IMG/VR virus record: IMGVR_UViG_3300042305_000730
Span: 1 to 64,000 of that record
DNA: 64,000 bases
Direction: 5' to 3' (one strand)
Source: a virus
In this document: positions 1 to 64,000 of the stretch, piece after piece
Layout of the letters: each line of letters begins with the position of its first letter
How positions within the stretch are numbered: position 1 is the first letter of the stretch
Program-made: the position numbers and the translations under genes
The notes under the pieces: generated by a model
Seen by the model: only the letters and a program-made list of their open reading frames with translations
What the model was told of the DNA's origin: nothing
Database searches by the model: none

Positions 1-470
1 CTGTATTCAGTCATTAGTCCCCAAAGGGTTTCAACCACACAAGCCATACCAATGGTGTCAATTACAATTGGGTTCATACTTTCTAGTGGTGTATCCACAT
101 TATAAGTATGTTGCTCTATAGCATGGGTTGCATAAAACCTTAGATCAGAGGGCAAAACCCAATCGTAGTAATAACCTTCTACAAGTATCTTTGTTCCAGC
201 AGCCTGTGTATTACTTAAACGGATAATACCGTTACGGGCATCTAAAGAATAGTATGCGGATGCACTAGTGTCTGAGGTAACTTCTGTAGGGGTGTTGACC
301 GTATAAGTAGCCACCCACAACAGGTCTTGGTCAATATTGGGCATGCCTAATTCGTAGGTACGTCCTACAGCATCAAAAGATGTTTGAAAGAACTTAGGGT
401 AATCACGAAGAAATCCCCTAGCAATGTCAGTTACTTGCGTGACAAATTCAGTAGCATAAAGGTTTCGCAT
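1..470 (-). CDS. Head-tail connector-like protein, 3' end outside window
   Basis: Partial gene: the start codon is at 470 and the reading frame stays open to base 1, so the C-terminus is missing. The product begins MRNLYATEFVTQVTD and has aromatic-rich segments (GYYYDWVLP). It is the most downstream gene visible after capsid in the head operon, where neck, adaptor or completion proteins usually sit. That position and the conserved-looking N-terminus are the only basis for the call. No enzymatic motif is seen. The start lacks a strong Shine-Dalgarno and follows the 50-residue gene closely. Confidence 0.6.
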   Translation of the reverse strand, partial: MRNLYATEFVTQVTDIARGFLRDYPKFFQTSFDAVGRTYELGMPNIDQDLLWVATYTVNTPTEVTSDTSASAYYSLDARNGIIRLSNTQAAGTKILVEGYYYDWVLPSDLRFYATHAIEQHTYNVDTPLESMNPIVIDTIGMACVVETLWGLMTEY

Positions 471-487
471 TGATCTAGTTTACTTTA

Positions 488-640
488 TTATTGATCACCA
501 GAACCAGAACCAGGAACTGTATCCTGTAGTTCTTGTCCTATAGCGGGCTGCGTTTCCCTAAATCTGCCTAAACTAAATCGGCGTACCCTAATAATGTCTG
601 TAATGCTACCTTCAGGAGTAGGGATTGTTTCTTCGCTCAC
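488..640 (-). CDS. Small hypothetical protein (50 aa, GTG start)
   Basis: A 50-residue product with a charged middle (IIRVRRFSLGRFRE) and a Gly/Ser tail. The GTG start shares four bases (GTGA) with the stop codon of the upstream gene at 637-1281, the classic arrangement for translational coupling. That coupling is the main evidence that it is real. It lies in the head/connector operon, so a small virion or assembly role is possible, but nothing in the sequence shows it. Confidence 0.6.
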   Translation of the reverse strand: MSEETIPTPEGSITDIIRVRRFSLGRFRETQPAIGQELQDTVPGSGSGDQ

Positions 641-1281
641 AACCCAACCAAAAGAAATGGGTTCAAACCTTCATCAACTGGTCCTTCATACTTAGCAACG
701 TTTTGCCAACCAACTGTAGATGAATACACATATAGAGAAGATTGGTTTAGTTCAGGTGTATGGCCTGTCCGTATGTAAAGATCACCAGGGTTCACTGTTG
801 CTGTTGGTGCGGCTGTCCCGCTGCGTAATGCATCTTCAACAAATTTACGTTTATCTACAGCGCTTAATGCACTTAAGGCAACACCTGATTTACGATAAAT
901 AGCGTAGAGTGCAGTGTGGTTATCACTGATTGCAGGGAAGACAGGATTGGTTGCACTAGCCGTACCTTTAACAGTTAGGTAGGTAGCAACACCGCTAGTA
1001 ACCGATGCAACAATAATATCAAAACGAGGATCAGCATCAGCAGCATCAAAAGTAACCGTGCTTGTTGCTACAGGGTAGTAAACATTGTTTACAATGACTT
1101 CCCCTGCTGTTAAAGTAGCGCTACCAGTTCCAGCAGAAAATACTGTAATGTTTGCACCACTAACTACGCCATGATTGCCATTACCTAGGATTTGAAAATC
1201 AAGAGAATCTGGTTCTGCTTGATCAATGCTCTGGAAAGTTACACCATAGTCACTTGCATTGGGTACTGTTAATCCAGCCAT
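637..1281 (-). CDS. Predicted virion structural protein
   Basis: A 214-residue beta-rich protein, high in Thr/Ser/Val/Ala, without Cys motifs. It contains a segment of the type GDLYIRTG...SLYVYSSTVGWQNVAKYEG, which in phage fibre and appendage proteins recurs as a short module with a conserved aromatic W. It lies directly downstream of the capsid genes. A head fibre, collar or tail-attachment role is inferred from position and composition only. It overlaps the next small gene by four bases. Confidence 0.6.
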   Translation of the reverse strand: MAGLTVPNASDYGVTFQSIDQAEPDSLDFQILGNGNHGVVSGANITVFSAGTGSATLTAGEVIVNNVYYPVATSTVTFDAADADPRFDIIVASVTSGVATYLTVKGTASATNPVFPAISDNHTALYAIYRKSGVALSALSAVDKRKFVEDALRSGTAAPTATVNPGDLYIRTGHTPELNQSSLYVYSSTVGWQNVAKYEGPVDEGLNPFLLVGL

Positions 1282-1288
1282 TTAAACC

Positions 1289-1537
1289 TCAGAGAGTGTC
1301 GTAGATATTTCCTGAATTCTTCAAGTAGTTGAAAAGGTCACGGGGTAGTTTGTAACGAGTACCATCTACAAATGAAAATTGCTTTGTTCCCCAATACTGG
1401 GTCCAAGTGCCTTTTACTCTTGCATTGATAGTGTCTGAAAGTAACTTAGCGTCCAAAACTTCTGCTTCAGGTATTTCTGAAACATAAAGGTCTTCTTCAA
1501 CTTCAATAAATTCTTTAATTGCTTTTTTTGCTGACAT
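1289..1537 (-). CDS. Small protein following the capsid gene
   Basis: An 82-residue product with an acidic N-terminal half and a C-terminal motif FSFVDGTRYKLPRDLFNYLK. The pattern 'F...G..Y.LP.D...YL' is common in small phage proteins encoded next to major capsid genes. A purine-rich ribosome site (AAGGAGCAATAC) precedes the ATG. It may be a minor head or decoration protein; that is inference from position. Confidence 0.6.
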   Translation of the reverse strand: MSAKKAIKEFIEVEEDLYVSEIPEAEVLDAKLLSDTINARVKGTWTQYWGTKQFSFVDGTRYKLPRDLFNYLKNSGNIYDTL

Positions 1538-1562
1538 GTATTGCTCCTTATTTTATGAAGTT

Positions 1563-1600
1563 TTCAGGGGGGCTGAGGTTTTCCCAACCCCCCCAAAGCC
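1563..1600 (-). terminator. Stem-loop after the capsid gene
   Basis: Read on the minus strand, a run of seven G, then TTGGGAAAACC, then a run of C after TCAG can fold into a GC-rich hairpin just after the capsid stop codon. No long T-run follows, so it may act as an mRNA 3' stabiliser or partial terminator that keeps capsid expression above that of downstream genes. Fold is by eye. Confidence 0.45.
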
Positions 1601-1612
1601 TATTACAAGTTA

Positions 1613-2698
1613 TTACGAGGAAGCGATTGCTCCACCCTTGGTGTTAATCACAACACGGGATTCTCCAGTAATCATACCGAAGCCCCAGATTGCGTACCAA
1701 GCCAAACCATGCTCACGACCGAAGTCAATGACACCACCGTCACGGAGTTCCACTGGCAAAGCAATGGCGTGTCCGAAGGCGTTGTCACCGATCATCAAGG
1801 CGCTGTATGATTCTGCGGCTACAGCCTGCGAACCCGATGCCGAAGAATCAATGTCTGCTGGGCCAGAACCCTTTTTGACTTGGGTGGTCTCAATGAACAC
1901 TACGTCATAGAGGCGACCAATTTCACCAAGCATGAAGTTACCTGGAGCGGCATACTTCGTGACTTCAATGAATTCAGGCCAGTCACGGAGCGCACGGCTC
2001 TGCGATGGGTGAACGAAGCACACGTAGGTGTCGCCAAGGCGTGGGATGTTCTGACCAGCCAAGATCTCAACAGCATCCTTGATGGATGCAGGCGAGAGGT
2101 AGCCTGGGTTTGATGCATCACCCAAGGTGCCTGCATCATATGGTGCAAGCGAACCACGAGTTGAACCAAGAGTCTTGCGACCAAAGACAACTGATGGAGG
2201 AACTGCTGCGCCACCACCGAACGGAATTGCGTTCTGGTAGAGGGTGTTGCGTGCCTGAATGTCCATGGACTGTGCCATCTGACGACCAAGCAAACGACTG
2301 GAAGATGCCATTACGTCATCAAATGCTGCGTTAAGCAACAACTCGGTGACAGCAACTGCCTTACCTTGTTCAGCAACCGTAATCTGAATCTGTGATGCTG
2401 ATAGGGAGGCTGGCTCCATACGAACACCTTCAGTCAAGACTGCGCCTGTTGCTTCATCTGTTTCAAGGTTGGTGTAACGCATGAAGTTGATTGTCAAACC
2501 TGGTTGAACACCAAGTTCTGTCTTCTTGACAGCGAACTGTTCAAAACGAAGAACTGGCATTGCTTGGAACAAAATCTCTTTTGACCAAATCTGTTGAATT
2601 GCTGGTGAAAGTGTTGCATCACTTGAATAACCTGTCGTGGTAATTGAACCAAGACCTGCTCCTGTAATTGCGCCACCTACTGGGCCTGGAAGTGCCAT
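1613..2698 (-). CDS. Major capsid protein, N4-gp56 family
   Basis: A 361-residue protein that would form the icosahedral shell. It reads like the N4-gp56-type coat family: an N-terminal segment ending in the IWSKEILFQAMP-like region, a central block with LTEGV, TVAEQGKAVAVTELLLNAAFDD and the SSSRLLGRQMAQSMD helix, a middle domain with a HPSQSRALRD motif, and a C-terminal ELRDGGVIDFGREHGLAWYA block. It starts at an ATG after AAGGAG. It lies directly downstream of scaffold and portal. Length fits the family. The family call is from recalled motifs. Confidence 0.88.
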   Translation of the reverse strand: MALPGPVGGAITGAGLGSITTTGYSSDATLSPAIQQIWSKEILFQAMPVLRFEQFAVKKTELGVQPGLTINFMRYTNLETDEATGAVLTEGVRMEPASLSASQIQITVAEQGKAVAVTELLLNAAFDDVMASSSRLLGRQMAQSMDIQARNTLYQNAIPFGGGAAVPPSVVFGRKTLGSTRGSLAPYDAGTLGDASNPGYLSPASIKDAVEILAGQNIPRLGDTYVCFVHPSQSRALRDWPEFIEVTKYAAPGNFMLGEIGRLYDVVFIETTQVKKGSGPADIDSSASGSQAVAAESYSALMIGDNAFGHAIALPVELRDGGVIDFGREHGLAWYAIWGFGMITGESRVVINTKGGAIASS

Positions 2699-2734
2699 AA
2701 CTGCTCCTTAATAATTAATGGATATAAACCTGAC

Positions 2735-3523
2735 TTAGAAACGACCTTTAGGTCGTGAACTCAATAACCTATCACGCATTTTAACATACTGATCCATTGT
2801 CATATTTCGGATGTCATCCGCATTCAACGATTGGTATTCCGTTTGGGTTTCCATGGGTCCAACAGATGGTGACGTTACCGCCGCACCTTTAACACGGCTC
2901 GGTTGAGTCGCTTGCTGGATACTCTCTATGATAGCAGCACTTCGTTGACGGAGGATTTCCACAGAAGCCTCAACTTCTTCTGGAGTATTCCCTGCTACTA
3001 GGTCAATAAGTTCAGGAATAATCTCTTCCTGTGATTCATGAATACGGCGTTGACGATAAGTCTCAAGGTCACGCAATTGGCGCTCTTTCTCAAGAAGGGC
3101 TTCTTGGGCATGGCGCTCTTCTTCAATAGCCTGGAAGCGTGTCTGCCATTCCTTATCAATATTCTGAATCTTGACATTGAAGTCGTCTTCTGCACGCTTA
3201 AGCAACTCTTTTGCGCTTAGTTCATCAAACTCACGTTGACGACGAATCTCTTCTTCTTTACGAGAGATCTCAGTTGCTTCTTTAATTGCTTTTTCTCGCT
3301 CAGTTGCAAGGACTGTGATTTGTTCTTCCATGCTTTTGTAGCGGCCTTCAGCCTCTTCAATGCGCTTGTAGAGTTTGTCTTTTTCCTGCTTGCGAATGCT
3401 CTCCACCTCATCCTCGGTGAATGTCTTACCTTTTTGCGGTGGAGCCACTTGCTCAACTGCTTCATTAAAGGCTGCAACAGCCTCTACGGGAATAAGGATT
3501 TCATCATTACTTTGCTTTGCCAT
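2735..3523 (-). CDS. Capsid scaffolding-type coiled-coil protein
   Basis: A 262-residue, highly charged protein. Residues about 35-165 are an almost unbroken Glu/Lys/Arg/Gln-rich helix with heptad spacing (coiled coil), followed by a Pro-containing linker and a short C-terminal region ending MRDRLLSSRPKGRF. Placement between portal and capsid genes and the coiled-coil build are typical of scaffold or head-assembly proteins. The basic C-terminal tail is the usual coat-binding part in scaffolds. It starts at ATG after AGGAGAAAATT. No protease was recognised next to it. Confidence 0.75.
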   Translation of the reverse strand: MAKQSNDEILIPVEAVAAFNEAVEQVAPPQKGKTFTEDEVESIRKQEKDKLYKRIEEAEGRYKSMEEQITVLATEREKAIKEATEISRKEEEIRRQREFDELSAKELLKRAEDDFNVKIQNIDKEWQTRFQAIEEERHAQEALLEKERQLRDLETYRQRRIHESQEEIIPELIDLVAGNTPEEVEASVEILRQRSAAIIESIQQATQPSRVKGAAVTSPSVGPMETQTEYQSLNADDIRNMTMDQYVKMRDRLLSSRPKGRF

Positions 3524-3581
3524 AATTTTCTCCTATGTGTTGTTCAGCAAATACTAACTTAACTTGATTTATATAAACGTA

Positions 3582-5273
3582 TTATTTGTCTTCATCAGGG
3601 ATTCGGCGTTGAGCGAATCTTGCGCCGTATGCCCTGCTAGTCATTTGGTTCATCAATTCCATTTCTACTGGTGGGACACCAGCACCTGGAAGCACTCCGC
3701 CCCCTTGGGGACTTCCTGCACTACTAACATTAGCACCTCCAGCGGACACGTTTTCTAAGCCTCCGCCTTGAGGCAATAATCCTGTAGCCATCATTACTGC
3801 TTGACCAATTTGTGCACGGAGCATATCCAGTGCACCTTGATCAAGAGCATCATCTCGTAGTTCCTCAAAGATTTCAACCATCTTCTCATTTGGAAACTCT
3901 TCACCAAGTAGTGCAAGGGCTCCACGCTTAGACTCAATACCTAAAGCCATCTTTGCCTGCACCTCGTTTAGTTTAATGAGGGCATCTACTGGTAGTGGTT
4001 CGGGCCAATGAATAGTGGTCTTATAAGTGTTTGGGTCATTAGGATCAAGGACCAAAAGCATGTCTGGTTCAGGCTGTGCTGCTTGTGATGCGTCATACTG
4101 CAGCAATTCAGGTACAAAAACAGATGCTGTCCTAATGATGATTTCGTTTAGTTTTTCAAGACCATTGGTAAAGTGAATCTTTTTCATTTGGTAACGGTTC
4201 ATCAATGGTTGATACTGGATTGCAAGAGCAACACCTGAAGTGTTGGACACTGGTTGGAACTGTCCCAAGGCTGTTTCAGGTACACCAGTAATTTCATGCA
4301 TAGCCCGTTTAATCATCTGGACGTATTCAATGGCACCAGCCATTTCACCACGGGATTCAAGGTTAAACACATTGGCTTCTTTAGGAAGACCAGCCCAGAC
4401 CTTTTTAGGACCACGCTCTAGTTGTGATGCCTTAGCACCAGTGATGATAGTTACTGGGGCAGCATGGTAGTTAATGATGTCTGAAATTTCAGTCATCTTC
4501 TCATTGAGTTCACGGTTTAGTTGGATAATGTCCCAAATATCAGACTGACCCCATGGCGATGAAGTTATTGTAATGTTAGGAATGTGGACAATAGGTACAG
4601 CACCGATTGGGTTTGCATATTGATCAATCAACTCATCATTAATAAACTGTTGAACTGATTCATCTGTCAAGATCTCTGTAAAGGTATATACCTGACGAGT
4701 ACCTTCAGGGGATGTACCCCAAAAGCGATACTTAAGTTTAAATCTAAGCAAGCGTTCTTTATCATGTGGGTGATACTCAGGAAAACAGTGAGCAGGGTTT
4801 AGCGGGAGGATGCGAATACGCCCAGGCTTAACCATTCCAGTTGGGTCTGTGTATGGTTCATCATAGGCAACTTTGACAAAGCAGTCACCAGTTATAGACG
4901 CAAGTTGTCCCATTTGCCAAAGAAGGTAATGCTTATTATTGTGGTTATCCCAAACTTCGTGAAGCAGGTGAGGGATAATTGCTTGGTTTTGCTCAGGAAC
5001 TTTAAACTGAATGCCCTTACCAAAACAAAAGTTAGTAATGAAATCGGACATGGTTTTGATGTAGTTCATCGTGACATTGTTGTCACCCATCTCACGGCGG
5101 TGTGACCAGTGATGTCCTAGATACCAAGCCCACGCAGAGGAATACCTATTGAGTCTTGGTCCGTGAACTTCAAACTCTTCGTCTGCAAGTTCAACCAATC
5201 CTAATGGACTGATTGCTACGGTTAAGTCACTAGATGCCGCCCGATAGGACGGAGACCAAAAATCAATAGGCAT
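3582..5273 (-). CDS. Portal protein
   Basis: A 563-residue protein expected to form the dodecameric portal through which DNA enters and leaves the head. Portal-like features are an N-terminal region with tandem Trp/His (WAWYLGHHWSHRR), the MGQLASITGDCFVKVAYD core, NPIGAVPIVHIPN before the stem, a helical stem region SDIWDIIQLNRELNEKMTEISD, and ITGVPETALGQ...SGVALAIQ, the motif seen in SPP1-type portals. A Gly/Pro-rich C-terminus follows. Upstream of scaffold and capsid, as expected. ATG preceded by AAAAGGTG. Confidence 0.87.
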   Translation of the reverse strand: MPIDFWSPSYRAASSDLTVAISPLGLVELADEEFEVHGPRLNRYSSAWAWYLGHHWSHRREMGDNNVTMNYIKTMSDFITNFCFGKGIQFKVPEQNQAIIPHLLHEVWDNHNNKHYLLWQMGQLASITGDCFVKVAYDEPYTDPTGMVKPGRIRILPLNPAHCFPEYHPHDKERLLRFKLKYRFWGTSPEGTRQVYTFTEILTDESVQQFINDELIDQYANPIGAVPIVHIPNITITSSPWGQSDIWDIIQLNRELNEKMTEISDIINYHAAPVTIITGAKASQLERGPKKVWAGLPKEANVFNLESRGEMAGAIEYVQMIKRAMHEITGVPETALGQFQPVSNTSGVALAIQYQPLMNRYQMKKIHFTNGLEKLNEIIIRTASVFVPELLQYDASQAAQPEPDMLLVLDPNDPNTYKTTIHWPEPLPVDALIKLNEVQAKMALGIESKRGALALLGEEFPNEKMVEIFEELRDDALDQGALDMLRAQIGQAVMMATGLLPQGGGLENVSAGGANVSSAGSPQGGGVLPGAGVPPVEMELMNQMTSRAYGARFAQRRIPDEDK

Positions 5274-5311
5274 TTATTACACCTTTTCTAAGAAGAAGAA
5301 TACTTAAGATG

Positions 5312-5581
5312 TTACTTCTTTTTTGCGGGTGCGGCTTTCTTGGCTACTTTTTTCTCAACAACAGGTGCTGCTGCCATAGCCTTAGTCGCAACACTCAACA
5401 AAAGAGCGGTGTTCTTTGGTCCAATCTTGGTGGACACAATTGAAACAAGGGCTGCTGCGGCAGGAACGGCAAGAGCAATTACTTCTGCCGAAAGGTCACA
5501 CTTTGCACCTACATATGTAAGGGCACCCAAAACAACACCCTTGAGTGCTGCGTCTGCTGTTTCTACTTTAGTGTTATTCAT
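5312..5581 (-). CDS. Small membrane-type protein with Lys/Ala tail
   Basis: An 89-residue product: an Ala/Leu/Val-rich region with one or two possible membrane helices (about residues 14-50), then a Lys/Ala/Pro-rich tail (KKVAKKAAPAKKK). The shape (hydrophobic helices plus a basic tail) is holin-like, but the AAPAKKK tail also resembles DNA-binding histone-like tails. It sits between the Ntn-hydrolase and portal genes with its own AGGAGAATAT site. Function unknown. Confidence 0.6.
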   Translation of the reverse strand: MNNTKVETADAALKGVVLGALTYVGAKCDLSAEVIALAVPAAAALVSIVSTKIGPKNTALLLSVATKAMAAAPVVEKKVAKKAAPAKKK

Positions 5582-5608
5582 ATATTCTCCTAAGTTGGGG
5601 ATACCCGA

Positions 5609-6244
5609 TTATACAGGCTTTCGGGTTTTGTTGGTTACCTCATACTCCTGTATGTATGAGTGGTACGGTGGCCCAGTATACGGGTCAAATCGTGCGGCAA
5701 TGTTTAGGGCTTTAATTGCACTAGTTTTAGCCTGTTGGATTGTTTGCTTCTTATTGTGGGTCAACACCTGCATAGCACCTTGTGCGTATGAAGAACCTGA
5801 ACCAATGGAGTAAACACTGTTGGCTTCTGAAGCCCATGAATAATCTCCGTCAACAACGTAGATAACTCCGTTAATGGCTACAAGGATGGTTGACCCATGT
5901 TCTGCAATGTGGTCTTTATCGTCCCTGTCTGGCATGGAATATCCTTGTGCGTCAAAGCATTCACGGAGTGCCGGGATGAACTTCGCCGTAAAGAACTGGT
6001 CAAGTTTCTTCCCTTTAAGGTTTGGTGGCGGTGTCGGCGGTTGGAAGACGTGATGGAGAATGTTGATGGCTCGTACATCTCCAGCAGCGCCAAGTAAATA
6101 CTTTCCATTAGTTGCTACCTTGCTTGAACCTTCTCTTAAGGTTCCGATATGGGTGGCAAAGCCACCTGCGTCCATTGCTGAAATACGTGAGTCAACACAA
6201 ACAACTACAAACCCATCACCTTGTACGCCAACAATAGTCGTCAT
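5609..6244 (-). CDS. Proteasome beta / HslV-like Ntn-hydrolase
   Basis: A 211-residue protein starting MTTIVGVQGDGF. If the initiator Met is removed, Thr becomes residue 1, the catalytic nucleophile of proteasome beta and HslV subunits. Asp falls exactly at position 17 (VCVDSR), a Lys in GSSKV is at about 41 (eight later than the usual Lys33, explained by a short insertion), LLGAAGD follows, and GSGSSYAQGAM matches the Ser129-Gly-Ser block. All catalytic elements are present. In the family this is a compartmentalised threonine peptidase. Here it lies between metallophosphoesterase and portal genes. Target unknown; head-protein processing or host proteolysis are both possible. Confidence 0.82.
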   Translation of the reverse strand: MTTIVGVQGDGFVVVCVDSRISAMDAGGFATHIGTLREGSSKVATNGKYLLGAAGDVRAINILHHVFQPPTPPPNLKGKKLDQFFTAKFIPALRECFDAQGYSMPDRDDKDHIAEHGSTILVAINGVIYVVDGDYSWASEANSVYSIGSGSSYAQGAMQVLTHNKKQTIQQAKTSAIKALNIAARFDPYTGPPYHSYIQEYEVTNKTRKPV

Positions 6245-6246
6245 AG

Positions 6247-7419
6247 TTATTCGGCGCTGTACTCTTTACCATGATACAGAGCCCAACCGTTATAGATGGG
6301 GATTACATCATAGGTAAAGCGGTGACTTTGGTCATCTTCGTAAGTAACGATACCAAGACCTTGTTGCCAATTCTCATACCGTGTTAACGGGCGACCGTCA
6401 AGGTCTACACCCCCGCGTGTGGACGGAATAGCGCCGTCAATACGAGCAAGGCAACCAGGAGAGGCAGCCATGATGGTGCGTGGACCATCATAGTCTTCAC
6501 GAGTTTTAAACGCTGTTTCAATTCTGTGGATGTGTCCATAAATTACGCTCGTCTTTTCTGAGTTGAGATAAATGTGTGCAGTAGAGCCTGATGACTTAAC
6601 ACGGTCCCCGTGGATGACTCGCAACTTCTCGTTGATCCAATAATCAGATGCTGGATAACCTGGACGGTACTCCACACCAAACTCATCCATGCGACAAAGG
6701 TATGGGATAGATAGTACGGGCCAAGAATCTGGAGTGTTTCCTTTTCGTAGACCATATGCCGCACCTGCATTAACAAGTAGGTATTTAGGCATGCGCTCTT
6801 CGTGATTTCCTGCAAGCCAAATGATTTTTGCTGTCGGTGCGGCTGCACGCATTTCTGCACAAAACTTAGTTGACCTATCAATTGCTGCTTGTGTTGTTTG
6901 AGCATACGAAGGGTATGTCAGGTACTTACCCATCTCTGGAAGATCTAAGTTGTCACCAACACATACGATTACATCAGGTTGGGAATCAATAATAATCTTA
7001 AGAGAAACCTGTATTGCCTTCTCATCATGTGTTGGTTCTAGTTCTCCATCACGTCCACGATAATATCCAATCTGAATATCAGGGACAACTACACATGTTT
7101 TAAACTGTGTTGCTTTCTTACTTGTCGCCTTTACTGGCGGAAGTTTTATTGCTGGTCCTTGCTTTACTATAGCCCACTCAGGACCAGTTTCCCACTTCGG
7201 AGATAACTGCACAGTAGTAGTTGTTTTAGTTTGTACAACTCCGTCTTTATCAGGAGATAACGCATGCCTAATAGATACTTTTTCAATGTTTCCAATTTCA
7301 TCTAGATCTATATCTTTTGCAACTAATAGATCTGCAATTGCCCCAAGCATCTTTTCTTTACGCTGTTTTATTTCTTGCTCGCTTGCAAGTGTTGTTAACT
7401 TATCTTGCAGATTACTCAT
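6247..7419 (-). CDS. Calcineurin-like metallophosphoesterase
   Basis: A 390-residue protein. Residues about 108-320 carry the ordered metallophosphoesterase motifs: DIQ at 114-116, GDNLD at 155-159, GNHEER at 204-209, HGD at 270-272 and GHIH at 295-298. These bind a two-metal centre and hydrolyse phosphoesters. The first 100 residues are charged and lack a known domain. Substrate is unknown; phage relatives act on nucleic acids or nucleotides. It is followed after three bases by the proteasome-like gene and overlaps the stop of the preceding gene by eight bases, so these are translationally linked. Confidence 0.87.
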   Translation of the reverse strand: MSNLQDKLTTLASEQEIKQRKEKMLGAIADLLVAKDIDLDEIGNIEKVSIRHALSPDKDGVVQTKTTTTVQLSPKWETGPEWAIVKQGPAIKLPPVKATSKKATQFKTCVVVPDIQIGYYRGRDGELEPTHDEKAIQVSLKIIIDSQPDVIVCVGDNLDLPEMGKYLTYPSYAQTTQAAIDRSTKFCAEMRAAAPTAKIIWLAGNHEERMPKYLLVNAGAAYGLRKGNTPDSWPVLSIPYLCRMDEFGVEYRPGYPASDYWINEKLRVIHGDRVKSSGSTAHIYLNSEKTSVIYGHIHRIETAFKTREDYDGPRTIMAASPGCLARIDGAIPSTRGGVDLDGRPLTRYENWQQGLGIVTYEDDQSHRFTYDVIPIYNGWALYHGKEYSAE

Positions 7420-7711
7420 TAGTTACTCCCAAGTTGTTAGGCAAACATAAACACTTATTGTCAGTTCCTTCTCTAAAGCATTCACGTTTTTGGTTAATAG
7501 TGTTTCGTGCTATAGAAAAACCTTCATCAATAAGTGCTTGATGAATTGCTGAATTAGATGCTGGACTTTGTAATGCCTCTAATAGCGCTTTGGCTGTAGG
7601 TACATCTAGCATCTTATGTATCCTACCTATTGGGCAGGGAGCATCCACTACTTTTGACATTTGGACTAAGCGAGATAAAAGAGTTTCCTCTTCTTCACTA
7701 CTTTTTGACAT
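7412..7711 (-). CDS. Hypothetical protein, possible HTH fold
   Basis: A 99-residue protein with a helical N-terminal half. A segment 'SNSAIHQALIDEGFSIARNTINQKREC' resembles a helix-turn-helix in which 'FSIARNTINQKR' would be the recognition helix. Two Cys in the tail (NKCLCLP) are not enough for a zinc site. It overlaps genes on both sides by 8 and 14 bases. A DNA-binding or small-terminase-like role is possible but not shown. Confidence 0.55.
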   Translation of the reverse strand: MSKSSEEEETLLSRLVQMSKVVDAPCPIGRIHKMLDVPTAKALLEALQSPASNSAIHQALIDEGFSIARNTINQKRECFREGTDNKCLCLPNNLGVTNE

Positions 7712-7841
7712 GCTTTTTTTCCAGTTTTTGCCGCTCGTGCTTTAGCACTTCAAGTAAGCGGAATAACTCATCTGCATCAGTAGGGCCTCCAAAGACCTTA
7801 CTCAAGTAATAAGTAATGCTATCAATGTCTTGTACACGCAT
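7698..7841 (-). CDS. Small hypothetical protein (47 aa)
   Basis: A 47-residue product, MRVQDIDSITYYLSKVFGG..., ending in a Lys-rich helix. It overlaps the start of the next gene by 14 bases, and an AAGGTGG site lies a few bases before the ATG. Reading-frame overlap and Shine-Dalgarno support it. No family recognised. Confidence 0.5.
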   Translation of the reverse strand: MRVQDIDSITYYLSKVFGGPTDADELFRLLEVLKHERQKLEKKHVKK

Positions 7842-7907
7842 GCAACCACCTTCATTTGGTCTAGGGCAAATAGACTACCCTACACAGAAGGTTATGTCAA
7901 CCATCGG

Positions 7908-8672
7908 CTACTTCAGTCCGAGAAGTTCCTTAACTTTTGGACCAACAACAGAGTCAGCAGCAAGTTTGTTTGCTACTTTAAAAGCCTTAATAGCCTCTGT
8001 AGTGCCTTGGTTCATTTGACCATCAATAACACCTTTATAAAAGCCTTTAGCCTTCAATGCTTCTTGTAGGGGTGCATGCCCAGCAGCGGCTGGGGCGGCG
8101 GCTGGAGCCTTACCTACTGGTGCAGTAACACCGTTGGCATCCATCCAGGCTTTTACTGATGCTGGGATATTGTCGCCACAGACATAGCGAAGATGCCATG
8201 GCTCAGATGGAACTACTTCCCATGAGAAGCCAAACTCTTTGACATTCGCAATAAGCCAGTTGAGGCGCTTTGGCTCAGACGCGGAATGAACGTCACAGGC
8301 CAAACCGAGGTTATGCTGCGATTTACCAGGCGTGGCAAGCATCGCCATACCCTTCTTGAGATACCAAGTCTTGCCTTCAAAGGTTTTAGTGCTGGTTCCG
8401 TCCACTTTGTCAAGTGTGTAGCGGGTGAGAAATCCTTTTTTCTGGGTCTCGTAATCTCTATATGTGTCGCCGCTGCTAGTGGGTTTTAGTTCAACGCCTG
8501 CGGCTTTTGCCTTCTCTACCATTGCCATCCATGCACATGCTGCAATCCAGTGCATCTTGCCACCACCAGGAACAGCCTTAAGAAGATTTTCAGGAAGTTT
8601 TCCTGGTTCAATACCCTTAAGATCTTTTGGAAGAACTACGGGGACGATATAATCCCAAGCAACCTTACTCAT
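7908..8672 (-). CDS. Endolysin: D-Ala-D-Ala peptidase (VanY/M15) plus peptidoglycan-binding domain
   Basis: A 254-residue lysin that would cut peptidoglycan peptide stems to release progeny. The N-terminal domain (to about 172) carries the M15 zinc motif SxHxxGxAxD (Ser118, His120, Asp127) and EPWH (Glu157, His160). An Ala/Pro-rich linker (185-198) leads to a C-terminal peptidoglycan-binding type 1 repeat with ALKAKGFYKG and FKVANKL. No signal peptide, so export would need a holin; two or three small membrane proteins lie immediately upstream. Overlaps the preceding gene by four bases. Confidence 0.92.
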   Translation of the reverse strand: MSKVAWDYIVPVVLPKDLKGIEPGKLPENLLKAVPGGGKMHWIAACAWMAMVEKAKAAGVELKPTSSGDTYRDYETQKKGFLTRYTLDKVDGTSTKTFEGKTWYLKKGMAMLATPGKSQHNLGLACDVHSASEPKRLNWLIANVKEFGFSWEVVPSEPWHLRYVCGDNIPASVKAWMDANGVTAPVGKAPAAAPAAAGHAPLQEALKAKGFYKGVIDGQMNQGTTEAIKAFKVANKLAADSVVGPKVKELLGLK

Positions 8673-8956
8673 GCAATCTCCTCATCATCTGGAATACCGT
8701 TTCCATTTTTATCTTCATTATTGCGACCAGTAGAAATCATCAAACCAGCCAAAGTTCCTGTAATAAACGTTGCAACGCTAGACAATACACCAAAGAACAT
8801 TTTGTCATTTTCGGCCTGAGCACCGATAGGCTGAGTAACAAATACAAGTGCCCAGAGAACACCGACAGTTGTAATGAGTAGTACAAAGCCGAGCATGCAT
8901 CCAATTACAAACTTTAAACGGGCATCTAGTTCTGCTGAAGTTAAACGTGGTTTCAT
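8669..8956 (-). CDS. Holin-like protein with two membrane helices
   Basis: A 95-residue protein with a charged N-terminus and two hydrophobic segments (about 15-41 and 54-76), followed by a charged tail rich in Asp/Glu/Asn (NNEDKNGNGIPDDEE). The tail resembles a calcium-binding DxNxDG-type loop (DKNGNGIPD), which is unusual for a holin. Four-base overlaps link it to the lipoprotein upstream and endolysin downstream. A lysis role is inferred from topology and position. Confidence 0.7.
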   Translation of the reverse strand: MKPRLTSAELDARLKFVIGCMLGFVLLITTVGVLWALVFVTQPIGAQAENDKMFFGVLSSVATFITGTLAGLMISTGRNNEDKNGNGIPDDEEIA

Positions 8957-9177
8957 GGGGTAACTATCTCCTCTACTGGAAGTGGTTCTATGGATACTGT
9001 GTTCGGACTTGGATCAAAACCTAGTAATGTGTCTGGGCATGCCCCGTCTACTTGGCATGCAGGACGCTGACATTCAGACTTTTCCCAGTTTTCTGGGTCT
9101 TGGCATTCATAACGGTACTTACCGTCATAGCCACAGCCTGCTAACAAAAGTGCAGATACAAACAAAAGTCTTTTCAT
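8953..9177 (-). CDS. Small predicted lipoprotein in the lysis block
   Basis: A 74-residue product with a type II signal: MKRLL then a hydrophobic run and a lipobox LLAGC, with Cys15 as the lipidated residue. The mature part has five further Cys (YECQD, SECQRPACQVDGACP), likely disulfide bonded outside the membrane. It sits between two holin-like genes with four-base overlaps. A spanin-like or superinfection-immunity role is possible; neither is shown. Lipoproteins in actinophage lysis blocks are uncommon. Confidence 0.75.
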   Translation of the reverse strand: MKRLLFVSALLLAGCGYDGKYRYECQDPENWEKSECQRPACQVDGACPDTLLGFDPSPNTVSIEPLPVEEIVTP

Positions 9178-9392
9178 TTCTTGTCCTTATCCATGTGCCA
9201 GTCAATGTGTGTTCCTAAGCGGTCTGCAACGGAATTAACACTTTGCCTTACTTTTCGTAATTCGTGCATAACGTTTGCGTGGTCTTGACGATTTTCTGTT
9301 CGGAAATTCTTGAATTCCCTTATAAGAAAACCGACTCCAGTTCCTAGTACTGGTATTGCAGCAGCAATGACGAGGGCCCACGAATCTGTCAT
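9174..9392 (-). CDS. Holin-like protein with one membrane helix and coiled coil
   Basis: A 72-residue protein: one N-terminal hydrophobic helix (about 5-25) followed by a positively charged, heptad-like helix (FKNFRTENRQDHANVMHELRK...). This single-pass plus coiled-coil layout is common for a second lysis membrane protein in actinophages. It is first in the four-gene overlapping lysis block. A GAGG site precedes the ATG by about ten bases. Confidence 0.65.
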   Translation of the reverse strand: MTDSWALVIAAAIPVLGTGVGFLIREFKNFRTENRQDHANVMHELRKVRQSVNSVADRLGTHIDWHMDKDKK

Positions 9393-9398
9393 AGTCCA

Positions 9399-10448
9399 TT
9401 AACCTCTACGCTTCTTAGGAGTATTAATAGGCTCACCAATGGCAGGATGCTCACGAAGGAATCTACCCTTAGCCCTCTGCTCTGTAATAGAAAGACCTGG
9501 ATCAAGCCCAAAACCAGGAGACTTCATTCGCAGAACACCAGCAGCACCAGTTTGTTTTCTAGTTCCAATAATGTCGTGAGTGTCATAATCAGTTGCAGGA
9601 ACAATCAAACTGTCACCACTACCAAATTGCATTTGGAGATGTGACGGTATTGGTTTTGGGTGTGAGGATGTTCCAAGGTTAGTTACTGGAAGGGCAATAT
9701 CTTCACCTGCTGAAATCATTTGCTCAGCACGTGGTTTTGTTAAGCGTTCACTCCAACTACCTACACGGGTAACATTTGATTGACGTGACTTTGGGGTAGC
9801 CCCAGGAAGAACATCCCTTGCGTAGCGTTTGCCGTACTCACTACCAATAGCCATAGGGAACCCAGCAGTCGGACCAAACTCTTTGCCACGGGTTTGCTGG
9901 TAACGGCCTTTAGGTCCACCAAAGATAGCATCGCCTGCATCCATGTGGTCAATGTGTAATTCACTAGTTCCATCAAGGCGGAGTGATGGGAGATTCCCTC
10001 TCCTTATAGCCCCTTCAAATGCAGTATGGGCTTCATCCCTAATGATTGCCAAACCTTCCGCAGGGTATTCTGTTAAGAATTGGGTGCGAGCCATTTGGGT
10101 AGGGATAGTTGTACTAAGGCGACCACTTGTGTTTAGACACCCTGCACTACAACCAGCGGTCTTATCTTTACAAGCATCTGCACAACCATGCTTACCAGCA
10201 GGCATGAGGTACATACCAGTTGCTTCAACACGGCTAAGAACTGGATCATCAATCTTTTTGTTCTTTTCAAACTTTACGCTGGTAGAAAGCATTCTGGGGT
10301 TGGTACTACCAAACTGACCAGGTTTATATGGGCTCTCAGTCTTTGAAGAGATTTCAGCAAACTTTGCACGGGCAGATGGAAGATGTACACCTTCCATATC
10401 ACGAACAGATACTCCTTTTAAAATATCTTCAAGAAACTCTTTTGCCAT
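9399..10448 (-). CDS. GP88-like phage protein with Cys cluster
   Basis: A 349-residue protein. Residues about 86-104 hold four Cys in GCADACKDKTAGCSAGC, followed by NTSGR and, about 55 residues later, LRLDGTSELHID. This order matches a family of actinophage proteins (gene-88-like) in which the Cys may bind a metal or Fe-S cluster; biochemical role is not established to my knowledge. The C-terminal part has MKSPGFGLDPG. It stands six bases from the upstream gene, with AAGGGTGA before the ATG. Confidence 0.55.
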   Translation of the reverse strand: MAKEFLEDILKGVSVRDMEGVHLPSARAKFAEISSKTESPYKPGQFGSTNPRMLSTSVKFEKNKKIDDPVLSRVEATGMYLMPAGKHGCADACKDKTAGCSAGCLNTSGRLSTTIPTQMARTQFLTEYPAEGLAIIRDEAHTAFEGAIRRGNLPSLRLDGTSELHIDHMDAGDAIFGGPKGRYQQTRGKEFGPTAGFPMAIGSEYGKRYARDVLPGATPKSRQSNVTRVGSWSERLTKPRAEQMISAGEDIALPVTNLGTSSHPKPIPSHLQMQFGSGDSLIVPATDYDTHDIIGTRKQTGAAGVLRMKSPGFGLDPGLSITEQRAKGRFLREHPAIGEPINTPKKRRG

Positions 10449-10453
10449 TTAAA

Positions 10454-10987
10454 TCACCCTTGGTAGTCGTACTGGTCTTTGCGACCCTTGTTAACGTGGA
10501 TAGCACGCCTACGCATGTCTACTTCTTTAATAAGTCGTCCTTCTTCTTCAGGGCGCACAGTATCTTTTGCTTTACGATCAAGTGCTGGGTCTTGAGGTGA
10601 AAACGCATTGTCAATTGGGTCTCCGCCTTCTACGTTGGGCAAAGGATTAAATTGAGATTCCTGTAATGTCTCCATACCCGTAAGGTTTCTAGGTACGGCA
10701 TAACCTGTAGGTTGGAACGTATTAACCGCACCAGTGCTTTTTAGGTAACTGGCTAGAACAAAAGGACGACGACGTTCACGTGTTTGTGGAGGCTCTGCCC
10801 GAAATGATGCTTGAAACTCCCCAAGACGACTTGGGAACATGTACTTACCTTGCGATGACAGCCCATAAGTTTGGGCAATACCTACTGCAAGATCGTCGGT
10901 TGTAGTTAGGGCAGGAGAATCTGAGGTGTCAACACCTGTATCATCACTTGCTGTAGCATCAACAGAGGCGTAACCACTGTCGGACAT
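10454..10987 (-). CDS. Hypothetical protein (177 aa)
   Basis: Low-complexity, Asp/Ser/Thr-rich N-terminus followed by segments with many Arg and Pro (PPQTRERRRPFVLASYLK). No catalytic motif, membrane helix or Cys. It begins two bases after the stop of the gene upstream, so it probably relies on coupled translation. Position after the terminase suggests a virion-associated or assembly role only. Confidence 0.55.
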   Translation of the reverse strand: MSDSGYASVDATASDDTGVDTSDSPALTTTDDLAVGIAQTYGLSSQGKYMFPSRLGEFQASFRAEPPQTRERRRPFVLASYLKSTGAVNTFQPTGYAVPRNLTGMETLQESQFNPLPNVEGGDPIDNAFSPQDPALDRKAKDTVRPEEEGRLIKEVDMRRRAIHVNKGRKDQYDYQG

Positions 10988-10989
10988 GT

Positions 10990-11397
10990 TTAGTCGTTAA
11001 CTACCGTTACGTTTGGACGGTTCATGTGACCACCTGAGTTGTAGGAGTATTCCCACTTAGGCATGTCATCTCCTGCCATTGCACCTTCAACAAACTCTGA
11101 AAGTACCGATGGGGCTTCTACCCACGATGCGGAACCCACATGGGCACGCTCACGCATGGTGTCTGCTGCATGCTTGTACATCATTTCAGGGTTGTTGTGG
11201 TTCATTCGCATAGGCGATGGTGCGGTGTCCTCATAGGCTCCACGACCAAAGTCGTTTGGAACGTCAGTGTCGGTTGCAACACCTTCTTCAAAGCGAAGCG
11301 GTCCCTTATTACCTGGAATGCTCGGAGCCATTGTACGCTCAAACATAATTTCATTACGTGCTTTTTCAGGCATCATAGGGGCTGGTGATACTGTCAT
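10990..11397 (-). CDS. Hypothetical protein (135 aa)
   Basis: The start is placed at 11397 (MTVSPAPMMPEKARNE) because GAGGAG lies seven bases before it; an upstream in-frame ATG would run into the terminase gene and lacks a ribosome site. Composition is Pro/Met/Asn-rich with no recognisable domain. It follows the large terminase closely and is probably co-transcribed with the packaging genes. Confidence 0.6.
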   Translation of the reverse strand: MTVSPAPMMPEKARNEIMFERTMAPSIPGNKGPLRFEEGVATDTDVPNDFGRGAYEDTAPSPMRMNHNNPEMMYKHAADTMRERAHVGSASWVEAPSVLSEFVEGAMAGDDMPKWEYSYNSGGHMNRPNVTVVND

Positions 11398-11437
11398 ATA
11401 TACTCCTCGTAGATAAGGGTTTCTTTCAAGAATACCA

Positions 11438-13003
11438 CTAATTAAAAAACGGGTTTTCGCCAACTTGAACAGTAGGCATAGTATCATGTACCGTCATAGC
11501 GCATGCGAGAGCCAGTGAATCTGGATAATCATCAAATGCACCCTTCTCATTAGGCGCTTCTGCCAGCATATATGGACCCCGATATACCTTTTCCAAGTCA
11601 TTCATTTGCTGATTAAATCGCTTCCAATTCCTAGTTCTACGGGCTTTAGAGTGCCCAGGAATAACTAACTGCTCTCGTTGGATAAGTTCAGTTAAGTGAA
11701 TCCAGCGCTCATTTTGTGCTTTTGAATCAGAACTCATTGCTAGTACTTCAATGTCAGGTAGGAGTATCTTTAGTCGTTCAGCAACTGCGCCACCAACACC
11801 TTGAGAGTCTACGCCTATGCGGAACACATCATAGTTTCTTAAAAAGTCAATAATTTGAAAGTATTGGCTTTCCCATTCCTCATTGTTAATTTCCAACCAG
11901 TTAAGGATTCGGTGCTCGTAAAACCCAAAAGGATCTGCATGGTCCCAGTCAACCCAAAGTACGGTTACAACCGTAGAGTCATTTGATCTGGCAACATCAA
12001 TACCCACCACTACTGGGGTTCTCCACCACTGTTTAACTAATGGCATTGACGTGTCATACAGCCGTTCCATGCGCTCTTCAGTAACGAACATACCCTTTTC
12101 AAGCATCCATCGGTTACAGTACGACATCTGAAACTCATCAGAGTCTTCACCAATTCGCAACTTTTCTTTAGAAATAAACTTTCCGTAGTTTGCATTGTAT
12201 TTAGAAGCAATACGGTGATCGTACTCAAAGTGGCAGTCTCGTATGTTTTTCCTACCCTGAGTGCTTCTACGCTTGTTGTATTGGATCATTTTATAAAAAT
12301 AAGATTTAGTTCTAGATGCTGTTCCAGTGAGCATGATGCTTCCGTTGTTAAACGCCAACATCGGCTTGATTGACTTGGTAATCATAAACTCATCGGCTTC
12401 CTGAGCCTCGTCAATAAGCACAAAGTGGTAGGTCTTTGACTCAATCTTTGCCTTTGGGTTACAAGTCTGCATTCGGCAGATAGAACCAGAGCGCTTCATG
12501 GTGATGATTTTTCCCTTACCACGAGTACCACCAGAGGTAGCCTTGTCATCAATCTCTGGATCTAGCAAGAAATTCATAGCATGCTCACTAGTTAAGCGAC
12601 TAACAATACGGCTAAACACCGTGTCTGCCTGGTCTTCCGTAGGAGCAAACACCCCAACCCAGAAACCTTTTTCAAACTTAGATAACCATGTGGGATAAAC
12701 TTTGGCAAGTTTTGGCAAGATAACCATCTGCGCCGCTAATACGTTAGAGAGAACTTCTGATTTTCCGCTTTGGCGAGTTGCTATAAGTGTAATCTCTTCA
12801 CCGTCACCTAAGACAATAGATTCAATAATTCGGTAAGCAATCGGGATTTGATAAGGGAAGAACTCAACATCACAAAACTGTTCTGTAAATAAAACTAATT
12901 TTGTAACTAACTGGTCAACAAATTCAGCAGAGGTCTCATCAAGTTCCTCGCCAATATCTTCAGGTAATAACTCAGATTCTTCGTCAATTAGGGCTTCAGC
13001 CAT
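11438..13003 (-). CDS. terL: Terminase large subunit
   Basis: A 521-residue motor and nuclease that cuts and pumps concatemeric DNA into the head. The ATPase has Walker A ATRQSGKS (75-82), Walker B VLIDEA (195-200) and a coupling motif LTGTASR (225-231). The nuclease has GIDVARSND (Asp336), IGVDSQG (Asp399) and a late acidic pair in FDDYPDS. The acidic N-terminal 30 residues are not family-conserved. A TAGCCT box seven bases before the ATG may be a -10 element. No small terminase was firmly identified. Confidence 0.93.
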   Translation of the reverse strand: MAEALIDEESELLPEDIGEELDETSAEFVDQLVTKLVLFTEQFCDVEFFPYQIPIAYRIIESIVLGDGEEITLIATRQSGKSEVLSNVLAAQMVILPKLAKVYPTWLSKFEKGFWVGVFAPTEDQADTVFSRIVSRLTSEHAMNFLLDPEIDDKATSGGTRGKGKIITMKRSGSICRMQTCNPKAKIESKTYHFVLIDEAQEADEFMITKSIKPMLAFNNGSIMLTGTASRTKSYFYKMIQYNKRRSTQGRKNIRDCHFEYDHRIASKYNANYGKFISKEKLRIGEDSDEFQMSYCNRWMLEKGMFVTEERMERLYDTSMPLVKQWWRTPVVVGIDVARSNDSTVVTVLWVDWDHADPFGFYEHRILNWLEINNEEWESQYFQIIDFLRNYDVFRIGVDSQGVGGAVAERLKILLPDIEVLAMSSDSKAQNERWIHLTELIQREQLVIPGHSKARRTRNWKRFNQQMNDLEKVYRGPYMLAEAPNEKGAFDDYPDSLALACAMTVHDTMPTVQVGENPFFN

Positions 13004-13008
13004 ACGTA

Positions 13009-13269
13009 CTAGGCTACACCATCCCCAAAATCAAACTGTAGTTGATCTGGGTTTGGTAAACGGGGTCTGTATAACTCTTTCATTTCAGCCAACTCATCCA
13101 TTACGTTCTCTACTTGCAATATGAAATCGTACATATCCTCAGTATTAGCAACCAATTGGTAGTTAATCCTCTTCAGCAACCCATGATGGGGAAAGGCGTT
13201 AATCCGATAAGCAACTTGTTGAGCAAGGGTAATTGTCTTATCCATCTTAATTTCTTCAGCGGATCTCAT
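13009..13269 (-). CDS. Small hypothetical protein before terminase
   Basis: An 86-residue, mainly helical, mildly acidic product, MRSAEEIKMDKTI... with NVMDELAEMKELYRPRLPNPDQLQFDFGDG. It overlaps the gene upstream by four bases and ends six bases before terL. Small helical proteins here are sometimes small terminase subunits, but the usual HTH is not evident. Confidence 0.55.
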   Translation of the reverse strand: MRSAEEIKMDKTITLAQQVAYRINAFPHHGLLKRINYQLVANTEDMYDFILQVENVMDELAEMKELYRPRLPNPDQLQFDFGDGVA

Positions 13270-13511
13270 TTAGTTGTCCTGCTTTCTAGTTCTGCCCAAA
13301 TTACTTGTAATGCCTCTATGCAATCCCGTACTTCACTAGACGGAGAACTCTTGTATCTCCAACCATCAAAGGAAGAACCAAGTGACATAATGGTTGTATC
13401 CATCCAGGTGTATAAGGATGGCGTATCTAAACGAGATGCTCGCTGTTGCGCTTTACTAATAGGTTGGTTGTCCAAACCAACTAACGTTTTTTTGAATATA
13501 CCTATCGCCAT
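13266..13511 (-). CDS. Small hypothetical protein
   Basis: An 81-residue product, MAIGIFKKTLVGLD..., with a DTTIMSLGSSFDGWRYK segment. No domain recognised. Overlaps its neighbours by ten and four bases, which supports expression as part of the terminase operon. Confidence 0.5.
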   Translation of the reverse strand: MAIGIFKKTLVGLDNQPISKAQQRASRLDTPSLYTWMDTTIMSLGSSFDGWRYKSSPSSEVRDCIEALQVIWAELESRTTK

Positions 13512-13777
13512 GTTGTAATCTCCCTGACTGTTGTGTCTAACACTCGGCCTTCTATTGCTCTGAGGATACCATCAGTTTCATTCAATGGTTCTTGTCGGCG
13601 GCAAAAACCAAACTGTAAAAGGTATTTCCCCATCTTAATTTGTGGACCTTTTCCAATTCTCCAATGCCCGCCTAATTCCTTAGTCCAACCTATGCATACT
13701 TTTGGCGTACTGCTAGTGGCTGTATCCCTAACAATCCAATAGATACGCCCAACCCCGTGAACAATATTTAAACCCAT
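13502..13777 (-). CDS. Small hypothetical protein
   Basis: A 91-residue product with a beta-like pattern (VGRIYWIVRDT, VCIGWTKELGGHWRIGKG). Two Cys are widely spaced. There is no Shine-Dalgarno; instead a TAGACT box lies six bases before the ATG, so translation may start at the 5' end of a leaderless transcript. No family recognised. Confidence 0.5.
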   Translation of the reverse strand: MGLNIVHGVGRIYWIVRDTATSSTPKVCIGWTKELGGHWRIGKGPQIKMGKYLLQFGFCRRQEPLNETDGILRAIEGRVLDTTVREITTWR

Positions 13778-13783
13778 TGGGTT

Positions 13784-13789
13784 AGTCTA
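13784..13789 (-). promoter_or_regulatory. -10 box of putative leaderless promoter (gene ending 13502)
   Basis: TAGACT on the minus strand, then six bases, then ATG. No ribosome site lies between, so the transcript would start at or next to the start codon. No -35 box seen. Confidence 0.4.
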
Positions 13790-13795
13790 ACGCTT

Positions 13796-14359
13796 CTAAG
13801 TACCCCAATCAAATGGTAGTTGGTTTTGGTCTTTATTTTGTTTATTAATTGCTGGGAACCCTTGATCTTGTTGCTGCTGGCTAAATGCACCATGTTGAAA
13901 CTTTGCACCAAGTGGTGTTGCTGACGGACGAGAAAAGTGTGTTGCATCAGACTTAACATACCCACCTGTCATACCGCCTGTGTTAAATGTCTTACCTTTA
14001 GATAAAGCATCATAAAAGTTAATGGCCTGATATACGGGAACATTATTGAACACATACTGGGTAGGGTTTTTTCTTCCTGCCTTGCCACGGAAATCCATGT
14101 AAATGTCACCAATTAACGTATCTGGGTTAAAGAAATATTGGACAAATGTAAACCGAGTACTGTCTTGTCCGTTCGTGTTTTCTCCCAACATTTCATCAGT
14201 GGCATTATCAATACCACCACTGGCAGCAGTCCACGGGTCAAAGTTTTCTTCTTTATTAAAGAGCGCTTCTTTAGTTTTTTCATCGGCATATGAAAAAGCC
14301 TGTAATGAGTCCTGCACACGGGCTTTGCCCATTGCTCCTAAACCTCGTGCTCTAGCCAT
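13796..14359 (-). CDS. KTSC-domain-like protein
   Basis: A 187-residue protein. A central domain (about residues 63-125) reads DSTRFTFVQYFFNPD, then IYMDFRG, YVFNNVPVYQAINFYDALSKGKTFN, the usual order of the KTSC fold (short beta-sheet domain, with SKGKTFN near its end). KTSC domains are often found in phage and RNA/DNA-associated proteins; precise role unknown. The C-terminus is Gln/Asn-rich. A TATAAT box six bases before the ATG replaces a Shine-Dalgarno. Confidence 0.6.
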   Translation of the reverse strand: MARARGLGAMGKARVQDSLQAFSYADEKTKEALFNKEENFDPWTAASGGIDNATDEMLGENTNGQDSTRFTFVQYFFNPDTLIGDIYMDFRGKAGRKNPTQYVFNNVPVYQAINFYDALSKGKTFNTGGMTGGYVKSDATHFSRPSATPLGAKFQHGAFSQQQQDQGFPAINKQNKDQNQLPFDWGT

Positions 14360-14365
14360 GCACTA

Positions 14366-14371
14366 ATTATA
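14366..14371 (-). promoter_or_regulatory. -10 box of putative leaderless promoter (KTSC gene)
   Basis: Perfect TATAAT on the minus strand, six bases (TAGTGC) before the ATG at 14359; likely drives the KTSC-terminase operon from the transcript's first codon. Confidence 0.55.
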
Positions 14372-14396
14372 GATTACTTCCCTAAGAAGCAGTTTA

Positions 14397-15263
14397 TTAC
14401 CTTTGTGCCCGTACAGCCCTTGCGATTCCTTCTTCAAGGGATATCTTTGGGGTGTAGAAAGACAACATTTTTGTAGGGTCGCAAACGCGATATTGGACAC
14501 CTTCTGGTGCTCCAATTATCCTTTCAAACTCAGGAGAGTAACCGCATTCAGTTGCTACTAAAGTTGCCAAGTCATTAAATGAGGTGACTCGCCCAAGCCC
14601 TAAATTTACTGGACCTTGTATGTCTTGTCGCACGGCTTCTAATGTTGCCGCAACAACGTCTTCCATGTGTATGAAGTCTCTTACTTGATTACCCGAACCC
14701 CAAATTTTAAATGGATTTGCTTTTTCAACACCACGTTTAATAAATGACGGGAAAGGGTAGTCAAGTGACTGGTCCTCACCATACCCAGAAAACGGACGGA
14801 ATATATGGACTCTCAGCCCTTCTTTTTCTGCATAACTTGCAAGCATCTCTCCAGTTAGTTTTGCCCAACCGTATGTGTAGTCAGGAGATTGAATGTTGTT
14901 TAAATCAATATCCGACTCAGTTAGGTGGTGAGTAGAACCATAATCTTGCAATTTGATTGGATAGGCAGCCGAAGAAGAATAATAAATAATCCTTCCTGGT
15001 TTTGTTCTTAACGCCCACTGAAACAATTCAGAATCAATTGCGAGGTCTACTGCGACAGACAACGGCTCACCCTCTATGGTTGCTCGCCCTCCAACAATTG
15101 CCGCTAAGTGAACAACGAGGTCAAAGTGTGTTTCATCTGTTGCAAAAAACTTACGAGCATCTATTCCGTTTTTTATGTCTACACCTGTGATGTCATGACC
15201 ATCAAGCGCTTTGTGGAAATATCCCCCAACAAACCCTGCATCGCCAGTAATAATAATTTTCAT
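14397..15263 (-). CDS. NAD-dependent nucleotide-sugar epimerase/dehydratase (extended SDR)
   Basis: A 288-residue Rossmann-fold enzyme. GDAGFVGG (7-14) is the dinucleotide-binding loop, VHLAAIVGG follows beta-4, a Ser-rich YYSSSAAYP segment holds the catalytic Ser, and YTYGWAKLTGE is the YxxxK motif. RPFSGYG and VRDFIHMEDVV match the substrate-binding half of GDP/UDP-sugar epimerases. It would modify an NDP-sugar for the two glycosyltransferases encoded upstream. Overlaps the methyltransferase gene by four bases (ATGA). Confidence 0.88.
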   Translation of the reverse strand: MKIIITGDAGFVGGYFHKALDGHDITGVDIKNGIDARKFFATDETHFDLVVHLAAIVGGRATIEGEPLSVAVDLAIDSELFQWALRTKPGRIIYYSSSAAYPIKLQDYGSTHHLTESDIDLNNIQSPDYTYGWAKLTGEMLASYAEKEGLRVHIFRPFSGYGEDQSLDYPFPSFIKRGVEKANPFKIWGSGNQVRDFIHMEDVVAATLEAVRQDIQGPVNLGLGRVTSFNDLATLVATECGYSPEFERIIGAPEGVQYRVCDPTKMLSFYTPKISLEEGIARAVRAQR

Positions 15264-15820
15264 TTACATCCCCACATTCCATATATGTATGGTTCGCCAA
15301 ATACTGTCGTGTCCAGCATAACAAAAACATCTGGGGTCCACCCAGCATTCTTCAGAAGCATCTCAACATCTTGCTTACCCCAAGCCCAATAGTGCTCATC
15401 GTTCGTGTCATACCAAGCATCAATTGGAGTTGAAAGGACCAGTGTTTGTGATTTACTTCTTATTAAGTTTAGGACTGAACTTGGGTCTTCAACATGCTCA
15501 ATACTTTCTGAACAAATATACAAGTCTACATTTTCAATCTTTTTTAAATTAACTTCCAACGAACCAGAGTATTCATAGCCCTCTGCATAATCACCAAGTA
15601 TGGTCTTCTCAACATCCAATGCTTTGGCAATTGCACCATTACCACAACTCAGATCAGCAACTGATTTTGCCTCTGCTTGATATGCCATGTCCTTAGCAAG
15701 TTGTATTGTCATGTTTACACGAATACCATGCCCTCGCCCATAGATTGCATGGTCGTGTGGTGTGGCGTATATTTCTGCTAATTCTTTAGCAGTATAAAAC
15801 TCCCGTAACTTCTTTATCAC
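15260..15820 (-). CDS. Class I SAM-dependent methyltransferase
   Basis: A 186-residue enzyme. ADLSCGNGAIAKAL is motif I (SAM-binding Gly loop), ILGDY gives the acidic residue after beta-2, and LYICSESIEHVEDP is motif IV/post, typical of small-molecule or sugar methyltransferases rather than DNA methylases (no NPPY/DPPY). It lies in the sugar cassette with four-base overlaps on both sides, so it probably methylates a sugar or glycan. Confidence 0.8.
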   Translation of the reverse strand: MIKKLREFYTAKELAEIYATPHDHAIYGRGHGIRVNMTIQLAKDMAYQAEAKSVADLSCGNGAIAKALDVEKTILGDYAEGYEYSGSLEVNLKKIENVDLYICSESIEHVEDPSSVLNLIRSKSQTLVLSTPIDAWYDTNDEHYWAWGKQDVEMLLKNAGWTPDVFVMLDTTVFGEPYIYGMWGCK

Positions 15821-16527
15821 CTATAGACCGTCATGTCATGACCACGGGTTTCAATTGCGCCTACTGCTACAGGGTAATGTATTGCTTCACAATCTTCCCG
15901 TACATACGTTGGGATGTGTAGGTAGTTAAGAGCATCGTGATGGAAACATGGGTCATCTGACATGTTCGCATCAAGATCCCATCGCCAGCGAATACCAGAA
16001 AACACAGACCTTGCTATAAAAATTGCAGCGGCGGAAGCCATTGCATTCATTACTGGGTATGGGTATGCCTCAACATATGGACCACGTAAGCCGTATGTAG
16101 AAATGTACGGAGCACACAATGGGTGATCCATTTCAAGCATCCTTGGAAGAATGTCATCAGGTGGCATACAATCGGCAGCCATAAACAAAAGATGTGTGCA
16201 CCTTGGGTCTGACATTGCAAAATCGTTGACGAGACTCTGTCCCGCAGTGATATGTCGTATACGATTTTTGGTGGTGACTTCAGTCCTCTTGTCGTCTAGT
16301 GAGTATGTCCAGTATGTGCCACCAATGGCTTCAAGGCGTTCAATAAACGGCTTAAAAGGTTCTAAACCACGAGCGTCTACTTGGATCGCTGCAAAGTATG
16401 TAACGTCAGTCCAATTTCCAAACTGTTGATATTTTTCTTTTACCTGTTCTGCATTTTTCATCCAAGAACCCCAGTGGTCCTCATTGTCCATTACAAATGC
16501 TGCAAGTGTTGTTCCTACGACTATCAT
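15817..16527 (-). CDS. Glycosyltransferase, GT-A-like
   Basis: A 236-residue protein starting MIVVGTTLAAFVMDNEDHWGSW. A nucleotide-sugar fold is suggested by IQVDARGLEPF, then LLFMAADCMPPDD, where the Asp of AADC replaces the DxD metal motif, and a later FHHDALNYLHIP segment typical of GT2-like acceptor helices. No membrane helix. Coupled to the next glycosyltransferase and to the methyltransferase by four-base overlaps. Target (virion or host surface) is unknown. Confidence 0.6.
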   Translation of the reverse strand: MIVVGTTLAAFVMDNEDHWGSWMKNAEQVKEKYQQFGNWTDVTYFAAIQVDARGLEPFKPFIERLEAIGGTYWTYSLDDKRTEVTTKNRIRHITAGQSLVNDFAMSDPRCTHLLFMAADCMPPDDILPRMLEMDHPLCAPYISTYGLRGPYVEAYPYPVMNAMASAAAIFIARSVFSGIRWRWDLDANMSDDPCFHHDALNYLHIPTYVREDCEAIHYPVAVGAIETRGHDMTVYR

Positions 16528-17606
16528 AATTTCGCTATCCTCTCCATAACTTCATTCCAATCCGATCCACGAACTTCCATTGAAAATACATCTCTAACTA
16601 TTTCATAATTTACAATTGCTTCATCTTTACGCATTTGTGGGTTTATTAATTCTCCTAAATGATAAGCCCACTCTTCCTTACTATTTGCAACCCTACCAAC
16701 CCCTAACTCAGCAAGGTATTGGTATTCTGGTGCTTTAGAGGCAATGAAAGGTACGCCAGCAGCAGCATACTCTAAACCTTTAATAAAGGATTTGGCATGG
16801 TTAAAGGGAAGATCACTAAGAGGTACAATACCAATATCTATTGGGGGAAATAACTTTGGATAATTTAAGATTGGAGCCATCGGCATAGTACTGCAACGTG
16901 CCTTTGGAAGACCAAGTTGCTCATAGGCATAAGGTGCATCTGGGGTATGACCTGAATGGTGGAACTTTAAATTGTGTTTAGCAAACTGTTGGTGAATGTG
17001 GGGGCGCAGTGTTTCTAAATCCCCAGACCTCCAAGGTGTTGCACCCACCCACCCAACTACAGGTTTGTGTTTTGCCACATCCTTACGGCGGGTCCACCTA
17101 GCAATATCTATTCCATTGCGAACCAAGAACACATTGTTTCTGCGCTTTGAATAGAAATCGTATAGAAAGGGGGTAGAAGTAATTACTGCATCTGCTTCAT
17201 AAATCATTTTTATGTAATGGTCACGATTGTTTTCAGGATCACGCAGAGGGTCAGTGCTGACATACGCACGGTTATTTTCGTCTAACCCCTCAAAAAAGTC
17301 ATCAACGTCTACAACAATGGTTTGACCAAGTGCCTGGGCTTTTCGGACATGCTCTGTAATAGATTTACGCATAACCAATTTAAATACAAGGATATTCCAA
17401 CCATGTACGGCTTGGTCTTCTTTAATAATTTGACCGTAGCCATATTCTTCATGCCAGCGTGGGAAGCCCATACTGACCTTCCACCCAAACTTCTCTAACT
17501 CTTTCATAGGTAGCAAACAGCGGTACCAAGCGCAACCGTTAGGTTGTAATGGTTTTGTTCCCCAAGCCCAATCGTATGTTAAAAATGAAATTGTTTTGTT
17601 TTGCAT
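16524..17606 (-). CDS. Glycosyltransferase, GT-B (GT4-like)
   Basis: About 360 residues. The start is taken as ATG 17606 (MQNKTISFLTYDWAWG) because AGAGAG lies five bases upstream; a GTG two codons earlier has no ribosome site. The N-terminal half has VVDVDDFFEGL and VITSTPFL; the C-terminal half has KPVVGWVGATPWRSGDLE (nucleotide-binding), DIGIVPLSDLPFNHAKSFIKGLEYAAAGVPFIAS (the donor-binding E/G motif). First gene of the sugar cassette. Confidence 0.83.
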   Translation of the reverse strand: MQNKTISFLTYDWAWGTKPLQPNGCAWYRCLLPMKELEKFGWKVSMGFPRWHEEYGYGQIIKEDQAVHGWNILVFKLVMRKSITEHVRKAQALGQTIVVDVDDFFEGLDENNRAYVSTDPLRDPENNRDHYIKMIYEADAVITSTPFLYDFYSKRRNNVFLVRNGIDIARWTRRKDVAKHKPVVGWVGATPWRSGDLETLRPHIHQQFAKHNLKFHHSGHTPDAPYAYEQLGLPKARCSTMPMAPILNYPKLFPPIDIGIVPLSDLPFNHAKSFIKGLEYAAAGVPFIASKAPEYQYLAELGVGRVANSKEEWAYHLGELINPQMRKDEAIVNYEIVRDVFSMEVRGSDWNEVMERIAKL

Positions 17607-17615
17607 GCACACTCT

Positions 17616-17786
17616 CTACTCGTTGTCATCCCCTTTTGCAAAGAGTGTAGCGCAATGTACAACCAATCCAAGTATTGTTATCCAAACACCCCAAGACAGG
17701 GTGTCACCTGACAGGGTGATAAGAACCATCCCCGTTCCTGCCAGAGTCCAGGTCAAGCCATGGATTTCAGATAAAAGTTTCTTCAC
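17616..17786 (-). CDS. Small two-helix membrane protein (56 aa, GTG start)
   Basis: Product KKLLSEIHGLTWTLAGTG followed by two hydrophobic stretches (about 11-25 and 30-50) and a short acidic tail GDDNE. AAGGAG stands four bases before the GTG. Its stop overlaps the ribosome site of the glycosyltransferase gene. It could anchor the glycosylation complex, or be a holin-like or immunity peptide; nothing decides. Confidence 0.6.
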   Translation of the reverse strand: MKKLLSEIHGLTWTLAGTGMVLITLSGDTLSWGVWITILGLVVHCATLFAKGDDNE

Positions 17787-17883
17787 AATGCTCCTTAACG
17801 ATTTGCCCTATATAGGGGTACCTCTACCTACCTACGGCTTGTCTACGGGGCTCCTAGAGGGCTCTACGTGGATTGTGGTGATG
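17787..17883 (-). promoter_or_regulatory. Intergenic region with palindrome, possible promoter of sugar cassette
   Basis: A 97-base gap between the surface-protein gene and the sugar cassette. It contains CCCTATATAGGG (17806-17817), a perfect 12-base palindrome, and a CTAG-centred inverted repeat (AGAGCCCTCTAGGAGCCCC, minus strand). The palindrome could be an operator overlapping a -10 element. Inference only. Confidence 0.35.
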
Positions 17884-19791
17884 TTATGTACGCCTAGATA
17901 TGACTGGTGCGGGTAGTATAAATGATACCGTAGTTATGGCGATGATAACTCTTCGCTCACTGACAGGTATCCCTGATCCAATTGCGGTATAGGTGTCAAA
18001 AACACCCTCGTAGATATTTAATTCTTCCTCAAAAGATTCCTTAACGGGTTCTGGGGCATCTTGCACAGCGTCAACAATGGCAAGACCATCTTCTGGAGTT
18101 ACCGCTGAAGCCACAATTGCGTCAAAGACTTCAGTTGCTTGCTCTCCTGAAACGCTTTCTAGCACTTTGGCGCTCGTCGCCAGTTCGGTGGCTTGCCCTT
18201 CACTTACTCCACCTTCTTGGGAAATGACCAAATCCACTACTTGAGCAACCTGATCGTTTGTAATGGTGGCGTTTTCAAGAACATTAACCACTTGAGCAAA
18301 CTTGTTGTCAGAAATTTCAGGTGTCAAGATAGCGCTAACGGTTTGTGTCAAAACCTCATCAGACACCTTTTCATCAAAGATAGCGTTAATAACAGTACTG
18401 AACTCTCTATCGTCAAGTGGGCTATTAAGAATCTCTTCAACAAGGGCAACAGTTGCCTCATCGGATAGGTCGCCGTCAAAGGCAGCAGTAAAGACCGCTT
18501 CTAGTTCTGCGAAAGAAAGACCAGAATCCAGGAGGTTCTCAACGATTGCTCCCATTTCTTCTACGCTTGCTTCTGCGCTAAAGACGGTATCCATCACAAT
18601 TGTAAGTTCTTCGCCTGAAAGTTCAGAACTCAACAAACTGACAAGGACTTCAGAAACTTGCTCGGTATCAGATGTATCAGCAAGCACAGCATCCATTACG
18701 GTGGCAAACTCCTCCGTTGAAAGGTCGGTGCTTAAAAGGTCATCAAGTGCAGCCGTAATCTCTTCTATTGAAGCGTCAGGCGTAAAGGTATTTTCAAGGA
18801 TGCTATCTAGTTCTGTTTCTAAAATAATGGTATCTACAACTGGTTCAATGGTTTCTAGGTCAACAGACGGTAGCGTATCGGATGGAGAAACGGTAGTGTT
18901 CTCTGTTATCGGATCAGGTAACACCTCTTCAGGAAGGTCAGGAAATGTCTCTTCAGGCTCTATTTCAATTGGTTCTGTCTCTACTGGAATGGGTTCCGTA
19001 TATGGTGGTATTACTACTGGTGTGGGTTCAGGCTGAACCTCTACAGGTGGTTGGACTGTTGGTGGTATTTCGGGTTCTGTGGTGGTTGTGGATTCAGGCA
19101 CCGACGAGGTGGTCGTAGATGTTGTCGTTGTTGACTGTTCTGGCATGGTCGTTGTTGATTGGGGCAATGTTGTTTGGGGTACGGAAGAAGTAGTTGTAGT
19201 TGTAGTTGTAGTAGTCGTAGAAGTGGTGGTTGTAGTAGAGGTAGTAGAGGTAGTAGAAGATGTAGTAGTCGTATCAGGAATTGTGGTAGTCGTAGAAGAT
19301 GTAGTTGTAGTTTCAGCAAGACCATTCCATAAAGATAAACTACTAATTGTAAGATGACCAGGTTGACAACATGTGTCTATGGAGTATTGGCGGAATGTGA
19401 AAACGTCACCTGCTTGAACGGGGACAGACATAGTTCCTGACGAGTTGTTGTTTTGTGTAATCAACGTGTAACTACCATTGATGCCATATTGTGGTGGGTC
19501 ATAAACCCAACCATCATTGGTTTGGTATGCCCAATTAAAATCAATTATGCCTACATTGGCAGGGATTGTAGTTTCAATCTTGACCCAGTTCGGACCACTA
19601 CAACCATTTGAGTCAGGGCCGTGCAAGATGATGCTGTTGTTTACAACTTCAACTGAGCCTCCACAATCCCGTGACTGGCTGTATGTCCACTCACCAAGCA
19701 TGTCGGCTTTAGCAGATGAGTTAAAAGGAGCGATCCAAGCAAGAATCGCTACAGGAAGATATATCCAAAACCCTTTACGAAGTTTAAGCAC
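17884..19791 (-). CDS. Predicted exported surface protein with Thr-rich stalk and helical repeats
   Basis: A 635-residue protein with a signal peptide (KLRKG, hydrophobic core, SSAKA cleavage near residue 29). Residues 30-160 form a beta-rich globular domain with Cys pairs (DCGGS, NGCSG, DTCCQPG). Residues about 165-245 are a Thr/Ser stalk, then a Pro/Glu-rich section. From about 320 to 600 there are repeated 22-27-residue helical units of the form 'LSxEExxxVxDxVLxxxxS'. A hydrophobic segment near the C-terminus (VIIAITTVSFILPAPV) could anchor it. GTG start five bases after TATAAT. Likely displayed on the infected cell; function unknown. Confidence 0.7.
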   Translation of the reverse strand: MLKLRKGFWIYLPVAILAWIAPFNSSAKADMLGEWTYSQSRDCGGSVEVVNNSIILHGPDSNGCSGPNWVKIETTIPANVGIIDFNWAYQTNDGWVYDPPQYGINGSYTLITQNNNSSGTMSVPVQAGDVFTFRQYSIDTCCQPGHLTISSLSLWNGLAETTTTSSTTTTIPDTTTTSSTTSTTSTTTTTSTTTTTTTTTTSSVPQTTLPQSTTTMPEQSTTTTSTTTSSVPESTTTTEPEIPPTVQPPVEVQPEPTPVVIPPYTEPIPVETEPIEIEPEETFPDLPEEVLPDPITENTTVSPSDTLPSVDLETIEPVVDTIILETELDSILENTFTPDASIEEITAALDDLLSTDLSTEEFATVMDAVLADTSDTEQVSEVLVSLLSSELSGEELTIVMDTVFSAEASVEEMGAIVENLLDSGLSFAELEAVFTAAFDGDLSDEATVALVEEILNSPLDDREFSTVINAIFDEKVSDEVLTQTVSAILTPEISDNKFAQVVNVLENATITNDQVAQVVDLVISQEGGVSEGQATELATSAKVLESVSGEQATEVFDAIVASAVTPEDGLAIVDAVQDAPEPVKESFEEELNIYEGVFDTYTAIGSGIPVSERRVIIAITTVSFILPAPVISRRT

Positions 19792-19796
19792 AGACC

Positions 19797-19802
19797 ATTA
19801 TA
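19797..19802 (-). promoter_or_regulatory. -10 box of putative leaderless promoter (surface protein)
   Basis: TATAAT on the minus strand, five bases (GGTCT) before the GTG start at 19791. It lies in the gap after the Cys-rich small gene, giving the surface protein its own transcript. Confidence 0.55.
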
Positions 19803-19815
19803 GTCTCTTATTCTT

Positions 19816-20043
19816 TTACCATTTTTTTAATGGACAAACAGCGTGTTTTAGTTTTACTTTTGCTGCCATAAAACAGCCACACTCCTTACACTGCTTAGTC
19901 ACTTTTAAAAAACTAGGACATTCTAAACAAATAGCATACCTATCAGTGGCTTCTTGTTCATCTGCCCGTGCCATATTTGGGTTTACTAAATCCCAAGGAC
20001 GAGTGTCACCTAACTTCTTTTTGTATTCTTGCCATGCGTTCAC
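19816..20043 (-). CDS. Small Cys-rich zinc-binding-type protein
   Basis: A 75-residue protein with CLEC, CKECGC and a final C in HAVCPLKKW. The pattern CxxC...CxxCGCFMxxKxxLxxAxCP is a recurrent small phage family also seen in myoviruses; a zinc-binding fold is likely. GTG start overlaps the preceding stop by four bases (GTGA). No biochemical role is known to me. Confidence 0.7.
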   Translation of the reverse strand: MNAWQEYKKKLGDTRPWDLVNPNMARADEQEATDRYAICLECPSFLKVTKQCKECGCFMAAKVKLKHAVCPLKKW

Positions 20044-20297
20044 AAGGACTCCGATGGTTGCTGAAAGCCAGAGCCATCATGCGTCCAACCAAGAGTCACA
20101 GTATTAACCTCTTCTTGCGACATCTCTATAATTTTTGGGTCTGAACGCAATCCAGCAACTAAGGGTATGTGTATATTTCCGCCCACAGAAAAATGACCTG
20201 TAAAGTCTCCATCAACAATCACTCCAAAATGGACCATATTTAGCATTGCTTGTTGTATTACTGGGTTAACCGACATATCTTGTTCAAGTTCATTCAT
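20040..20297 (-). CDS. Small hypothetical protein of a recurrent phage type
   Basis: An 85-residue product with FGVIVDGDFTGHFSVGG...LVAGLRSDPKIIEMSQ. A short beta-domain with 'VIDGDV...ALxSDPKII' recurs in tail-adjacent genes of many aquatic phages. The gene begins a unit just downstream of the fibre genes. A TAGCCT box six bases before the ATG takes the place of a ribosome site. Confidence 0.5.
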   Translation of the reverse strand: MNELEQDMSVNPVIQQAMLNMVHFGVIVDGDFTGHFSVGGNIHIPLVAGLRSDPKIIEMSQEEVNTVTLGWTHDGSGFQQPSESL

Positions 20298-20303
20298 ACC
20301 TGT

Positions 20304-20309
20304 AGGCTA
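20304..20309 (-). promoter_or_regulatory. -10 box of putative leaderless promoter
   Basis: TAGCCT on the minus strand, six bases before the ATG at 20297. Matches only the TANNNT rule, so weaker than the TATAAT/TATACT cases. Confidence 0.3.
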
Positions 20310-20870
20310 GCACCCAAAACCAGGAAATATCCAAGCATCACAAACAGTAACAACAGGACAAGCACAGTTACAAGGGTCACATGCGGCAGGTGAACAGCGA
20401 CCATTATAAGCCACACAGTTTCTGTAAGCAAGACCACCAGGGAAACACTGAGTTTCAGTTACAGGGGACGCATTACAGGATGTACACAAAGGTGCGCCAG
20501 CACATGGATCAGGAGGTGGTGGCGGTGGTGGTTCTCCTCCTCCTCCTCCTCCACCTCCACCTCCACCTGCTGCTGCAGGAGTAACACTATTAGAGGAAAC
20601 CGAAACGGTATTTATTCCGTAACCGCTGACTGTCGTCACGGTAAATGTATAGGCAGTTCCATTACTTAAACCAGTTATTACTATAGGGGATGAGGAACCA
20701 CTTGCCGTAAGCGCACTTGGGGAAGAAACTACTTGATAAGTTGCTACGCCTTTTCCGTCGTGTGCAGCAGCAGTAAAACTTATTGTTGCTTGACCATCCC
20801 CCGCAGTTGCCGATATAGAAGTTGGTGCGTCTACAAACTTTCCGCTAGATGCGGTATTTCCATAAATCAC
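20307..20870 (-). CDS. FN3-domain protein with poly-Gly, poly-Pro and Cys-rich tail
   Basis: A 187-residue protein. Residues 15-98 are a fibronectin type III domain (ATISFTAAAHDGKGVATYQV, then ITGLSNGTAYTFTVTTVS). Then come 11 Gly in a row, seven Pro, and a C-terminal tail with about 15 Cys in 65 residues (APLCTSC, DPCNCACP). Such a dense Cys tail could form a disulfide knot on the virion exterior. It ends the fibre module. It overlaps the upstream gene by four bases. Confidence 0.68.
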   Translation of the reverse strand: MIYGNTASSGKFVDAPTSISATAGDGQATISFTAAAHDGKGVATYQVVSSPSALTASGSSSPIVITGLSNGTAYTFTVTTVSGYGINTVSVSSNSVTPAAAGGGGGGGGGGGEPPPPPPPDPCAGAPLCTSCNASPVTETQCFPGGLAYRNCVAYNGRCSPAACDPCNCACPVVTVCDAWIFPGFGC

Positions 20871-21529
20871 GAAGCGCTCAAATCACCAATCAAATACCAA
20901 GTGTCTGCTGTGGTGGTTTTAATTAGAGTTGCAGATGAGTACCTAGCACGTAGGTATACTCCTGGCGTTGCCAGAAGTGTAGTACCTGAAACAGTAATTT
21001 GTGTTTTTCCTGTTCCTGCTTGAATAATTGTAATCTGTGAACCAGGACTTAAAGTTAATTCATTAGAGACACGCACAACATTAGCGCTGCTAGAAGTCAT
21101 TTCAATTATTTTGTTTTTATCACTATTATCTACAATGTGTAAGGAAGTAGAGTTAGTGACAATAGGTGAGTCCATATTGCTAGCGACAATTGCCCAAGAG
21201 TTGGCTTCTCGCTTAATCAACTTCATTGAATCCCATTGACCAGTAAGTAAGGTTTGACCACTAACCCCATTAAGGGTTACACCACCAGCAGTAGTTACCG
21301 ATACAGTTCCAACCCCCGTTTGTAGTAGTTCAATAGTGTCACCAATATAGAATGAGGCAGTTGAGTCGGAAGGAATGGTTACTGTAATTGGGTTTATATT
21401 ATTTAACTCTACTATTTTAGATCTATCTTCCAGCACTAATGTGTAAGTCGTATTAGTTTGTGTGTTGATAGGTGTGAATGTGCCAATTAACCCTCTTGTT
21501 GCACTATTCTCAGATAGACGAGAAATCAC
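20867..21529 (-). CDS. Predicted tail-fibre/surface protein
   Basis: A 220-residue beta-rich protein with two repeats of the type 'Y-LVxxDxSKIVELNN...ITVTIPSDS..SFxIGDTIELLQTGxGTVSV' (first about 28-110, second about 125-215). This repeat is a common phage virion-surface module thought to trimerise. Part of the overlapping fibre operon. Confidence 0.6.
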   Translation of the reverse strand: MISRLSENSATRGLIGTFTPINTQTNTTYTLVLEDRSKIVELNNINPITVTIPSDSTASFYIGDTIELLQTGVGTVSVTTAGGVTLNGVSGQTLLTGQWDSMKLIKREANSWAIVASNMDSPIVTNSTSLHIVDNSDKNKIIEMTSSSANVVRVSNELTLSPGSQITIIQAGTGKTQITVSGTTLLATPGVYLRARYSSATLIKTTTADTWYLIGDLSAS

Positions 21530-21855
21530 GATATTTCTGCTCCAAACATTGAAAAGGACAAGTTTGCGCTAGAAGCATAAACAGTCACAACATCGGTAGC
21601 AGCCAAGGTAATACCTAGACTAAGGGTAACGGTGTCTTTAGCCATAATAACAGCATCAAAAATTATGTAGTGTAGGTTAGCCAACGTTGTTCCAGCGGGG
21701 CGAACGGCAACACGGTAAGTTGCTGATGCAGTGCCACGATTGCAGATAGACAGAGTTGAAGAAACAATTGACTTTCCTGCACCTACGGTCAAGATGTCTG
21801 TATTAGTGGTGGCTGATGGTGCGGACTGGGCTAAAACTTTATATGCTTGGGCCAC
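21526..21855 (-). CDS. Small virion-type beta protein
   Basis: A 109-residue product (GTG start, AAGGAG seven bases upstream). Pattern 'ILTVGAGKSIVSSTLSICNRGTASATYRVAV' and later 'DVVTVYASSANLSFSMFGAEI' matches small jelly-roll-like structural proteins found among fibre genes. Shares its design with the product of 30869-31228. Likely on the virion. Confidence 0.6.
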   Translation of the reverse strand: MAQAYKVLAQSAPSATTNTDILTVGAGKSIVSSTLSICNRGTASATYRVAVRPAGTTLANLHYIIFDAVIMAKDTVTLSLGITLAATDVVTVYASSANLSFSMFGAEIS

Positions 21856-21937
21856 GGGCTCTCCTTAAGGATTGTAATGCCCCATTTTACCCTAAATGGA
21901 AGGTAGGGATTAGTTATTCTCTGTGAAGAGTGCCATG

Positions 21938-22837
21938 TTATGAAATCCTATACCGAACGATAACGATACCACCAGCGCCATTGCCAGCGTAAAACACATT
22001 ATAAACTCCTTGTGCACCGTCACCACCTTCGCCTGGAGCAACGCCATGTCTCGCTTGTTGTCCAGTGTTTCTTCCAAGACCACCATAGCCACCAATAGCG
22101 TAAGTAGCAGAAGTTCCAGTTGAGTAGGTAGAAGCAAGTCCAGCACCGCCACCACCTCCGCCGTAGCCGCCATCACCGCCGCCACCTGCACCTGACTTAC
22201 CACCGCCACCACCGCCCGAACGATAACCTTGACCAGAGTTCGGACCTGCATTACCTCCTGCGTTACCTTCACCAGAAGTGCCTGCACCTCCCTCTCTTGG
22301 GGTATCGGCACCACCATATTCTGAACCGCCACCACCGCCAGAACCACCGCCAGCGCCAGCAGGGGGGTTTCCACCACCAACACCACCTCTACCACCACCA
22401 GAGCAACTTGAAAAAGAGCCAAACGAACTTCCAGTGCCGCTTGCACCAGCACCACCTCCACCGCCCACCGTGATGGTATGGGTGCCAGCAGTTACTGCAA
22501 GTGCAGTTGCTGTACGCATACCGCCCGCACCACCACCTCCACCTCCGTTGCCACCATTGCCACCTCCACCACCAGCAACTACAACATAGTCAACAGTTGG
22601 GTAGTTGCCAAGATCTGAAATAACAAAACTTCCTGATCCTGTAAATGTGTGTGCCTTATATAAAATGCCACTTTCAACATAAGTGTTTATAGTTCCGCCA
22701 GTAGCGACCATAAAAGATTCACCACCACCAGCCCAATAAGAAGCAACTTGTCCCGTAGAGCCACGAGTTAATCGGGGGTTGAGAAAGCCAGCGCCAATAG
22801 AGCGTCCACCGCTCATTGAGTTGTTAATAAGGCCCAT
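21938..22837 (-). CDS. Glycine-rich fibre/adhesin-type protein 1
   Basis: About 299 residues. The start is set at 22837 (MGLINNSMSGGRSIGAG) because the upstream extension would overlap the preceding gene. After an N-terminal segment with LNPRLTRGSTGQVASYWAGGG comes VDYVVVAGGGGGNGG, then about 170 residues dominated by Gly-Gly runs, ending GIVIVRYRIS. Such arrays in T-even-like adhesins fold as packed polyglycine type II helices that present specificity loops. Host-receptor binding is inferred. Confidence 0.68.
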   Translation of the reverse strand: MGLINNSMSGGRSIGAGFLNPRLTRGSTGQVASYWAGGGESFMVATGGTINTYVESGILYKAHTFTGSGSFVISDLGNYPTVDYVVVAGGGGGNGGNGGGGGGAGGMRTATALAVTAGTHTITVGGGGGAGASGTGSSFGSFSSCSGGGRGGVGGGNPPAGAGGGSGGGGGSEYGGADTPREGGAGTSGEGNAGGNAGPNSGQGYRSGGGGGGKSGAGGGGDGGYGGGGGGAGLASTYSTGTSATYAIGGYGGLGRNTGQQARHGVAPGEGGDGAQGVYNVFYAGNGAGGIVIVRYRIS

Positions 22838-22848
22838 ATAGTTAGAGC

Positions 22849-23208
22849 CTACGCTATTACGTTGACATACCCGTGAATGACAATTGCGGTACCAGTTGCA
22901 GCCCAAGCACGAACAATAAGGGGTGTTGCATTACCTTTAATCAGGAGTCCAGGGGCAATTAAGTAGAGACCATTTTCGGCTTTTACGGTGTATTCAATGT
23001 CGTCAGTTCCAGCAGTTGTTCCACCCCACTGGATGGTGAGTTTACGATCTGTTGTGTCGTAGTTCTGTGCATACAACCAAACTTCATGCAGTGTTGCTGC
23101 GGTTGCCGAACCAGTATGTATTGTTGTTCCTGGACTAGAGGTAGCGGCAACAAGAATACCCCTACCGTCAGTTGATCCACTGAGAATTGTTTTGCTAAAT
23201 GTTGCCAT
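22849..23208 (-). CDS. Small virion-type beta protein
   Basis: A 119-residue product with 'TTIHTGSATAATLHEVWLYAQNYDTTDRKLTIQWGGT' and 'DIEYTV...LIAPGLLIKGNATPLIVRAWA'. This beta-sandwich type is frequent in tail-fibre regions of aquatic phages. AGGAG before the ATG; it ends 11 bases before adhesin 1, so these two may be a pair. Confidence 0.6.
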   Translation of the reverse strand: MATFSKTILSGSTDGRGILVAATSSPGTTIHTGSATAATLHEVWLYAQNYDTTDRKLTIQWGGTTAGTDDIEYTVKAENGLYLIAPGLLIKGNATPLIVRAWAATGTAIVIHGYVNVIA

Positions 23209-23216
23209 AAGTTCTC

Positions 23217-23741
23217 CTAATTAAATATTCTGTTGTTTAAAACTACTTGGTCATCTTCCCAGCCAGTAATTTTTGTTGTTGCAATAGCCGCCGAAGCATT
23301 AATATCTGCGTCCACAATCGTACCATCAGCCAACATGGTGGATGTGATAGTGCCAGATGGAGCGCTGAAGGTGCCCGTAAATGAAGCATTGTTGGTAGGG
23401 GCTTTTGCGTTGACCTGAGTTTGAAGGGCCGAAGTTACGCCATCAAGGTAACTAATCTCTGTAGCAGAGACATCACCGATAGACGTGGTAGATGGGAGCA
23501 CTACAGTTCCTGTGAAGGTTGGGGCGGCAGTTGTCGCCAAGCCAGTGACCACACCCGTATTGCCGTTTACCGAGGTAACGCCACCCTGGTAGGCAAGGCT
23601 GTTCCATGCGGTAGAGCCATTACCAAGTTTAAGTTTTCCTGTGTCGGTTTCGCCACCCAGTTCACCAGAGGCAAGAGTCGGGTTAGCCGCAGTCCAAGCC
23701 GCCGCCGTGTCCCTACGAATCAATATTCGTCTAGTTGTCAT
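23217..23741 (-). CDS. Fibre protein with Mtd-N-like N-terminus, copy 1
   Basis: A 174-residue protein. The N-terminus RRILIRRDTAAAWTAANP, then ASGELGGETDTGKLKLGNG, matches the N-terminal domain of major-tropism-determinant-like fibres. It continues with collagen-like or coiled-coil spacer sequence (SVNGNTGVVTG; ATEISYLDGVTSALQTQVNAK), which forms trimeric shafts. It is paralogous to 24741-25178. GGAGATAACC precedes the ATG. Confidence 0.7.
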   Translation of the reverse strand: MTTRRILIRRDTAAAWTAANPTLASGELGGETDTGKLKLGNGSTAWNSLAYQGGVTSVNGNTGVVTGLATTAAPTFTGTVVLPSTTSIGDVSATEISYLDGVTSALQTQVNAKAPTNNASFTGTFSAPSGTITSTMLADGTIVDADINASAAIATTKITGWEDDQVVLNNRIFN

Positions 23742-23818
23742 TGGTTATCTCCAAATGGGCTTTACAACCATAATACTATCATTGCTGGTTTGAATGGGTA
23801 TACCAGTTTACTAGCATT

Positions 23819-24721
23819 TTAGAAAGTGATGCTACCTGAACTTAAAAATTGATAAATACGGAATCCACCAGCAAGTATCACGGTTGGAGAACCTGTTGTC
23901 GCAACGGCCTCAGTAAACGAATCTGGATAGCGAATAACAACAACACCTGAGCCACCTGAACCTGCGGAGTGGTAGACACCACCTCCGAAACCAGCACCTC
24001 CTCCACCTCCGCCTCTATTTACTGATCCATTACCGCCATTTGAGTTGTTACCACCACTACCTCCAACGCTAGAACCACCAGTTCCACTTAGTCCAGCACC
24101 ACCACCACCAGCATAAAATAAAGATGTACCAGTAATAGACGAAGAGGCACCAGTTCCTCCGTTTACTCCAGAACCCGCAGACCCCTTACCGCCACCACCG
24201 CCTGCGTTTGCAGCACTTTGTTGTGCAGCACCAGCATTGCCCTGCCCAGCAATGCCAGTTCCTGGTGGATCTACATATTGGTTTTGGTTTGCTCCACCAC
24301 CACCCGATCCACCGTTGCCAGCGTTATATCTCTGACCTCCACCAATACCAGCACCACGTCCACCACCCGTAGCAGTAATTGTCGTAAAACCAGACCCAGT
24401 TATTGTTGAGTTTGAGCCGTTACTGCCTTCACCAGAACCACCGCCAATAGTTATTGAGTATGGAACTGCGGTGAGTACAGCGACTGTGCTTTCAATCATG
24501 CCTCCTGCGCCACCACCAGCACCAGACCAACCTTGATAGTTATCTGGACCGCCACCGCCACCGCCAGCGACAATGAGGTATTCAACTATTGACGGTGCGG
24601 TTACACCGCCGCCAGCCCAATAGATTGCGGCCTGGCTTGTGTTTCCACGGTTGCGTCGTGGGTTGAGGGAACCGCCAGAAACAGCCCTTCCACCAGAAAC
24701 AACCTTGTTTAGATCAACCAT
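23819..24721 (-). CDS. Glycine-rich fibre/adhesin-type protein 2
   Basis: A 300-residue protein with N-terminal SGGSLNPRRNRGNTSQAAIYWAGGG shared with copy 1, then IVEYLIVAGGGGGG and a long Gly-rich array ending SGVVVIRYPDSFTEAVATTGSPTVILAGGFRIYQFLSSGSITF. The closing block 'GSPTV...GGYRIYxFxxSGSITF' is shared with the copy at 30000-30869. Predicted adhesin. Confidence 0.68.
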   Translation of the reverse strand: MVDLNKVVSGGRAVSGGSLNPRRNRGNTSQAAIYWAGGGVTAPSIVEYLIVAGGGGGGPDNYQGWSGAGGGAGGMIESTVAVLTAVPYSITIGGGSGEGSNGSNSTITGSGFTTITATGGGRGAGIGGGQRYNAGNGGSGGGGANQNQYVDPPGTGIAGQGNAGAAQQSAANAGGGGGKGSAGSGVNGGTGASSSITGTSLFYAGGGGAGLSGTGGSSVGGSGGNNSNGGNGSVNRGGGGGGAGFGGGVYHSAGSGGSGVVVIRYPDSFTEAVATTGSPTVILAGGFRIYQFLSSGSITF

Positions 24722-24740
24722 GTGTACACCTTTTGATTAA

Positions 24741-25178
24741 CTAAAATATCTGAGAAGCCAGAATGATTTGGTCGTCTTCAGCGAAACCGCTAGGCATTGT
24801 AACAGTTCCCGTAAACGTTGGGGACGCAAGGTTTGCCTTGAGGTCCAAAGCAGTTTGTTGAGCAGTAGAAACTGGTTTATTTGCATCACTTGTATTGTCT
24901 ACGTTACCAAGCCCCACCATACTCTTGGTTACACCAGAAACAGTTCCTGTAAATGTTGGGTTAGCGGCAGGGGCAAGTCCAGTAACGACACCAGTTTGAC
25001 CGTTTACAGAAGTAACATTATTTTGGTAACCCAAACTGTTCCACGCTATTGCGCCTGTTCCAAGTTTAAGTTTTCCTGTATCGGTCTCATGCCCGAACTC
25101 CCCAGCGGCAAGCGTTGGGTTGTTTGCGGTCCAGTTTGCAGCCGTGTCACGGCGAATAAGAATGCGGCGGTATGCCAT
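24741..25178 (-). CDS. Fibre protein with Mtd-N-like N-terminus, copy 2
   Basis: A 145-residue paralogue of 23217-23741: RRILIRRDTAANWTANNP, FGHETDTGKLKLGTG, SVNGQTGVVTG. It lacks the longer C-terminal part of copy 1. The ATG overlaps the stop of the 59-residue gene upstream (TAATG). Likely part of a trimeric fibre stalk. Confidence 0.7.
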   Translation of the reverse strand: MAYRRILIRRDTAANWTANNPTLAAGEFGHETDTGKLKLGTGAIAWNSLGYQNNVTSVNGQTGVVTGLAPAANPTFTGTVSGVTKSMVGLGNVDNTSDANKPVSTAQQTALDLKANLASPTFTGTVTMPSGFAEDDQIILASQIF

Positions 25179-25357
25179 TATGCGCTCCCACCATCATCTA
25201 CAAAGTAATCATTAAGTGGGGTGTCAGAGAAGCCGCTATCAGAGATAGTTTGTGGGAAGCGCTTCCAAACACCGTCAAGATAGCGCCAAACCATACCTCC
25301 AGCGATATACTCATCTCCAGAAGATGGAGAGTTGGGGAAATCAATTGGTGCGGGCAT
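25178..25357 (-). CDS. Stand-alone fibre N-terminal module (59 aa)
   Basis: Product MPAPIDFPNSPSSGDEYIAGG, then VWRYLDGVWKRF. It matches the first about 40 residues of the three large adhesins upstream (IDFPNSP...D.F..G...W.YDG..W) but has no Gly-rich array. Both its start and stop overlap neighbouring genes by the TAATG arrangement. It looks like a retained attachment domain after loss of the adhesin part, or a decoy or capping subunit. Confidence 0.65.
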   Translation of the reverse strand: MPAPIDFPNSPSSGDEYIAGGMVWRYLDGVWKRFPQTISDSGFSDTPLNDYFVDDGGSA

Positions 25358-26829
25358 TATGCAACCACCAAACTTCCTGAAGCCGTAAATGTTCTAACGG
25401 TGTACGAACCAGAAGTTGTTTCAGTTCCGCCTGTAATAGTGGAACCTGAAACGTCTGCTGTCAGATAACGAACTATAACTACACCTGAACCACCAGCGGC
25501 ACCATTGCTGTAACTGCCGAACAAATCTCCGCCACCGCCACCACCGCCAGTGTTTGCCGTGCCAGCGACCGAAACAGTTGTTTGTCGTTTTGCACCGTTG
25601 CCGCCTCCGCCAGAACCACCAGCGCCAACAGAAACACTGTTGCCGCAAGCACCACCACCACCGCCCGCACGAGTAACGGCTGTGCCTGTTATAGATGAAC
25701 TGACTCCGTTCCCACCAGAGGTTGTTCCAACAGCACCAGCACCGCCACCACCTCCACCTCTATATCCCTCATTGGTGGGTGTGTTGTTTCCTGCACCTCC
25801 TGAGTAACCTTGGCTTGTCGTACCAGCACCACCAGCACCAACGTTGTATGAGCCACCACCACCCGAACCGCCAGAAGAACCATTAGAACTAAGTCCGCCA
25901 CCGCCACCACCGCCTGTTGAAGTGATAGTTGAAAAGACAGATGAAACGCCGTTGGTACCATTTACAAATTGAGAAGTGGACCCAGCACCACCAGCACCAA
26001 CTGTGACTGTATAAGTCCCAGGAGTGATAGCAAAAGACGCTTCGGCAGAGGCACCACCACCCGATGTAGCCCCACTTACATTTGTCCTATAACCACCAGC
26101 ACCACCACCGCCTGAAGCCTCCCCACCACCGCCAGCACCACCAGCAATGACGAGGTATTCAACAGAAAGGTTTGCTGTAGTAAATGAAACGGCAGAGGAT
26201 TCTGATGAGCCAGCACCCAAAGCGTTTACCGCTTTAAGTTTTACGTAGTAAGTAGTACCAACAGCAAGACCAGTAATGGTGATTGGGCTTGTGCCATCCG
26301 CTGGTGAAAGTGCTGTGTAAGAACCGTATGTTGTACCACCGTTAGTGGATAGCGCATATTGGTAGTTTGTAATTGTTGAACCACCATCAGCACCTGCTGT
26401 GAATGTGAGAGTGACAGACGATGCACCAGCAGACCCTGATACCGCTACAGATGTCGGTGCTGCAGTAGGTACTGTCGTAATGGCAGAAACCCAAGCGCTC
26501 CCATCCCACCGCTGTAAAGCAGATGTATCAGTAAGAAAAATGAATTGACCAGTAAAAGGTGACGGAATTACAGAAGAGCGGTTTTCAGTAGTAGTTACTG
26601 TAATGCCTGATAGTCCAGAAGCAAGTTTGGCTTGAGTTACTGCCCCAGAATTAATCTTGGCTTCAGTGATAGCGTTAGAAGCAATCTTTGCCGCTGTTAC
26701 TTCGCCTGTAGAAATAGTATAAGAGTTAGCAGTAATTAGGCCCCAAGTGGTGCCGTCAAATATCCACTTCTTTCCACCTGACGTGAAAGAATCATTTGTG
26801 GCTGGAGAGTCAGGAAAGTTAATAGCCAT
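25357..26829 (-). CDS. FN3 plus glycine-rich adhesin-type protein 3
   Basis: A 490-residue modular protein: an N-terminal attachment module (INFPDSPATNDSF...WIFDGTTWG), a helical/repeat segment with AKIxSxAxTxAKI units, an FN3 domain (about 120-220; TLTFTAGADGGSTITNYQYAL), then LSVEYLVIAGGAGG and a Gly-rich array, and a C-terminal block GSGVVIVRYLTADVSG with TVRTFTASGSLVVA. Strongly paralogous to the next gene; a 53-base DNA stretch is identical. Confidence 0.7.
   Translation of the reverse strand: MAINFPDSPATNDSFTSGGKKWIFDGTTWGLITANSYTISTGEVTAAKIASNAITEAKINSGAVTQAKLASGLSGITVTTTENRSSVIPSPFTGQFIFLTDTSALQRWDGSAWVSAITTVPTAAPTSVAVSGSAGASSVTLTFTAGADGGSTITNYQYALSTNGGTTYGSYTALSPADGTSPITITGLAVGTTYYVKLKAVNALGAGSSESSAVSFTTANLSVEYLVIAGGAGGGGEASGGGGAGGYRTNVSGATSGGGASAEASFAITPGTYTVTVGAGGAGSTSQFVNGTNGVSSVFSTITSTGGGGGGGLSSNGSSGGSGGGGSYNVGAGGAGTTSQGYSGGAGNNTPTNEGYRGGGGGGAGAVGTTSGGNGVSSSITGTAVTRAGGGGGACGNSVSVGAGGSGGGGNGAKRQTTVSVAGTANTGGGGGGGDLFGSYSNGAAGGSGVVIVRYLTADVSGSTITGGTETTSGSYTVRTFTASGSLVVA
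26323..26375. repeat. 53-base exact repeat in adhesin genes (copy 1)
   Basis: Identical to 27851-27903. Lies in the FN3 part of adhesin 3 and its counterpart in adhesin 4. Flanks are also similar (about 85-90% by eye over 200 bases). Confidence 0.85.
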
Positions 26830-26830
26830 A

Positions 26831-28420
26831 CTAAGATATTACTAGGCTTCCTGATGCAGTAAATGTACGAACAGTGTAAGACCCTGAAGTTGTTGCAGTA
26901 CCACCAGTAACTGTCCTATCAGAAAAACTTGCTGTTAAATAACGAACAATTACTACTCCTGAACCGCCGTTACCACCAGAAGCAGGGCCTACGTGAGCGC
27001 CACCACCGCCACCACCGCCAGTATTTGCTGTTCCAGCACCGCCTTCTGCTGGTGAGTTAAAACCGCCTTGCCCACCACCGCCAGCACCACCAGAACCTGG
27101 GGTTCTTGCTCCCGTATTGTTGTTCTGTGAGCCACCACCTCCACCGCCTCTTGTCACTGCCGTACCCGTTATGGACGAAGACACTCCTGCACCGCCATTG
27201 CCACCATTGGATGTAGACCAGTCCAACCCAACTGCTCCTGCGCCACCTCCACCACCTCCGCCAAGTGCCACGCCACCAGTGTGTCCACCACGACCACCCG
27301 CATATCCTTGGTTCGCTGTTCCTGCACCAGCGGTGTTTGGTTCAACACCTCCGCCACCACCTCCACCGCCACCACCGCCAGAGCCACCAGTTGAACCTGC
27401 GAATGATGCTTGTGTCCCTGCTTTGCCGCCACCAATAGATGTCACGGTTGCAAATACTGAATCTGCGCCATTTGTGTATGCCGAAGAACCTACACGTCCA
27501 ATTCCTCCAGCACCAACAGTCACCGTGTAAGTACCCAAAGCAAGAGTCATTGCTGCTTCAGCAGAAGCACCACCACCACTTGTAGCACCTGTTACGTTTG
27601 TTCGGTAGCCTCCTGCACCTCCGCCACCACCGCCAGCACTGTCAGCGCCACCACCTCCGCCACCGCCGCCAGCAATTACAAGGTATTCAACAGAAAGGCT
27701 TGCTGTAGTAAACGAAACAGCAGAAGACTCCGACGACCCAGCACCCAAAGCATTCACTGCTTTAAGTTTTACATTGTAAGCAGTACCAACAGCAAGTCCA
27801 GTAATGGTGATTGGGCTTGAAGCATCGGCGGGAGAAAGTGCCGTGTACTCACCGTATGTTGTACCACCGTTAGTGGATAGCGCATATTGGTAGTTTGTAA
27901 TTGCTGAACCACCATCAGCGCCAGCGGAGAACGTAAGTGTGACTGAACTAGAGGTAGGGGAGCCTGACACCGCTACAGAAGCAGGCGCACCTGTCGGCAC
28001 CGTGGTAATTGCAACAACCCAAGTACTACCGTCCCAACGCTGTAATTGACTTGTATCAGTTAGAAAAATGAATTGACCATTGAAAGGGGACGGGATAACA
28101 GCAGAGCGGTTAGCCGTAGTAGTTACTGTAATGCCCGATAAACCTGAAGCAAGTTTGTCTTGAGTAACGGCACCAGAATTAATCTTGGCAGTTGTTACAG
28201 CATCAGACGCAATTTTTGCTGCCGTGATATTGGCATCCAAAATCTTTGCTGTAGTTACAGCACTAGCGGCTATTTTGTCGGTAGTTACAGCGCCCGTTTC
28301 AATGGATGCCTCGGCTTGAGAAATAACCACAACCCATGCTGTGCCATTGTATTTCCACGTAGTAGTACCTACGGTGAATTCATCGTTAAGGGATGGAGAG
28401 TTAGGGAAATCTATAGCCAT
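26831..28420 (-). CDS. FN3 plus glycine-rich adhesin-type protein 4
   Basis: A 529-residue paralogue of adhesin 3 with the same order: attachment module (IDFPNSPSLNDEF), an expanded set of AxxTTAKI repeats (five units against two or three), FN3 domain, VEYLVIAGGGGGGGGAD, Gly-rich array with different loops, GSGVVIVRYLTASFSD and a C-terminal TVRTFTASGSLVIS. The variable loops between Gly runs would carry binding specificity. Confidence 0.7.
   Translation of the reverse strand: MAIDFPNSPSLNDEFTVGTTTWKYNGTAWVVVISQAEASIETGAVTTDKIAASAVTTAKILDANITAAKIASDAVTTAKINSGAVTQDKLASGLSGITVTTTANRSAVIPSPFNGQFIFLTDTSQLQRWDGSTWVVAITTVPTGAPASVAVSGSPTSSSVTLTFSAGADGGSAITNYQYALSTNGGTTYGEYTALSPADASSPITITGLAVGTAYNVKLKAVNALGAGSSESSAVSFTTASLSVEYLVIAGGGGGGGGADSAGGGGGGAGGYRTNVTGATSGGGASAEAAMTLALGTYTVTVGAGGIGRVGSSAYTNGADSVFATVTSIGGGKAGTQASFAGSTGGSGGGGGGGGGGGVEPNTAGAGTANQGYAGGRGGHTGGVALGGGGGGGAGAVGLDWSTSNGGNGGAGVSSSITGTAVTRGGGGGGSQNNNTGARTPGSGGAGGGGQGGFNSPAEGGAGTANTGGGGGGGAHVGPASGGNGGSGVVIVRYLTASFSDRTVTGGTATTSGSYTVRTFTASGSLVIS
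27851..27903. repeat. 53-base exact repeat in adhesin genes (copy 2)
   Basis: Second copy of the repeat described for 26323-26375, in the FN3 domain of adhesin 4. Confidence 0.85.
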
Positions 28421-29616
28421 TATGCAATCACCAAACTTCCCGATGCTGTGAATGTTCTAACGGTGTATAAACCTGAAGTTGTGGCAGTACCACCAGTGAT
28501 GGTTTTGCCTGAGGCACTTGCCGTGAGGTAGCGAACAATGACAACACCAGAACCACCAGCGCCGCCAATTCCAGTATCAAAATTGTAGGCTCCACCACCG
28601 CCACCTCCAGTATTTGCTGTACCAGAAGTTCCATTACCTGCCGCACCACCAGCGTTAGTGCCACCAGCACCACCGCCACCGTTACCTCCTGCACCCGCTA
28701 GAGAGTTGCCTGCGGTATCTCTGCTATCTGCACCGCCTCCACCACCTGCATAGAAGGTTGCCGTTCCAGTGATAGACGAAGAAACACCTGCACCACCGTT
28801 AACTGGTACTGCACTTGAAGTGCCATTTGTTCCAACGGCTCCCGCACCACCACCACCACCATTGCTTCGTGGACTGACTTGTCCGCTTCCTCCACGAAAT
28901 CCCTGTCCAGTTGTTCCAGCACCAAAACTAGTTGAAGGGTAGGACGAGCCTCCTCCAGAACCGCCTGCCTGACCCGCTCCTCCTGATGTTTCGCTACCAC
29001 CACCACCACCACCTGTAGAAGTAATAGCATTGAAGGAGGAAGCAACCCCATTAGAGCCTGGCGAAGTATCAACAGTTGCTCCTGCGCCACCAGCACCAAC
29101 TGTTACCGTGTATGTTCCTGCAACCAAAACCATTGATGCTTCTGCACTCGCCCCTCCACCAGATGTTGCACCAGAAACGTTTGTTCTAAAGCCTCCAGCG
29201 CCACCTCCACCAGCACGGTCAGAACCCCCTCCTCCGCCGCCTGCAACAACCAGGTATTCAGCATAAAATGTTTTCGTATGCTGTGTACCGTCAGACCAAC
29301 CATCTGACAAATACACCTTCATCAAATTCGTATCTGTTTCAAAAACTGTTTGCCCAACAAAAGGAGAACCTGGTCTCGTACTGGAAGTACACACTGTTAC
29401 CACTGGAACTGTAGAAGCAAGTTTGGCTGAAGTTATTGTACTGTCAGCAATTTTGGCTGCCGTAACAGCACTAGACGCTAATTCGGTTGTACCAATAGAA
29501 CCAGCCGCAGCAACTGTTCCAGTAATTTCCCAAATCGTTCCTGACCATGTCCAAGTACGTGCACCTACCGTGTAGGTATCACCAACGCTTGGAGAGGCGG
29601 GAAAAGTAAGGGACAT
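28420..29616 (-). CDS. Glycine-rich adhesin-type protein 5
   Basis: A 398-residue member with the attachment module (LTFPASPSVGDTYTVG, WTWSGTIWE) and TAAKI repeats but no FN3 domain; AEYLVVAGGGGGG follows directly. The array ends GSGVVIVRYLTASASG and TVRTFTASGSLVIA. Absence of FN3 shows that modules have been gained or lost between copies. Shares one base of overlap with the previous gene's frame. Confidence 0.7.
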   Translation of the reverse strand: MSLTFPASPSVGDTYTVGARTWTWSGTIWEITGTVAAAGSIGTTELASSAVTAAKIADSTITSAKLASTVPVVTVCTSSTRPGSPFVGQTVFETDTNLMKVYLSDGWSDGTQHTKTFYAEYLVVAGGGGGGSDRAGGGGAGGFRTNVSGATSGGGASAEASMVLVAGTYTVTVGAGGAGATVDTSPGSNGVASSFNAITSTGGGGGGSETSGGAGQAGGSGGGSSYPSTSFGAGTTGQGFRGGSGQVSPRSNGGGGGAGAVGTNGTSSAVPVNGGAGVSSSITGTATFYAGGGGGADSRDTAGNSLAGAGGNGGGGAGGTNAGGAAGNGTSGTANTGGGGGGAYNFDTGIGGAGGSGVVIVRYLTASASGKTITGGTATTSGLYTVRTFTASGSLVIA

Positions 29617-29619
29617 CTA

Positions 29620-29988
29620 TTATTCCGAAGGAATAACGATTTCCACCCACTCTTGCTCTTCTTCGTCCCAACTGTACATACCCTCTTCTGGGCGAGCAAC
29701 TGGTGCTTCCCATTCAGTGGTGTCTTCATTAAGCGTCCAAGAAGGGAAAGGTTTGGGGGCGATGTATGCGTCTAGGGCAGAGTTATAGGTGTAGCCGATA
29801 CCTGCATAGCGAGCACGCATGTTGCCGTTGTACGAGGTCTGCTTCCACGTTCCACCCAACAGATTACGACAGAACTCAGCGCCTACGGCCTCTGATTCGT
29901 CGCCCTCTGCGTCTTTGCAATCATCGTTAGATACTACGATTACTCGCAATACAATGTTGTCTTCGCCAATTTCAGCAAAATGTGCCAT
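29620..29988 (-). CDS. Conserved phage protein between fibre genes
   Basis: A 122-residue product, MAHFAEIGEDNIVLRVIVVS, with GGTWKQTSYNGNMRARYAGIG, APKPFPSWTLNEDT and a Glu/Trp-rich end. This is a widespread family of tail-region proteins in aquatic phages; I know no determined function. Ribosome site CTAGGAGAAATTAAC. It probably is a virion or fibre-assembly part. Confidence 0.72.
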   Translation of the reverse strand: MAHFAEIGEDNIVLRVIVVSNDDCKDAEGDESEAVGAEFCRNLLGGTWKQTSYNGNMRARYAGIGYTYNSALDAYIAPKPFPSWTLNEDTTEWEAPVARPEEGMYSWDEEEQEWVEIVIPSE

Positions 29989-29999
29989 GTTAATTTCTC

Positions 30000-30869
30000 C
30001 TAGAAGGTTATGCTGCCAGATGCAGTAAAAGTATATATCCTGTAGCCACCTGTTGTTGCTACGGTTGGGGAACCAGTAGTTGATACTGCTAAATCAAATG
30101 CGTTTGAGTAGCGAATGACGACTATGCCTGAACCACCGCTACCACCTACACCGTTGGCATAGTACCAGCCACCACCACCTCCACCGCCAGTACTGGCTGT
30201 GCCAGAGGTAGCAGTTCCTCCAGAACCAGCGCCTCCACCCCCCAATCCACCGCTACCACCACCACCACCATCAGTTGTTCCTCCGCCGCCACCAGCATAA
30301 TAAACAGATGTGCCTGTTATTGACGATTGTACACCCACACCACCGTTTGATCCTGAACCTGCTGCGCCAGCACCGCCTCCACCACCTCCACCTTGAGACA
30401 CACCTGATGCACCATCATAACCTTGCCTTGGTGGTCCTGCAGTACCAGACCCAGCAGCACCGCTTCCAGTACCAGCGTAAGAAGCGCTACCGCCACCTGA
30501 ACCGCCTGAACCTGCATTTGTTCCTGGATTTGATGTTGCACCTCTACCACCACCAATAGATGTCTGACTAAATGCAGAACTATTTTGACCGTTTGAACCA
30601 GCGGCAGTAGGACCAGCACCTGATCCGCCAGCGCCAATCGTTATTGTATAGGTAGTTGCAGCAGTAATTGCCGTATTACCAGTAAGCAACCCACCACCAC
30701 CACCACCACCAGCAGTTCCTCCAGAACCACCTCCACCACCTGCAACAATCAGATATTCAATAGATGATGGATTGTTTGGCATTAATACTTGTTGAAGGGT
30801 GGTTAAGTTTAACATCCCACTTTTAGTGGTTCGCTTCGGTCCAATAGAACCACCAGGTCCTCTAGCCAT
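30000..30869 (-). CDS. Glycine-rich adhesin-type protein 6
   Basis: A 289-residue protein starting ARGPGGSIGPKRTTKSG, lacking the FPNSP attachment module, with IEYLIVAGGGGGSGG, a Gly-rich array and the end SGIVVIRYSNAFDLAVSTTGSPTVATTGGYRIYTFTASGSITF. Its closing block is closest to adhesin 2. Start follows a TAATG overlap with the preceding gene. Confidence 0.68.
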   Translation of the reverse strand: MARGPGGSIGPKRTTKSGMLNLTTLQQVLMPNNPSSIEYLIVAGGGGGSGGTAGGGGGGGLLTGNTAITAATTYTITIGAGGSGAGPTAAGSNGQNSSAFSQTSIGGGRGATSNPGTNAGSGGSGGGSASYAGTGSGAAGSGTAGPPRQGYDGASGVSQGGGGGGGAGAAGSGSNGGVGVQSSITGTSVYYAGGGGGTTDGGGGGSGGLGGGGAGSGGTATSGTASTGGGGGGGWYYANGVGGSGGSGIVVIRYSNAFDLAVSTTGSPTVATTGGYRIYTFTASGSITF

Positions 30870-31228
30870 TAACTAATCTCCTCATAACTACATACTGCTT
30901 CAAGATCAGAGTTAGCAGAAGCAGTGAGGCGCAAATCATCGCCTTCTTCTAGATAAATAGATTTACTAATGACATCTAGTGTCGCATCTGGTGGGACAGA
31001 AACAGTGTGGGCAATTTCATAAGAAATAGAAGCGGAAGAACGATACAAACCAACTGAAATGTCTGCGGCATTCGTACCGTCAACGTTTGCTATGTACAAG
31101 GCATTGACCTTAAGCACCTTGCCGCTTGATGCCGCATTTGTGACAATAGCAGTAGCCGATGTTGTTACTAGTTGTACAGCCGTCTTACCTAAGATGGTTG
31201 TTACGTTGACGATATTTGGTGCTGCCAT
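30869..31228 (-). CDS. Small virion-type beta protein
   Basis: A 119-residue product: 'TTSATAIVTNAASSGKVLKVNALYIANVDGTNAADISVGLYRSS' and 'AHTVSVPPDATLDVISKSIYLEEGDDLRLTAS'. A jelly-roll-like small structural family common next to fibre genes in T4-like cyanophages and others. Likely virion. Confidence 0.65.
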   Translation of the reverse strand: MAAPNIVNVTTILGKTAVQLVTTSATAIVTNAASSGKVLKVNALYIANVDGTNAADISVGLYRSSASISYEIAHTVSVPPDATLDVISKSIYLEEGDDLRLTASANSDLEAVCSYEEIS

Positions 31229-31229
31229 T

Positions 31230-32480
31230 TTAGCCTCCGAAAACTATTGACATTGCGATTGCTTTACCTGTTGAAACTGGGGTAGCCCATTTTAGACCAG
31301 TTGCTGTAGAAGAATCTACTGTAAGAACTTGACCAGCAGAACCAGCCGTGAGACCGCCAATAGTGTTATCGGCAGTTCCGACAAGAAGGTCACCTTTAGC
31401 ATTAATGGTGTTTACGAGAGCGCTAAATGGAGAAGCGCCAACTTCAATCCAATTTGTTCCGTAATAAACATAGGTACCACCCGTAAGTGAGTTAAACCAG
31501 ATTTGCCCAGAAACAGGTGATGCTGGGGCGGAATCTTGCACACTGGCGGTTACACCTGATGCACCAATTTCAATCCACGAAGAATCGTAATAAACAAAGG
31601 TTTGTGCGGTATCGGTATCAAACCACATACTTCCTTCAAGTGGAGATGCAGGGGCGGAAGAACTAGACACCATTCGTGCGCCCGTACCTACACCACCAAC
31701 CTCAATCCATTGAGAGTCGTAGTAAACAAATGTCTTGCCAACCGTAGAGTCAAACCAAAGTTGACCAGCCAATGGTGCTGCGGGGGCTGTATCAGAGATA
31801 GTTGCGCCACCAATAATTGTTTCAGGAACCCAAGCCGTACCATTCCACTTCAAGAATTGCCCAGCGGATGCCACAGAAGCAGAAACGTCACCAATGTCAT
31901 CCAAGGTATTAATAGTTGGGATGGTTCCGTTCACCCAACGAGTTCCATCAAACTTTAGGAATTGACCGCTAACAGGGACGGTAAACAGAACATCAGAAAG
32001 GTCAGTAAGGTCTTCTACGAGGTCTGGTTCGCCACTTGCTTGTAGCCAATGGCTATCGTAATAAATGTAAGTTTCTAGTGTTGTTGAGTTAAACCAAAGG
32101 TCTCCTTCTGATGGAGAAGCGGGTGCGGTAGCAGAAACTTCTAGGCTTGCACCACCACCACCAAAGGATGCTGAGGCGGAAACAAACTTAGTACCATCAA
32201 ACTTAAGAACTTGGTCAGTAGTCGCACCTGTTGGGTCAATCTCAATGTTGTCTACAAATAGAGTTGGTGTTTTAAAAGTGTCATCGGTGCGAAGAACATC
32301 AGCACCATCACGGTAAAGGTTTACATCTCCATTACCAGAACCAGGGCCCCAAGTAAGGCGACCGCCTGCTTCAATCTTTAAGCGAGCATATGTGTCAGCG
32401 TCAACAAATACGGTTATAGCCTCAGAACCAGCAGATGTTAACTGCTTGACAGTAATAGGTACTGTAAATTTCTGTGCCAC
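31230..32480 (-). CDS. Fibre protein with tandem W-F-Y repeats
   Basis: A 416-residue protein (GTG start with GAGG upstream). After an N-terminal segment with GPGSGNGDVNLYRDGADVLRT there are four or five tandem repeats of about 45 residues containing APASPxEGxxWFxxxTxxTxVYYDSxWIEIG, alternating with 'QFLKFDGTRWVNGTIPT' repeats. Such repeats form trimeric beta-structured fibre shafts. C-terminal LLVGTADNTIGGLTAGSAGQVLTVD is a common fibre motif. Confidence 0.72.
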   Translation of the reverse strand: MAQKFTVPITVKQLTSAGSEAITVFVDADTYARLKIEAGGRLTWGPGSGNGDVNLYRDGADVLRTDDTFKTPTLFVDNIEIDPTGATTDQVLKFDGTKFVSASASFGGGGASLEVSATAPASPSEGDLWFNSTTLETYIYYDSHWLQASGEPDLVEDLTDLSDVLFTVPVSGQFLKFDGTRWVNGTIPTINTLDDIGDVSASVASAGQFLKWNGTAWVPETIIGGATISDTAPAAPLAGQLWFDSTVGKTFVYYDSQWIEVGGVGTGARMVSSSSAPASPLEGSMWFDTDTAQTFVYYDSSWIEIGASGVTASVQDSAPASPVSGQIWFNSLTGGTYVYYGTNWIEVGASPFSALVNTINAKGDLLVGTADNTIGGLTAGSAGQVLTVDSSTATGLKWATPVSTGKAIAMSIVFGG

Positions 32481-32527
32481 GACCTCAATCGCTTCCTATG
32501 TTGTGACCCCGCAAGGTCTATTTGCTA

Positions 32528-33823
32528 TTAACCTACTACAACGATGGTGTAATCGTTAGCCGAAATCGTACCGTACAGAACAACTGACAGGGTGTCTGCG
32601 TTAGAACGGGTCACATCTCCAATTACCGTAGCACCAGTTGATACTTCATAAATCTGCACGTTTACATCGGTTGTATTAAAGTTGTGGGTAACAGTGGTAG
32701 TTGAAACACCTGTACTGCTTGCGGCACAACCCTGTTTAGCAATACGGGCAAGTGCTGAGGTAGTTGTTGTAACTGCACCAGCGCTGGTTTTAATACCAAG
32801 GTTTGTACGAGCAGTTGCTGCATCACTTGCACCAGTACCACCGTCTGCAACAGCAACGTCTGTACCATTCCAAACACCTGTGGTAATTGTCCCGAGGGTT
32901 GTAATTGAAGACTGACCAACATAGTTTGCAGAAATGTCTACAGAATCAGCATTAACTGTAATACGGTTTGTTGTACCAACCACATCAAGCGTATTTCCGC
33001 TCTTTGTGAGACCATCGCCAGCAATGACTTGACCAGCACCTGAGAACTGAACAAAGGTTAACCCTGTTGTTCCAAGAGTAATCGTGTCGTTTGTTGTAAG
33101 AACAAAACCGTTGTCTCCGTTTACTGTACCTTCAGCAACGAAGGTAAACATTCCTGTCGTAACTTTTGCTGATGTATTGGCATCAGTTGCGCGAGAGGCG
33201 GCACCAGAAGCAACCGCTACATAAATACCGTTTTCAGATGCTGTGCTCTGGTCTTTGAGGAGAACACGATCACCAGCAACAAGTGTGACTCCGTCAATTA
33301 CGTCGCCTGCTTCAAGAGCCGAAGCGATTGCCACTGGAGCAACGGAAGCGACTCTTACTGAATCTTTGACATCAAGACCTTGACGAGCGGCATCAACATA
33401 ACCCTTGGTGGCAATGTGTGCGGCATCTGTTGGGTCGGCAACTTTTGCGTTACCAGAGGCATCTCGCTTGACAAGTTTGCTTGCAGTTGCATCTGAGGTT
33501 GCATCTGTGAGCATCTGCCACATTGCGGCTGGTAATAGACCCGCACTATCAGTATCAGCAACAGCAAGAGTAAGGGTAACTGTGCCGTTTGATTCAGATA
33601 CGGTAAGGGCTTCAGCAATACCTGCACCACCACCTGAAACAATGGTGTGTGGTAGCGAGCGCCAAGCACTGTTTGCATAAACCTTAATTGTGTCAGTCGT
33701 GGACTGGTAAATTAAGCGGCCTTCAAAGTTACCACTTGATGGGTCTGCGCCCACAACCTCAAAGGTAGCGTTAATCAGTTGATTCTGATTAAGGTCAATA
33801 TTAGTTAGAAACTTCTGAGCCAT
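32528..33823 (-). CDS. Tail-fibre-like protein
   Basis: A 431-residue protein. The N-terminus (MAQKFLTNIDLNQNQLIN) and a central block 'ATKGYVDAARQGLDVKDSVRVAS...VDGVTLVAGDRVLLKDQSTASENGIYVA' are typical of long phage tail fibres; the C-terminal part has 'VWNGTDVAVADGGTGA' and a small domain with HNFNTTDVNVQIYEVSTG. AAGGACACTTA before ATG. Receptor-binding or shaft role inferred. Confidence 0.75.
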   Translation of the reverse strand: MAQKFLTNIDLNQNQLINATFEVVGADPSSGNFEGRLIYQSTTDTIKVYANSAWRSLPHTIVSGGGAGIAEALTVSESNGTVTLTLAVADTDSAGLLPAAMWQMLTDATSDATASKLVKRDASGNAKVADPTDAAHIATKGYVDAARQGLDVKDSVRVASVAPVAIASALEAGDVIDGVTLVAGDRVLLKDQSTASENGIYVAVASGAASRATDANTSAKVTTGMFTFVAEGTVNGDNGFVLTTNDTITLGTTGLTFVQFSGAGQVIAGDGLTKSGNTLDVVGTTNRITVNADSVDISANYVGQSSITTLGTITTGVWNGTDVAVADGGTGASDAATARTNLGIKTSAGAVTTTTSALARIAKQGCAASSTGVSTTTVTHNFNTTDVNVQIYEVSTGATVIGDVTRSNADTLSVVLYGTISANDYTIVVVG

Positions 33824-33832
33824 TAAGTGTCC

Positions 33833-34291
33833 TTACGTGAGGTAGGCGTATCCTGAGAACGCTGATGTAAAGTTTACTACAACTTGTGTGGTGCTTACAT
33901 AGGTGACTTCTCCGATAACGACTGTTTTGGCGCTATCCACGATAGATACTGATGGGTATCCACCCAAAGCATGATTAATTGTCCATGTTGTAGAGGTTGT
34001 TCCTTGAGTATGTATATGCCGAACGGAGGCTGGGTAAACAAGGTTTAATACTTGGTTAGGCGCAATCCCTGTAATGCTGGCACTTGCGTCAGTGGCAACA
34101 GTAACCGTCCCAATAGATAGAGCGTTTGGAGGGCCAGCAACGCCTGGATCGCTAACAATCAAATCTACAGTGGAAATTTCCCCAGTGACTAGAGACTCTA
34201 CTGCCGCAGAATCTTGAAGAACTACTGTACTTTTTGGAGATGTAATGACAACACTGGTGTCATCATCCAGAGTTAAGACATAATCAGGCAT
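33833..34291 (-). CDS. Fibre-tip or virion protein with C-terminal beta domain
   Basis: A 152-residue protein: an N-terminal Asp/Ser/Val-rich part and a C-terminal domain 'TTWTINHALGGYPSVSIVDSAKTVVIGEVTYVSTTQVVVNFTSAFSGYAYLT'. This terminal domain occurs at ends of many phage fibre proteins. Overlaps the preceding gene by eight bases. Confidence 0.65.
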   Translation of the reverse strand: MPDYVLTLDDDTSVVITSPKSTVVLQDSAAVESLVTGEISTVDLIVSDPGVAGPPNALSIGTVTVATDASASITGIAPNQVLNLVYPASVRHIHTQGTTSTTWTINHALGGYPSVSIVDSAKTVVIGEVTYVSTTQVVVNFTSAFSGYAYLT

Positions 34292-34994
34292 ACGGGTTCG
34301 TGGAGATGGATGCGTCTACTGAAATGGTTCCAGCGGCTAGTCGTTCCCAGTCTCCTGCCGAATCTTGGACAAATAGATCAAAGGTATGAACTCCCGCTGG
34401 AATACTGTTTTTATCAGAAATATGCATTTCTAGAGTTACTCCTGCTTTTGGAGCCAAGTAACCCCTTCTATTTGCCGTAAGTGCAACAATTGTATTTTCT
34501 GCTGGAATGGATGAATACCAACGTAGATCTAGTACCGTAGTGCCAGCAGTATCCTTTGCTTGCAAGTAGGCATTAGTGACAGCCTGTAACGTGCCAGTGC
34601 TGTCTTTCCATGTAAAAGTTTTGCGGAAATCCTCATATTGTTTCATACGAAGTTCCATATATTGAGCCTCATCTCTATCAGTAACGGTGTCGCCTGTATT
34701 GACAGTAATGACCCCTTTAGTTACTTGATAGTAAACATCGTCATAAACTGCTAAGACATCATACTCTAAGTTACCAATTGGCAACTCTAGTGTTTCTGCA
34801 GCGGTTAGGTAAAGACGAACATCCCCTGATCCGTTAACCGTTGCCGTGATGTTTTTCTTAGACTGGGTAGTTGTTTGTATCTGGGCTTTAACAGCACTAG
34901 GTACCATTTTCCTTCGCCTAGTTTTGCTCTTAATACAAATTATACGATCAAACGGCAAACCACGGGAGGCAGTGTAATTAACGGTTCGGGCCAT
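34284..34994 (-). CDS. Virion protein, first gene of the fibre module
   Basis: A 236-residue beta-rich product with 'GSGDVRLYLTAAETLELPIG...YDVLAVYDDVYYQVTKG' and 'EMHISDKNSIPAGVHTFDLFVQDSAGDW'. Similar layout to baseplate-adjacent beta proteins. It has no ribosome site; TAAACT stands six bases before the ATG, so it may open the fibre transcript without a leader. Confidence 0.6.
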   Translation of the reverse strand: MARTVNYTASRGLPFDRIICIKSKTRRRKMVPSAVKAQIQTTTQSKKNITATVNGSGDVRLYLTAAETLELPIGNLEYDVLAVYDDVYYQVTKGVITVNTGDTVTDRDEAQYMELRMKQYEDFRKTFTWKDSTGTLQAVTNAYLQAKDTAGTTVLDLRWYSSIPAENTIVALTANRRGYLAPKAGVTLEMHISDKNSIPAGVHTFDLFVQDSAGDWERLAAGTISVDASISTNPYA

Positions 34995-35000
34995 TGCAAC

Positions 35001-35006
35001 AGTTTA
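35001..35006 (-). promoter_or_regulatory. -10 box of putative leaderless promoter (fibre module)
   Basis: TAAACT on the minus strand, six bases before the ATG at 34994. No Shine-Dalgarno in between. Confidence 0.4.
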
Positions 35007-35014
35007 CTACAAGG

Positions 35015-35314
35015 CTACTGACCTTTTTTCTTCCTTGGAAAGTCATGCCCGACCTCTAGCATCTTCTTGCGAACAAAACTTTCCATGTTTTTAACGGCAC
35101 GGTGGTCTGAAGGGGTGCTTGCCATGTGCACAATTCCATCATCCTTGATACGCAGTTGAATGTGCCCGCTGTGTGTTTTATGGCCCATCACTGGAGTGCT
35201 TGCTTGGCTTATACGGGAAAGCACCTCACGAAAAGGCTTATGGGTAGTTAGGGAGCGAATACGATCTTCACTGAGTGCATGTTGCTCCCAATTAAGGTTA
35301 TTCTCACCAGCCAT
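35015..35314 (-). CDS. HicA-like small protein
   Basis: A 99-residue product. The C-terminal half has GHIQLRIKDDGIVHMASTPSDHRAVKN, which follows the HicA/YcfA double-stranded-RNA-binding-like pattern: G-H-x-x-x-x, a beta turn, then 'STPSDxRAxKN' before the last helix. The His in GHIQ corresponds to the HicA catalytic His. No HicB-like antitoxin is seen beside it. In phages such solitary proteins occur without proven toxicity. Leaderless-type start. Confidence 0.6.
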   Translation of the reverse strand: MAGENNLNWEQHALSEDRIRSLTTHKPFREVLSRISQASTPVMGHKTHSGHIQLRIKDDGIVHMASTPSDHRAVKNMESFVRKKMLEVGHDFPRKKKGQ

Positions 35315-35320
35315 CCTTAA

Positions 35321-35326
35321 AGATTA
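35321..35326 (-). promoter_or_regulatory. -10 box of putative leaderless promoter (HicA-like)
   Basis: TAATCT on the minus strand, six bases before the ATG at 35314. Confidence 0.4.
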
Positions 35327-35566
35327 CTACATGCGGTGTAACAGGGTACGTTTCATCCGTGCATAGGCTTGCTCATACTCTTCTGTCTGCTCATCGGTGA
35401 ATACACGAACTGCGTAGATACATGGGTCTCCACCCTGATCTAACTCCTCTTCTTCCTTATCGGAAGTGGGCAACCCATCGTGGATGTAGCAGGTTGGGTA
35501 AAGGCACCATTTATGATCAATCCCAATTGCTAACCATTCATCAAAACCCATAAGTTGTTCTGACAC
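35327..35566 (-). CDS. Small acidic hypothetical protein
   Basis: A 79-residue product with WLAIGIDHKWCLYPTCYIHDG, an acidic stretch DKEEEELDQGGDPCIYAVRVF and a helical end. The three Cys do not form a clear metal site. A GGGAGAAA ribosome site overlaps the stop codon of the upstream gene. Confidence 0.55.
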   Translation of the reverse strand: MSEQLMGFDEWLAIGIDHKWCLYPTCYIHDGLPTSDKEEEELDQGGDPCIYAVRVFTDEQTEEYEQAYARMKRTLLHRM

Positions 35567-35575
35567 ATTTTCTCC

Positions 35576-35734
35576 CTATTTTGAAACCGCTAATGTTACT
35601 TGATACTCCCCATATTCAGGTTGGTCAATAGCAGTTACCATCGCAGTCTTGAACCCTTGGGTGTGGGCTAGTGTAACAGCCTGTTCCTTTGCGTCAAGCA
35701 TCTGGGGCGTAAAAATATGATAAGTGATTATCAT
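35576..35734 (-). CDS. Small hypothetical protein (52 aa)
   Basis: Product MIITYHIFTPQMLDAKEQAV..., a beta-alpha-beta pattern reminiscent of small ferredoxin-like folds. Its stop lies nine bases before the next start and overlaps that gene's ribosome site. No family recognised. Confidence 0.5.
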   Translation of the reverse strand: MIITYHIFTPQMLDAKEQAVTLAHTQGFKTAMVTAIDQPEYGEYQVTLAVSK

Positions 35735-35749
35735 GCCATTGTCCTATCA

Positions 35750-35908
35750 TTAATAATCATATTTTGAAAACTTCTTTATTTTCTTCTTTTCTTTGCGATC
35801 ATTAGAGGATTTACGGTTTTCTTTATGAATGTGCAAATCTTTGTAATGTCCTTCTAAGTCATCTTCCTCTTGAAGAAACTGCTTACTTAAGTTATTATTT
35901 TGATTCAT
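35750..35908 (-). CDS. Small charged hypothetical protein (52 aa)
   Basis: Product MNQNNNLSKQFLQEEDDLEG... ending with a Lys-rich run (KEKKKIKKFSKYDY). It overlaps the 3' end of the gene before it by 14 bases. Strongly basic C-terminus could bind nucleic acid. No family. Confidence 0.45.
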   Translation of the reverse strand: MNQNNNLSKQFLQEEDDLEGHYKDLHIHKENRKSSNDRKEKKKIKKFSKYDY

Positions 35909-36020
35909 ATTTATTAAGAAGCAAGACTGACAACCTTTGTTCTAGTCTTTTGTTTTCTTGTACAAGGATTTGCCTAAAGCGATCCTTACCGTACTGGCCT
36001 AATCCATGTTGTTTTTTCAT
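35895..36020 (-). CDS. Tiny hypothetical protein (41 aa)
   Basis: Product MKKQHGLGQYGKDRFRQILVQ followed by a helix (ENKRLEQRLSVLLLNKY). A TATACT box lies twelve bases upstream; an earlier in-frame ATG abuts that box and is unlikely to be in the transcript. Overlaps the next gene by 14 bases. Confidence 0.4.
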   Translation of the reverse strand: MKKQHGLGQYGKDRFRQILVQENKRLEQRLSVLLLNKYESK

Positions 36021-36040
36021 AACTTTAAGCATAGTATAAG

Positions 36041-37330
36041 TTAGAACAACCTGATAGACAGGCTGCCATCCTTTCCTCTTATGACACCTGGTCTACTGTT
36101 CTTATTTTCTTCTTTTATTTCTCTTTGCCTTACTGCAACATGATCCATGCGTTTTACGTTTACGCTCTTAGGTAATGGTGGTGCAGTTGGGGCAAGTTTT
36201 TCATAACCAGGAAGGGTGCTTTGCGTCTTTGGTGGCAGTGGTGCAGTGTAATGGGCGTGTACAGCCTGAGAATACTCTCCAACATCACCAAGACCTAATT
36301 GTTTTAAACCTTCACGGACATGGGGATGGTTCTCCACCATTTGACCTAAATACAGATGTCGGGCAGTAGTTGCGTACTTTGAGTTTTTTGCTGCTAACTT
36401 GCCAGTCTTTTCTTCTATATTTTGCCTTAAAGGCGCTAAGTGCTTGTCGGCAAGGGCATCCATATCTGGCAAAGACTCAATACCAGCCTTTCCATGCATA
36501 GCAACATGCAACCTAGTTGCTGCGTACAATGCTTGTTCGTGCCGATCTCTCCACCCTTTAAAGTTTACGCCGTAACCACCACCAGTTTTCTTAAGATCTA
36601 AAACCCGTTCATCATTTTCAATAGGGTTTAGGTAGCGCTCGTTTACCTCGTCACCACTCTCAAAATCCGTTGTTGTTCCAAACCTATCCTTATACCCATC
36701 TGCAACACCCTCAAACACAGGAGAGGTTACTACCTTACCTTTAGTAGTTGATTTGGCAGTTTCTATTTCTCGGTACCCAAGCCTTTTACCATTATATTGT
36801 GTTGTTCTAGCGCCTTGAGCACTTAGGTGATCTTGGTCTTCTTTATGACCCCATTCGTGGGTAAATGTGTTTCCTAGGTCGTGATGTGATGCAGGGTCAC
36901 CATGTACGTTATATGCGTTCATTACTATTTTGTTATCCCCAGCACTGTACTGTCCAGCCCGTTTAGTGGATCGCAGTCCTTCAACTCTAATTGGGTTTTT
37001 TTCCAACATAGTTTTTGAAATGTTAGTGGATGCTATTGCTTGAGGTATATCCTTCTTTACAACCCCATATACAGAATATCTATGTAAGTTACCTATATCT
37101 GATGAGCCAATACTTGTTGCTTGTCTAATATCTTGTTCTCGTTGCTTAGATCCATACAGTGGATCATTACGAGACTGTGTTGCGGTATCTGGGTGGAAAA
37201 GTAAACCTTGTGGGTTTTTGGAGCGTGGCGTTCCACCAGACCCTCCATAAGAGTGCGTATCTTCGTAAGGGGTTGTTTTGTCATCACCTTCAAAGTAAGT
37301 ATTATTAAACTGTTCTCCAAGGTTAGGCAT
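36041..37330 (-). CDS. HExxH metallopeptidase-like protein
   Basis: A 429-residue protein. Near residue 155, FTHEWGHKEDQDH contains HEWGH, the zinc-binding HExxH signature; a Glu or His for the third ligand is not certain. Flanking helices and a preceding 'NKIVMNAYNVHGDPASHHDLGN' segment resemble toxin-type metallopeptidase domains. The rest is polar with no signal peptide, so it would act in the cell or be packed in the virion. TATAAT six bases before ATG. First large gene of the putative effector block. Confidence 0.55.
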   Translation of the reverse strand: MPNLGEQFNNTYFEGDDKTTPYEDTHSYGGSGGTPRSKNPQGLLFHPDTATQSRNDPLYGSKQREQDIRQATSIGSSDIGNLHRYSVYGVVKKDIPQAIASTNISKTMLEKNPIRVEGLRSTKRAGQYSAGDNKIVMNAYNVHGDPASHHDLGNTFTHEWGHKEDQDHLSAQGARTTQYNGKRLGYREIETAKSTTKGKVVTSPVFEGVADGYKDRFGTTTDFESGDEVNERYLNPIENDERVLDLKKTGGGYGVNFKGWRDRHEQALYAATRLHVAMHGKAGIESLPDMDALADKHLAPLRQNIEEKTGKLAAKNSKYATTARHLYLGQMVENHPHVREGLKQLGLGDVGEYSQAVHAHYTAPLPPKTQSTLPGYEKLAPTAPPLPKSVNVKRMDHVAVRQREIKEENKNSRPGVIRGKDGSLSIRLF

Positions 37331-37336
37331 AGGTTA

Positions 37337-37342
37337 ATTATA
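37337..37342 (-). promoter_or_regulatory. -10 box of putative leaderless promoter (HEWGH protein)
   Basis: TATAAT on the minus strand, six bases (TAACCT) before the ATG at 37330. Confidence 0.55.
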
Positions 37343-37347
37343 AACCA

Positions 37348-37521
37348 TTATCCACCGTTAGAGTAAAAACCCCTACCTACAAGGTTTACTGCTGGAGAAA
37401 AGTAAACAGGGCGCAATCTTTCATTACAGTCAGGACACAAGATTGTTCTTTGCTCATCGTAGATACTACGGGTTTCTTCGTGCCGATGGTCGTTTGAACA
37501 CTTGTAGGCGTATGTGGGCAT
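37348..37521 (-). CDS. FmdB-type zinc ribbon protein (57 aa)
   Basis: Product MPTYAYKCSNDHRHEETRS, then CPDC and VGRGFYSNGG. CxxD/N at residue 8 and CPDC near residue 29 with the terminal GRGFYS are the FmdB small zinc-ribbon signature (first pair degenerate: only one Cys, with His residues nearby). Starts two bases after the preceding stop. Possibly transcription-related, like other FmdB-type proteins. Confidence 0.75.
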   Translation of the reverse strand: MPTYAYKCSNDHRHEETRSIYDEQRTILCPDCNERLRPVYFSPAVNLVGRGFYSNGG

Positions 37522-37523
37522 AG

Positions 37524-38099
37524 TTATAAGCCTAACTCTTCTTTTGCCTCAGCGTGATACCCGCCCCCATCTCGTTCTTCTGCCCCAGGGTCAGTATTGA
37601 ACTGTTGAGTACTTATATACTGAACATGCCCTGATGTTACTAACTGGTGTGGAATTACATAAGAAGTAGAGCCTGGGTCTTCCCAACGATTTCTATACTT
37701 GTTAATACTGGTTTTGCTATTTTCCTTTACCCGCATGTTTTCTTGATAATCCTTGGGCGGTTTAGGTGCGTTGTCGCTGTATCCCTCTTCGTGTGGGTCT
37801 TCAAAAGTCATCATTGACGGGCGTTTATTAATTTGGTAAGTGTGCATATATGTTGTGAAATCAGGACCGTTATTATCTTCTTGTATTCCCTCTTCAGTCA
37901 TTTGACTGTAATACTGTTTTTCATGGGCATGCTGCATCATTAATGATCGGTCTAAAGCGGCATTTATTGTCCCAGCGTGAAACCCACTCTTTTTATAACC
38001 TTTTCTGAAAGGCTCAGCATGACTGGCAAGCACATGTGGGGGTGTTGGGTTATTACTAGCGTGATACACCGTAATGTTAGTTGGATCTTTCCTAGACAT
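37524..38099 (-). CDS. Putative ADP-ribosyltransferase-like protein A
   Basis: A 191-residue protein. ITVYHASNN near the start and SGFHAGTINAALDR about 30 residues on resemble the 'H-x-S/G ... G-x-H-x-G-T ... A' layout of H-type ADP-ribosyltransferase-like folds; 'YVIPHQLVTSGHV' may supply the last beta strands. Catalytic residues cannot be assigned with certainty. Coupled to the next gene by TAATG. One of several ART-like genes in this block. Confidence 0.4.
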   Translation of the reverse strand: MSRKDPTNITVYHASNNPTPPHVLASHAEPFRKGYKKSGFHAGTINAALDRSLMMQHAHEKQYYSQMTEEGIQEDNNGPDFTTYMHTYQINKRPSMMTFEDPHEEGYSDNAPKPPKDYQENMRVKENSKTSINKYRNRWEDPGSTSYVIPHQLVTSGHVQYISTQQFNTDPGAEERDGGGYHAEAKEELGL

Positions 38100-38620
38100 T
38101 ATTTAAACCCCTTTAAGTTCTTTCTTGCTCTGTGTTTTCCTTTGCTACCAAGTCCAGGTGCAGGTGCGGCAACCTTTCTGCTCCCTTGATCAAAAAATAC
38201 TTCACCCTCACCCTCATGACCTATTCCGATGATGTGTTCCCGAGGAACTAGGTAGATGTGGAGTTTGTTGTCTTGACCGTAGTGGTGGATGCCAAACTCT
38301 TCTTTATTTGGATTATTGCCCGTCCACTCAGGATATATAGAACCACTTCGTATTTTGGCACTTTTAGGAACACCACCTCTGTGGGTTACTTGAACCTGAT
38401 CAGGAAGGTTAACTTCATTCTTTAGATGCTGTTGCAGGTTTTGGTAGGGTTCACCACTCCTGTCTTTTGCTTCGTGTAAGTACTCTTTAGGCCACTTAGT
38501 AGTGCCATGTGACCATTGCTCTATATCACTCTCATAATCAGTACCTTCAAAGTATGGGGCATGTCCCTTTTCCCAACTTTCAGAAAACTGATCCCAATTA
38601 ATACCTTCGTGTGCAGCCAT
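38099..38620 (-). CDS. Putative ADP-ribosyltransferase-like protein B (R-S-E type)
   Basis: A 173-residue protein. VTHRGG holds Arg81, IRSGSIYP (90-96) could be the STS-like motif, and GEGEVFFDQGS has E138-x-E140, the ExE of Arg-modifying ADP-ribosyltransferases, followed by VFF as in known exoenzymes. Order and spacing (about 11 and 45 residues) agree with that fold. T4 Alt and ModA are precedents for phage ARTs. No signal peptide; basic C-terminal tail KGKHRARKNLKGFK. Confidence 0.55.
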   Translation of the reverse strand: MAAHEGINWDQFSESWEKGHAPYFEGTDYESDIEQWSHGTTKWPKEYLHEAKDRSGEPYQNLQQHLKNEVNLPDQVQVTHRGGVPKSAKIRSGSIYPEWTGNNPNKEEFGIHHYGQDNKLHIYLVPREHIIGIGHEGEGEVFFDQGSRKVAAPAPGLGSKGKHRARKNLKGFK

Positions 38621-39282
38621 TACATGCCTGGGAGTCGTGGTTGATCGTAATATTCTTTAGGTGCTGGCTGCTTTGCAGGGCGGAGCATCTGTTTAAGGAA
38701 CTGCTTGCCTGCCATAACTTCTTTTTGAGGAATATAACCTTCATAAGCACCAGCCATGTCCAATATTTGTTTTGGATTACGCATAATCACGGGTGCTATA
38801 TCTTCTGGTTCAGGTTCTTCAGTCCGTTCAGCATCTGTCAACATGTCAGGGTTAGACCCGTGTGGGACTGCTATACCTTTATTGACAGCAGTTTTAGACA
38901 GTGCGCTGCTAAATTTAGTTAAAGACGAGCCTGTTACCATCTGTGCATGTGGGTGGTCTTGTTGGGCTAGTGCCATGACCGTCATCATGTGGGGGCGAAC
39001 ACGCTTGTCTGCTCGCATACTGTCAACCGTAAGGGTTTCAGGAGTTCCGTAAAACAACTCGGTTGGGTACTTATGTGATTCAGATAGTCGGGTTGGGTAA
39101 CCATCTTCACCAAAATTAGGGTATTCCTGTGCTTTTTGATAAGTAAACTTTGCTTCACCTACTGGATGTATAGGCTTTTCATTGTCAAGGCTTGAATAAC
39201 TTCCTTCAGTACCAACAACACCATATATCCTGCGGCGCTTTGCATAACTGTCGTCAGGTACGTTTTTATAGTACTGAGCCAT
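38620..39282 (-). CDS. Hypothetical protein of the effector block (220 aa)
   Basis: Polar protein with a helical middle, RPHMMTVMALAQQDHPHAQMVTGSSLTKFSSALSKTA, where 'TGSSLTKFSSALSK' is reminiscent of a short phage motif near DNA- or head-associated proteins. C-terminus is Pro/Lys-rich. Coupled on both sides by TAATG overlaps. No enzymatic motif seen. Confidence 0.5.
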   Translation of the reverse strand: MAQYYKNVPDDSYAKRRRIYGVVGTEGSYSSLDNEKPIHPVGEAKFTYQKAQEYPNFGEDGYPTRLSESHKYPTELFYGTPETLTVDSMRADKRVRPHMMTVMALAQQDHPHAQMVTGSSLTKFSSALSKTAVNKGIAVPHGSNPDMLTDAERTEEPEPEDIAPVIMRNPKQILDMAGAYEGYIPQKEVMAGKQFLKQMLRPAKQPAPKEYYDQPRLPGM

Positions 39283-39461
39283 TACTTATCCTTCTTCTTT
39301 GCTTTACGCTTCTCTAGAAGGTATTGTGGGTCACGCTTGGTAAACCCTGCGCTTTGATGGAGTTCGTCAATAGTAATAGGCTCACCGTCTATCCAGGTAT
39401 GCCCTTTAGGGTTGGTGTTAGATTTCCAACGGAATTGGGGGCTTTCGTGCCTAGGGTCCAT
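39282..39461 (-). CDS. Small hypothetical protein (59 aa)
   Basis: The start at 39461 (MDPRHESPQFRWKS) overlaps the stop of the upstream gene as TAATG and is preferred over an ATG 14 codons earlier inside that gene. Product has a Lys-rich tail (RKAKKKDK). No family. Confidence 0.5.
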   Translation of the reverse strand: MDPRHESPQFRWKSNTNPKGHTWIDGEPITIDELHQSAGFTKRDPQYLLEKRKAKKKDK

Positions 39462-39829
39462 TAATCTATTTTCCTTTCTGGGTGCTTCATTCCAGGTTTC
39501 CAACCCATACCCTCGGCATACCCAATTACTTTAAAGCCCTTTTTGCTGTCAAAACTTTGCATAACGTTACCATCAGGCTTAATAAGGTCGGGGAATGCAT
39601 CGGCATCATCATGTTCCCAAGGTTCAATTTCTGACCAATCATGGGGAACGACCTTATGTAGATGCTCACCAAACTCACTGGCATAAGTAATGTCTTCTGT
39701 AGCGTGTACATCGTCATCCCCGTCTGCTTGGGGTACTACAGACCCACCTACAGGTATCTTATTTGGTGAACCGTGATACAAGTAAGGGCCAAATAGTTCT
39801 TCGTTGATGTGTGTATGCTTACGAGTCAT
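39461..39829 (-). CDS. Arr-like ADP-ribosyltransferase-type protein C
   Basis: A 122-residue product. YLYHGSPNKI (His19) then SVVP and HATEDITYASEFGEHLHKVVP match the small Arr (rifampin ADP-ribosyltransferase-like) fold: 'LYHGS ... G..I.P ... YATED...A..FG ...V.P'. The Tyr of the family is His here (VHATED). Paralogous to 42897-43202 on the opposite strand. Target unknown. Confidence 0.55.
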   Translation of the reverse strand: MTRKHTHINEELFGPYLYHGSPNKIPVGGSVVPQADGDDDVHATEDITYASEFGEHLHKVVPHDWSEIEPWEHDDADAFPDLIKPDGNVMQSFDSKKGFKVIGYAEGMGWKPGMKHPERKID

Positions 39830-39832
39830 TAG

Positions 39833-40243
39833 TTAATCCTCATACTTAATAGCATGTCCTTGGTTTTTGTGAAAACTTTCCCAACGAGACACTGTATCTT
39901 CAGGCATTACCCCACCATCTGCATTAGATAGATTAGGAATACTTCCCGCCTTATCTAACATAAAGTCCATAGCAGCACCATGTGCTTCCCTTCGTGAACC
40001 AAAGTCTCGTGTTTGTGTACCACGCCCTACTAAACTAATTTCTTTTCTAGCAGGATTGTGCCACTCCCAACCATACTTACCAGTTTTTACTTGGGTTAAA
40101 GAATCTTGCACACGCTTGCCTTCTCCACGTTTATACATTTCTGTCATTGTGCTTTCAGACATGCCAGGAGCGCCATACGTAGCAACCTGCTCGTAGATAT
40201 GTGGTCGCCATTCATTAAATTGATACTCATTAAGTGGTTTCAT
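39833..40243 (-). CDS. Hypothetical protein (136 aa)
   Basis: Charged product, MKPLNEYQFNEWRPHIYEQV..., with 'GYGWEWHNPARKEISLVGRGTQTRDFGSRREAHGAAMDFML', where the beta-turn-helix pattern vaguely resembles small RNA-binding-type folds. First gene after a leaderless promoter TATACT. No firm call. Confidence 0.5.
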   Translation of the reverse strand: MKPLNEYQFNEWRPHIYEQVATYGAPGMSESTMTEMYKRGEGKRVQDSLTQVKTGKYGWEWHNPARKEISLVGRGTQTRDFGSRREAHGAAMDFMLDKAGSIPNLSNADGGVMPEDTVSRWESFHKNQGHAIKYED

Positions 40244-40249
40244 GAATCA

Positions 40250-40255
40250 AGTATA
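40250..40255 (-). promoter_or_regulatory. -10 box of putative leaderless promoter
   Basis: TATACT on the minus strand, then TGATTC, then ATG at 40243. Nearly identical to the boxes at 42562 and 42885 on the other strand. Confidence 0.6.
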
Positions 40256-40260
40256 GATGG

Positions 40261-40872
40261 TTATAAAGAAGTGTCTGGAGAAATAACTGTGTCAAATGGG
40301 TCAGACACATCTAACCCCTCTGGATACCAGATTTTAGTGTTTGTAATGTATTTAGGGCGTTCGTCTGTCAATTTAACAAAAGACTCGTCAAACACCAGCA
40401 TACGGTTACCAGGCCAAGCGCCCACACGACCACAGTCTAAACGCACAAAGTTAAAGTGTTTATGCTGATCAGGGGTTGAGGAATACATATCGTCATAGGG
40501 CGCAGCAGTAAACATATACCTACCTGTTTCCCAGACCCCTTCTTTCATATACACCTTCACGGCTAGTTCAGACAATGCACTGTATTCATGGGTAGTGAAA
40601 TCTTGCCCGTAACAACTCCATACCTGTAGGTGGTCTAAAGGGTGGTGGTGTTTAGCAGGCGTATAGAAAGTTAAAGCGTGAAGGGGGACATGTTGGACTA
40701 AAGCGCCGTTTTCTAGGAGTAGGGATACTCCCCATGCCCTATTAGGGATTGCAGACAGCCCATAGACTAAGCAGGCTGTATATTCCCCAAACCCTTTTTC
40801 AAAGTTATACAGAAACTCATTCTGCACATAACAGTAAAATGGTTTAGGAATGTCTGTAATGTGCTTTGCCAT
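40261..40872 (-). CDS. Conserved phage hypothetical protein (203 aa)
   Basis: Product MAKHITDIPKPFYCYVQNEFLY... with 'ALVQHVPLHALTFYTP', 'LQVWSCYGQDFTTHEYSALSELAVKVYMKEG' and 'RPKYITNTKIWYPEG'. This arrangement is found in many marine and freshwater phages; the function is not known to me. Beta-rich, cytoplasmic. Starts seven bases after TATACT, head-to-head with the plus-strand operon. Confidence 0.65.
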   Translation of the reverse strand: MAKHITDIPKPFYCYVQNEFLYNFEKGFGEYTACLVYGLSAIPNRAWGVSLLLENGALVQHVPLHALTFYTPAKHHHPLDHLQVWSCYGQDFTTHEYSALSELAVKVYMKEGVWETGRYMFTAAPYDDMYSSTPDQHKHFNFVRLDCGRVGAWPGNRMLVFDESFVKLTDERPKYITNTKIWYPEGLDVSDPFDTVISPDTSL

Positions 40873-40879
40873 TTACATA

Positions 40880-40885
40880 AGTATA
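40880..40885 (-). promoter_or_regulatory. -10 box of putative leaderless promoter
   Basis: TATACT on the minus strand, seven bases before the ATG at 40872. Together with the plus-strand box at 40917 it makes a divergent promoter pair in a 56-base gap. Confidence 0.55.
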
Positions 40886-40916
40886 TACGGACACATCAAC
40901 GGCGAACTTTTTCGTT

Positions 40917-40922
40917 TATACT
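40917..40922 (+). promoter_or_regulatory. -10 box of putative leaderless promoter (plus-strand operon)
   Basis: TATACT, then AGACAA, then GTG at 40929. Opens the only plus-strand gene group of the window. Confidence 0.6.
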
Positions 40923-40928
40923 AGACAA

Positions 40929-41438
40929 GTGCCAGCACGAGAGTACGTCAACAAGGGACAGTTCCCAGAGTCTAAATATCGTAATAAACTACTGTATCGT
41001 GCTGTTACCTTGCATGACCCTGAAATTACTGAGAGATTACACGCAGGAACTATTTCCGCCCCAGAAGTACTCAAACATCTAGGTTCCTCTACAGGAGTAG
41101 GAATGCATTGGGCTGGGGGCGGTCCAGACATGCTATACAGTAGTCGTATGCATGGTGCGGTAAACGACACCCCTGCCACTGTAGTTATGACTATTCACCA
41201 TAACGACCAAATGACCGACAACACTTGGCATGGTGAATTTAAAGGTCAAGGAGCCACCCTTGGTGAATACCATCCAACAGTACCAACACAGGCGATAATG
41301 CACAGCATGGCGGTAGACACTGGTGACCCTACCAAACCAATGCAGTGGGATAGTGACCCCCATTGGAGACCTCTTCCTGGCTCTGCTGGTCTAAAAATTG
41401 AAACATTTTACGATAGAAAACTAGATCGTAATGGGTAA
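40929..41438 (+). CDS. Putative ADP-ribosyltransferase-like protein D
   Basis: A 169-residue product with GTG start and no ribosome site. LLYRAVTLHDPE (Arg in the first strand) and, about 45 residues on, GVGMHWAGGGPDMLYSS, then a strand TVVMTIHHNDQM, resemble ART folds of the 'YRG...G.HWT...A' type; acidic residues near the end cannot be assigned. It overlaps the ParB-like gene by eight bases. Weak structural inference. Confidence 0.4.
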   Translation: MPAREYVNKGQFPESKYRNKLLYRAVTLHDPEITERLHAGTISAPEVLKHLGSSTGVGMHWAGGGPDMLYSSRMHGAVNDTPATVVMTIHHNDQMTDNTWHGEFKGQGATLGEYHPTVPTQAIMHSMAVDTGDPTKPMQWDSDPHWRPLPGSAGLKIETFYDRKLDRNG

Positions 41439-41727
41439 GCGACTCACTGCACAGCAGATCATGGATAACTACCAACCTGGGGATATTCTTAGGCATCAAG
41501 AACCTGAAGAGTTCTGGGGATACAAATTAGAAGAGGCCAAAACTAACAAAATATCTAAAGATAAGACTTTGTATCAAGATATTGAAGAACGTGGGCAGCA
41601 AAAACCAATCACCCTTGGCTATAAAGGGCTTGGTGCTCCTTCTATCTTGGATGGTCACCACCGTTTAGCAGCATTACACCACATGAACCCTAACCAGTTT
41701 GTTAAGTACCGAAGGGTAACCCCGTAA
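41431..41727 (+). CDS. ParB/Srx-like domain protein
   Basis: A 98-residue protein. 'LYQDIEERGQQKPITLGYKG' followed by ILDGHHRLAALHHM is the ParB-N/sulfiredoxin-type nucleotide-binding motif (DGHHRLAA). There is no HTH or dimer domain, so it is a minimal catalytic-type fold rather than a partition ParB. Related domains act as CTP/ATP-binding or nuclease-like modules. Flanked by effector-type genes, coupled through overlaps on both sides. Confidence 0.7.
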   Translation: MGKRLTAQQIMDNYQPGDILRHQEPEEFWGYKLEEAKTNKISKDKTLYQDIEERGQQKPITLGYKGLGAPSILDGHHRLAALHHMNPNQFVKYRRVTP

Positions 41728-42074
41728 TGCCAGCACATGAAAGCCTGAGTAACTACCAATTTCGCTACCGCCCTGCCAAAATGAAGGCATTCCAGCATGA
41801 AGTCGCTGCTGTGGATAAAAAAACAGGTAAAAACGTAGGTTACCTACTCTGGAGGAACAGTGGCTCAGTAGATGAAGTGTATGTAAGTGAGCCAAAGCGT
41901 CGTATGGGCATGGCTACCGAAATGTGGAATCATGCAAATCGGGTGGCAGATGCTGCAAAAGGCAATGTTCCGCACCCAGAACACTCTTCATCCCGTACCG
42001 ACGCAGGCGATGCTTGGGCGAAATCTGTAGGTGGATACATTCCACCGAACACCATGGACAAGGAAAAACGATAA
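41727..42074 (+). CDS. GNAT-like acetyltransferase 1
   Basis: A 115-residue protein. 'HEVAAVDKKTGKNVGYLLWRNSGSVDEVYVSEPKRRMGMATEMWNHA' holds the beta-bulge and the acetyl-CoA P-loop R-R-x-G-x-A (RRMGMA). A tail with GDAWAKSVGGYIPP is shared with the two GNAT-like proteins downstream. Small size is normal for single-domain GNATs. Start overlaps preceding stop (TAATG). Confidence 0.65.
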   Translation: MPAHESLSNYQFRYRPAKMKAFQHEVAAVDKKTGKNVGYLLWRNSGSVDEVYVSEPKRRMGMATEMWNHANRVADAAKGNVPHPEHSSSRTDAGDAWAKSVGGYIPPNTMDKEKR

Positions 42075-42520
42075 TGGCTGCACACGAACACTTAAACCCT
42101 GAGCAAGTTAGGGCTATAGCAGAAGCACATGGTGATAAGTATTTTGCCAACTACAAAGACCCAGTAAAACGTGATCGTGGTTGTTGCTATGACTATTCTG
42201 AGCATTTCGGTGAGTTTGGTAATGTAAAAGGAACAAAGATTAAACCATATGAAACTGAGCAAGATGGCGAAGCACATGCAATTAACGTTGTCCCAACCAG
42301 TCAAGGCCCTCACGCAGTAGATTTTACATACCTACAATTTGATAAAACAGCAAAAATGCCACATTTTGAACCATTACATGAATATACTGCACGTTTTAAG
42401 AACAGATTCCCAAAAATGATTGAGTATCCACTACAAACTCCTTCAGGATCTGTAGAACACTTCTACCCAGACATGAATTGGGAATATAAAGGCCCAACTA
42501 ACGAGCACGGCAATTGGTAA
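42074..42520 (+). CDS. Papain/transglutaminase-like cysteine enzyme candidate
   Basis: A 148-residue product; the start is the ATG at 42074, which overlaps the preceding stop. RGCCYDYSEHF could hold the catalytic Cys at the head of a helix, EAHAINVV the following strand with His, and HAVDFTYLQFD the next His and Asp. This Cys...His...Asp order with 'VDFTYLQF' resembles small papain- or transglutaminase-type toxin domains (deamidases and peptidases). Residue assignment is uncertain. No signal peptide. Confidence 0.42.
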   Translation: MAAHEHLNPEQVRAIAEAHGDKYFANYKDPVKRDRGCCYDYSEHFGEFGNVKGTKIKPYETEQDGEAHAINVVPTSQGPHAVDFTYLQFDKTAKMPHFEPLHEYTARFKNRFPKMIEYPLQTPSGSVEHFYPDMNWEYKGPTNEHGNW

Positions 42521-42545
42521 TTGCCCTTTAGACGGCAAATTTTTC
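42521..42545 (+). terminator. Weak rho-independent terminator
   Basis: TTGCC, an eight-base loop, GGCAA, then ATTTTT. A five-base stem plus T-run directly after the cysteine-enzyme gene; the next gene has its own promoter, which agrees with a stop here. Confidence 0.45.
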
Positions 42546-42561
42546 ACCACCCAAATAGCCC

Positions 42562-42567
42562 TATACT
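42562..42567 (+). promoter_or_regulatory. -10 box of putative leaderless promoter (GNAT 2)
   Basis: TATACT, TGATAA, ATG: the exact 15-base string recurs at 42885. Confidence 0.62.
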
Positions 42568-42573
42568 TGATAA

Positions 42574-42879
42574 ATGCCTGAGTACACCTTTCAGTACGGC
42601 CCGTCTGACGAAGATGTGCCACATGAAGTCATTGCGAAAGAGGATAACAAAGTTGTAGGTCGTTTATCGTGGCACCCACAGATTGAAAATGTCTTTGTTG
42701 AAGAAAACCACCGTAGGAAAGGTATCGCTACAGGAATGTACCGTCATGCCCAGCACATTTCTACCCAATTTGACGATGTAGCACCGCCCCAACATAATCC
42801 AATTCGCACTGTAGAAGGCGACGCTTGGGCTAAATCTACGGGTGACACACTTCCTCCACGTATTACCCCACGTAAGTAA
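42574..42879 (+). CDS. GNAT-like acetyltransferase 2
   Basis: A 101-residue protein: HEVIAKEDNKVVGRLSWHP, ENVFVEENHRRKGIATGMYRHA with P-loop RRKGIA, and the shared tail NPIRTVEGDAWAKSTGDTLPP. A paralogue of genes at 41727 and 43202. Leaderless promoter TATACT. Acetylation target unknown. Confidence 0.68.
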   Translation: MPEYTFQYGPSDEDVPHEVIAKEDNKVVGRLSWHPQIENVFVEENHRRKGIATGMYRHAQHISTQFDDVAPPQHNPIRTVEGDAWAKSTGDTLPPRITPRK

Positions 42880-42884
42880 CCATC

Positions 42885-42890
42885 TATACT
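42885..42890 (+). promoter_or_regulatory. -10 box of putative leaderless promoter (Arr-like)
   Basis: TATACT, TGATAA, ATG at 42897. Confidence 0.62.
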
Positions 42891-42896
42891 TGATAA

Positions 42897-43202
42897 ATGG
42901 CAGCCTCAGACCATCTTCACCCTACGTTATTCCATGGGTCTAGACAACAATTTAAGCCAGGGGACACTATCCAGCCCGTTACTGAGGCAACCTACAAAGA
43001 ACGAGGCTATTCCACCCCAATGCCTGCCTTTGCCACTGAGAATCTGAATCGGGCGAGGGCCTTTGGGCATGTCTATGAGGTAGAGCCTCATGACTGGAGA
43101 GATGTAGAATGGGAAGAAGACGAGGGCGAGGGCGCTGAAGAAGGCGACTACGCAGCACTAAGTCATACCAAAGGCTACAAAGTCATACGTAAGGTGAAAT
43201 AA
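42897..43202 (+). CDS. Arr-like ADP-ribosyltransferase-type protein E
   Basis: A 101-residue product: TLFHGSRQQFKPGDTIQP (His13), then FATENLNRARAFGHVYEVEPHDW. This is the compact Arr fold signature ('FHGS ... PGD.I.P ... A(Y)TEN...A..FG.VY.VEP'). The Tyr that in Arr stacks on nicotinamide is Phe here (AFATEN). Paralogous to the minus-strand product of 39461-39829, so a duplicated and inverted gene. A conserved C-terminal end 'TKGYKVIRKVK' is shared with 'KGFKVIGYAE' there. Confidence 0.6.
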   Translation: MAASDHLHPTLFHGSRQQFKPGDTIQPVTEATYKERGYSTPMPAFATENLNRARAFGHVYEVEPHDWRDVEWEEDEGEGAEEGDYAALSHTKGYKVIRKVK

Positions 43203-43546
43203 TGCCTAAACCAATCAAATATCAGTACGATGAGGGTGGACCTGATGTTGATCACCGTATTAATGCAAGGCAAGGACACTCTACCGTAGGGTTTTTGGCG
43301 TGGCAGGGTAATACTACAGATAAATACAACCATGTTCACGCCGTATATGTGCGACCAGATATGCAGCGAAAGGGTATTGCAACCAAGATGTGGAAGCATG
43401 CTCATTACATTTCTGAACAATTTGAGTCAGTAGCACCACCAAGACACTCTCCAACCCGTACTAATGATGGTGACGCTTGGGCGAGGGCCGTTGGGGGAGA
43501 CATACCACCAAAAAAAGGAACACTGCCCATGACTTGGGAGTTGTAG
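43202..43546 (+). CDS. GNAT-like acetyltransferase 3
   Basis: A 114-residue protein: GHSTVGFLAWQGN, HAVYVRPDMQRKGIATKMWKHA (P-loop QRKGIA) and the tail SPTRTNDGDAWARAVGGDIPP. Coupled to the Arr-like gene by a TAATG overlap, suggesting the two proteins are made together. Last gene of the plus-strand group. Confidence 0.68.
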   Translation: MPKPIKYQYDEGGPDVDHRINARQGHSTVGFLAWQGNTTDKYNHVHAVYVRPDMQRKGIATKMWKHAHYISEQFESVAPPRHSPTRTNDGDAWARAVGGDIPPKKGTLPMTWEL

Positions 43547-44300
43547 AGCCAAATTTAGGTCTACGTTAGGGCAAAATGGTGTGTGTGCAATTTTTTGGGA
43601 TGGGTCTATCTGGTGGGTTGATGCTTAGTGGGGGGTGGGCCCTCCTCCCCACGCAACCCTCAACCTCTACTTAAGGGTGGGGGGTCTACCCTCAACCCTC
43701 AACCCTCACTAGAGAGTTCACCCATCAACCCTCTACCTATACTGTAGGGTTAGTGGATGGTTGAGACTTTGGGCGAATCCCTTGTGTCATATGGGCACAA
43801 CCCTCAATGGCTCAATAGGAGCCTCTAGGAGCGTCTGATAGGCGGATACGCCTACTCATAGGGAATCGTCCTTTGCTCCTCTCCTATGGCATCCTGACGC
43901 TTCTCAGAGGGATCTAGGGATGAAGGGCGATAAGCATCACTCCACGTGGCATTGGCGGGCTAGACGTGGGTCTATGCCGGGGGGTCAGCACGACATTGGG
44001 ATGCTAGGGGAGCATTTGCACTGGTTCCGGCACTCCAGTGATTGATATCTCACTGCATATGCATGCACTCACCAATGACCGATTCATTCATGCATTCCTT
44101 CCCTTCATCCCTCCTCCTGATAGATGAATTGAGTGGTGATGTGCTGGGCGAAATACTCCACGTGGCACTCCACAATGGAATGGTTCATATCGAGATATGC
44201 CATCGTTCGGATGGAGGCTCTCCTCATCCATGTGCTGCTCTTCTGTCCCCTCTCCGATGATCCTGTGACGTGCTTTTCAGTGATGTAGGTGAACTTGGGC
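43547..44300. other. Long non-coding region with direct repeats, possible origin or control region
   Basis: About 750 bases without a supported gene, lying where plus- and minus-strand genes converge. It holds five copies of CAACCCTC (43654, 43693, 43700, 43726, 43798), G-tracts near 43630 and 43680, and several short palindromes (CATATGCATGCA-like near 44056). GC content and dinucleotide use differ visibly from the adjacent genes. Iteron-type repeats suggest a replication origin or site of regulation; a packaging site is another option. Confidence 0.5.
43654..43805 (+). repeat. Direct repeats CAACCCTC x5
   Basis: Exact octamers at 43654, 43693, 43700, 43726 and 43798; two are arranged head-to-tail sharing one base. 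Partial copies (ACCCTCAACC) extend some of them. Iteron-like spacing. Confidence 0.6.
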
Positions 44301-44344
44301 AAAAAAAAGATCCCCATGACAACTTGTGCCATGGGGATCTTTTC
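44301..44344 (-). terminator. Rho-independent terminator after the helicase gene
   Basis: On the minus strand AGATCCCCATG, an 11-base loop, CATGGGGATCT, then eight T. An 11-base perfect stem; strong terminator at the 3' end of the helicase gene. Confidence 0.85.
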
Positions 44345-44354
44345 GGAACGTTGG

Positions 44355-45836
44355 TTACGAGTAAGACCGAAGAATTGCCATCGCCATTGACTCATTGTCC
44401 TCAGAGATCAGATCGTTGCTCGTGCCCTCCAGCACGCCGATCATGACCTTATTCTTCGCCTCAATGAGCATGAGCATCTTCTCGTCCATCGTTGTCATGC
44501 CCTCAATGCCAGCAACCATGATGTGCGAAACAGTCTCACGGGTCTGCCCGAAACGATTGATGCGATCCTCCACTTGAAGCAGATCAGCCGATGTCCACGA
44601 CAGTGAGCAGGACACATGGTGACGTGCGGAGTGGAGCGTGATGCCCGTACCGGCACTCTGCACGTTGCCAATCAGGACACGTGCATGCCCACTCTGGAAT
44701 GCATCCACTGCTTCCATCTTTGCCTTGTCATTCATTCCACCTACGATGCGAACAGCGTTGTGGGATTCAGCGAAGTGGGCGAAATATGCATCGGCTTCAT
44801 CCTTGAAGTTGGTGCTCATGAACACTTGCTCACCATCGTCCAGCAGATTCTCCACGTACTTGATCACAGGCTTCACTGAGCCCATCGCACAGATGTGGCG
44901 GAGTTCATTAATGCGAACTAATGCCTCAGCGAGCATCGCCTTCTGAGCACGTACTTCGCCTTTGGTATTGCGAATCCATTCAATGAGATTCTCTTCGCAT
45001 GCGATGTAGTTCGCAACACGCTTCTCATCCATCTCAATCGTGACTTGTGTACGCCCCTTATTCGGGAGTGTGAGCACTTCACTTCGCACACGGCGGATCA
45101 TGAATGAGCCCGTGAGCAGATCATGCAGTTCTTTGACGTGAGCCGCACCACGACTTCCGAATGCATCAATCTTCGGTGCATAGCGGTTGATGAAACCATT
45201 GATGCCACCCTTGAAGGTTGCTCCACGATCCAGCATCTCTACGACTGGGAGTAATTCCATCGGATGAGCCACGAGCGGTGTTCCACTCATGGCAACACGG
45301 ATTCCGGAGGTTGAGACTGTCTTGGCAATTTCAACGCACGCTTGACTACGTTTCGCACGCTTGCCACCCTTGATGCGCTGACACTCGTCCACGATGATTC
45401 CAGCAACGTTGTGCTTCAGTAAGTTCTTCCATCCAGCCAGTGATGCATCACCAATCAGCAACACATCTGCTTTGGGCAATTCAGTGATTTTGTGCTTGAC
45501 AGGATTTGTTCCAGTGATCGTATGGACACTCACTGTTGGTGAGAACTTTGCGAACTCACGAGCCCACTGCAAACGCATGGACGGTGGTACGACAATCAAC
45601 ACTGGAGTCATGCCTGCGTTTACAGATGCTGTTGCGATGGCAATCGCAGTTGCTGTCTTACCAACGCCCTGCTCATCAGCGATCAACACGGTGCGATTGT
45701 CTAATGCAAATTGACAACCAGTCACTTGGTGATCTAACAGTGGTTGCGCGAGTGATGGCATTGACAATTTGGTTTTAGTGATTGGTGCATTCTTCATGAA
45801 TTGCTGAAGATCTTGAAGTGCTTTTAACTGTGACAT
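44355..45836 (-). CDS. SNF2-like DNA helicase/ATPase
   Basis: About 493 residues from ATG 45836 (MSQLKALQDLQQFMKN), which has a GAAAGG site; a longer frame reaches back into the terminator. Superfamily 2 motifs in order: Q-like 'LLDHQVTGCQFAL', Walker A DEQGVGKTA, motif Ia LIVVPPSMRLQWAREF, Walker B DECQRIK, motif III MSGTPLVA, motif V GTGITLHSA and motif VI QVEDRINRFGQT, the last typical of SNF2. It remodels or unwinds DNA during replication or recombination. First gene of the early-type group. Confidence 0.9.
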   Translation of the reverse strand: MSQLKALQDLQQFMKNAPITKTKLSMPSLAQPLLDHQVTGCQFALDNRTVLIADEQGVGKTATAIAIATASVNAGMTPVLIVVPPSMRLQWAREFAKFSPTVSVHTITGTNPVKHKITELPKADVLLIGDASLAGWKNLLKHNVAGIIVDECQRIKGGKRAKRSQACVEIAKTVSTSGIRVAMSGTPLVAHPMELLPVVEMLDRGATFKGGINGFINRYAPKIDAFGSRGAAHVKELHDLLTGSFMIRRVRSEVLTLPNKGRTQVTIEMDEKRVANYIACEENLIEWIRNTKGEVRAQKAMLAEALVRINELRHICAMGSVKPVIKYVENLLDDGEQVFMSTNFKDEADAYFAHFAESHNAVRIVGGMNDKAKMEAVDAFQSGHARVLIGNVQSAGTGITLHSARHHVSCSLSWTSADLLQVEDRINRFGQTRETVSHIMVAGIEGMTTMDEKMLMLIEAKNKVMIGVLEGTSNDLISEDNESMAMAILRSYS

Positions 45837-45897
45837 GGTGAGCCTTTCATTGGTTGAATAGATGGTGCTGATTCTATCGGTTTGGAATGGATTTGAC

Positions 45898-45910
45898 GGG
45901 ACATTACAAC
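45898..45910 (-). promoter_or_regulatory. Conserved TGTAATGTCC element upstream of helicase
   Basis: Minus strand reads GGTTGTAATGTCCC, just after the terminator of the preceding gene and followed within about 20 bases by TTCCAAACCGATA. The same combination precedes the gene at 46958-47515. Either a promoter core (TGTAAT as -10) or the start of a 26-codon leader frame that overlaps the helicase start. Confidence 0.45.
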
Positions 45911-45924
45911 CTTTTTTGGGCAAT

Positions 45925-45964
45925 AAAAAAGCCCCAGCACATCAGGGATTGATGCACTGGGGCT
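45925..45964 (-). terminator. Rho-independent terminator after the DUF6011-like gene
   Basis: Minus strand: GCCCCAGTGCATC, seven-base loop, GATGTGCTGGGGC, then TTTTTTATT. Long stem with one mismatch and a good T-run. Confidence 0.88.
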
Positions 45965-45978
45965 TCGCATGGCCCGAT

Positions 45979-46812
45979 TCACCACAGGGCTAAAGCGGTG
46001 CTCCCGTACTTTTCTTCGCAGACACTGCCCATGCCTACTTGGCGACTGCGCTCATCGGTGAGTGTCCTTCCACAGCAGAAGCACCTGCCCAAGTTATTTG
46101 CGAATGCCATTTGGCATTCCGCAAAGTCCTCATGGCTCAAGTCGGCAAGCAACGTCATCACACGTTCTGCCTCCACCAATGACATCACTGGTGAGTTCGC
46201 AGACAAGTCACTGTCAGACAATGCTCCACCAAGAACACGCTTCAGTACCCACACTGTTCCACCCTTGCGGTGTGACTTGATCAGACCGTAGAAGTCAAGA
46301 TCATTGTTGCCTGTATGTGACTTGAAAGCGAAGAAATACTCTGCACCTTCAGCGGTGAGATAACGCAGTGACTTCACACTGCTGTTCACCAACTGCTCAA
46401 TGCGATTATGTGAGTGCGATCCATCCTTGACGGGGTCAATGCATGAACCCTTGCGATGGATCGTGAACCACTTAGTGTTCACCTGACATGCGTAACCTGC
46501 ATTCGCATCCACGTCATGACCGCAAGCGAGACAAGGCTTCGCATACTTATTTGCAATCACCCGATCAGCATTCGCAATTCCGGCATTAGTCAAAGATTCC
46601 TGCTGAATTGGATCTACCTTTTTCGGCACTGGCACAGCCAACAGCATGTTGATCAATGCACTGGCATCTTTGGATGTGTACGTGGCTTGCTTTGCAAAGA
46701 TGAACTCACTTGCCGATGTCGTAGTCGGGTCAATGCCCAACAGATCTGCCCGTTCAATTACGAGTGACACGGCGAATGACAATTGCTTTTCGGACATAGG
46801 ATTATCTGACAT
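45979..46812 (-). CDS. DUF6011-like zinc-binding protein
   Basis: A 277-residue protein. The C-terminal segment GRCFCCGRTLTDERSRQVGMGSVCEEKYG has the CxxCGRxLTD...GxGxxC layout of the DUF6011 zinc motif; a second Cys pair CLACGH plus a later C is in the middle. The N-terminal 60 residues are helical (MSEKQLSFAVSLVIERADLLG). Such proteins occur beside helicases in actinophages; function unproven. Single-gene unit between two terminators. GGAGAAG before ATG. Confidence 0.7.
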   Translation of the reverse strand: MSDNPMSEKQLSFAVSLVIERADLLGIDPTTTSASEFIFAKQATYTSKDASALINMLLAVPVPKKVDPIQQESLTNAGIANADRVIANKYAKPCLACGHDVDANAGYACQVNTKWFTIHRKGSCIDPVKDGSHSHNRIEQLVNSSVKSLRYLTAEGAEYFFAFKSHTGNNDLDFYGLIKSHRKGGTVWVLKRVLGGALSDSDLSANSPVMSLVEAERVMTLLADLSHEDFAECQMAFANNLGRCFCCGRTLTDERSRQVGMGSVCEEKYGSTALALW

Positions 46813-46900
46813 AACTTCTCCATTTCATTTTGGTTGGTAAGCCCAGCATATGTCCGATGGCAATGGAAATACAACTACTCAATTTGGGCTCAAACAGCAA

Positions 46901-46940
46901 AGAGCCCCAAACCTCCGATCATGAGGCTTGGGGCTCTAGG
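46901..46940 (-). terminator. Hairpin after the zinc-ribbon gene
   Basis: Minus strand: AGAGCCCCAAGCCTC, short loop, GAGGTTTGGGGCTCT, then TTGCTG. Long near-perfect stem but short T-run. Confidence 0.65.
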
Positions 46941-46957
46941 AGCATTACAGGTTTTTA

Positions 46958-47515
46958 TCAACTGATGCGCTGAGTGCCATCCTGAGTCCAACGCTCCATG
47001 GTATTCGGATACATCAGGTCTTCATGCTCCTCTTCCCATTTGAGTTGGCAAGCCTTCTCCATGATTACATCGCCCATTGACTGAGTGAAGAAATACATTT
47101 CAGTCCGAACTCCATCCCGCCACATCTTGCGAATCTGCTCATCTTCAATCGCTGAATACTTCACTCCACGCACAATGTCACGGCGTGACAAGCGTGCAGT
47201 GAATCCTTCACCTTCAACATCAATGAACTCATCAACAAAATCCTTCGGATGAAAGTCAGTTGTGTAATCCTTGTCAATCGCAACTTCAACCCAACTGTCA
47301 AGATCTGCAAAGCCCGAGTTGAGAACTGCCTGCACGAGTTGATCAGTGAATCGGAACGGGTACTGACCTGCGAACTCAATCATCGCTTCAATGACTCCGC
47401 ACTCGGAGCAAATCTCAGTTGTGTTATCTACTCGTGAGATTGCACCTGCATACATTCCGGCAAACTCACGATTTGGGATTGGTTCACTACAACGTGGACA
47501 ATCTTTGATTTCCAT
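46958..47515 (-). CDS. Phage zinc-ribbon protein (185 aa)
   Basis: N-terminus CPRCSEPIPNREFAGMYAGAISRVDNTTEICSECG: a zinc-ribbon in which CPRC and CSEC lie about 30 residues apart with the conserved 'PG(A)YPGA(I/L)SR.D..TEICS.CG' pattern known from many actinophages. The C-terminal 120 residues are acidic and unrecognised. The gene has its own TGTAATGTCC element and terminator. Confidence 0.68.
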   Translation of the reverse strand: MEIKDCPRCSEPIPNREFAGMYAGAISRVDNTTEICSECGVIEAMIEFAGQYPFRFTDQLVQAVLNSGFADLDSWVEVAIDKDYTTDFHPKDFVDEFIDVEGEGFTARLSRRDIVRGVKYSAIEDEQIRKMWRDGVRTEMYFFTQSMGDVIMEKACQLKWEEEHEDLMYPNTMERWTQDGTQRIS

Positions 47516-47575
47516 TTCTATTTCCTTTCGGTTGGTTGGTGTACATCAAGATATCGGTTTGGAATACCTCTGCAA

Positions 47576-47587
47576 GGACATTACAGG
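47576..47587 (-). promoter_or_regulatory. Conserved TGTAATGTCC element upstream of zinc-ribbon gene
   Basis: Minus strand reads AAAAACCTGTAATGTCC, directly after a terminator T-run, then after about nine bases TATTCCAAACCGATA, shared with the helicase unit, then CCAACCAACCGAAAGG and the start codon. Confidence 0.45.
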
Positions 47588-47599
47588 TTTTTTTACATG

Positions 47600-47628
47600 A
47601 AAAAGCCCCAGCCATGTGACTGGGGCTC
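47600..47628 (-). terminator. Rho-independent terminator after the DUF932-like gene
   Basis: Minus strand: GAGCCCCAGTCACATGGCTGGGGCTTTTTC. Stem AGCCCCAG/CTGGGGCT, T-run of five. Confidence 0.85.
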
Positions 47629-47648
47629 TTTCACTTACCTTGATGGGA

Positions 47649-48707
47649 CTAGGAGCAGACTGCGGTCAGCCTTTCCAGCACCATCTTGTCGTAGTCAGCC
47701 TGAGCATTGGAGAGCAGGCGTGAGTAGTTGCGGTTGTAGCGATTCTTATCGCCACCACTGAAGTGCTGGTGGAATGTCGTGGTTGCCTGCACAACACCAA
47801 GTGCTGTGTTCTTCCACGGGGTGACACGTGGGTCATCCCTCCACAAGTTTTCTAACAGATCACGCTTTGGATTCTGCTTGCCAGCCGAGCGTGTGTCAGG
47901 TGTGGATGTCTTGACAGTGATCATCTTGCCAGCCTCATCCTGTGTGATGATTTCTGCCAAGTTGATTGGGAAGAGATCCGAAACCAATGCAGTGAATTGG
48001 TTGTCAGTGACTGCCCATGCGCTCAACTTTTCAAGAGCAACCAACATGTCATCCGAAGTCTTGAACACGATGTCCAAAGCATTGCGAACGGACGTGAGAT
48101 CTCCCATTGAGTTTCCACTGTGGCGGAACTTGATCTGCTGACCCTCTTCACCGAGAGCCATTGCAAGAGTGTTGTCACACACCACTGCCTGCATCACACG
48201 CTTGATGATGGTTTGATTCTTACCGTCATGCGATGTTGTTGCGAGAAGTGTTGGGCGGAACTCAAAGCCTGCCGATGATGTCACCGAGTCAGGAACTGAG
48301 ATCTGAACCCATCCACGTGCTGACTTACTCAAAAGACCTGCAGAGTCAATACCGAGTTCTGACGAGTCAATGATTTGGTTCAGGTTGTCCAACAACACTT
48401 CGCCGTACTGGTGGATCTGATAACGATCCGACACTACGCCGAACACATTGCCATCTGTACCGTGCACGATTGCTTGTGTGTTTTCAATCTGACGGAATGC
48501 ACCGTCTGCAGTTTGCTGGAACACTGGACGTGACACAGCCTCAAAGTTGAAAAGCCTGCGCCGAACATCTTCCACTGGAATGAATCCATCGTAAGAGTTT
48601 GGCTCATCGCCCTGATCCTCTGCACGCCAGTGCCATGCCTTGCCACGCTTCAACACATTGCCAATCAAGGTCATTGTGTTGAGCCACTTGCTTGTTTCTG
48701 CGCTCAT
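47649..48707 (-). CDS. DUF932-like phage protein
   Basis: A 352-residue protein. The features VFGVVSDRYQIHQYGEVLLDNLNQI, SARGWVQISVPDSV, LLATTSHDG, VVCDNTLAMAL and KFRHSGN follow the DUF932 (phage/plasmid-related) order. Members are common in large actinophages and conjugative plasmids; role unknown. Single-gene unit between two hairpins. AAAAGG site seven bases before ATG. Confidence 0.85.
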   Translation of the reverse strand: MSAETSKWLNTMTLIGNVLKRGKAWHWRAEDQGDEPNSYDGFIPVEDVRRRLFNFEAVSRPVFQQTADGAFRQIENTQAIVHGTDGNVFGVVSDRYQIHQYGEVLLDNLNQIIDSSELGIDSAGLLSKSARGWVQISVPDSVTSSAGFEFRPTLLATTSHDGKNQTIIKRVMQAVVCDNTLAMALGEEGQQIKFRHSGNSMGDLTSVRNALDIVFKTSDDMLVALEKLSAWAVTDNQFTALVSDLFPINLAEIITQDEAGKMITVKTSTPDTRSAGKQNPKRDLLENLWRDDPRVTPWKNTALGVVQATTTFHQHFSGGDKNRYNRNYSRLLSNAQADYDKMVLERLTAVCS

Positions 48708-48739
48708 GATTATTACCTTTTATCTTTCCGACCCGTAGG

Positions 48740-48780
48740 TCTTATTGGTTGAGGATCTCATTGTAAGCACGTCACGTCCC
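48740..48780 (-). promoter_or_regulatory. Possible promoter of DUF932-like gene
   Basis: On the minus strand TTGCTT, 18 bases, TACAAT, upstream of the start at 48707. Near-consensus -35 and -10; the TGTAATGTCC element is absent in this unit. Confidence 0.35.
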
Positions 48781-48827
48781 ATAAAGCAACTTAATCAAAA
48801 CATAAATATCTGAGCCATACAGCACAA

Positions 48828-48853
48828 GAGCCCCAGCCATATGACTGGGGCTC
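48828..48853 (-). terminator. Hairpin upstream of the DUF932 unit
   Basis: Minus strand: GAGCCCCAGTCATATGGCTGGGGCTC. Perfect eight-base stem, weak T-run (TTGTGCT). Almost the same as the 47600 hairpin, so duplicated. Confidence 0.65.
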
Positions 48854-48876
48854 CGGAACTAACGTGTGTTTACTGG

Positions 48877-49344
48877 CTAACCAATCTTGCTCCACTGTCC
48901 CACGGTCTTATCAAAGGCAAGAACGATTGGGTGAGAGATTGCAGGCATTACAGAGTTTTGCACTACATCTTCAGCAACTTGTCGTGCAAGTTTTTCAACC
49001 ATTACTCCGAAGTCTCCGTTGATCATCAACTCTTCCAACGTATTTGTTGAAGTAAGAACCTGAACAATTTGACTGTCCCAATTGATTTCTTCAACACACT
49101 CAACAACAAGATCCTTCAACTTCATATCCAATTCAGAATCAATCTTGTCAGACAACTCGCTTTCAATCTGATCGTCAATTGTGTTCTTTGCGTTGTAGAT
49201 GAAATCTTCTTGTGCATCTTCCATTTCCCCGACCCGTTTTTCCAAATCGTGAATGACTTTCCACAAGTTCTCAACTGTTGTTTTCCACAAGTCTTCACTC
49301 GGTAGTGGTGCAAATGTTGTGGCATTTGGGTAACTGTTTTCCAT
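48877..49344 (-). CDS. Coiled-coil hypothetical protein (155 aa)
   Basis: Charged protein with a long helix (LWKVIHDLEKRVGEMEDAQEDF) and an acidic middle (DDQIESELSDKIDSELDMKLKD). A C-terminal part with few charges follows. Likely oligomeric. AAAGGAG ten bases before the ATG. No family. Confidence 0.6.
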   Translation of the reverse strand: MENSYPNATTFAPLPSEDLWKTTVENLWKVIHDLEKRVGEMEDAQEDFIYNAKNTIDDQIESELSDKIDSELDMKLKDLVVECVEEINWDSQIVQVLTSTNTLEELMINGDFGVMVEKLARQVAEDVVQNSVMPAISHPIVLAFDKTVGQWSKIG

Positions 49345-49370
49345 GATGTGCTCCTTTAGTAGTGGTTTGT

Positions 49371-49580
49371 TTATGAGAAGTAATTTGACGATTTCAGAAC
49401 GGACATTACAGAAGTTCCTTCTTCATCTGCAATATCAATGATGCGCTCCTCATAACCATTGTTGAAGTCTTCTACTTCCTGTCGTGAAAGTTTATTGAAG
49501 TCTACGAAGACGCACTGTTCAATGTGGATGAAAGTTCCGTTGTCAAGATCAACTACCACGATGTCTGATTGCGTTGCCAT
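49371..49580 (-). CDS. Small acidic hypothetical protein (69 aa)
   Basis: Product 'MATQSDIVVVDLDNGTFIHIEQCVFVDFNKLSRQEVEDFNNG' with an N-terminal beta pair. Starts on the last base of the preceding gene's stop (GATGGC overlap). No family. Confidence 0.55.
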   Translation of the reverse strand: MATQSDIVVVDLDNGTFIHIEQCVFVDFNKLSRQEVEDFNNGYEERIIDIADEEGTSVMSVLKSSNYFS

Positions 49581-49966
49581 CAGATGCCTCCCCTATCTTC
49601 GTAGAACGTGACAGCATCTTTGATGTTGTTTGAGTACTCACCGGAATAAGCGGAGAAACCTTCCTTCGTTGCACTCACTCCCCACGTCACATATGGATCA
49701 CGGTCGTTTGGGTCTTTCATGCAGATTGCAATCCACGTTGCGAGCGTGTCGTCAGGGATGCGCTTTGTCTTTTTGGTGCAAGCAATAACTACTGCACCGT
49801 TGGGCAAAATGTCACCAATTTGCAATTCTTTATCACGCATGTCCTGCGTGAGGGTTGTTGTTTGTGTACCCACGTTTTCTCCTTTGGTATGGTTGTTGCT
49901 CAATGCTTCGTCCACAAACTTCATGAACGCTTTGTTGTACTTGTTGTACAAGTCTTCGGTTGTCAT
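49580..49966 (-). CDS. Hypothetical protein (128 aa)
   Basis: Start set at 49966 (MTTEDLYNKYNKAFMKFV) because AAAGGAG lies seven bases upstream; an earlier ATG has no ribosome site. A beta-rich middle GDILPNGAVVIACTKKTKRIPDDTLATWIAICMKDP resembles small OB- or SH3-like folds. Function unknown. Confidence 0.6.
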   Translation of the reverse strand: MTTEDLYNKYNKAFMKFVDEALSNNHTKGENVGTQTTTLTQDMRDKELQIGDILPNGAVVIACTKKTKRIPDDTLATWIAICMKDPNDRDPYVTWGVSATKEGFSAYSGEYSNNIKDAVTFYEDRGGI

Positions 49967-50007
49967 TACTTGCTCCTTTGCTTGGTTGTTGTTTTGATTA
50001 GTTGTGA

Positions 50008-50469
50008 TTACCAAGATGATTGGTAATGGAAATCCCAACTGTGATCCATTGTAAGGCAATTTTCCAAAATAGCAACTGTGTCCTCAAGATCACTGAAGTA
50101 CAACTCATCGTAGTTAGTTGAGCCGAAAAAGAAACCTTCTTGATTCGGGAGCAATTCTTCTGCTTTTGAGTGATCGGCAAGAACCTGTTTACACAAGTCA
50201 AGCAGTTCAGTCAATGTTTCCCTGCTCACATAACTCTCACGGCAGTCATCCTCGCCATCTTGACAATTCTCAACGAAGTACTTGTGGATTTGGTTTGACT
50301 TGCGCCATTGACCGACTTTCATTTCAACAGAAATGCTTGGGCTGTCCTTAACTAGGTGTTTGGAATCATCGCCAAGTGCCTCTTTCAGCATGGTGTAAAC
50401 ACCAGCCTTGCTAAAGACGTTGCTTTCGGATGTGTATTGCTTTGCGTGTAGGTACATATCTAATCCCAT
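50008..50469 (-). CDS. Conserved phage protein, MGLDMYL family
   Basis: A 153-residue product starting MGLDMYLHAKQY, with GQWRKSNQIHKYFVENCQDGEDDCRESYV, LLPNQEGFFFGSTNYDELYFSDLEDTV. This family is frequent in phages and some bacteria; no function known to me. AAAGGAG before the ATG, preceded by the shared ACAACCAA element. Confidence 0.8.
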   Translation of the reverse strand: MGLDMYLHAKQYTSESNVFSKAGVYTMLKEALGDDSKHLVKDSPSISVEMKVGQWRKSNQIHKYFVENCQDGEDDCRESYVSRETLTELLDLCKQVLADHSKAEELLPNQEGFFFGSTNYDELYFSDLEDTVAILENCLTMDHSWDFHYQSSW

Positions 50470-50583
50470 GACTATCTCCTTTGTTGGTTGTGATTAATAC
50501 ATTACAGGGTTTTGGTTGAAACTACTCCCATAGGAGCCACATTACAAGAATTGTTCCGGCAATGCACACAAATAATGCCAGTG

Positions 50584-50751
50584 TCATTGTTCGCCTCCAC
50601 AACGGCAATTGCCATTACATGAAGCGAATTGTGTTTGCAGGCTGTCGTAACCATTCTCAGCGCACTTGACGCACCTCCATACATCCGAAGGTAGATCGGG
50701 TGCTGGACGAAAGTCGTGGTTACATAGGATCACCGCTGTTGGTACGTTCAT
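50584..50751 (-). CDS. Small zinc-binding-type protein (55 aa)
   Basis: Product with CNHDFRPAPDL, WRCVKCAENG and CNGNCRCGG. C/H and CxxC pairs give a likely zinc-ribbon (CNH...CVKC). Start at 50751 overlaps the preceding stop by ATGA; an upstream frame extension would lie inside that gene. Confidence 0.6.
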   Translation of the reverse strand: MNVPTAVILCNHDFRPAPDLPSDVWRCVKCAENGYDSLQTQFASCNGNCRCGGEQ

Positions 50752-50951
50752 TGTGTCGCTCCCTTGATGAACTCTTGTGCTTTGCTTTCGGACACTTCTT
50801 CTGCGTCCCACGCAACATCAAATCCAGCGTCCTGACTGTACGTTGGTTGTTCAGGATTGCCCCAATTATCCATTGCTTCTTCTTTGCTGTTGGCTTCAAC
50901 TAAAAACTCATGCTCAATGCTTTGTGAAACCTTCACAATGTAGTAACTCAT
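50748..50951 (-). CDS. Small hypothetical protein (67 aa)
   Basis: Product MSYYIVKVSQSIEHEFLVEANSKEEAMDNW: a short beta-alpha pattern common to many phage small proteins ('VEAxSxEEA...W'). Overlaps neighbours by four bases. Confidence 0.55.
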   Translation of the reverse strand: MSYYIVKVSQSIEHEFLVEANSKEEAMDNWGNPEQPTYSQDAGFDVAWDAEEVSESKAQEFIKGATQ

Positions 50952-51211
50952 GATACGTACTCCAGTTCATAAGCCTTGACAACGAAATCTTCGTGACTTG
51001 TGGACATATACAGGTTCATCAAACCTTTCAGTTCATCTTCGCCACCTTCGCAGTAGAAGAAGATCCTGTCATCCCGTTGTCCGAGCGAATCAAAGTCTTC
51101 ATTAATTTCGGGATCGTATTCTCCAAATGAGATGTATTGCTGTTCTTCAATTCCGGAGTCGTACCACTGAATGATGCAGTGCGCTCCTACTGGCTTGGTG
51201 TTATTGGACAT
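50948..51211 (-). CDS. Hypothetical protein (87 aa)
   Basis: Start placed at 51211 (MSNNTKPVGAHCIIQWYDSG) with GGGAGGAAG before it. An acidic product, with FFYCEGGEDELKGLMNLYM. No family; part of a chain of four-base overlaps. Confidence 0.6.
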   Translation of the reverse strand: MSNNTKPVGAHCIIQWYDSGIEEQQYISFGEYDPEINEDFDSLGQRDDRIFFYCEGGEDELKGLMNLYMSTSHEDFVVKAYELEYVS

Positions 51212-51311
51212 TGTCTTCCTCCCAATCAAGTAATGCGTAAGCCCATGCGTTGCAATCGGTGCATGGGCATTTTGGTTCATGTCCTTCAGGTTGCTGTGGT
51301 TGTGGTGTCAT
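51201..51311 (-). CDS. Tiny Cys-rich protein (36 aa)
   Basis: Product with HEPKCPCTDCNAWAYALLDWEEDN. Three Cys in CPCTDC suggest a metal site. Its ATG overlaps the stop of a 12-codon leader frame that begins with AGGAGG...ATG at 51346, which could couple its translation. Overlaps the next gene by 11 bases. Confidence 0.45.
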   Translation of the reverse strand: MTPQPQQPEGHEPKCPCTDCNAWAYALLDWEEDNVQ

Positions 51312-51337
51312 GACCAACATTGTAGACACATCGGAAT

Positions 51338-51350
51338 GGACATTACAACC
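51338..51350 (-). promoter_or_regulatory. Conserved TGTAATGTCC element with strong ribosome site
   Basis: Minus strand: AAGGAGGTTGTAATGTCC, then ATTCCGATG. Here a perfect AGGAGG makes the ATG of TGTAATG a plausible start of an 11-residue leader peptide (MSIPMCLQCWS) whose TGA overlaps the next ATG. Confidence 0.45.
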
Positions 51351-51376
51351 TCCTTCCAAACATTATTTTGTAAACA

Positions 51377-51417
51377 CAAAAGCCCCACACCCTGAAAGGA
51401 TAAGGGAGTGTGGGGCT
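51377..51417 (-). terminator. Rho-independent terminator
   Basis: Minus strand: AGCCCCACACTCCC, loop, GGGTGTGGGGCTTTTGTG. Long stem, T-run of four; closes the transcription unit starting upstream at 54-51 kb. Confidence 0.8.
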
Positions 51418-51487
51418 ATGCCTACCAACCACAGTAGGTTTGTGCTTTGCATCTGCTCCGTCTAGCGAAACAGATCAAATCTATGCA

Positions 51488-51919
51488 CTACTTGTGACTA
51501 CGACCAAGTGCCGTGACCGCAGTTTGTACTGCAATGAAGATGTTGTGAGATGTGCCCAAGACTTGTGTTGGTTCTAATGGATCAACAATCTCAAACCACG
51601 GGTTCTCTAAATACTTAAACTTCTTCTTGTCTCCAACTAGTTCATCCAACTGTGCATCTGTAGTGATTCCCCACTGCCACAAATCTGCTTGATCAACCAC
51701 TTCAATAGTTTCCTTCGCACGGATTTGCAAGCGAAGAATGCCTGCTACCCGAACTACATAACTGCGGTGCAGGTTGTAAATGTAGGCGACAGTTTTGTTA
51801 TCTGAACCTACATACCATTCTGCGCCAGTTTGCTCAGTGTTCGGAGCAACATTCCATGTAACCATTGGCAAGGACATTACAGAAGTATTTGTGAAGTTAA
51901 TGTCTCCAGTAGATTTCAT
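51488..51919 (-). CDS. Hypothetical protein (143 aa)
   Basis: Beta-rich product, 'TWNVAPNTEQTGAEWYVGSDNKTVAYIYNLHRSYVVRVAG' and 'FKYLENPWFEIVDPLE'. Short SH3-like pattern but not assignable. Coupled to the preceding gene by ATGA. Confidence 0.6.
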   Translation of the reverse strand: MKSTGDINFTNTSVMSLPMVTWNVAPNTEQTGAEWYVGSDNKTVAYIYNLHRSYVVRVAGILRLQIRAKETIEVVDQADLWQWGITTDAQLDELVGDKKKFKYLENPWFEIVDPLEPTQVLGTSHNIFIAVQTAVTALGRSHK

Positions 51920-52086
51920 ATACGGTTACCTCGCATCTCTGTCCAACTAAAATGGTTTTCTTCATCTTTTGGATCAAGTCCCATTTGTGAACACCATTCT
52001 GCATAGGTTGCATTGTCATTAAAAATCTTGATAGACGGCTTAATGCGGGGCGCAATTTGCCCTTCAGAATCAGAAATATTAGTCAT
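51916..52086 (-). CDS. Small hypothetical protein (56 aa)
   Basis: Product MTNISDSEGQIAPRIKPSIK... with 'TYAEWCSQMGLDPKDEENHFSW'. Stop and next start share ATGA. No family. Confidence 0.55.
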   Translation of the reverse strand: MTNISDSEGQIAPRIKPSIKIFNDNATYAEWCSQMGLDPKDEENHFSWTEMRGNRI

Positions 52087-52095
52087 AGTAAGCAC

Positions 52096-52266
52096 CTACC
52101 CGAATACAGCATCTCGGTAGATTTCTTCCATGTCTTCTTCTTCCTCTTCATCCTCTGACTCATTTGGTTCCACATCTTCGGGATCTGTTTCATCCCTAAT
52201 CTCACCAGCGGTACGAGCCTCATCAGCCATTTCCCACTCAATACCACTGTCAAAGTAGTGTTTCAC
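52096..52266 (-). CDS. Small acidic protein (56 aa, GTG start)
   Basis: Strongly acidic: DETDPEDVEPNESEDEEEEED then a short helix. The GTG overlaps the preceding stop as GTGA. Such acidic peptides in early phage regions can mimic DNA or bind host proteins; no direct evidence. Confidence 0.6.
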   Translation of the reverse strand: MKHYFDSGIEWEMADEARTAGEIRDETDPEDVEPNESEDEEEEEDMEEIYRDAVFG

Positions 52267-52580
52267 AGTCCATCCTCATATTCATCACTGTATTTATCTA
52301 CTTGCAGTGCAACAGAGCCATTATGTGGCAACTCGGTAACAAAGTAACCAATGCGATTGACATACGCACGACCACTGATAATCCAAGTTCCTTCATCTCC
52401 GTCTACCCATGTCCAAACATTTGCATCTGATTGGGCATAGACGAAGTCAAACTCTTCGCCGTAGGTCTCAAACATTGTGCCATTCCAACTGCTGTTTGGA
52501 TCAATGTGGTTGTTGATTGGTTTGTAAACGCTTTCCCAATCATCTACTGCTTGACTCATTTCCTCTGTTACTTCAGACAT
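52263..52580 (-). CDS. Hypothetical protein (105 aa)
   Basis: Acidic product with 'YKPINNHIDPNSSWNGTMFETYGEEFDFVYAQ' and 'VWTWVDGDEGTWIISGRAYVNRIGYFV', an actinophage small-protein type. GAAAGG before the ATG; first of a four-gene overlapping chain. Confidence 0.6.
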   Translation of the reverse strand: MSEVTEEMSQAVDDWESVYKPINNHIDPNSSWNGTMFETYGEEFDFVYAQSDANVWTWVDGDEGTWIISGRAYVNRIGYFVTELPHNGSVALQVDKYSDEYEDGL

Positions 52581-52609
52581 TACAAACTTTCCTTTCGTTT
52601 TGGTTGTGG

Positions 52610-52894
52610 TTAGGAGGCTATCGTGCCGAGATCGGATTCAACAACCCCAGTTTCAATCCATTCTAAGTCAATGCTGTACAAGAAGACAATATGACCTTCG
52701 GGCGCACGAAACTTCACATGCACACCACATCGTGATGCGTCATCATCTACAACATCAACTAAGTCTTCGTCTACCCAACCTAAATACTTCATTTGCAAAA
52801 CCTCTTCAGGGCTGTAGTAAGAAGTCGTGTTAATGGCTGGTATCAACAACATCTCTTCAACTAAGTCTTTACGAACTACGTAGTAACCGCTCAT
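52610..52894 (-). CDS. Hypothetical protein (94 aa)
   Basis: Product with 'VVRKDLVEEMLLIPAINTTSYYSPEEVLQMKYLGWVDEDLVDVVDD' and 'VHVKFRAPEGHIVFLYSIDLEWIETG'. Beta-rich second half. No family. Confidence 0.55.
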   Translation of the reverse strand: MSGYYVVRKDLVEEMLLIPAINTTSYYSPEEVLQMKYLGWVDEDLVDVVDDDASRCGVHVKFRAPEGHIVFLYSIDLEWIETGVVESDLGTIAS

Positions 52895-52896
52895 TG

Positions 52897-53079
52897 CTAT
52901 TGTCCTTCCATTTCAATAAGTGTTTCCATAACTTCCCAACCAAGTTCTATTGAACGGTCGTGCAGTCCTTTGGCGATTGTGTCTAGCGTCTCTTCACATT
53001 TCTCTTGTGACCAGTCAGGGCGCAACGATTGAACATCTTGCCATGACCACCTGATTACTACCATTTCATCTTCATTCAT
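52897..53079 (-). CDS. Small conserved actinophage-type protein (60 aa)
   Basis: Product MVVIRWSWQDVQSLRPDWSQ..., 'EETLDTIAKGLHDRSIELGWEVMETLI'. The pattern 'DV..LRPDWS...C.E.L......L.DR.IE.GWEV' recurs in mycobacteriophage-like genomes. Function unknown. GGAGAACAGC before the ATG. Confidence 0.65.
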   Translation of the reverse strand: MNEDEMVVIRWSWQDVQSLRPDWSQEKCEETLDTIAKGLHDRSIELGWEVMETLIEMEGQ

Positions 53080-53205
53080 TGCTGTTCTCCTTTGATTGTG
53101 TCAATGACTATCCTGCAAACTTGGTCTAAAACTTCTTCAGACATTCCATCAAAATAACAAAGTAAGTTTTCTTGTAATTGTTCTGTAAGAGTTATCACAT
53201 CCATT
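53076..53205 (-). pseudogene. Small frameshifted gene
   Basis: From ATG 53205 (GAAGGAG upstream) the frame reads MDVITLTEQLQENLL and then hits a stop because of a four-A (minus: CTTTTG) run near 53160. Dropping one base continues as YFDGMSEEVLDQVCRIVIDTIKGEQQ to a stop that overlaps the next ATG. That overlap and the sensible protein suggest a recent frameshift, a programmed shift or a read error. A 36-residue frame starting at 53259 covers the first part. Confidence 0.45.
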
Positions 53206-53268
53206 GCTGTTCTCCTTCGTTGGTTGATGTTTGGAACAGTACCGACAACCAGTAACCATTACAACCTT

Positions 53269-53718
53269 TTATTTAGATTTTTCTCCAGCCTTGCCACGCA
53301 CAGCCTTTTGTAAGAATCCGTGCTTCCTTGCAAGCATGACCCTCTTCGCTGATGTGCTCTTAGAGATCTTGAAGGCTTTAGCAATATTTGGAATTGGTGG
53401 TACACCGTAGTTACAGGACTCTTTATAGATTCGGGCAACTTCTTGCAACACATTCTCTGATAAAGCAGAGCCCCTGTAAGAGCCACTCTCTTCAGTAGTC
53501 AATACTGGCTTGTCCGTTACATTCTTCCTAGCATTTTTGACAAACTGCACAAGTGGAACTTTTCGGTATGTTTCAATTGTTATTGGTGAACCGTCCAATG
53601 AGGTGATGCTGACATAACTAAACACCAAGTGATCAGCCATCTTGTCTAAGCCGACAGTGACTTCATATTCAGTTTTAGAAATGGGATCTTTCCAAACTTC
53701 AGTGTGTAACTTCCTCAT
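53269..53718 (-). CDS. HTH-type DNA-binding protein
   Basis: A 149-residue protein. The C-terminal 50 residues read VARIYKESCNYG, then PPIPNIAKAFKISKSTSAKRVMLARKHGFL, a helix-turn-helix of the kind seen in actinobacterial phage and chromosomal proteins ('IAKAFKISKSTSAKRVxxAR'). The N-terminal 75 residues form a beta domain. Probably a transcription regulator of the early region. Coupled to a WhiB gene by a four-base overlap. Confidence 0.72.
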   Translation of the reverse strand: MRKLHTEVWKDPISKTEYEVTVGLDKMADHLVFSYVSITSLDGSPITIETYRKVPLVQFVKNARKNVTDKPVLTTEESGSYRGSALSENVLQEVARIYKESCNYGVPPIPNIAKAFKISKSTSAKRVMLARKHGFLQKAVRGKAGEKSK

Positions 53719-53993
53719 GCAACCTTCTCTCTACGCAGGTTCCTACGCCCTCGGTTGGTAGTCCCACCCCAAATACCAACTGCATGATTGTCTAACGCAT
53801 ATTGCAGACAACTTTGCTTTACTGAGCAGACATTACAGAAGTTTTCAATGACTGCTTTGTAATTGTGTGTGGAGCCAAACTCAATAAAGAAGTTATTGAC
53901 ATCGGAGCCAACGCAAGCCCCAAGTTTCATCCATTTGGGATCTTCACGAAGAACTTCTCTGTAGTTGTGTCCACCATCAATCAAATCCGTCAT
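53715..53993 (-). CDS. WhiB-like regulator 1
   Basis: A 92-residue protein from ATG 53993 (GGAAGCACA upstream). Cys27, Cys53, Cys56 and Cys62 bind the [4Fe-4S] cluster; GIWGG (73-77) is the WhiB turn and RGRRNLRREK the basic DNA-contact tail. WhiB proteins bind the main sigma factor and tune transcription; they are restricted to Actinobacteria and their phages. Longer upstream start rejected. Confidence 0.9.
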   Translation of the reverse strand: MTDLIDGGHNYREVLREDPKWMKLGACVGSDVNNFFIEFGSTHNYKAVIENFCNVCSVKQSCLQYALDNHAVGIWGGTTNRGRRNLRREKVA

Positions 53994-54322
53994 TGTGCTT
54001 CCTCCATCTGCCAAAACCCAAACAATGCTCCGTCTGAGTCTGACGCACCAAACGTGCAACCTTCGGGAGAGATTGCATCCATCACGTTGTATAGGTGCTG
54101 AAGCAAAAATGATTCTTGCTCATAATCCCGTTCCGCATTTGGATTGATCATATTGAAAAGAACATCTTCCCAATCTTCTAAAATTGAATCCTTGATTTTG
54201 TTATCGTGCTCACCAATTACTGAGAGGAATACTTTTGCCAAATCCTCGTTACGGAGTGTTCCCTCACTAACAACTTGGTTTACCCAAGTGTCTGCAAGAG
54301 GTTGGATATTCTCATACGACAT
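53990..54322 (-). CDS. Hypothetical protein (110 aa)
   Basis: Start at 54322 (AAAGGAGCAACAA before ATG). Acidic, helical protein: 'LADTWVNQVVSEGTLRNEDLAKVFLSVIGEHDNKIKD'. Overlaps the WhiB gene by ATGA, so the two are translated together. Confidence 0.6.
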   Translation of the reverse strand: MSYENIQPLADTWVNQVVSEGTLRNEDLAKVFLSVIGEHDNKIKDSILEDWEDVLFNMINPNAERDYEQESFLLQHLYNVMDAISPEGCTFGASDSDGALFGFWQMEEAQ

Positions 54323-54378
54323 TTGTTGCTCCTTTGGTAGGAGCATCACATTAGTGGTTGCGAATGGGTTCGGCAACC

Positions 54379-54537
54379 CTATTCTGAAATATTTTCTATT
54401 TCTTTTGCTGTGTAAAGTGGCAACACTTTATTCATGTGGGCACACTTGTGAGTTGGATTTTCAGACAAGTTAATAAACACCGTCACTTGCTCTGAGCAAT
54501 GTGGACACATATACTTTGTCCCTGATTTTGAGGGCAT
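54379..54537 (-). CDS. Small zinc-ribbon protein (52 aa)
   Basis: Start at 54537 with AAGGAG seven bases upstream. Product KYMCPHCSEQVTVFIN...HKCAHMNKVL: CPHC and C-x2-H give a likely treble-clef or ribbon zinc site. Similar small zinc proteins occur across this region. Confidence 0.65.
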   Translation of the reverse strand: MPSKSGTKYMCPHCSEQVTVFINLSENPTHKCAHMNKVLPLYTAKEIENISE

Positions 54538-54547
54538 TACAAACTCC

Positions 54548-55075
54548 TTAGTTCTGTGGATTCCACGGGCTCCAGCCTGCCACATCGTACAATAATTTAC
54601 CAGCAACCAAGTTAGTTTTTGCATCCAGTAGTGGTTCTTGTGTGCAAATACCCATTTCTTTACAAATCAAACCTGCATAATATTTGTGATCGGGTTTCCA
54701 ATGGACTCCATTCAATTGGAGCAAACCACTGTCTGATCTATGAGACCAATCAGATACACCCGTGACATTACAGGCTTTGTCCACGATGTCTCCGCCTATG
54801 CGGTTCGGGCATCCACCTGATTCTCGGAGGATAATGTGACCCAACTTTTCCCATGTGTCGGGAGCCCATCCTGCCTCCGAAGCCAAGCGTGGGAGCCAAC
54901 TAATATCACCATGGGCATACACAATTGGAACAGGCTTATCTAACTGATCCACTGGTACGTAACTTACTTTTACTTTGGAACTTTGCTCTGAGGAAACTGT
55001 TGGTGCTACCGCTATTACTGTTGCCATTACTAGATTTGCAATTAGTGTAGTGAGTGTCGCCGTAAGTTTGATCAT
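54548..55075 (-). CDS. Secreted lysozyme/transglycosylase-like protein
   Basis: A 175-residue protein with an N-terminal signal or anchor (KLTATLTTLIANLVMATVIAVAP). The mature domain has ILRESGGCPNRIGG, in which Glu of ESGG is the likely catalytic residue, SDSGLLQLNGVHW, and a C-terminal AGWSPWN, the order of soluble lytic transglycosylase (SLT) domains. It differs from the cytosolic endolysin at 7.9 kb. Expressed in the early region, it could remodel the wall for secretion or prevent superinfection. Terminator lies just upstream. Confidence 0.75.
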   Translation of the reverse strand: MIKLTATLTTLIANLVMATVIAVAPTVSSEQSSKVKVSYVPVDQLDKPVPIVYAHGDISWLPRLASEAGWAPDTWEKLGHIILRESGGCPNRIGGDIVDKACNVTGVSDWSHRSDSGLLQLNGVHWKPDHKYYAGLICKEMGICTQEPLLDAKTNLVAGKLLYDVAGWSPWNPQN

Positions 55076-55097
55076 CCATCATCCTTTGTTCGGGTAA

Positions 55098-55125
55098 TAA
55101 AAAAGCCCCATCACTGGGGCGGTTG
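55098..55125 (-). terminator. Rho-independent terminator after the WhiB-like gene 2
   Basis: Minus strand: CGCCCCAGTGATGGGGCTTTTTTATT. Short stem GCCCCA/TGGGGC, strong T-run. Confidence 0.85.
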
Positions 55126-55158
55126 TTCCTATTGGGAACACCTATAGTTTACCTCAAA

Positions 55159-55569
55159 TTAGGCTCTCAGCAACCTCTGTAGCATAATTTTTAGATCTCC
55201 CAAGTCCTTACTGCTCTTGGGAATTACGCTGATGTCAATATTTTTATTTATATTGTTGTGTGCATCAACACATTCGGAGCAATTACAACCTTGTCTGTAT
55301 CGTGTAACAGTTCCATGTGCTGCAAAGTTTGTAACCTTATTTACCTTCTGTAACGGCGTTCTTTCTTGTGGTGTTAAACCACCCCACATACCGTAAGTTT
55401 CATTTATTCCTATTTCTTTGCATTCTTTCCAAACTGGACAGACATTACAGACATTTTTAGCAATCGCGTAATACAGTTCAGGGTTGGGAGCATCAAATGG
55501 AGGAAACCATATATCTCCCGCACGATTTTTACATGCGGATTCGGACATCCAATCGGGAGGGGTTTTCAT
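55159..55569 (-). CDS. WhiB-like regulator 2 with Cys-rich extension
   Basis: A 136-residue protein. Cys13, Cys41, Cys44, Cys50 are the cluster ligands; GMWGG (60-64) follows. An extra C-terminal part HGTVTRYRQGCNCSEC carries Cys95, 97 and 100, a pattern often seen in actinobacterial 'HGT.SRY..GC.C..C' tails. That makes this a two-domain WhiB unlike copy 1. Overlaps the next gene by four bases. Confidence 0.87.
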   Translation of the reverse strand: MKTPPDWMSESACKNRAGDIWFPPFDAPNPELYYAIAKNVCNVCPVWKECKEIGINETYGMWGGLTPQERTPLQKVNKVTNFAAHGTVTRYRQGCNCSECVDAHNNINKNIDISVIPKSSKDLGDLKIMLQRLLRA

Positions 55570-56000
55570 GCAATATCTTCATCAGACTCTACCCATGTAG
55601 TGAGGTCATCAAGCATGTAAAAAACTGGTATTCCTATACGCTCTGCTTCTTCTACTTCATCTATTGTCCCCGTAGAACTTTCGGAATCGTAAACCAAAAC
55701 AGCATCACAACGTTTCAATACTTGGAAGCAATACTCATTCCAATGCTCTGCACTGTGTTGGTGACGTTGTTGCCAGTAGTAAGTTAGGCTCGGAATAACA
55801 GGAAGACATACGCCCGTGGTGTACAACTCTTCCGCCATGTCAATTGCTGCGTTGCAATTTTCCTCAAAGTCCTCATACACATATGGGCCAGCAATGTACA
55901 CGTGCGGTAATACCACGTGGGCAAGTGATCTTAGAAACTCTTTGTTCACACCTTCTGCCACTATGTCTTCGGAGTAGTTTCTCAAATGGAAGCCTTTCAC
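55566..56000 (-). CDS. Nucleoside 2-deoxyribosyltransferase-like protein
   Basis: A 144-residue product. HVYIAGPYVYEDFEENCNAAI is the N-terminal strand with GPY, LPVIPSLTYYWQQRH follows, and DAVLVYDSESSTGTIDEVEEAERIGIPVFYM is the family's core with Glu of TIDE as nucleophile-region residue. Members of this fold (DUF4406-like) exchange or hydrolyse nucleobases or act on nucleotides. Likely involved in nucleotide turnover in the infected cell. Confidence 0.7.
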   Translation of the reverse strand: MKGFHLRNYSEDIVAEGVNKEFLRSLAHVVLPHVYIAGPYVYEDFEENCNAAIDMAEELYTTGVCLPVIPSLTYYWQQRHQHSAEHWNEYCFQVLKRCDAVLVYDSESSTGTIDEVEEAERIGIPVFYMLDDLTTWVESDEDIA

Positions 56001-56001
56001 T

Positions 56002-56076
56002 CTAATTCCTATTCATATTAGAGCGAGCGACCAAATAAAAGCAAGCAAGTAAGATAACTATGAATCCCTTTGGCAT
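56002..56076 (-). CDS. Tiny membrane peptide (24 aa)
   Basis: Product MPKGFIVILLACFYLVARSN..., one hydrophobic helix. Its ATG overlaps the preceding TAA stop. Supported only by overlap and hydrophobicity. Confidence 0.3.
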   Translation of the reverse strand: MPKGFIVILLACFYLVARSNMNRN

Positions 56077-56297
56077 TAGTTTTCTCTCTTCCAGCGCATA
56101 CCATTGCGGAAATACACAGTGGCGTAGCAGACAGCCATAAAGATAAACCCATATTGTTTGGTTTGTAGGGCAAACAATACCCAAAGTATTTCATTGGCTG
56201 TAAGGAAGAAAAAAGCAGTGGCTTGTTTCTTGCCCACGTACCACATACCAGTAACACCAAATATAGCCAATAGCCATGACCACGCCTGATTGCTCAT
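56076..56297 (-). CDS. Small three-helix membrane protein (73 aa)
   Basis: Product MSNQAWSWLLAIFGVTGMWYVGKKQATAFFFL, with later LWVLFALQTKQYGFIFMAVCYATVYF. The pattern 'W..A..G..GMW.VG.K....F.L...E..W...A..T.QYGF' resembles one repeat of PnuC-type transporters; a phage version could support NAD precursor uptake. CAGGAG before the ATG. Confidence 0.65.
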   Translation of the reverse strand: MSNQAWSWLLAIFGVTGMWYVGKKQATAFFFLTANEILWVLFALQTKQYGFIFMAVCYATVYFRNGMRWKREN

Positions 56298-56341
56298 ATT
56301 GTACTCCTGTTGTTGAACGACTTAGTCCAACACTACTACAA

Positions 56342-56584
56342 CTATTTAGTTGTGGTATTCCAGTTGTACACGGCTTGGTGAAGAACGCCCAAAACATCGT
56401 CAGGGTTCTCGTCTTCGTTCTCTAAGGCTTGGCAGTAACTATTAGCCGCTTTGATGATGTTTTCAGCACTGGCGAGTTTCTTGGCAAAAGAATCAACCAA
56501 TTGACGCAATGCCTGCTTGTCATCGTATGCACGAGCAAGAGATACCTGTAAGTCTTGGATTACTGCAAACTCAAATGATTCCAT
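56342..56584 (-). CDS. Small coiled-coil protein (80 aa)
   Basis: Helical product: 'VIQDLQVSLARAYDDKQALRQLVDSFAKKLASAENIIKAANSY'. No family. No strong ribosome site; a TGAAGTGAGG-like sequence lies upstream. Confidence 0.5.
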   Translation of the reverse strand: MESFEFAVIQDLQVSLARAYDDKQALRQLVDSFAKKLASAENIIKAANSYCQALENEDENPDDVLGVLHQAVYNWNTTTK

Positions 56585-56636
56585 AAAACCTCACTTCATA
56601 GGTTATATACCAGCGTACAGCCTATGAATGGGCTTG

Positions 56637-58073
56637 TCAAGTGTCTTCAGACAAATCTAGGACATCTTGGTACATGGTGTTGGCTTGCTGGGGATTTAAG
56701 CCACCACTAGCCAGTTGCCTAGACACATCACCAGCATTTTGCCCAAACAAGCGACTGAGTACGCCACTGCTACCTCTGGCTTCTACTTCCAAGCGAACCA
56801 TGTCCCTAGTGTCACTTATGTCCTTGAACTTTTCAACAAGGTTAAACAGACGCTCCACTTCTCCTGAAAGTGCTGGGTCAAGACCCTGTCCTTCTAGTTC
56901 TTCAGCGAAGCGAGCGAAGAGTACACGACTTACTTGCATCTCCAATAATGCCCTCAATGCTGCCTGTAACTGATCCTTAGTTTTGATCTCTACAGGTAAC
57001 TTAAATCCACACTCAGAATCTTGTCGGAATGCAGGACAACGTGCGCTGAGATAGCAACTATTGCATTGGCGCAAAAGTCCACTTTTATACGAGATTACAG
57101 GAACCTTTTCAACACCTAAACTTTCAATATCTTCTTCACCAGCAAGGGTTTTAGCCAATTGTGGGGTGAATTGTTCAATACCTATGACAGGTAGCAATAC
57201 TTTGTCATCTTCGTGCCGCATCTCAGCACCCCGGATAGCAATAGTTGACCCCCTCGGTGCCACATTTGGAACAGAAGCAGGATTGCTCGGATAGTTGATA
57301 TCCGTGACACTTTCCGATAGACCAATTTCTTGCTCATCGTCCATTTCTTGAGGCTCATAGACCCCAAAAACAACCTTCTCCCACGCTTGCCAAGAAACAA
57401 TTGCAAGCCTCGCAACCTCAGAGTTGTCATCCTGAATGATTGCATCGTAATCAATCCCTAACTTAAGGATGTCTGCTCGGTGCTTCTTTCGGGACGAATC
57501 CTTTTGTTGGGCGGGGTATCGGCGTAAGCCATGACCGTCCCAAATCTGAGTTTCCCCATACCTAACTGCTGATGTCCATGAGCCAACAATTACCGAATCC
57601 CACGGCAACGCTGCAATAACATCGGGCTTAGAAGATAAGCCTATTAACTTGGCATCCCAACGCTGAATCAAGTTCCTAATGCGAGAAATGGTCTTACCAT
57701 TTACTGCCTTGTCACTAATTGCTGCCCTTCCATGCTTTTGGCAAAGCCAAGCAAGGCGTTCCATATCATTAGGGTCATTCCATACAGGGATGTACCGCTC
57801 TCCCAGCCAAGTACCGTCATAATCGGGTCTCCCAATGACCATTGCAATGTTTTCGTAGTGCTGGCGCACGAAATCGTCGTATCTACTGACATCCTCATCA
57901 TTTTCAGATGTGTACAGAATGATCTCTCCCGATGGGAACATTACAGACAAATCCAATTCCTTTTTCTTAGGAATGGGCAGGTGAGTAAGGTTTACAGCGT
58001 ACTTCGTAACTCCCGATGCCTGTAATAACGACCTGTGGGATGCCTTTTCAGCATTGGCAAAATATACCTTCAC
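56637..58073 (-). CDS. Unrecognised large protein with four-Cys cluster (478 aa)
   Basis: N-terminus MKVYFANAEKASHRSLLQASGVTKYAVNL; then 'ISDKAVNGKTISRIRNLIQRWDAKLIGLSSKPDVIAALPWDSVIVGSWTSAVRYGETQIWDG', suggesting a barrel or Rossmann-like enzyme. About residue 335, LRQCNSCYLSARCPAFRQDSECGF holds four Cys (C-x2-C-x5-C), possibly Zn or Fe-S. The C-terminal 100 residues are helical. Coupled to an HAD-like gene by overlap. Queuine-type or nucleotide-related enzymes are possible, but I cannot assign it. Confidence 0.55.
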   Translation of the reverse strand: MKVYFANAEKASHRSLLQASGVTKYAVNLTHLPIPKKKELDLSVMFPSGEIILYTSENDEDVSRYDDFVRQHYENIAMVIGRPDYDGTWLGERYIPVWNDPNDMERLAWLCQKHGRAAISDKAVNGKTISRIRNLIQRWDAKLIGLSSKPDVIAALPWDSVIVGSWTSAVRYGETQIWDGHGLRRYPAQQKDSSRKKHRADILKLGIDYDAIIQDDNSEVARLAIVSWQAWEKVVFGVYEPQEMDDEQEIGLSESVTDINYPSNPASVPNVAPRGSTIAIRGAEMRHEDDKVLLPVIGIEQFTPQLAKTLAGEEDIESLGVEKVPVISYKSGLLRQCNSCYLSARCPAFRQDSECGFKLPVEIKTKDQLQAALRALLEMQVSRVLFARFAEELEGQGLDPALSGEVERLFNLVEKFKDISDTRDMVRLEVEARGSSGVLSRLFGQNAGDVSRQLASGGLNPQQANTMYQDVLDLSEDT

Positions 58074-58555
58074 TCATTGTCTCCCACATTTTTATATAGA
58101 GATTGAACATCTAATTCATGTGCAAGGTCTGTCCAAATCTGACGTTCTTTGGGCTTATTGTCTCGCCATTCTGGGCGAACAAAGTTGGGAAGACACACCA
58201 ACAGGCTAGGGATACCATCTTGCATAACTAACGTAACCGCTTCAGGGCTCGTATCTACATACCAGTCAATCTTGCCATATACCGCATTTAAGTCACGAAC
58301 ACGGTCACGAAAGGATGTTGAACCTGTTCCCTTGACTGTGTCTGTGAGGGCAAACTTATAACCTTCCCTCTTTGCCCATGAGTTTAGCATGGTGGGGTCA
58401 GTATCACCACTACCTAAGATAATCATACGTCCGTGGTACCTTGCGTACAAGGCTTCGTAAAGTTTCTGACCGTCTGGAATAGGTTGGCGAGCACCTGGAA
58501 CCATTGCTTTATCTGTTGCTGCATAAGCAAGCACATCAAAAGTGACAATAAGCAT
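58070..58555 (-). CDS. HAD-like hydrolase-type protein
   Basis: Start at 58555 (MLIVTFDVLAYAAT), overlapping the preceding stop (TAATG). 'TFDVLAY' at the N-terminus would hold a nucleophilic Asp, IILGSGDTDPTMLNSWAKREG resembles the cap/Ser-Thr motif, and VDTSPEAVTLVMQDGIPSLLV the later acidic region. Probable phosphatase or related Rossmannoid; substrate unknown. 161 residues. Confidence 0.5.
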   Translation of the reverse strand: MLIVTFDVLAYAATDKAMVPGARQPIPDGQKLYEALYARYHGRMIILGSGDTDPTMLNSWAKREGYKFALTDTVKGTGSTSFRDRVRDLNAVYGKIDWYVDTSPEAVTLVMQDGIPSLLVCLPNFVRPEWRDNKPKERQIWTDLAHELDVQSLYKNVGDNE

Positions 58556-59013
58556 TAATCGTACATTCCCATTGCCGTGCGTTCTTTGTGGGCAACATAC
58601 CCTGAACCTACTGGGCAATAGTGGCAAAGGTACTGACGGTTGGCTTTTGGTACACCTGCTTTGCGTCCAATAGTTTTAGAGTCATCTTCCCAATCAATAC
58701 AACTACCTTTTGGTGCATTGTGGCGATGAAAGCATTTCAAGGCTTCTACTCTAAGATCATCACGAATCTCACGAACTTCAATTTCGTTCTTCATTAGTTC
58801 TTTTTTAATGCCTGTTTCACCGTCAAGGGCATCATAAGTGGCTTGGTCACACCGAAAGATCTGTGACATGTGTGCTTCAGGGCGTTGATCTTGTGCCTTA
58901 CCAAGATGCATTTTGATAATCTCTTGCAACTCCATGTCATTATCTGCGTTGCCATCATAATCACGCATTTTGTGCATGATTCCACAAGAGTTACATACTA
59001 AAAGTCTTGGCAT
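58555..59013 (-). CDS. Cys/His-rich hypothetical protein (152 aa)
   Basis: N-terminal CNSCGIMHKMRDYDG is a zinc-knuckle-like motif; the C-terminal half has LKCFHRHNAPKGSC and LCHYCPVGSGYV, giving further Cys pairs (eight in all). May bind zinc or Fe-S. It precedes the HAD-like gene in the same unit. No family recognised. Confidence 0.6.
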   Translation of the reverse strand: MPRLLVCNSCGIMHKMRDYDGNADNDMELQEIIKMHLGKAQDQRPEAHMSQIFRCDQATYDALDGETGIKKELMKNEIEVREIRDDLRVEALKCFHRHNAPKGSCIDWEDDSKTIGRKAGVPKANRQYLCHYCPVGSGYVAHKERTAMGMYD

Positions 59014-59061
59014 ATTGTGCTACTTTCTATAAACTTGTTAATTTCCGTAGTCTAGCAGTTT

Positions 59062-59250
59062 TTAATCCTGATAATCGTCTGGGTTCAATCCTAACTTACG
59101 CAGAGCATCATCAATTTCTGATTCAGCCTTGCCAAACTCACCTTTTTTCTTAAACCCTTTAGCACTACCTGCTGGGTGAAACTGTTGTTGTTCCCCGCGT
59201 TTTGCTAATTTCTTACGGCGGAACTCCGCCATATCAATAATGTCCCCCAC
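59062..59250 (-). CDS. Small hypothetical protein (62 aa, GTG start)
   Basis: Product GDIIDMAEFRRKKLAKRGEQQ... AAAAGG lies seven bases before the GTG. Charged and helical, ending 'LRKLGLNPDDYQD'. Seems like a small structural or DNA-binding protein. Confidence 0.5.
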   Translation of the reverse strand: MGDIIDMAEFRRKKLAKRGEQQQFHPAGSAKGFKKKGEFGKAESEIDDALRKLGLNPDDYQD

Positions 59251-59261
59251 ATTACAACCTT

Positions 59262-59465
59262 TTACAGGCTAATTACTGGGTCTTTTGCCTCAGCCAGTGG
59301 GCTTTTTGGAGTCAAATTGTATTGCGACTGCACCACCATTTGACGCTTTAGCGCAAAGCCTTCTTCTACATCGCCACCACGACTTGGGGTAAGCGACTTA
59401 AATGATCCATCGGTATAACCCATACGTAGATCAGCATTCTGTGAGCGAGATGTGTTTACAGCCAT
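59262..59465 (-). CDS. Small hypothetical protein (67 aa)
   Basis: Product 'MAVNTSRSQNADLRMGYTDGSFKSLTPSRGG...'. Leaderless-type start (TAAAAT, five bases, ATG). No family. Confidence 0.5.
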   Translation of the reverse strand: MAVNTSRSQNADLRMGYTDGSFKSLTPSRGGDVEEGFALKRQMVVQSQYNLTPKSPLAEAKDPVISL

Positions 59466-59470
59466 GATCT

Positions 59471-59476
59471 ATTTTA
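59471..59476 (-). promoter_or_regulatory. -10 box of putative leaderless promoter
   Basis: TAAAAT on the minus strand, five bases before the ATG at 59465. Confidence 0.4.
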
Positions 59477-59481
59477 CCACC

Positions 59482-59772
59482 TTAGTTACCCATTGGGGTA
59501 TGGTATGTATCTCCAGGAAGTTGGCGATACCACATACCGTCAGATTGAATATCCTCATGGACATGCTTACCGTCCCGAACCATGTAGTCAGGTAGTGCCA
59601 ATTGTGCTTTCATATGCATGTCTCGTGCCATTCGTTCAGCATCCATATGTGCGGTTTCACCACGAAATGTTGCATGGTGTTTACCTTCTCGCATCACGAC
59701 TGCTTCCATACCATCATCTTTAATGTGATGACCAATACCCAAACCTAAATACTTTGCTTCCCACGTACCCAT
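59482..59772 (-). CDS. Hypothetical protein (96 aa)
   Basis: Rich in Met and His: 'GIGHHIKDDGMEAVVMREGKHHATFRGETAHMDAERMARDMHMKAQL'. No known motif. A TAGATA sequence adjoins the start; no ribosome site. Confidence 0.45.
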   Translation of the reverse strand: MGTWEAKYLGLGIGHHIKDDGMEAVVMREGKHHATFRGETAHMDAERMARDMHMKAQLALPDYMVRDGKHVHEDIQSDGMWYRQLPGDTYHTPMGN

Positions 59773-59775
59773 TAT

Positions 59776-60612
59776 CTACCGCTTTCCTAGTTTAGATGAC
59801 CCAATTTTAGCAGGCTTGCCCATAGAAGCGCCAGTAACTGAACCAAATGAGATGGCTGGTGCTCCTGGTTGTCCTGGACCTGCTGGAGCATGGGGCGAAT
59901 TAATGCTTGTAGTTTGGCTCGCTTGACGAGCATCTGTTACGTTGGCTTGAATAGTTGGAGCACTTGTGTTGTTGCTGTAACCACCAACAGAAGGTTGTGC
60001 TTTTGGCGCTCTTGGCTGACGAGCCTTGCCACCAGCAACACCTTGTTTAGCAACTCGTGCTTGCTGTTCTGGAGTTCCCTCTTTAGCAATAGATGATTGC
60101 AACCCACGGCGAGCCTTAGCAGTTTGAGCGTTTCGTGCCTTTTGAGCAGGGGACAACTGCTTACGCTGTGGTGTTTGTGCCATAGCACTGCTGTTGTTGG
60201 GGTTATAAGCGTTGAGGTTTTGACCACCAAGACCTTGTTGGTTGGCTGTCATACCAGAATTATCACCAAACCCAGTAAAGGCACCAATATTGATACTGTT
60301 ATCTACAGTGTCACCACTTACTGCAGCGCCTTTCTTACCCCTTCTACGCCCACCACCGCCACCGCCAAAACCACCACGGTCATAGACATTGAGTGGATTT
60401 CCTCCTGAATACATGCTGTTCATTAGGTTTGCACTAAAACCACCTTGTGCACCAGCAGCATTATTTGGCATGTTAGATGCACCAAAATCTTTGGAGACAC
60501 CTGCAGCAGGAGCACTAAACTGTGGAACTGGTGCTGCTTGTCCTCGGTTTATCCTACCTGTAGCGTTGTACAAGGGTTGAGGATTTTGAGCACCAAATCT
60601 GTTTGTAGGCAT
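59776..60612 (-). CDS. Gly/Asn/Gln-rich protein with shared QQGLGGQN motif
   Basis: A 278-residue low-complexity protein. It includes GGGGGRRRGKKGAAV, MTANQQGLGGQNLNAYNPN and a C-terminal stretch with IQANVTDARQ and 'SFGSVTGASMGKPAKIGSSK'. The same motifs (NQQGLGGQNINAFN, VQANVGDG, VKGATVGSPA) occur in the 684-residue protein at 61847-63901, so the two share an ancestral C-terminal part. Likely virion-associated. TATAAT box before the ATG. Confidence 0.6.
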   Translation of the reverse strand: MPTNRFGAQNPQPLYNATGRINRGQAAPVPQFSAPAAGVSKDFGASNMPNNAAGAQGGFSANLMNSMYSGGNPLNVYDRGGFGGGGGGRRRGKKGAAVSGDTVDNSINIGAFTGFGDNSGMTANQQGLGGQNLNAYNPNNSSAMAQTPQRKQLSPAQKARNAQTAKARRGLQSSIAKEGTPEQQARVAKQGVAGGKARQPRAPKAQPSVGGYSNNTSAPTIQANVTDARQASQTTSINSPHAPAGPGQPGAPAISFGSVTGASMGKPAKIGSSKLGKR

Positions 60613-60617
60613 AATCT

Positions 60618-60623
60618 ATTATA
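60618..60623 (-). promoter_or_regulatory. -10 box of putative leaderless promoter
   Basis: TATAAT on the minus strand, overlapping the stop codon of the upstream gene and five bases before the ATG at 60612. Confidence 0.5.
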
Positions 60624-60939
60624 CCCAAAGACTTTGCATGGAATATCGCCCTGAACCACTGAACTTGTCATCATTCATTTGTGCTCGTTGGAACATAACG
60701 GGAGCACCAGAAACCCATGAACGGTAGGTCGGGGCATAACGGTCTACAGATAGCACGTCCATTACCTTTAGTTCCTGTTTAAGGAATCCTCTACGTTCTG
60801 GCATAAGTTGTTGAGGAACAATTGGGCGAGTAGCACGAATAGTGTCTAAATCAGAAATAGCGCTTTGCAGCGCAATATCAACCAGCATCTCTTCACGAGA
60901 TTGCCAAGGTCTACGAGTTCTGAAGTTGTCTACAGGCAT
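60619..60939 (-). CDS. Hypothetical protein (106 aa)
   Basis: Product with 'RRPWQSREEMLVDIALQSAISDLDTIRATRPIVPQQLMPERRGF' and a final FSGSGRYSMQSLWV. No motif. Starts on a TAATG overlap with the previous gene. Confidence 0.55.
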   Translation of the reverse strand: MPVDNFRTRRPWQSREEMLVDIALQSAISDLDTIRATRPIVPQQLMPERRGFLKQELKVMDVLSVDRYAPTYRSWVSGAPVMFQRAQMNDDKFSGSGRYSMQSLWV

Positions 60940-61202
60940 TAATAACCGCTGTCGTCATACTCGTGCCCATCATATGAACCAATATCATCGTTAGGCTCAT
61001 GCATGTTTTCATCTGCTTCCGAATAATTCTCTGCAATACCAGCGGCATCAATTCCACCCCACATTGCCTGTTCTTTGGCAATGGCTTCTTTGACACGTGG
61101 GTCATCACCAAAACCAACACCGATTTCAGCGTACCTACTACCTAATGCATCTTTAGTAACTTTGCGGTTTGAATGATGTCGTGTATCTTCGCCTTTAGGC
61201 AT
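60939..61202 (-). CDS. Small protein of tandem MPKG-KD family (87 aa)
   Basis: N-terminus MPKGEDTRHHSNRKVTKD. Third of four tandem genes sharing M-P/S-x-G-x-D-x-R-H-x-x-x-R-x-V. The rest is acidic (DENMHEPNDDIGSYDGHEY). TAATG overlaps join the genes in the run. Confidence 0.65.
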   Translation of the reverse strand: MPKGEDTRHHSNRKVTKDALGSRYAEIGVGFGDDPRVKEAIAKEQAMWGGIDAAGIAENYSEADENMHEPNDDIGSYDGHEYDDSGY

Positions 61203-61402
61203 TAGTAACTCTTTTCTGTTTCGCTAAATCCTGAATCTGGCTCTAAACCATCATTGCCACGGGCATCTTCCATCGCCTCATGTGCATCACGGTCATCTTT
61301 ACCGTAATTAGGACTAGTCATTGCAGCCATGTTTGCAATATCAAACGAAAATCGGCTTACTCCACGATTTGGGTGATGGCGAGTGTCTTTTCCTTTAGGC
61401 AT
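61202..61402 (-). CDS. Small protein of tandem MPKG-KD family (66 aa)
   Basis: N-terminus MPKGKDTRHHPNRGVSRFSF. Second or third in the tandem set. Body is Asp/Glu-rich (KDDRDAHEAMEDARGN). No function known. Confidence 0.65.
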   Translation of the reverse strand: MPKGKDTRHHPNRGVSRFSFDIANMAAMTSPNYGKDDRDAHEAMEDARGNDGLEPDSGFSETEKSY

Positions 61403-61578
61403 TATTCATCATCTCCGTACCATGTAGGTTGTGCCATTGGGTCATATCCCTTACTGCTTGGGAAAATCTTGTCAGCAAGTTTGTTCAAAGTAGAAGTTTC
61501 TGCCTTCTTACGCTTCCTAAAAGCATCTAAATTAACGATGCGAGCATCGTGATTACTAGTGTCCTTACCTTTAGGCAT
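61402..61578 (-). CDS. Small protein of tandem MPKG-KD family (58 aa)
   Basis: N-terminus MPKGKDTSNHDARIVNLDAF, then a Lys/Arg-rich patch (RKRKKAE) and 'FPSSKGYDPMAQPTWYGDDE'. Begins with a TAATG overlap after the previous gene; this copy has a shorter body than its sisters. Confidence 0.65.
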   Translation of the reverse strand: MPKGKDTSNHDARIVNLDAFRKRKKAETSTLNKLADKIFPSSKGYDPMAQPTWYGDDE

Positions 61579-61847
61579 TACTTGTCTCCTGACGGAATTT
61601 CCTCATTAAGTTTATCAGCATGGGCCTTTGCTTGCCATTCATGATCATATGGAACAATCCCTGCAGGGTTTACATGGGGCATTCTCCTCAACTTATCCCC
61701 CACATTCGGGGTGTACCCAATAAACCATTGCATGCCTGATGAACGAGATTGGGTAAAATCGTTTTGTTGAGAGTTACTCCCACGATAATGGTGATAACGA
61801 CCTACCTGACGTTTTGCGTTATGGCGTTCGTCCTTACCACCCGACAT
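61578..61847 (-). CDS. Protein of tandem MPKG-KD family (89 aa)
   Basis: N-terminus MSGGKDERHNAKRQVGRYHHYRG. The first two residues differ from the other copies, but GKD-x-RH-x-x-x-R-x-V is kept. The body, 'FIGYTPNVGDKLRRMPHVNPAGIVPYDHEWQAKAH', is unlike the others. The upstream gene overlaps by one base. Confidence 0.65.
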   Translation of the reverse strand: MSGGKDERHNAKRQVGRYHHYRGSNSQQNDFTQSRSSGMQWFIGYTPNVGDKLRRMPHVNPAGIVPYDHEWQAKAHADKLNEEIPSGDK

Positions 61848-63901
61848 TACGGATTCTTTGTGCGGGGATTGGCTTTGGTGTTAGTTGGTCGGCTAGTACG
61901 GGCTGCGTTTGGCGCACGAACATGCGCTGCTGGACCACCTGTAGATAGGACGGTTGCATTCTTATTAGTAGAAGAAGCCTTACCAGATGTGCTGGCTACT
62001 GCTGGACTCCCTACAGTGGCACCTTTTACATTTCCGTAAGTATTACCATCACCAACGTTTGCTTGAACCGTAGCGTAATTGTTGTTAATGGAACCAGTAC
62101 CACCCTTACCAGGAGTTCCACCACCGCCACTGTTGTCGTTAAATGCGTTGATGTTCTGCCCGCCAAGACCTTGTTGGTTTACATTGTGACCACCTGCAAA
62201 GAACTGCGTCCGTGAGTATGAGGGGGCAGAAGAAACTGCTGCTGGTGCTGGTGGGGTAGACCTTGAGGTTGGCGCAGAAGCACTAGGTGCTGCTGCCATT
62301 GGTGCTGCTGGTTCTGAGGATTTAACATCGCCGCCAAAGAAGCCTTTAAATCGTGATGACATGCTTGGCTTACTCGTGGCGGCTGGGGCAGCACCCTTCA
62401 CACCTAGGTCATCATCAGAAATATCATAGAAAGTTGATTTACCTGTTGATTGAATTGCTGTAGATGCTGCTGGATTAAATGGGCGAATGCTGCTTTCCCG
62501 ATTTCTACGCATTTGATTTACTGCAGCAGTGCCTTTTGCTTGACTCTTAGTTCCTGTAATGGGTGAACCTTTACCTGTCTTATCTGTGTTTAGGATGTAT
62601 GGTCCACCAGATTTCTTTTCAGTGTCTGCTTTAGCAGTAGTAGAAGGCTTAACTGCCATCTCTGCGTCTAATGCTGCATTTGCTGCTGATTCTTTAGCAG
62701 TAACTTCATCTGCTTTTGCATTGAACTCTGCATCTTCTTCAGCCGTAGGTACTCGTGGTAAAGCACTACCGTAACCACTTTTCTTTGACTTACTAAAACG
62801 ATCTACGTCAACAATGTTATTTGAACTGTCTGAACGAGGAACCTGTGCTGCTAAAACAGGCTCTGACTTTGGTGTTTCAGCAGCGGGTTCTGCTTTCTTA
62901 GCCTTACTTGGCTTTTCTTTTGGTGTTTCAGCAGGTGTCATACGTTCAACTGCCTGTGTCACTACATCTTTCTTCTTAGGTTCTGCCTTTTTCTTATCGC
63001 TTTTTTTAGCGGTAGGGGCGGATTCACGACCATCTTCAAGTTTGTAAGAGCCACCAGCAGCAATAACATCTGAAAGTAGTTGGTCCATCTCTTCTGGCTT
63101 CATTGGCTTAGTTGCTTTTTTCTTATCTGCAGCAATTTGCTTAGGGGTAGCCCATTTGCCCCTTTTCCAATCTTTTTCACTTTGTGATGGGATATAGTCT
63201 GGTTCTTTTTTCTTAGATGCCACGGGCTTCTCCAATGATTGGGGTAATGCAGGTTCTTCTACTTTACCAGTTTTAGAAAGTTCATATGCTTTTTTTACGT
63301 TTTCTAATGAATCCGTAGAGTAATAGCCATCATCACCTAGTGTCTTTTGTTTAGAAGAATTATAATTTCGTACAGAAACTGTGTCAGTGCCAAGTTTATC
63401 CCCTACTGCCCATGGGCTTAATTGGTTACCTATCCACTCAGGGATTTTATTGGGTTGAGGAATACCAAAATCTTGCCCTAATATAGGTGCTTCCCCCACA
63501 TCTATCCCGTAACTGTAATAGTCACCACCATATTCTCCAGGTTTTTTGGGTTCACCCTTTGAGTTTATTGGGCTCGGCCTATCAGAAGAGTCCATTGCCC
63601 ATTGAAACGGCGTTACTAGTCCTTTTTCTAAATAATCTGCTCTAGCATTCCATTCTTGACCAAGATAGTCATTACTATCATTTACCCCTTCCATAATCTC
63701 TTTTTGGGTATATTTGGGTTTTTTCTTTTTTGCCTCTGCCGCAGCAAGACCTGTTCTACGCTCTTTAATCCAAGTGTCGTGTTCTTGTGCTGAAAGACGA
63801 TGCTGCATCCCCAAAATTTTGTTGGCTTCTGGGACATGTATAGGGTCAACGTTGAAGCGTGTAAGCCCCTCTAGTGGGTTATCTTTCTTCTTCTTAACCA
63901 C
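61847..63901 (-). CDS. Large low-complexity protein, possible virion or assembly protein
   Basis: A 684-residue, Lys/Glu/Pro-rich protein (KKKKDNPLEGL N-terminus). Residues about 200-460 are Lys/Glu/Ala/Pro low-complexity with repeated KKxEPKKK elements. The C-terminal 120 residues carry HNVNQQGLGGQNINAFN, 'NNNYATVQANVGDGNTYGNVKGATVGSPAV', shared with 59776-60612. Disorder suggests an internal or injected virion protein or a scaffold-like factor. No enzyme motif. Confidence 0.55.
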   Translation of the reverse strand: MVKKKKDNPLEGLTRFNVDPIHVPEANKILGMQHRLSAQEHDTWIKERRTGLAAAEAKKKKPKYTQKEIMEGVNDSNDYLGQEWNARADYLEKGLVTPFQWAMDSSDRPSPINSKGEPKKPGEYGGDYYSYGIDVGEAPILGQDFGIPQPNKIPEWIGNQLSPWAVGDKLGTDTVSVRNYNSSKQKTLGDDGYYSTDSLENVKKAYELSKTGKVEEPALPQSLEKPVASKKKEPDYIPSQSEKDWKRGKWATPKQIAADKKKATKPMKPEEMDQLLSDVIAAGGSYKLEDGRESAPTAKKSDKKKAEPKKKDVVTQAVERMTPAETPKEKPSKAKKAEPAAETPKSEPVLAAQVPRSDSSNNIVDVDRFSKSKKSGYGSALPRVPTAEEDAEFNAKADEVTAKESAANAALDAEMAVKPSTTAKADTEKKSGGPYILNTDKTGKGSPITGTKSQAKGTAAVNQMRRNRESSIRPFNPAASTAIQSTGKSTFYDISDDDLGVKGAAPAATSKPSMSSRFKGFFGGDVKSSEPAAPMAAAPSASAPTSRSTPPAPAAVSSAPSYSRTQFFAGGHNVNQQGLGGQNINAFNDNSGGGGTPGKGGTGSINNNYATVQANVGDGNTYGNVKGATVGSPAVASTSGKASSTNKNATVLSTGGPAAHVRAPNAARTSRPTNTKANPRTKNP

Positions 63902-63904
63902 TAC

Positions 63905-64000
63905 TTATCTCCAAGTAGGGCGAAGAGAACTAAGTTTGGCACGGCGTTCAGCATCAATGTATTCAGCATTCTGACGCTCATCTACACGAGGGATACCTTT
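63905..64000 (-). CDS. Partial gene running off the right end
   Basis: The last 31 codons are visible: KGIPRVDERQNAEYIDAERR, AKLSSLRPTWR, then TAA. The start is beyond 64000. The visible 'KG-I-P-R-V-D-E-R' is faintly like the MPKG-KD family but too short to assign. Confidence 0.45.
   Translation of the reverse strand, partial: KGIPRVDERQNAEYIDAERRAKLSSLRPTWR

Follow-up and report, generated by a model that had tools for sequence, protein, structure and literature searches.

Organization of the array

The window analysed here comprises 64,000 nucleotides (positions 1 to 64,000) of the IMG/VR virus record IMGVR_UViG_3300042305_000730. Between positions 21938 and 30869 its minus strand carries six intact genes, each encoding a glycine-rich domain (hereafter, head) of ~215-250 amino acids that makes up either the C-terminal portion or the bulk of the protein. 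The genes are named A6 to A1 in the order of transcription (Table 1). The whole 97-kb record contains exactly six copies of the Pfam family PF21722, all of them in this array. An initial annotation had described a six-copy array of glycine-domain proteins that differ in their FN3 and attachment modules; the six genes and their differences were borne out, but the array is not a pure one, since five other genes (22849-23208, 23217-23741, 24741-25178, 25178-25357 and 29620-29988) are interleaved with them, two of which carry an Mtd_N anchor domain.

The six heads are mounted in different ways. A3, A4 and A5 possess N-terminal anchors of their own (FPxSP...W type), which in A3 and A4 only are accompanied by an FN3 domain, A5 being devoid of it; the front parts of A3 and A4 are partial duplicates, with 78% nucleotide identity over 722 nt. 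The mounts of A6, A2 and A1 are short, and these three genes are preceded by separate small genes or by Mtd_N fibre bases: an Mtd_N gene and a 119-residue gene stand before A1, and tail-fibre-like genes together with another 119-residue gene stand before A6. For A1, the most diverged of the copies, the listed TTG start at 22906 overlaps the upstream gene, whereas the ATG at 22837 comes after the stop of that gene at 22849. All six genes lie on one strand with their own starts and mounts, and the A5/A4 and A4/A3 pairs abut or overlap.

Table 1. Genes and domains of the array and its surroundings.
Feature	Position	Strand	Description and family matches
Two tail-fibre-like genes	31230-32480, 32528-33823	minus	upstream of the array; PHROG tail fibre / virion decoration matches
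119-aa small gene	30869-31228	minus	adjoins A6 upstream
A6	30000-30869	minus	289 aa: 37-aa mount (MARGPGGSIGPKR...), glycine-rich head, 35-aa C-terminal strand module; PF21722 E 1.2e-23; phrog_2295 E 7e-46
A6 head	30108-30758	minus	residues 38-254; bounds from profile
phrog_7759 small gene	29620-29988	minus	between A6 and A5; phrog_7759 E 5e-45
A5	28420-29616	minus	398 aa: 'FPASPSVGDTYT...W' anchor, short repeats, head; PF21722 E 5.5e-22
A5 head	28528-29259	minus	residues 120-363
A4	26831-28420	minus	529 aa: 'FPNSP' anchor, ~10-aa repeats, FN3, head; PF21722 E 4.7e-12; fn3 E 1e-8
A4 head	26939-27688	minus	residues 245-494
A3	25357-26829	minus	490 aa: 'FPDSPATNDSF' anchor, repeats, FN3, head; PF21722 E 4.7e-19; fn3 E 4.5e-9
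A3 head	25465-26160	minus	residues 224-455
Fibre base with Mtd_N	24741-25178	minus	adjoins A2 upstream; PF18454 E 1.2e-13
A2	23819-24721	minus	300 aa: 46-aa mount and head; PF21722 E 1.9e-15
A2 head	23927-24583	minus	residues 47-265
Fibre base with Mtd_N	23217-23741	minus	upstream of A1; PF18454 E 3e-13
119-aa small gene (phrog_30535)	22849-23208	minus	adjoins A1 upstream
A1	21938-22837	minus	299 aa from ATG 22837; strand module, then head at C-terminus

Two of the small genes recur beside heads in related loci. Among the 51 distinct cases of the phrog_7759 gene, 38 have a head-bearing gene as the immediate upstream neighbour, and of the 29 distinct cases of the 119-residue A6-type gene, 23 have one as the immediate downstream neighbour. 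Because the loci were fetched largely via head or mount sequences, both figures are inflated, but even so they are far above the expectation for random placement in a locus of some fifteen genes. By analogy with the gp24-gp25 pair of cyanophage Pam3 (PMC9608196), the phrog_7759 protein may act as a folding helper for the heads; a search of Pfam gave no match between it and known chaperones. The product of 30869-31228 is a putative adaptor between fibre and adhesin.

As for the phage itself, the record encodes two WhiB proteins, which the literature treats as a key marker for actinophages (PMC10202952), and a tail sheath, while its capsid and terminase share 60% and 45% identity, respectively, with those of Streptomyces phage BRock (Borockvirus), which likewise has WhiB. 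Together, these features point to a contractile-tailed phage (myophage) of an actinobacterium. Unlike this phage, BRock, its closest isolated relative by capsid-head genes, has no copy of PF21722.

The glycine-rich domain family

All six proteins match phrog_2295, annotated as 'unknown function' in PHROGs, and five of them exceed the curated cut-off of PF21722 over nearly the full profile; A1 is marginal, with 21 bits alone and 24.6 bits with neighbouring pieces against a cut-off of 24.3 bits. The heads are 214-250 residues long and contain 36-43% glycine, with 9-10 runs of at least three glycines each. An independent profile, built from 56 heads that all belong to other phages, scores A1-A6 at 35-182 bits, and for each of the six none of 200 shuffles in which every glycine was kept in place reached the observed score (for A1, 34.8 bits against -11.3 for the best shuffle). 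The family resemblance therefore extends beyond composition, and a low-complexity artefact is ruled out. With Bxb1 gp33 and S16 gp38 the same profile gave nothing above the glycine-preserving shuffles, and a phmmer search of A6 against PDB sequences returned only chance matches to SecG.

The two motifs quoted in the initial annotation for all six proteins hold as a consensus rather than as exact strings. The first, 'EYLIVAGGGGGG', occurs exactly in A2 only, the other five copies reading EYLIVAGGGGGS, EYLVVAGGGGGG, EYLVIAGGGGGG, EYLVIAGGAGGG and DYVVVAGGGGGN, and the closing 'SGVVIVRY' is exact in A3-A5, the remaining copies having SGVVVIRY, SGIVVIRY and GGIVIVRY.

In an alignment of 62 heads, columns with 85-100% glycine alternate with high-entropy, indel-rich segments, a pattern of conserved glycine runs separated by variable loops. 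In A6 numbering, positions 44-48, 54-60, 106-108, 122-127, 163-166, 194-195, 207-213, 228-233 and 245-248 are mostly 80-100% glycine (the exceptions being an alanine at 58 and serine or alanine at a few other positions), and the segments between them reach entropies of 2.5-3.8 bits and accommodate as many as 17 inserted residues. Across seven pairs of close relatives, amino-acid change amounts to 17.9% in the loops versus 7.0% in the cores (~2.5-fold), a contrast that is partly circular because the limits of the loops were taken from the same alignment. The corresponding pN/pS values, 0.31 and 0.11, are both below 1, and these close pairs give no sign of positive selection on point mutations in the loops.

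Predicted structure of the heads

The AlphaFold2 model of A6, computed with 24 homologues, has a pLDDT of 90.3 and a pTM of 0.85, and the domain maintains a pLDDT of 83-98 per 10-residue block throughout. In the model the glycine runs are confidently placed between short strands and are themselves mostly neither helix nor strand, so that the prediction combines the elements of a polyglycine-II sandwich: ordered glycine runs, loops and a beta base. Head residues in a prediction of full-length A4 likewise lie mostly at pLDDT 81-97. The disorder that would speak against such a fold is thus not what the models predict.

Among solved structures, the best Foldseek match was the tail tip of mycobacteriophage Bxb1 (9D93; E 1.1e-3, probability 1.00), with a TM-score of only 0.35-0.42; judging by its length, the matched chain is presumably gp33. 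The next matches, glycine-rich ALK/LTK domains among them, were insignificant. Both the Bxb1 tail tip and the ALK/LTK domains have been described as PPII or polyglycine bundles (PMC13243192). Since these fold matches are its basis, the support for polyglycine-II packing is indirect, and the assignment of the heads to the polyglycine-sandwich type has two parts: an ordered domain in which glycine runs are conserved and loops vary is borne out by model and alignment, and the packing is consistent with the model, well supported rather than proven. In a library of viral models, Foldseek retrieved 134 proteins at E<=0.001, the majority of them glycine-rich proteins without a name from uncultured phages. 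A separate Foldseek search with full-length A4 retrieved FN3 domains only.

The initial annotation had filed the proteins with the T-even-like adhesins typified by S16 gp38. In the gp38 proteins of Salmonella phage S16 and E. coli phages PP01/T2, glycine-rich motifs are split by hypervariable segments above a beta base, and distal loops bind the receptor (PMC6851490, PMC12892980); the heads resemble them in alternating glycine-rich motifs with variable segments on such a base. The filing could not be upheld, however. S16 gp38 matches PF05268 and PF21721 (E 4e-73 and 1e-19), as no protein of the window does, hhalign gave a probability of 0.3% for the heads against gp38, and the gp38 structure is absent among the listed Foldseek matches. 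In addition, gp38 is a single copy that caps gp37 and recognizes a Gram-negative porin, whereas the heads belong to an actinobacterial myophage and sit on Mtd_N fibre bases or built-in anchors. Given the actinobacterial host, the model in which S16 and PP01 use OmpC as receptor is therefore not transferable.

Replacement of heads between related phages

A near twin of the phage, L126, shares 98.2% nucleotide identity with the window over 30674-37523 and 98.9% over 19677-21916, and differs in the array between these two segments. The outer flanking genes have dS values of 0.00-0.11 relative to the twin, and the tail-fibre-like genes at 31230-33823 retain 99% amino-acid identity; the small genes in or beside the array show a dS of 0.11-0.27, with the exception of 22849-23208, which diverges along with the heads (64% amino-acid identity, dS 1.8). 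For the heads of A6, A5 and A3, dS rises to 1.3-1.4 and dN to 0.43-0.49 (1.40 and 0.49 for A5), and for the whole of A2 and A1 to 1.2-1.4 and 0.52-0.55, while the mounts keep 84-89% amino-acid identity. Along A6 the nucleotide identity starts at ~90%, is down to 33-67% once the head begins and recovers to 93-100% at the C-terminal end, and A5 is identical or nearly so through its first 60 codons and divergent after them. The head-bearing genes of the twin recur in three separate contigs (L009, L010 and L020), which argues against misassembly. Hypervariability by point mutation in situ was also rejected as the main source of the differences, the synonymous sites of the heads being saturated next to nearly identical outer flanks.

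A second relative, L127, reverses the expected order of similarity. Over the neighbouring genes it is plainly more distant than L126, with roughly 74-87% nucleotide identity, yet the head in its A3 slot shares 94% amino-acid identity with the A3 head, compared with 48% for that of the near twin. The A4 head, in turn, is 81% identical to a head that L127 carries on an unrelated mount (SH-aLRT 99), and a second pair starred on the tree of 62 heads likewise joins different mounts. On this tree the mount label needs 21 changes, with 6 as the minimum possible, a count to be read as a guide because 28 of the 59 inner branches are weakly supported; the label is nonetheless clustered beyond chance. 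The two starred cross-mount pairs and the inversion between L126 and L127 for the A3 head are the firm points among these sequence comparisons, and together with the twin alignment they show heads to have been exchanged wholesale between phages and between mounts, with the surroundings almost unchanged. Larger relatives with the same mounts hold 3-8 copies of PF21722 per record, and other head-bearing phages have 2-9 matching stretches.

Discussion

Taken together, sequence, models and precedent make it probable that the six proteins are displayed host-attachment adhesins, in which glycine-rich heads are presented on several mounts and specificity is altered by replacing the head. In each head, a small framework of beta strands would support the conserved glycine runs, which project from it and probably pack into polyglycine-II helices, and the variable loops between the runs would contact the host surface. 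A3, A4 and A5 would supply their own anchors, and A1, A2 and A6 would rely on the separate fibre bases or on small adaptor-like proteins. Expression and display on the virion are probable for all six. Recombination would then bring in a whole head from a different phage or a different mount and leave the anchor and the C-terminal strand in place, thereby changing specificity and possibly host range. The role in binding is suggested by precedent, and the pattern of replacement is a circumstantial sign of it.

The heads might instead form a general-purpose sticky brush that holds the phage to the actinobacterial envelope regardless of strain, as proposed for the brush domains of Bxb1. The solved protein that matches PF21722 is Bxb1 gp33 (E 1.2e-11), the top fold match is the Bxb1 tail tip, and a published discussion ties such brush domains to lipid-rich cell walls (PMC13243795), but such a brush offers no clear reason why heads on several mounts should be the part replaced between near-identical phages, and we regard it as unlikely. 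It is also quite improbable that a single head is expressed, with the rest as silent cassettes copied into it. The partial duplication of A3 and A4 and the movement of heads between mounts would suit such a store, but all six genes are intact and co-oriented, each has a start and a mount of its own, and two pairs of them abut or overlap, which makes them look expressed rather than stored, and with just 66% identity between the A3 and A5 heads no recent copying within the genome is visible. The large receptor-specificity reservoir that the initial annotation placed in one phage is only partly borne out: the six copies are there, but the exchange that can be demonstrated runs between phages and mounts, and the reservoir is best read as one held by the population rather than as a silent one inside the genome.

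A purely structural role as head- or tail-decoration proteins seems slightly less probable still: the gene at 32528-33823 does match PHROG families with head-decoration annotations in addition to tail-fibre ones, but a structural decoration would not be expected to vary only in exposed loops and by whole heads, and the neighbours are of the Mtd_N and tail-fibre type. Mtd is the target of the diversity-generating retroelement of Bordetella phage BPP-1, and Mtd_N domains occur within the array, but a retroelement or other targeted mutator as the source of the variation is scarcely credible, as the 97-kb record, which is possibly incomplete, has no match to a reverse transcriptase (RVT_1) and the differences are large indels and saturated synonymous change instead of targeted substitutions.

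Read as exchangeable host-attachment adhesins, the heads can be compared with several known systems. Bxb1 gp33, a tail wing brush domain, also belongs to PF21722, and Bxb1 shares with this phage an actinobacterial host and has a glycine-rich PPII bundle (PMC13243192) of the kind that the heads probably form; it differs in being a siphophage with a different tail, whereas here there are six copies, different mounts and head exchange. In cyanophage Pam3, the tail fibre gp24 with its chaperone gp25 (7YPX/7YFW) ends in a distal glycine-rich lattice with a variable tip (PMC9608196), and the helper gene directly follows the fibre gene, as the phrog_7759 gene does here. The Pam3 fibre differs as a single, simple trimer with a TNF-like domain, and the profile match to gp24 (E 0.0018) is weak and composition-prone. 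Closest in logic to the replacement of heads are, by analogy, the Hafunavirus (HF1-like) viruses of haloarchaea, in which strains of the same species with different glycine-rich tail adhesins differ in host range (PMC8651126); these viruses infect archaea and are described with one adhesin gene per genome instead of six. The six-copy array also fits published accounts of variable tail islands in phages of freshwater actinobacteria (PMC10202952).

Somewhat more tentatively, at a little under even odds in our estimate, myophages of freshwater-type actinobacteria may show 3-8 different polyglycine-type heads at once on distinct anchors, in a multi-slot system. Its heads would be interchangeable from slot to slot and from phage to phage, the first strand and the C-terminal strand serving as the conserved joints. 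If so, one virion would sample several receptors, and a lineage could shift its specificity slot by slot. Phages with multiple receptor-binding proteins are known from Klebsiella, where they carry depolymerase spikes. Should several heads be displayed together, this phage would resemble them, with compact glycine lattices in place of the spikes. The PF21722/phrog_2295 family is widespread in uncultured aquatic phages even though its function is unannotated; the head-for-head comparison provides direct genomic evidence for the family as a replaced, specificity-like part and yields boundaries between head and mount that can be tested.

Other features within and beyond the adhesin array

Of 51 distinct loci with the phrog_7759 gene, whose product is a candidate adhesin chaperone, 38 have it immediately downstream of a gene for a glycine-rich adhesin, a count biased upward by the gathering of loci largely through sequences of the adhesins' glycine-rich heads and of the mounts that carry them. 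Pelagibacter and Synechococcus phages also hold relatives of this gene. A 59-aa ORF carrying the FPNSP anchor motif without a head has counterparts in relatives (78–98% identity) and is possibly a bare mount.

Features discussed in this section, in order of position
Feature	Position	Remarks
NAD-dependent epimerase	14397-15263	downstream of adhesin array
Further ORFs	15260-17612	
635-aa protein	17884-19791	long Thr/Ser linker; signal peptide possible
FN3 protein	20307-20870	11-glycine run, proline run, cysteine-rich end
119-aa gene	22849-23208	
59-aa ORF	25178-25357	
phrog_7759 gene	29620-29988	
191-aa ORF	within 37524-38121	stretch not aligning to twin phage
WhiB transcription factor gene	53715-54059	
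WhiB transcription factor gene	55159-55569	

Compared with the twin phage L126, the 119-aa gene directly upstream of the adhesin gene A1 has, at dS 1.8, diverged as strongly as the heads, while its neighbours have not. The second stretch that fails to align, flanked by blocks of 98–99% identity, contains the 191-aa ORF, for which a Pfam search returned no match.

Beyond the epimerase, the further ORFs, examined by one Pfam search, may act in sugar or methyl transfer; the 635-aa protein is 68% conserved in one relative. Finally, WhiB genes, of which there are two here, are a marker of actinobacterial phages.

Follow-up and report, generated by a model that had tools for sequence, protein, structure and literature searches.

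The first 10 residues of IPIII of phage T4 are enough for capsid targeting, the proteins Ip1-3 being otherwise dissimilar (PMC9026906, PMC12373910), and many T-even IPs were discovered through their signal sequence alone (PMC12373910). Virion-packaged polyvalent proteins have also been described, and the domain kinds listed for them include ART, GNAT, ParB/Srx and zincin (Iyer et al. 2017, PMC5512222). ADP-ribosyltransferases (ARTs) encoded by phages are enriched in myoviruses (PMC5512222, PMC9503650). Here we describe a locus of an uncultured freshwater phage in which small enzyme genes are clustered and a common N-terminal peptide, the tag, is present on many of their products.

Genomic setting of the enzyme block

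The window analysed is the 64,000-nucleotide stretch at positions 1 to 64,000 of the IMG/VR record IMGVR_UViG_3300042305_000730, and the block lies at 36041-43546, where the ORFs were found as placed by the initial annotation. The phage has a contractile tail, with a sheath, and the block adjoins the tail-fibre module; the host is actinobacterial, as judged from WhiB. Among related phages the gene content of the locus is hypervariable, with cassettes reshuffled between relatives. Both strands are used, around half of the block genes being oriented against the late strand. One head lineage is common to 12/12 related records in which a portal was found, which may reflect plain common descent. 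By head genes, the nearest cultured phages are the Streptomyces phages BRock and Alone3 (capsid 60%), and the block is absent from both. Two genes away from the portal, a proteasome beta-like protein is encoded.

Searches by tblastn against cultured phages gave no usable homologues of the block proteins and their relatives, the single weak match (E=0.03) being to a Streptococcus phage methylase. Neither the tag DNA pattern nor the ParB-like profile retrieved anything from 84,980 prokaryote genomes, so that copies in prophages or hosts were not found. PADLOC returned no match for ten block proteins and therefore no hint of a known defence system, and the cargo had no significant match in PHROG apart from ParB.

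Enzymes encoded in the block

The block had initially been described as a possible phage effector arsenal, a description that is well supported by the domain kinds, the hypervariability and the tail-fibre neighbourhood. The block itself holds up, with conflict-type enzymes over-represented in it, and it is not the case that most members lack an ART, GNAT or protease fold. The proteins are single small ORFs, and no polypeptide with at least two effector domains was found among them.

Two ARTs are sure. The compact Arr-type proteins at 39461-39829 (minus strand, tag variant MTRKHTHINEELF) and 42897-43202 (plus strand, tag MAASDHLHPTLF) are paralogues on opposite strands (E=3e-6), and their family profile matches the rifampin ADP-ribosyltransferase of PDB 2hw2 (E=7e-5). 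In an L139 relative of the former, MASWEHMSKEQF is followed by a near-identical GPYLYHGS. The likeness to Arr extends to size and the H-G-S motif, but the profile match is remote and the window proteins fall under the Pfam and NCBIfam cut-offs (for 42897, 16.6 bits versus 25 and 12.9 versus 130, respectively), while the relative L139:605 lies above the Pfam Arr cut-off (31.4). The tagged ARTs also give weak matches to Pfam ART-PolyVal. Rifampin seems an unlikely substrate of the window proteins. The Arr family does inactivate rifampin in bacteria, and hypervariable accessory islands are frequent in phages, so that the block could be an ordinary island of unrelated moron-like genes that have no joint role and whose ARTs and GNATs target antibiotics or metabolites (Arr, AAC-like). 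We consider this highly improbable, as the Arr match is remote and sub-threshold, and the common tag and its dialects described below would be left unexplained.

The protein at 37524-38099 (minus strand, VYHAS ... FHAGT) is a probable ART/RES-like enzyme. The top Foldseek matches of its AlphaFold model (pLDDT 71) all belong to the ART superfamily, RES toxins first, although they are weak (E=0.06). The window copy is without the full tag, and tagged relatives exist (MAASDHVGDHI, MAARDHISNPQF). A probable R-S-E ART is encoded at 38099-38620 (minus strand, tag MAAHEGINWDQF). Six relatives keep most of its R..SGS..E-x-E-V-F motif, with S94, E138, E140, V141 and F142 invariant, while the R column varies; the call is made on this motif because the AlphaFold model is poor (pLDDT 53). 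The 169-aa protein at 40929-41438 (plus strand, GTG start, tag VPAREYVNKGQF), for which an ART fold had been suggested, gave no match that would confirm it. The original count of four or five ARTs thus becomes two sure and two probable members, with the fifth unproven, and the set exceeds that of T4 only if the two probable ARTs join the two sure ones.

The three GNATs were confirmed. Those at 42574-42879 and 43202-43546, paralogues on the plus strand without tag, are above the Pfam PF00583 (Acetyltransf_1) cut-off; the one at 41727-42074 (plus strand, tag MPAHESLSNYQF) is just under it (E=7e-4) but can be aligned as a paralogue (1.5e-18). The HEWGH protein at 36041-37330 (minus strand) likewise retains its assignment as a zincin metallopeptidase: H158, E159, G161 and H162 of the HExGH motif do not vary among 9 relatives, nor does E207-G-x-A-D further downstream. 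Pfam gave a weak Tox-MPTase2 match alone (E=0.03), and a sequence-based search for a structural match gave none. It carries the short tag MPNLGEQF, with MALGPQF and MPLGPQF in relatives. The ParB/Srx-like protein at 41431-41727 (plus strand, GHHR) also stands, within a family of around 40 members with an invariant G-x-H-R; relatives match PHROG ParB (E~1e-3), and the family's match to PDB ParB is weak (0.12). Most relatives have the tag, followed by QLxMFxPAxxL. In contrast to these calls, the papain/transglutaminase proposal for the 148-aa protein at 42074-42520 (plus strand, tag MAAHEHLNPEQV) was not borne out, with no significant match; C38, H68 and D83 are nevertheless invariant in 5 relatives.

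The other genes are all on the minus strand. Tags or tag variants occur on a 99-aa protein of unassigned fold at 35015-35314 (MAGENNLNWEQH; MGTEEHLNWDQH and MGTEQHLNWDQH in relatives) and a 136-aa protein at 39833-40243 (MKPLNEYQF; MKALNQYQF in the L132 relative), and the L123/L088 homologues of the small protein at 39282-39503 are tagged MPAQNNLNGQQF. A variable 220-aa family at 38620-39282, with a conserved C-terminal Q-x-x-L-P-G, and a 203-aa protein at 40261-40872, conserved within the variable block, are without tag.

A common N-terminal tag and leaderless-type promoters

What speaks most strongly for a joint role of the block is the common tag together with leaderless promoters. Both had been overlooked in the initial annotation. 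The tag has the consensus M-A-A-H-E-x-[LI]-[NS]-x-x-Q-[FL] over around 12 residues at the N terminus, and it is found at this locus, across around 20 related contigs, on about twenty families otherwise dissimilar in sequence, although some block members are without it. With families weighted, N-terminal matches were found in 13.3 of 63 families versus 1.0 expected from internal 20-aa windows of proteins, and for a longer motif 9.9 were observed versus 0.4 expected on the same basis. The solo GNAT gp113 of Mycobacterium phage Alice, proposed to be virion-associated, is without the tag. There is a vague likeness at the N terminus of gp37 of BRock and gp191 of Alone3 (PHNLSA..AMGAQFK), which were discounted as one low-complexity gene each.

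The cassettes are tightly packed, upstream stretches such as CCAACTCGCCCAAATAGCCCTATACTTGA are repeated and gene content is reshuffled among relatives, all of which would fit a functionless 5' gene end that hitch-hikes by recombination or by gene birth through 5' fusion. This explanation is improbable, since codon diversity in the tag is near the background of gene bodies while the residues stay constant; therefore, the peptide is kept and not the DNA. Moreover, some families keep the tag better than the body (100% identical versus 69% in 4 relatives of the 38099 family; 73% versus 45% conserved in the 42074 family), although in the ParB-like family it is no better kept (31% versus 38%). From one phage lineage to another, tag residues also change together in different families, which again speaks against hitch-hiking. 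These dialects are documented for the L138/L139 group and, anecdotally, for L109: 'HE' occurs in 36/61 tags of one phage group versus 0/21 of another (p=4e-7), and in L109 the form [SR]PE[ND][IM]G[QR]QF is common to an ART, a GNAT and a ParB-like protein. Across all phages, no within-phage homogenisation was detected, the tags of unrelated proteins being no more alike within a phage than across phages.

A leaderless-type -10 element stands six bases before the start codon of many cassettes in the window's phage and in its near relatives; it was found at 6/17 block ORFs versus 3/128 elsewhere (p=7e-5). On the minus strand these are TATAAT at 37337-37342 (6 nt upstream of the 36041-37330 start) and TATACT at 40250-40255 (6 nt upstream of 39833-40243) and 40880-40885 (7 nt upstream of 40261-40872); on the plus strand, TATACT lies at 40917-40922, 42562-42567 and 42885-42890, each 6 nt upstream of its start (the GTG of 40929-41438, then 42574-42879 and 42897-43202). 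The structural genes have promoters of another kind, and half of the block genes are oriented opposite to the late strand, so that there is no clear sign of the block being co-expressed with head assembly. The association of many tagged starts with such promoters, together with a bias to GCT at the second codon, could mean that the tag is a translation-start adaptation, with early codons rich in Ala promoting initiation on leaderless mRNAs. We give this very little credence, as it leaves the conserved [LI][NS]xxQF at residues 7-12 unaccounted for, and tags are also present on promoterless operon-internal genes and in the L138/L139 group, where the promoter is largely missing.

The block-specific promoters and the use of both strands speak for another alternative, in which enzymes made early by host RNA polymerase are docked by the tag on an intracellular partner (RNA polymerase, the ribosome, the sliding clamp, or a phage replication or degradation complex) and nothing is packaged. 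For the ParB-like members only, the sliding clamp was considered, as their tag continues into QLxMF, which we take to resemble the bacterial clamp peptide QL[SD]LF. Most tags, however, finish in QF without a clamp peptide, the L138/L139 proteins are tagged although the promoter is largely missing there, and enzymes of these kinds are known to be carried in virions. We therefore regard docking as unlikely, though worth serious attention.

A putative virion cargo array and its relation to known systems

The same peptide on unrelated enzymes suggests that a changing, swappable enzyme set is bound for one common place, and this destination would most likely be the phage's own particle, from which the enzymes would be injected into the host. 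Packaging is favoured because the same domain kinds are known in virion-packaged polyvalent proteins, phage ARTs are enriched in myoviruses, the phage has a contractile tail and the related records share one head lineage where a portal was found. Small, mostly single-domain enzymes, each fused N-terminally to an address peptide of around 12 residues, would use it to bind a single partner encoded by the phage, most likely a component of head assembly; they would thereby be loaded in the virion and injected along with the DNA, and the ARTs, GNATs, zincin and ParB/Srx protein would then modify or cut host proteins or nucleic acids, or disarm defences. To such a hypervariable cargo array, similar in its working to the capsid-targeting sequence (CTS) and internal protein (IP) genes of T4, we give an even chance. 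Weighing against it are the absence of the block from BRock and Alone3, the promoters and orientations of the block genes, the untagged members and the ParB-like family, whose tag is no better kept than its body. A stronger version, somewhat short of even, is that the address-tag system is novel and unrelated to the T4 CTS, with a lineage of actinobacterial myophages loading dozens of interchangeable enzyme families into the virion and with each lineage's dialect fitted to a receptor that the phage encodes.

Should the tag prove to be a virion address, T4-like head-loading peptides would have arisen more than once, and the tag would offer a search key for unrecognised injected effectors among uncultured phages that infect the abundant actinobacteria of fresh water, as well as a short peptide for directing proteins of choice into the heads of actinophages. 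Should it instead be an intracellular docking peptide, it would point to a hub, of host or phage, that some twenty protein families use in common. Either way, the joint role of phage-encoded ARTs becomes directly testable.

The block shares its repertoire of ART, GNAT, zincin metallopeptidase and ParB/Srx with the polyvalent proteins of phages and conjugative elements, whose domains are strung in one large polypeptide, whereas here the genes are separate and small and have only the tag in common. In MuF effectors and polymorphic toxins, one head-associated N-terminal part is likewise combined with interchangeable C-terminal enzymes (PMC9503650, PMC5576092), but MuF is a folded structural domain and the common part here is a peptide of around 12 residues. 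The comparison with the T4 CTS/IP system concerns arrangement, and we do not claim that the tags are related in sequence. In contrast to that system, the present one is known from its genes and we infer packaging; no prohead protease able to cleave the tag was recognised among the head-module genes scanned, nor a cleavage site; many genes have their own leaderless-type promoters; and phage and host group differ. Common to both are an N-terminal peptide of around 10-19 residues on unrelated small proteins and cargo genes that vary at the locus between related phages. T4 likewise has a contractile tail, and an ART (Alt) is among the proteins it packages. Compared with the T4 IPs, the cargo proposed here consists mainly of recognisable enzymes (ART, GNAT, zincin, ParB/Srx) and is far more numerous.

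Unrelated small proteins with a common N-terminal peptide

The block of small genes at 36041–43546 had been read in the initial annotation as a possible arsenal of enzymatic effectors. The three GNATs, the HEWGH metallopeptidase (a zincin) and the ParB/Srx protein named there are backed by profiles or invariant catalytic motifs, as are two Arr-type members of the four or five proposed ADP-ribosyltransferases (ARTs). Two more ARTs, 37524 and 38099 (ORFs are named by left-end coordinate), are probable, while the fifth, 40929, received no support, nor did the search bear out a papain-like assignment of 42074. The model of 37524 (pLDDT 71) has RES-type toxins as best structural neighbours, followed by pertussis S1; 38099 retains SGS and ExEVF, and its predicted model is poor.

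When the N-termini were placed side by side, one motif (approximately M-A-A-H-E-x-[LI]-[NS]-x-x-Q-[FL], hereafter the tag) was seen on proteins of different fold: the R-S-E protein (MAAHEGINWDQF), a GNAT (MPAHESLSNYQF), a Cys/His protein (MAAHEHLNPEQV), an Arr-type ART (MAASDHLHPTLF) and 40929 (VPAREYVNKGQF), with variants on further block proteins. Viral contigs were scanned with a tail-fibre protein, 38099, 42074, the ParB-like protein, the Arr-like protein, the metallopeptidase and a tag DNA pattern; the roughly 20 different related contigs recovered, several 95–100 kb long, are metagenomic, and some near-duplicates were taken out only by hand. The tag carriers fall into about 20 families with no other mutual similarity. 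Counted with family weighting, N-terminal matches came to 13.3 of 63 families, where internal windows taken from these proteins would predict 1.0, start codons being predictions and some regex matches false positives; in the 97-kb genome, matches occur in 6/17 block ORFs versus 5/123 elsewhere. The tag behaves as a module, since tagged and untagged members occur within one superfamily: GNAT 41727 is tagged and GNATs 42574 and 43202 are not, and in the 37524 family one relative carries MAARDHISNPQF where another has no tag.

Conservation, dialects and promoters of the tagged genes

Selection appears to act on the tag peptide rather than on the DNA, as argued by codon variety and by the relative conservation of tag and body. 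Tag codons are almost as varied as those of gene bodies (for example CAC 19/CAT 12, GAA 20/GAG 23), Ala codon entropy being 1.4–1.7 bits in the tag versus 1.9 in the corresponding bodies. The 38099 tag is identical across four phages with bodies 69% identical, and identity in the 42074 family is 73% for the tag and 45% for the body; for the ParB-like family, conservation of the tag does not exceed that of the body (31% vs 38%). A fast-evolving family within the block (38620–39282, minus strand) is best conserved at its C-terminal Q-x-x-L-P-G-[MI], which, with QLxMF of the ParB-like proteins, we take to be reminiscent of sliding-clamp-binding peptides.

Tag residues also differ by lineage. Residues 4–5 are HE in 36/61 main-group tags versus 0/21 in the related contigs L138 and L139 (Fisher p=4e-7, an optimistic value because related proteins are not independent), where they are mostly [SKR][DN] across GNAT, ART, ParB-like and other families. 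In another relative, L109, an ART, a GNAT and a ParB-like protein share the form [SR]PE[ND][IM]G[QR]QF. Over all phages, a general test for within-phage similarity of tags was negative, most phages having one dialect in common and the set containing false positives. Such dialects would fit tags that track a changing common partner.

Only five ORFs of 60 aa or longer in the 97-kb genome have TATACT 2–12 bases before the start codon, and all five belong to the block; TATA[AC]T 5–7 bases ahead of called genes occurs in 6/17 block genes vs 3/128 elsewhere (p=7e-5). Many relatives have this arrangement, CTATACTTGATAAATG, ahead of tagged genes, and it is largely missing from L138 and L139; no conserved -35 element accompanies it. 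If transcription began at the A of ATG, the mRNAs would be leaderless, as is common in actinobacteria. Many main-group cassettes thus consist of promoter, tag and body.

Genomic setting, host and cultured relatives

The block comprises 17 ORFs (at least 60 aa, called without large overlap) and is flanked by the tail-fibre module, whose end lies near 35.0 kb, and an SNF2 helicase gene (44.4 kb); the ORFs are on the minus strand left of 40.9 kb and on the plus strand right of it. In the close relatives read its gene set differs and its position between these modules is the same. The adjoining series of tail-fibre paralogues (21938–33823; phrog_2295 and others) also varies between relatives, and a non-coding stretch of about 500 bases before the helicase gene (43550–44040) repeats the short words CCCTCAACC and GGGTTG. 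Amid the otherwise variable block, an untagged 203-aa protein (40261–40872, minus strand) with its own leaderless-type promoter is highly conserved (59–99% in relatives).

The window comes from an IMG/VR virus record of 96,978 bases encoding terminase, portal, a Phage_capsid_4-type capsid, tail sheath and family A DNA polymerase. A WhiB-family regulator gene (55159–55569, minus strand; PF02467, E=1e-13) points to an actinobacterial host. By portal, the closest cultured phages are Streptomyces phages GiJojo, Alone3, LuckySocke, pSt2308 and BRock (~52–57%); BRock and Alone3 show 60% capsid and 45–47% terminase identity. The block is absent from these two, its proteins giving a sole tblastn match of 23 residues (E=0.012) in the stretches read, which end before BRock's last 12.5 kb. 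Each encodes one low-complexity protein with a faintly tag-like N-terminus, PHNLSA..AMGAQFK (BRock, L150:17586-18752; Alone3, L148:49018-49776), which might be a cultured lead to a partner or ancestor of the tag. Two genes from the portal lies a proteasome beta-subunit-like gene (5609–6244, minus strand; PF00227, E=3.5e-8; N-terminus MTTIVGVQGDG). Its product is kept at 60–84% identity in 9 related contigs, was not found in records L107, L109 and L142, and has no match in BRock or Alone3; it is possibly a head-maturation protease or a part engaging the host proteasome.

Candidate role and known systems

The likeliest role of the tagged enzymes, on which we are about evenly poised, would be loading into the virion followed by injection. 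This reading is favoured by the capsid-targeting sequence (CTS) of T4, where the first 10 residues of IPIII suffice for head targeting (PMC9026906) and the packaging leader is the sole homology shared by Ip1-3 (PMC12373910); by virion-packaged polyvalent proteins, which contain the same enzyme kinds (PMC5512222); by the enrichment of phage ARTs in myoviruses and near head genes (PMC9503650); and by the single head lineage common to 12/12 related records in which a portal was found (capsid 60–91%). The main rival, which we consider rather improbable, holds that the tagged enzymes are expressed early and dock on an intracellular partner.

No published description of the tag was found among the open-licence papers searched. 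Under virion loading, an address peptide common to small proteins that are otherwise unrelated and encoded at one hypervariable locus would follow the same logic as the T4 CTS; the likeness is one of logic, and we claim no homology to the T4 internal proteins. The block enzymes do not belong with the polyvalent proteins, because here the domains are separate proteins. What is new, by this comparison, is probably best described as a variant on the logic of the T4 CTS.
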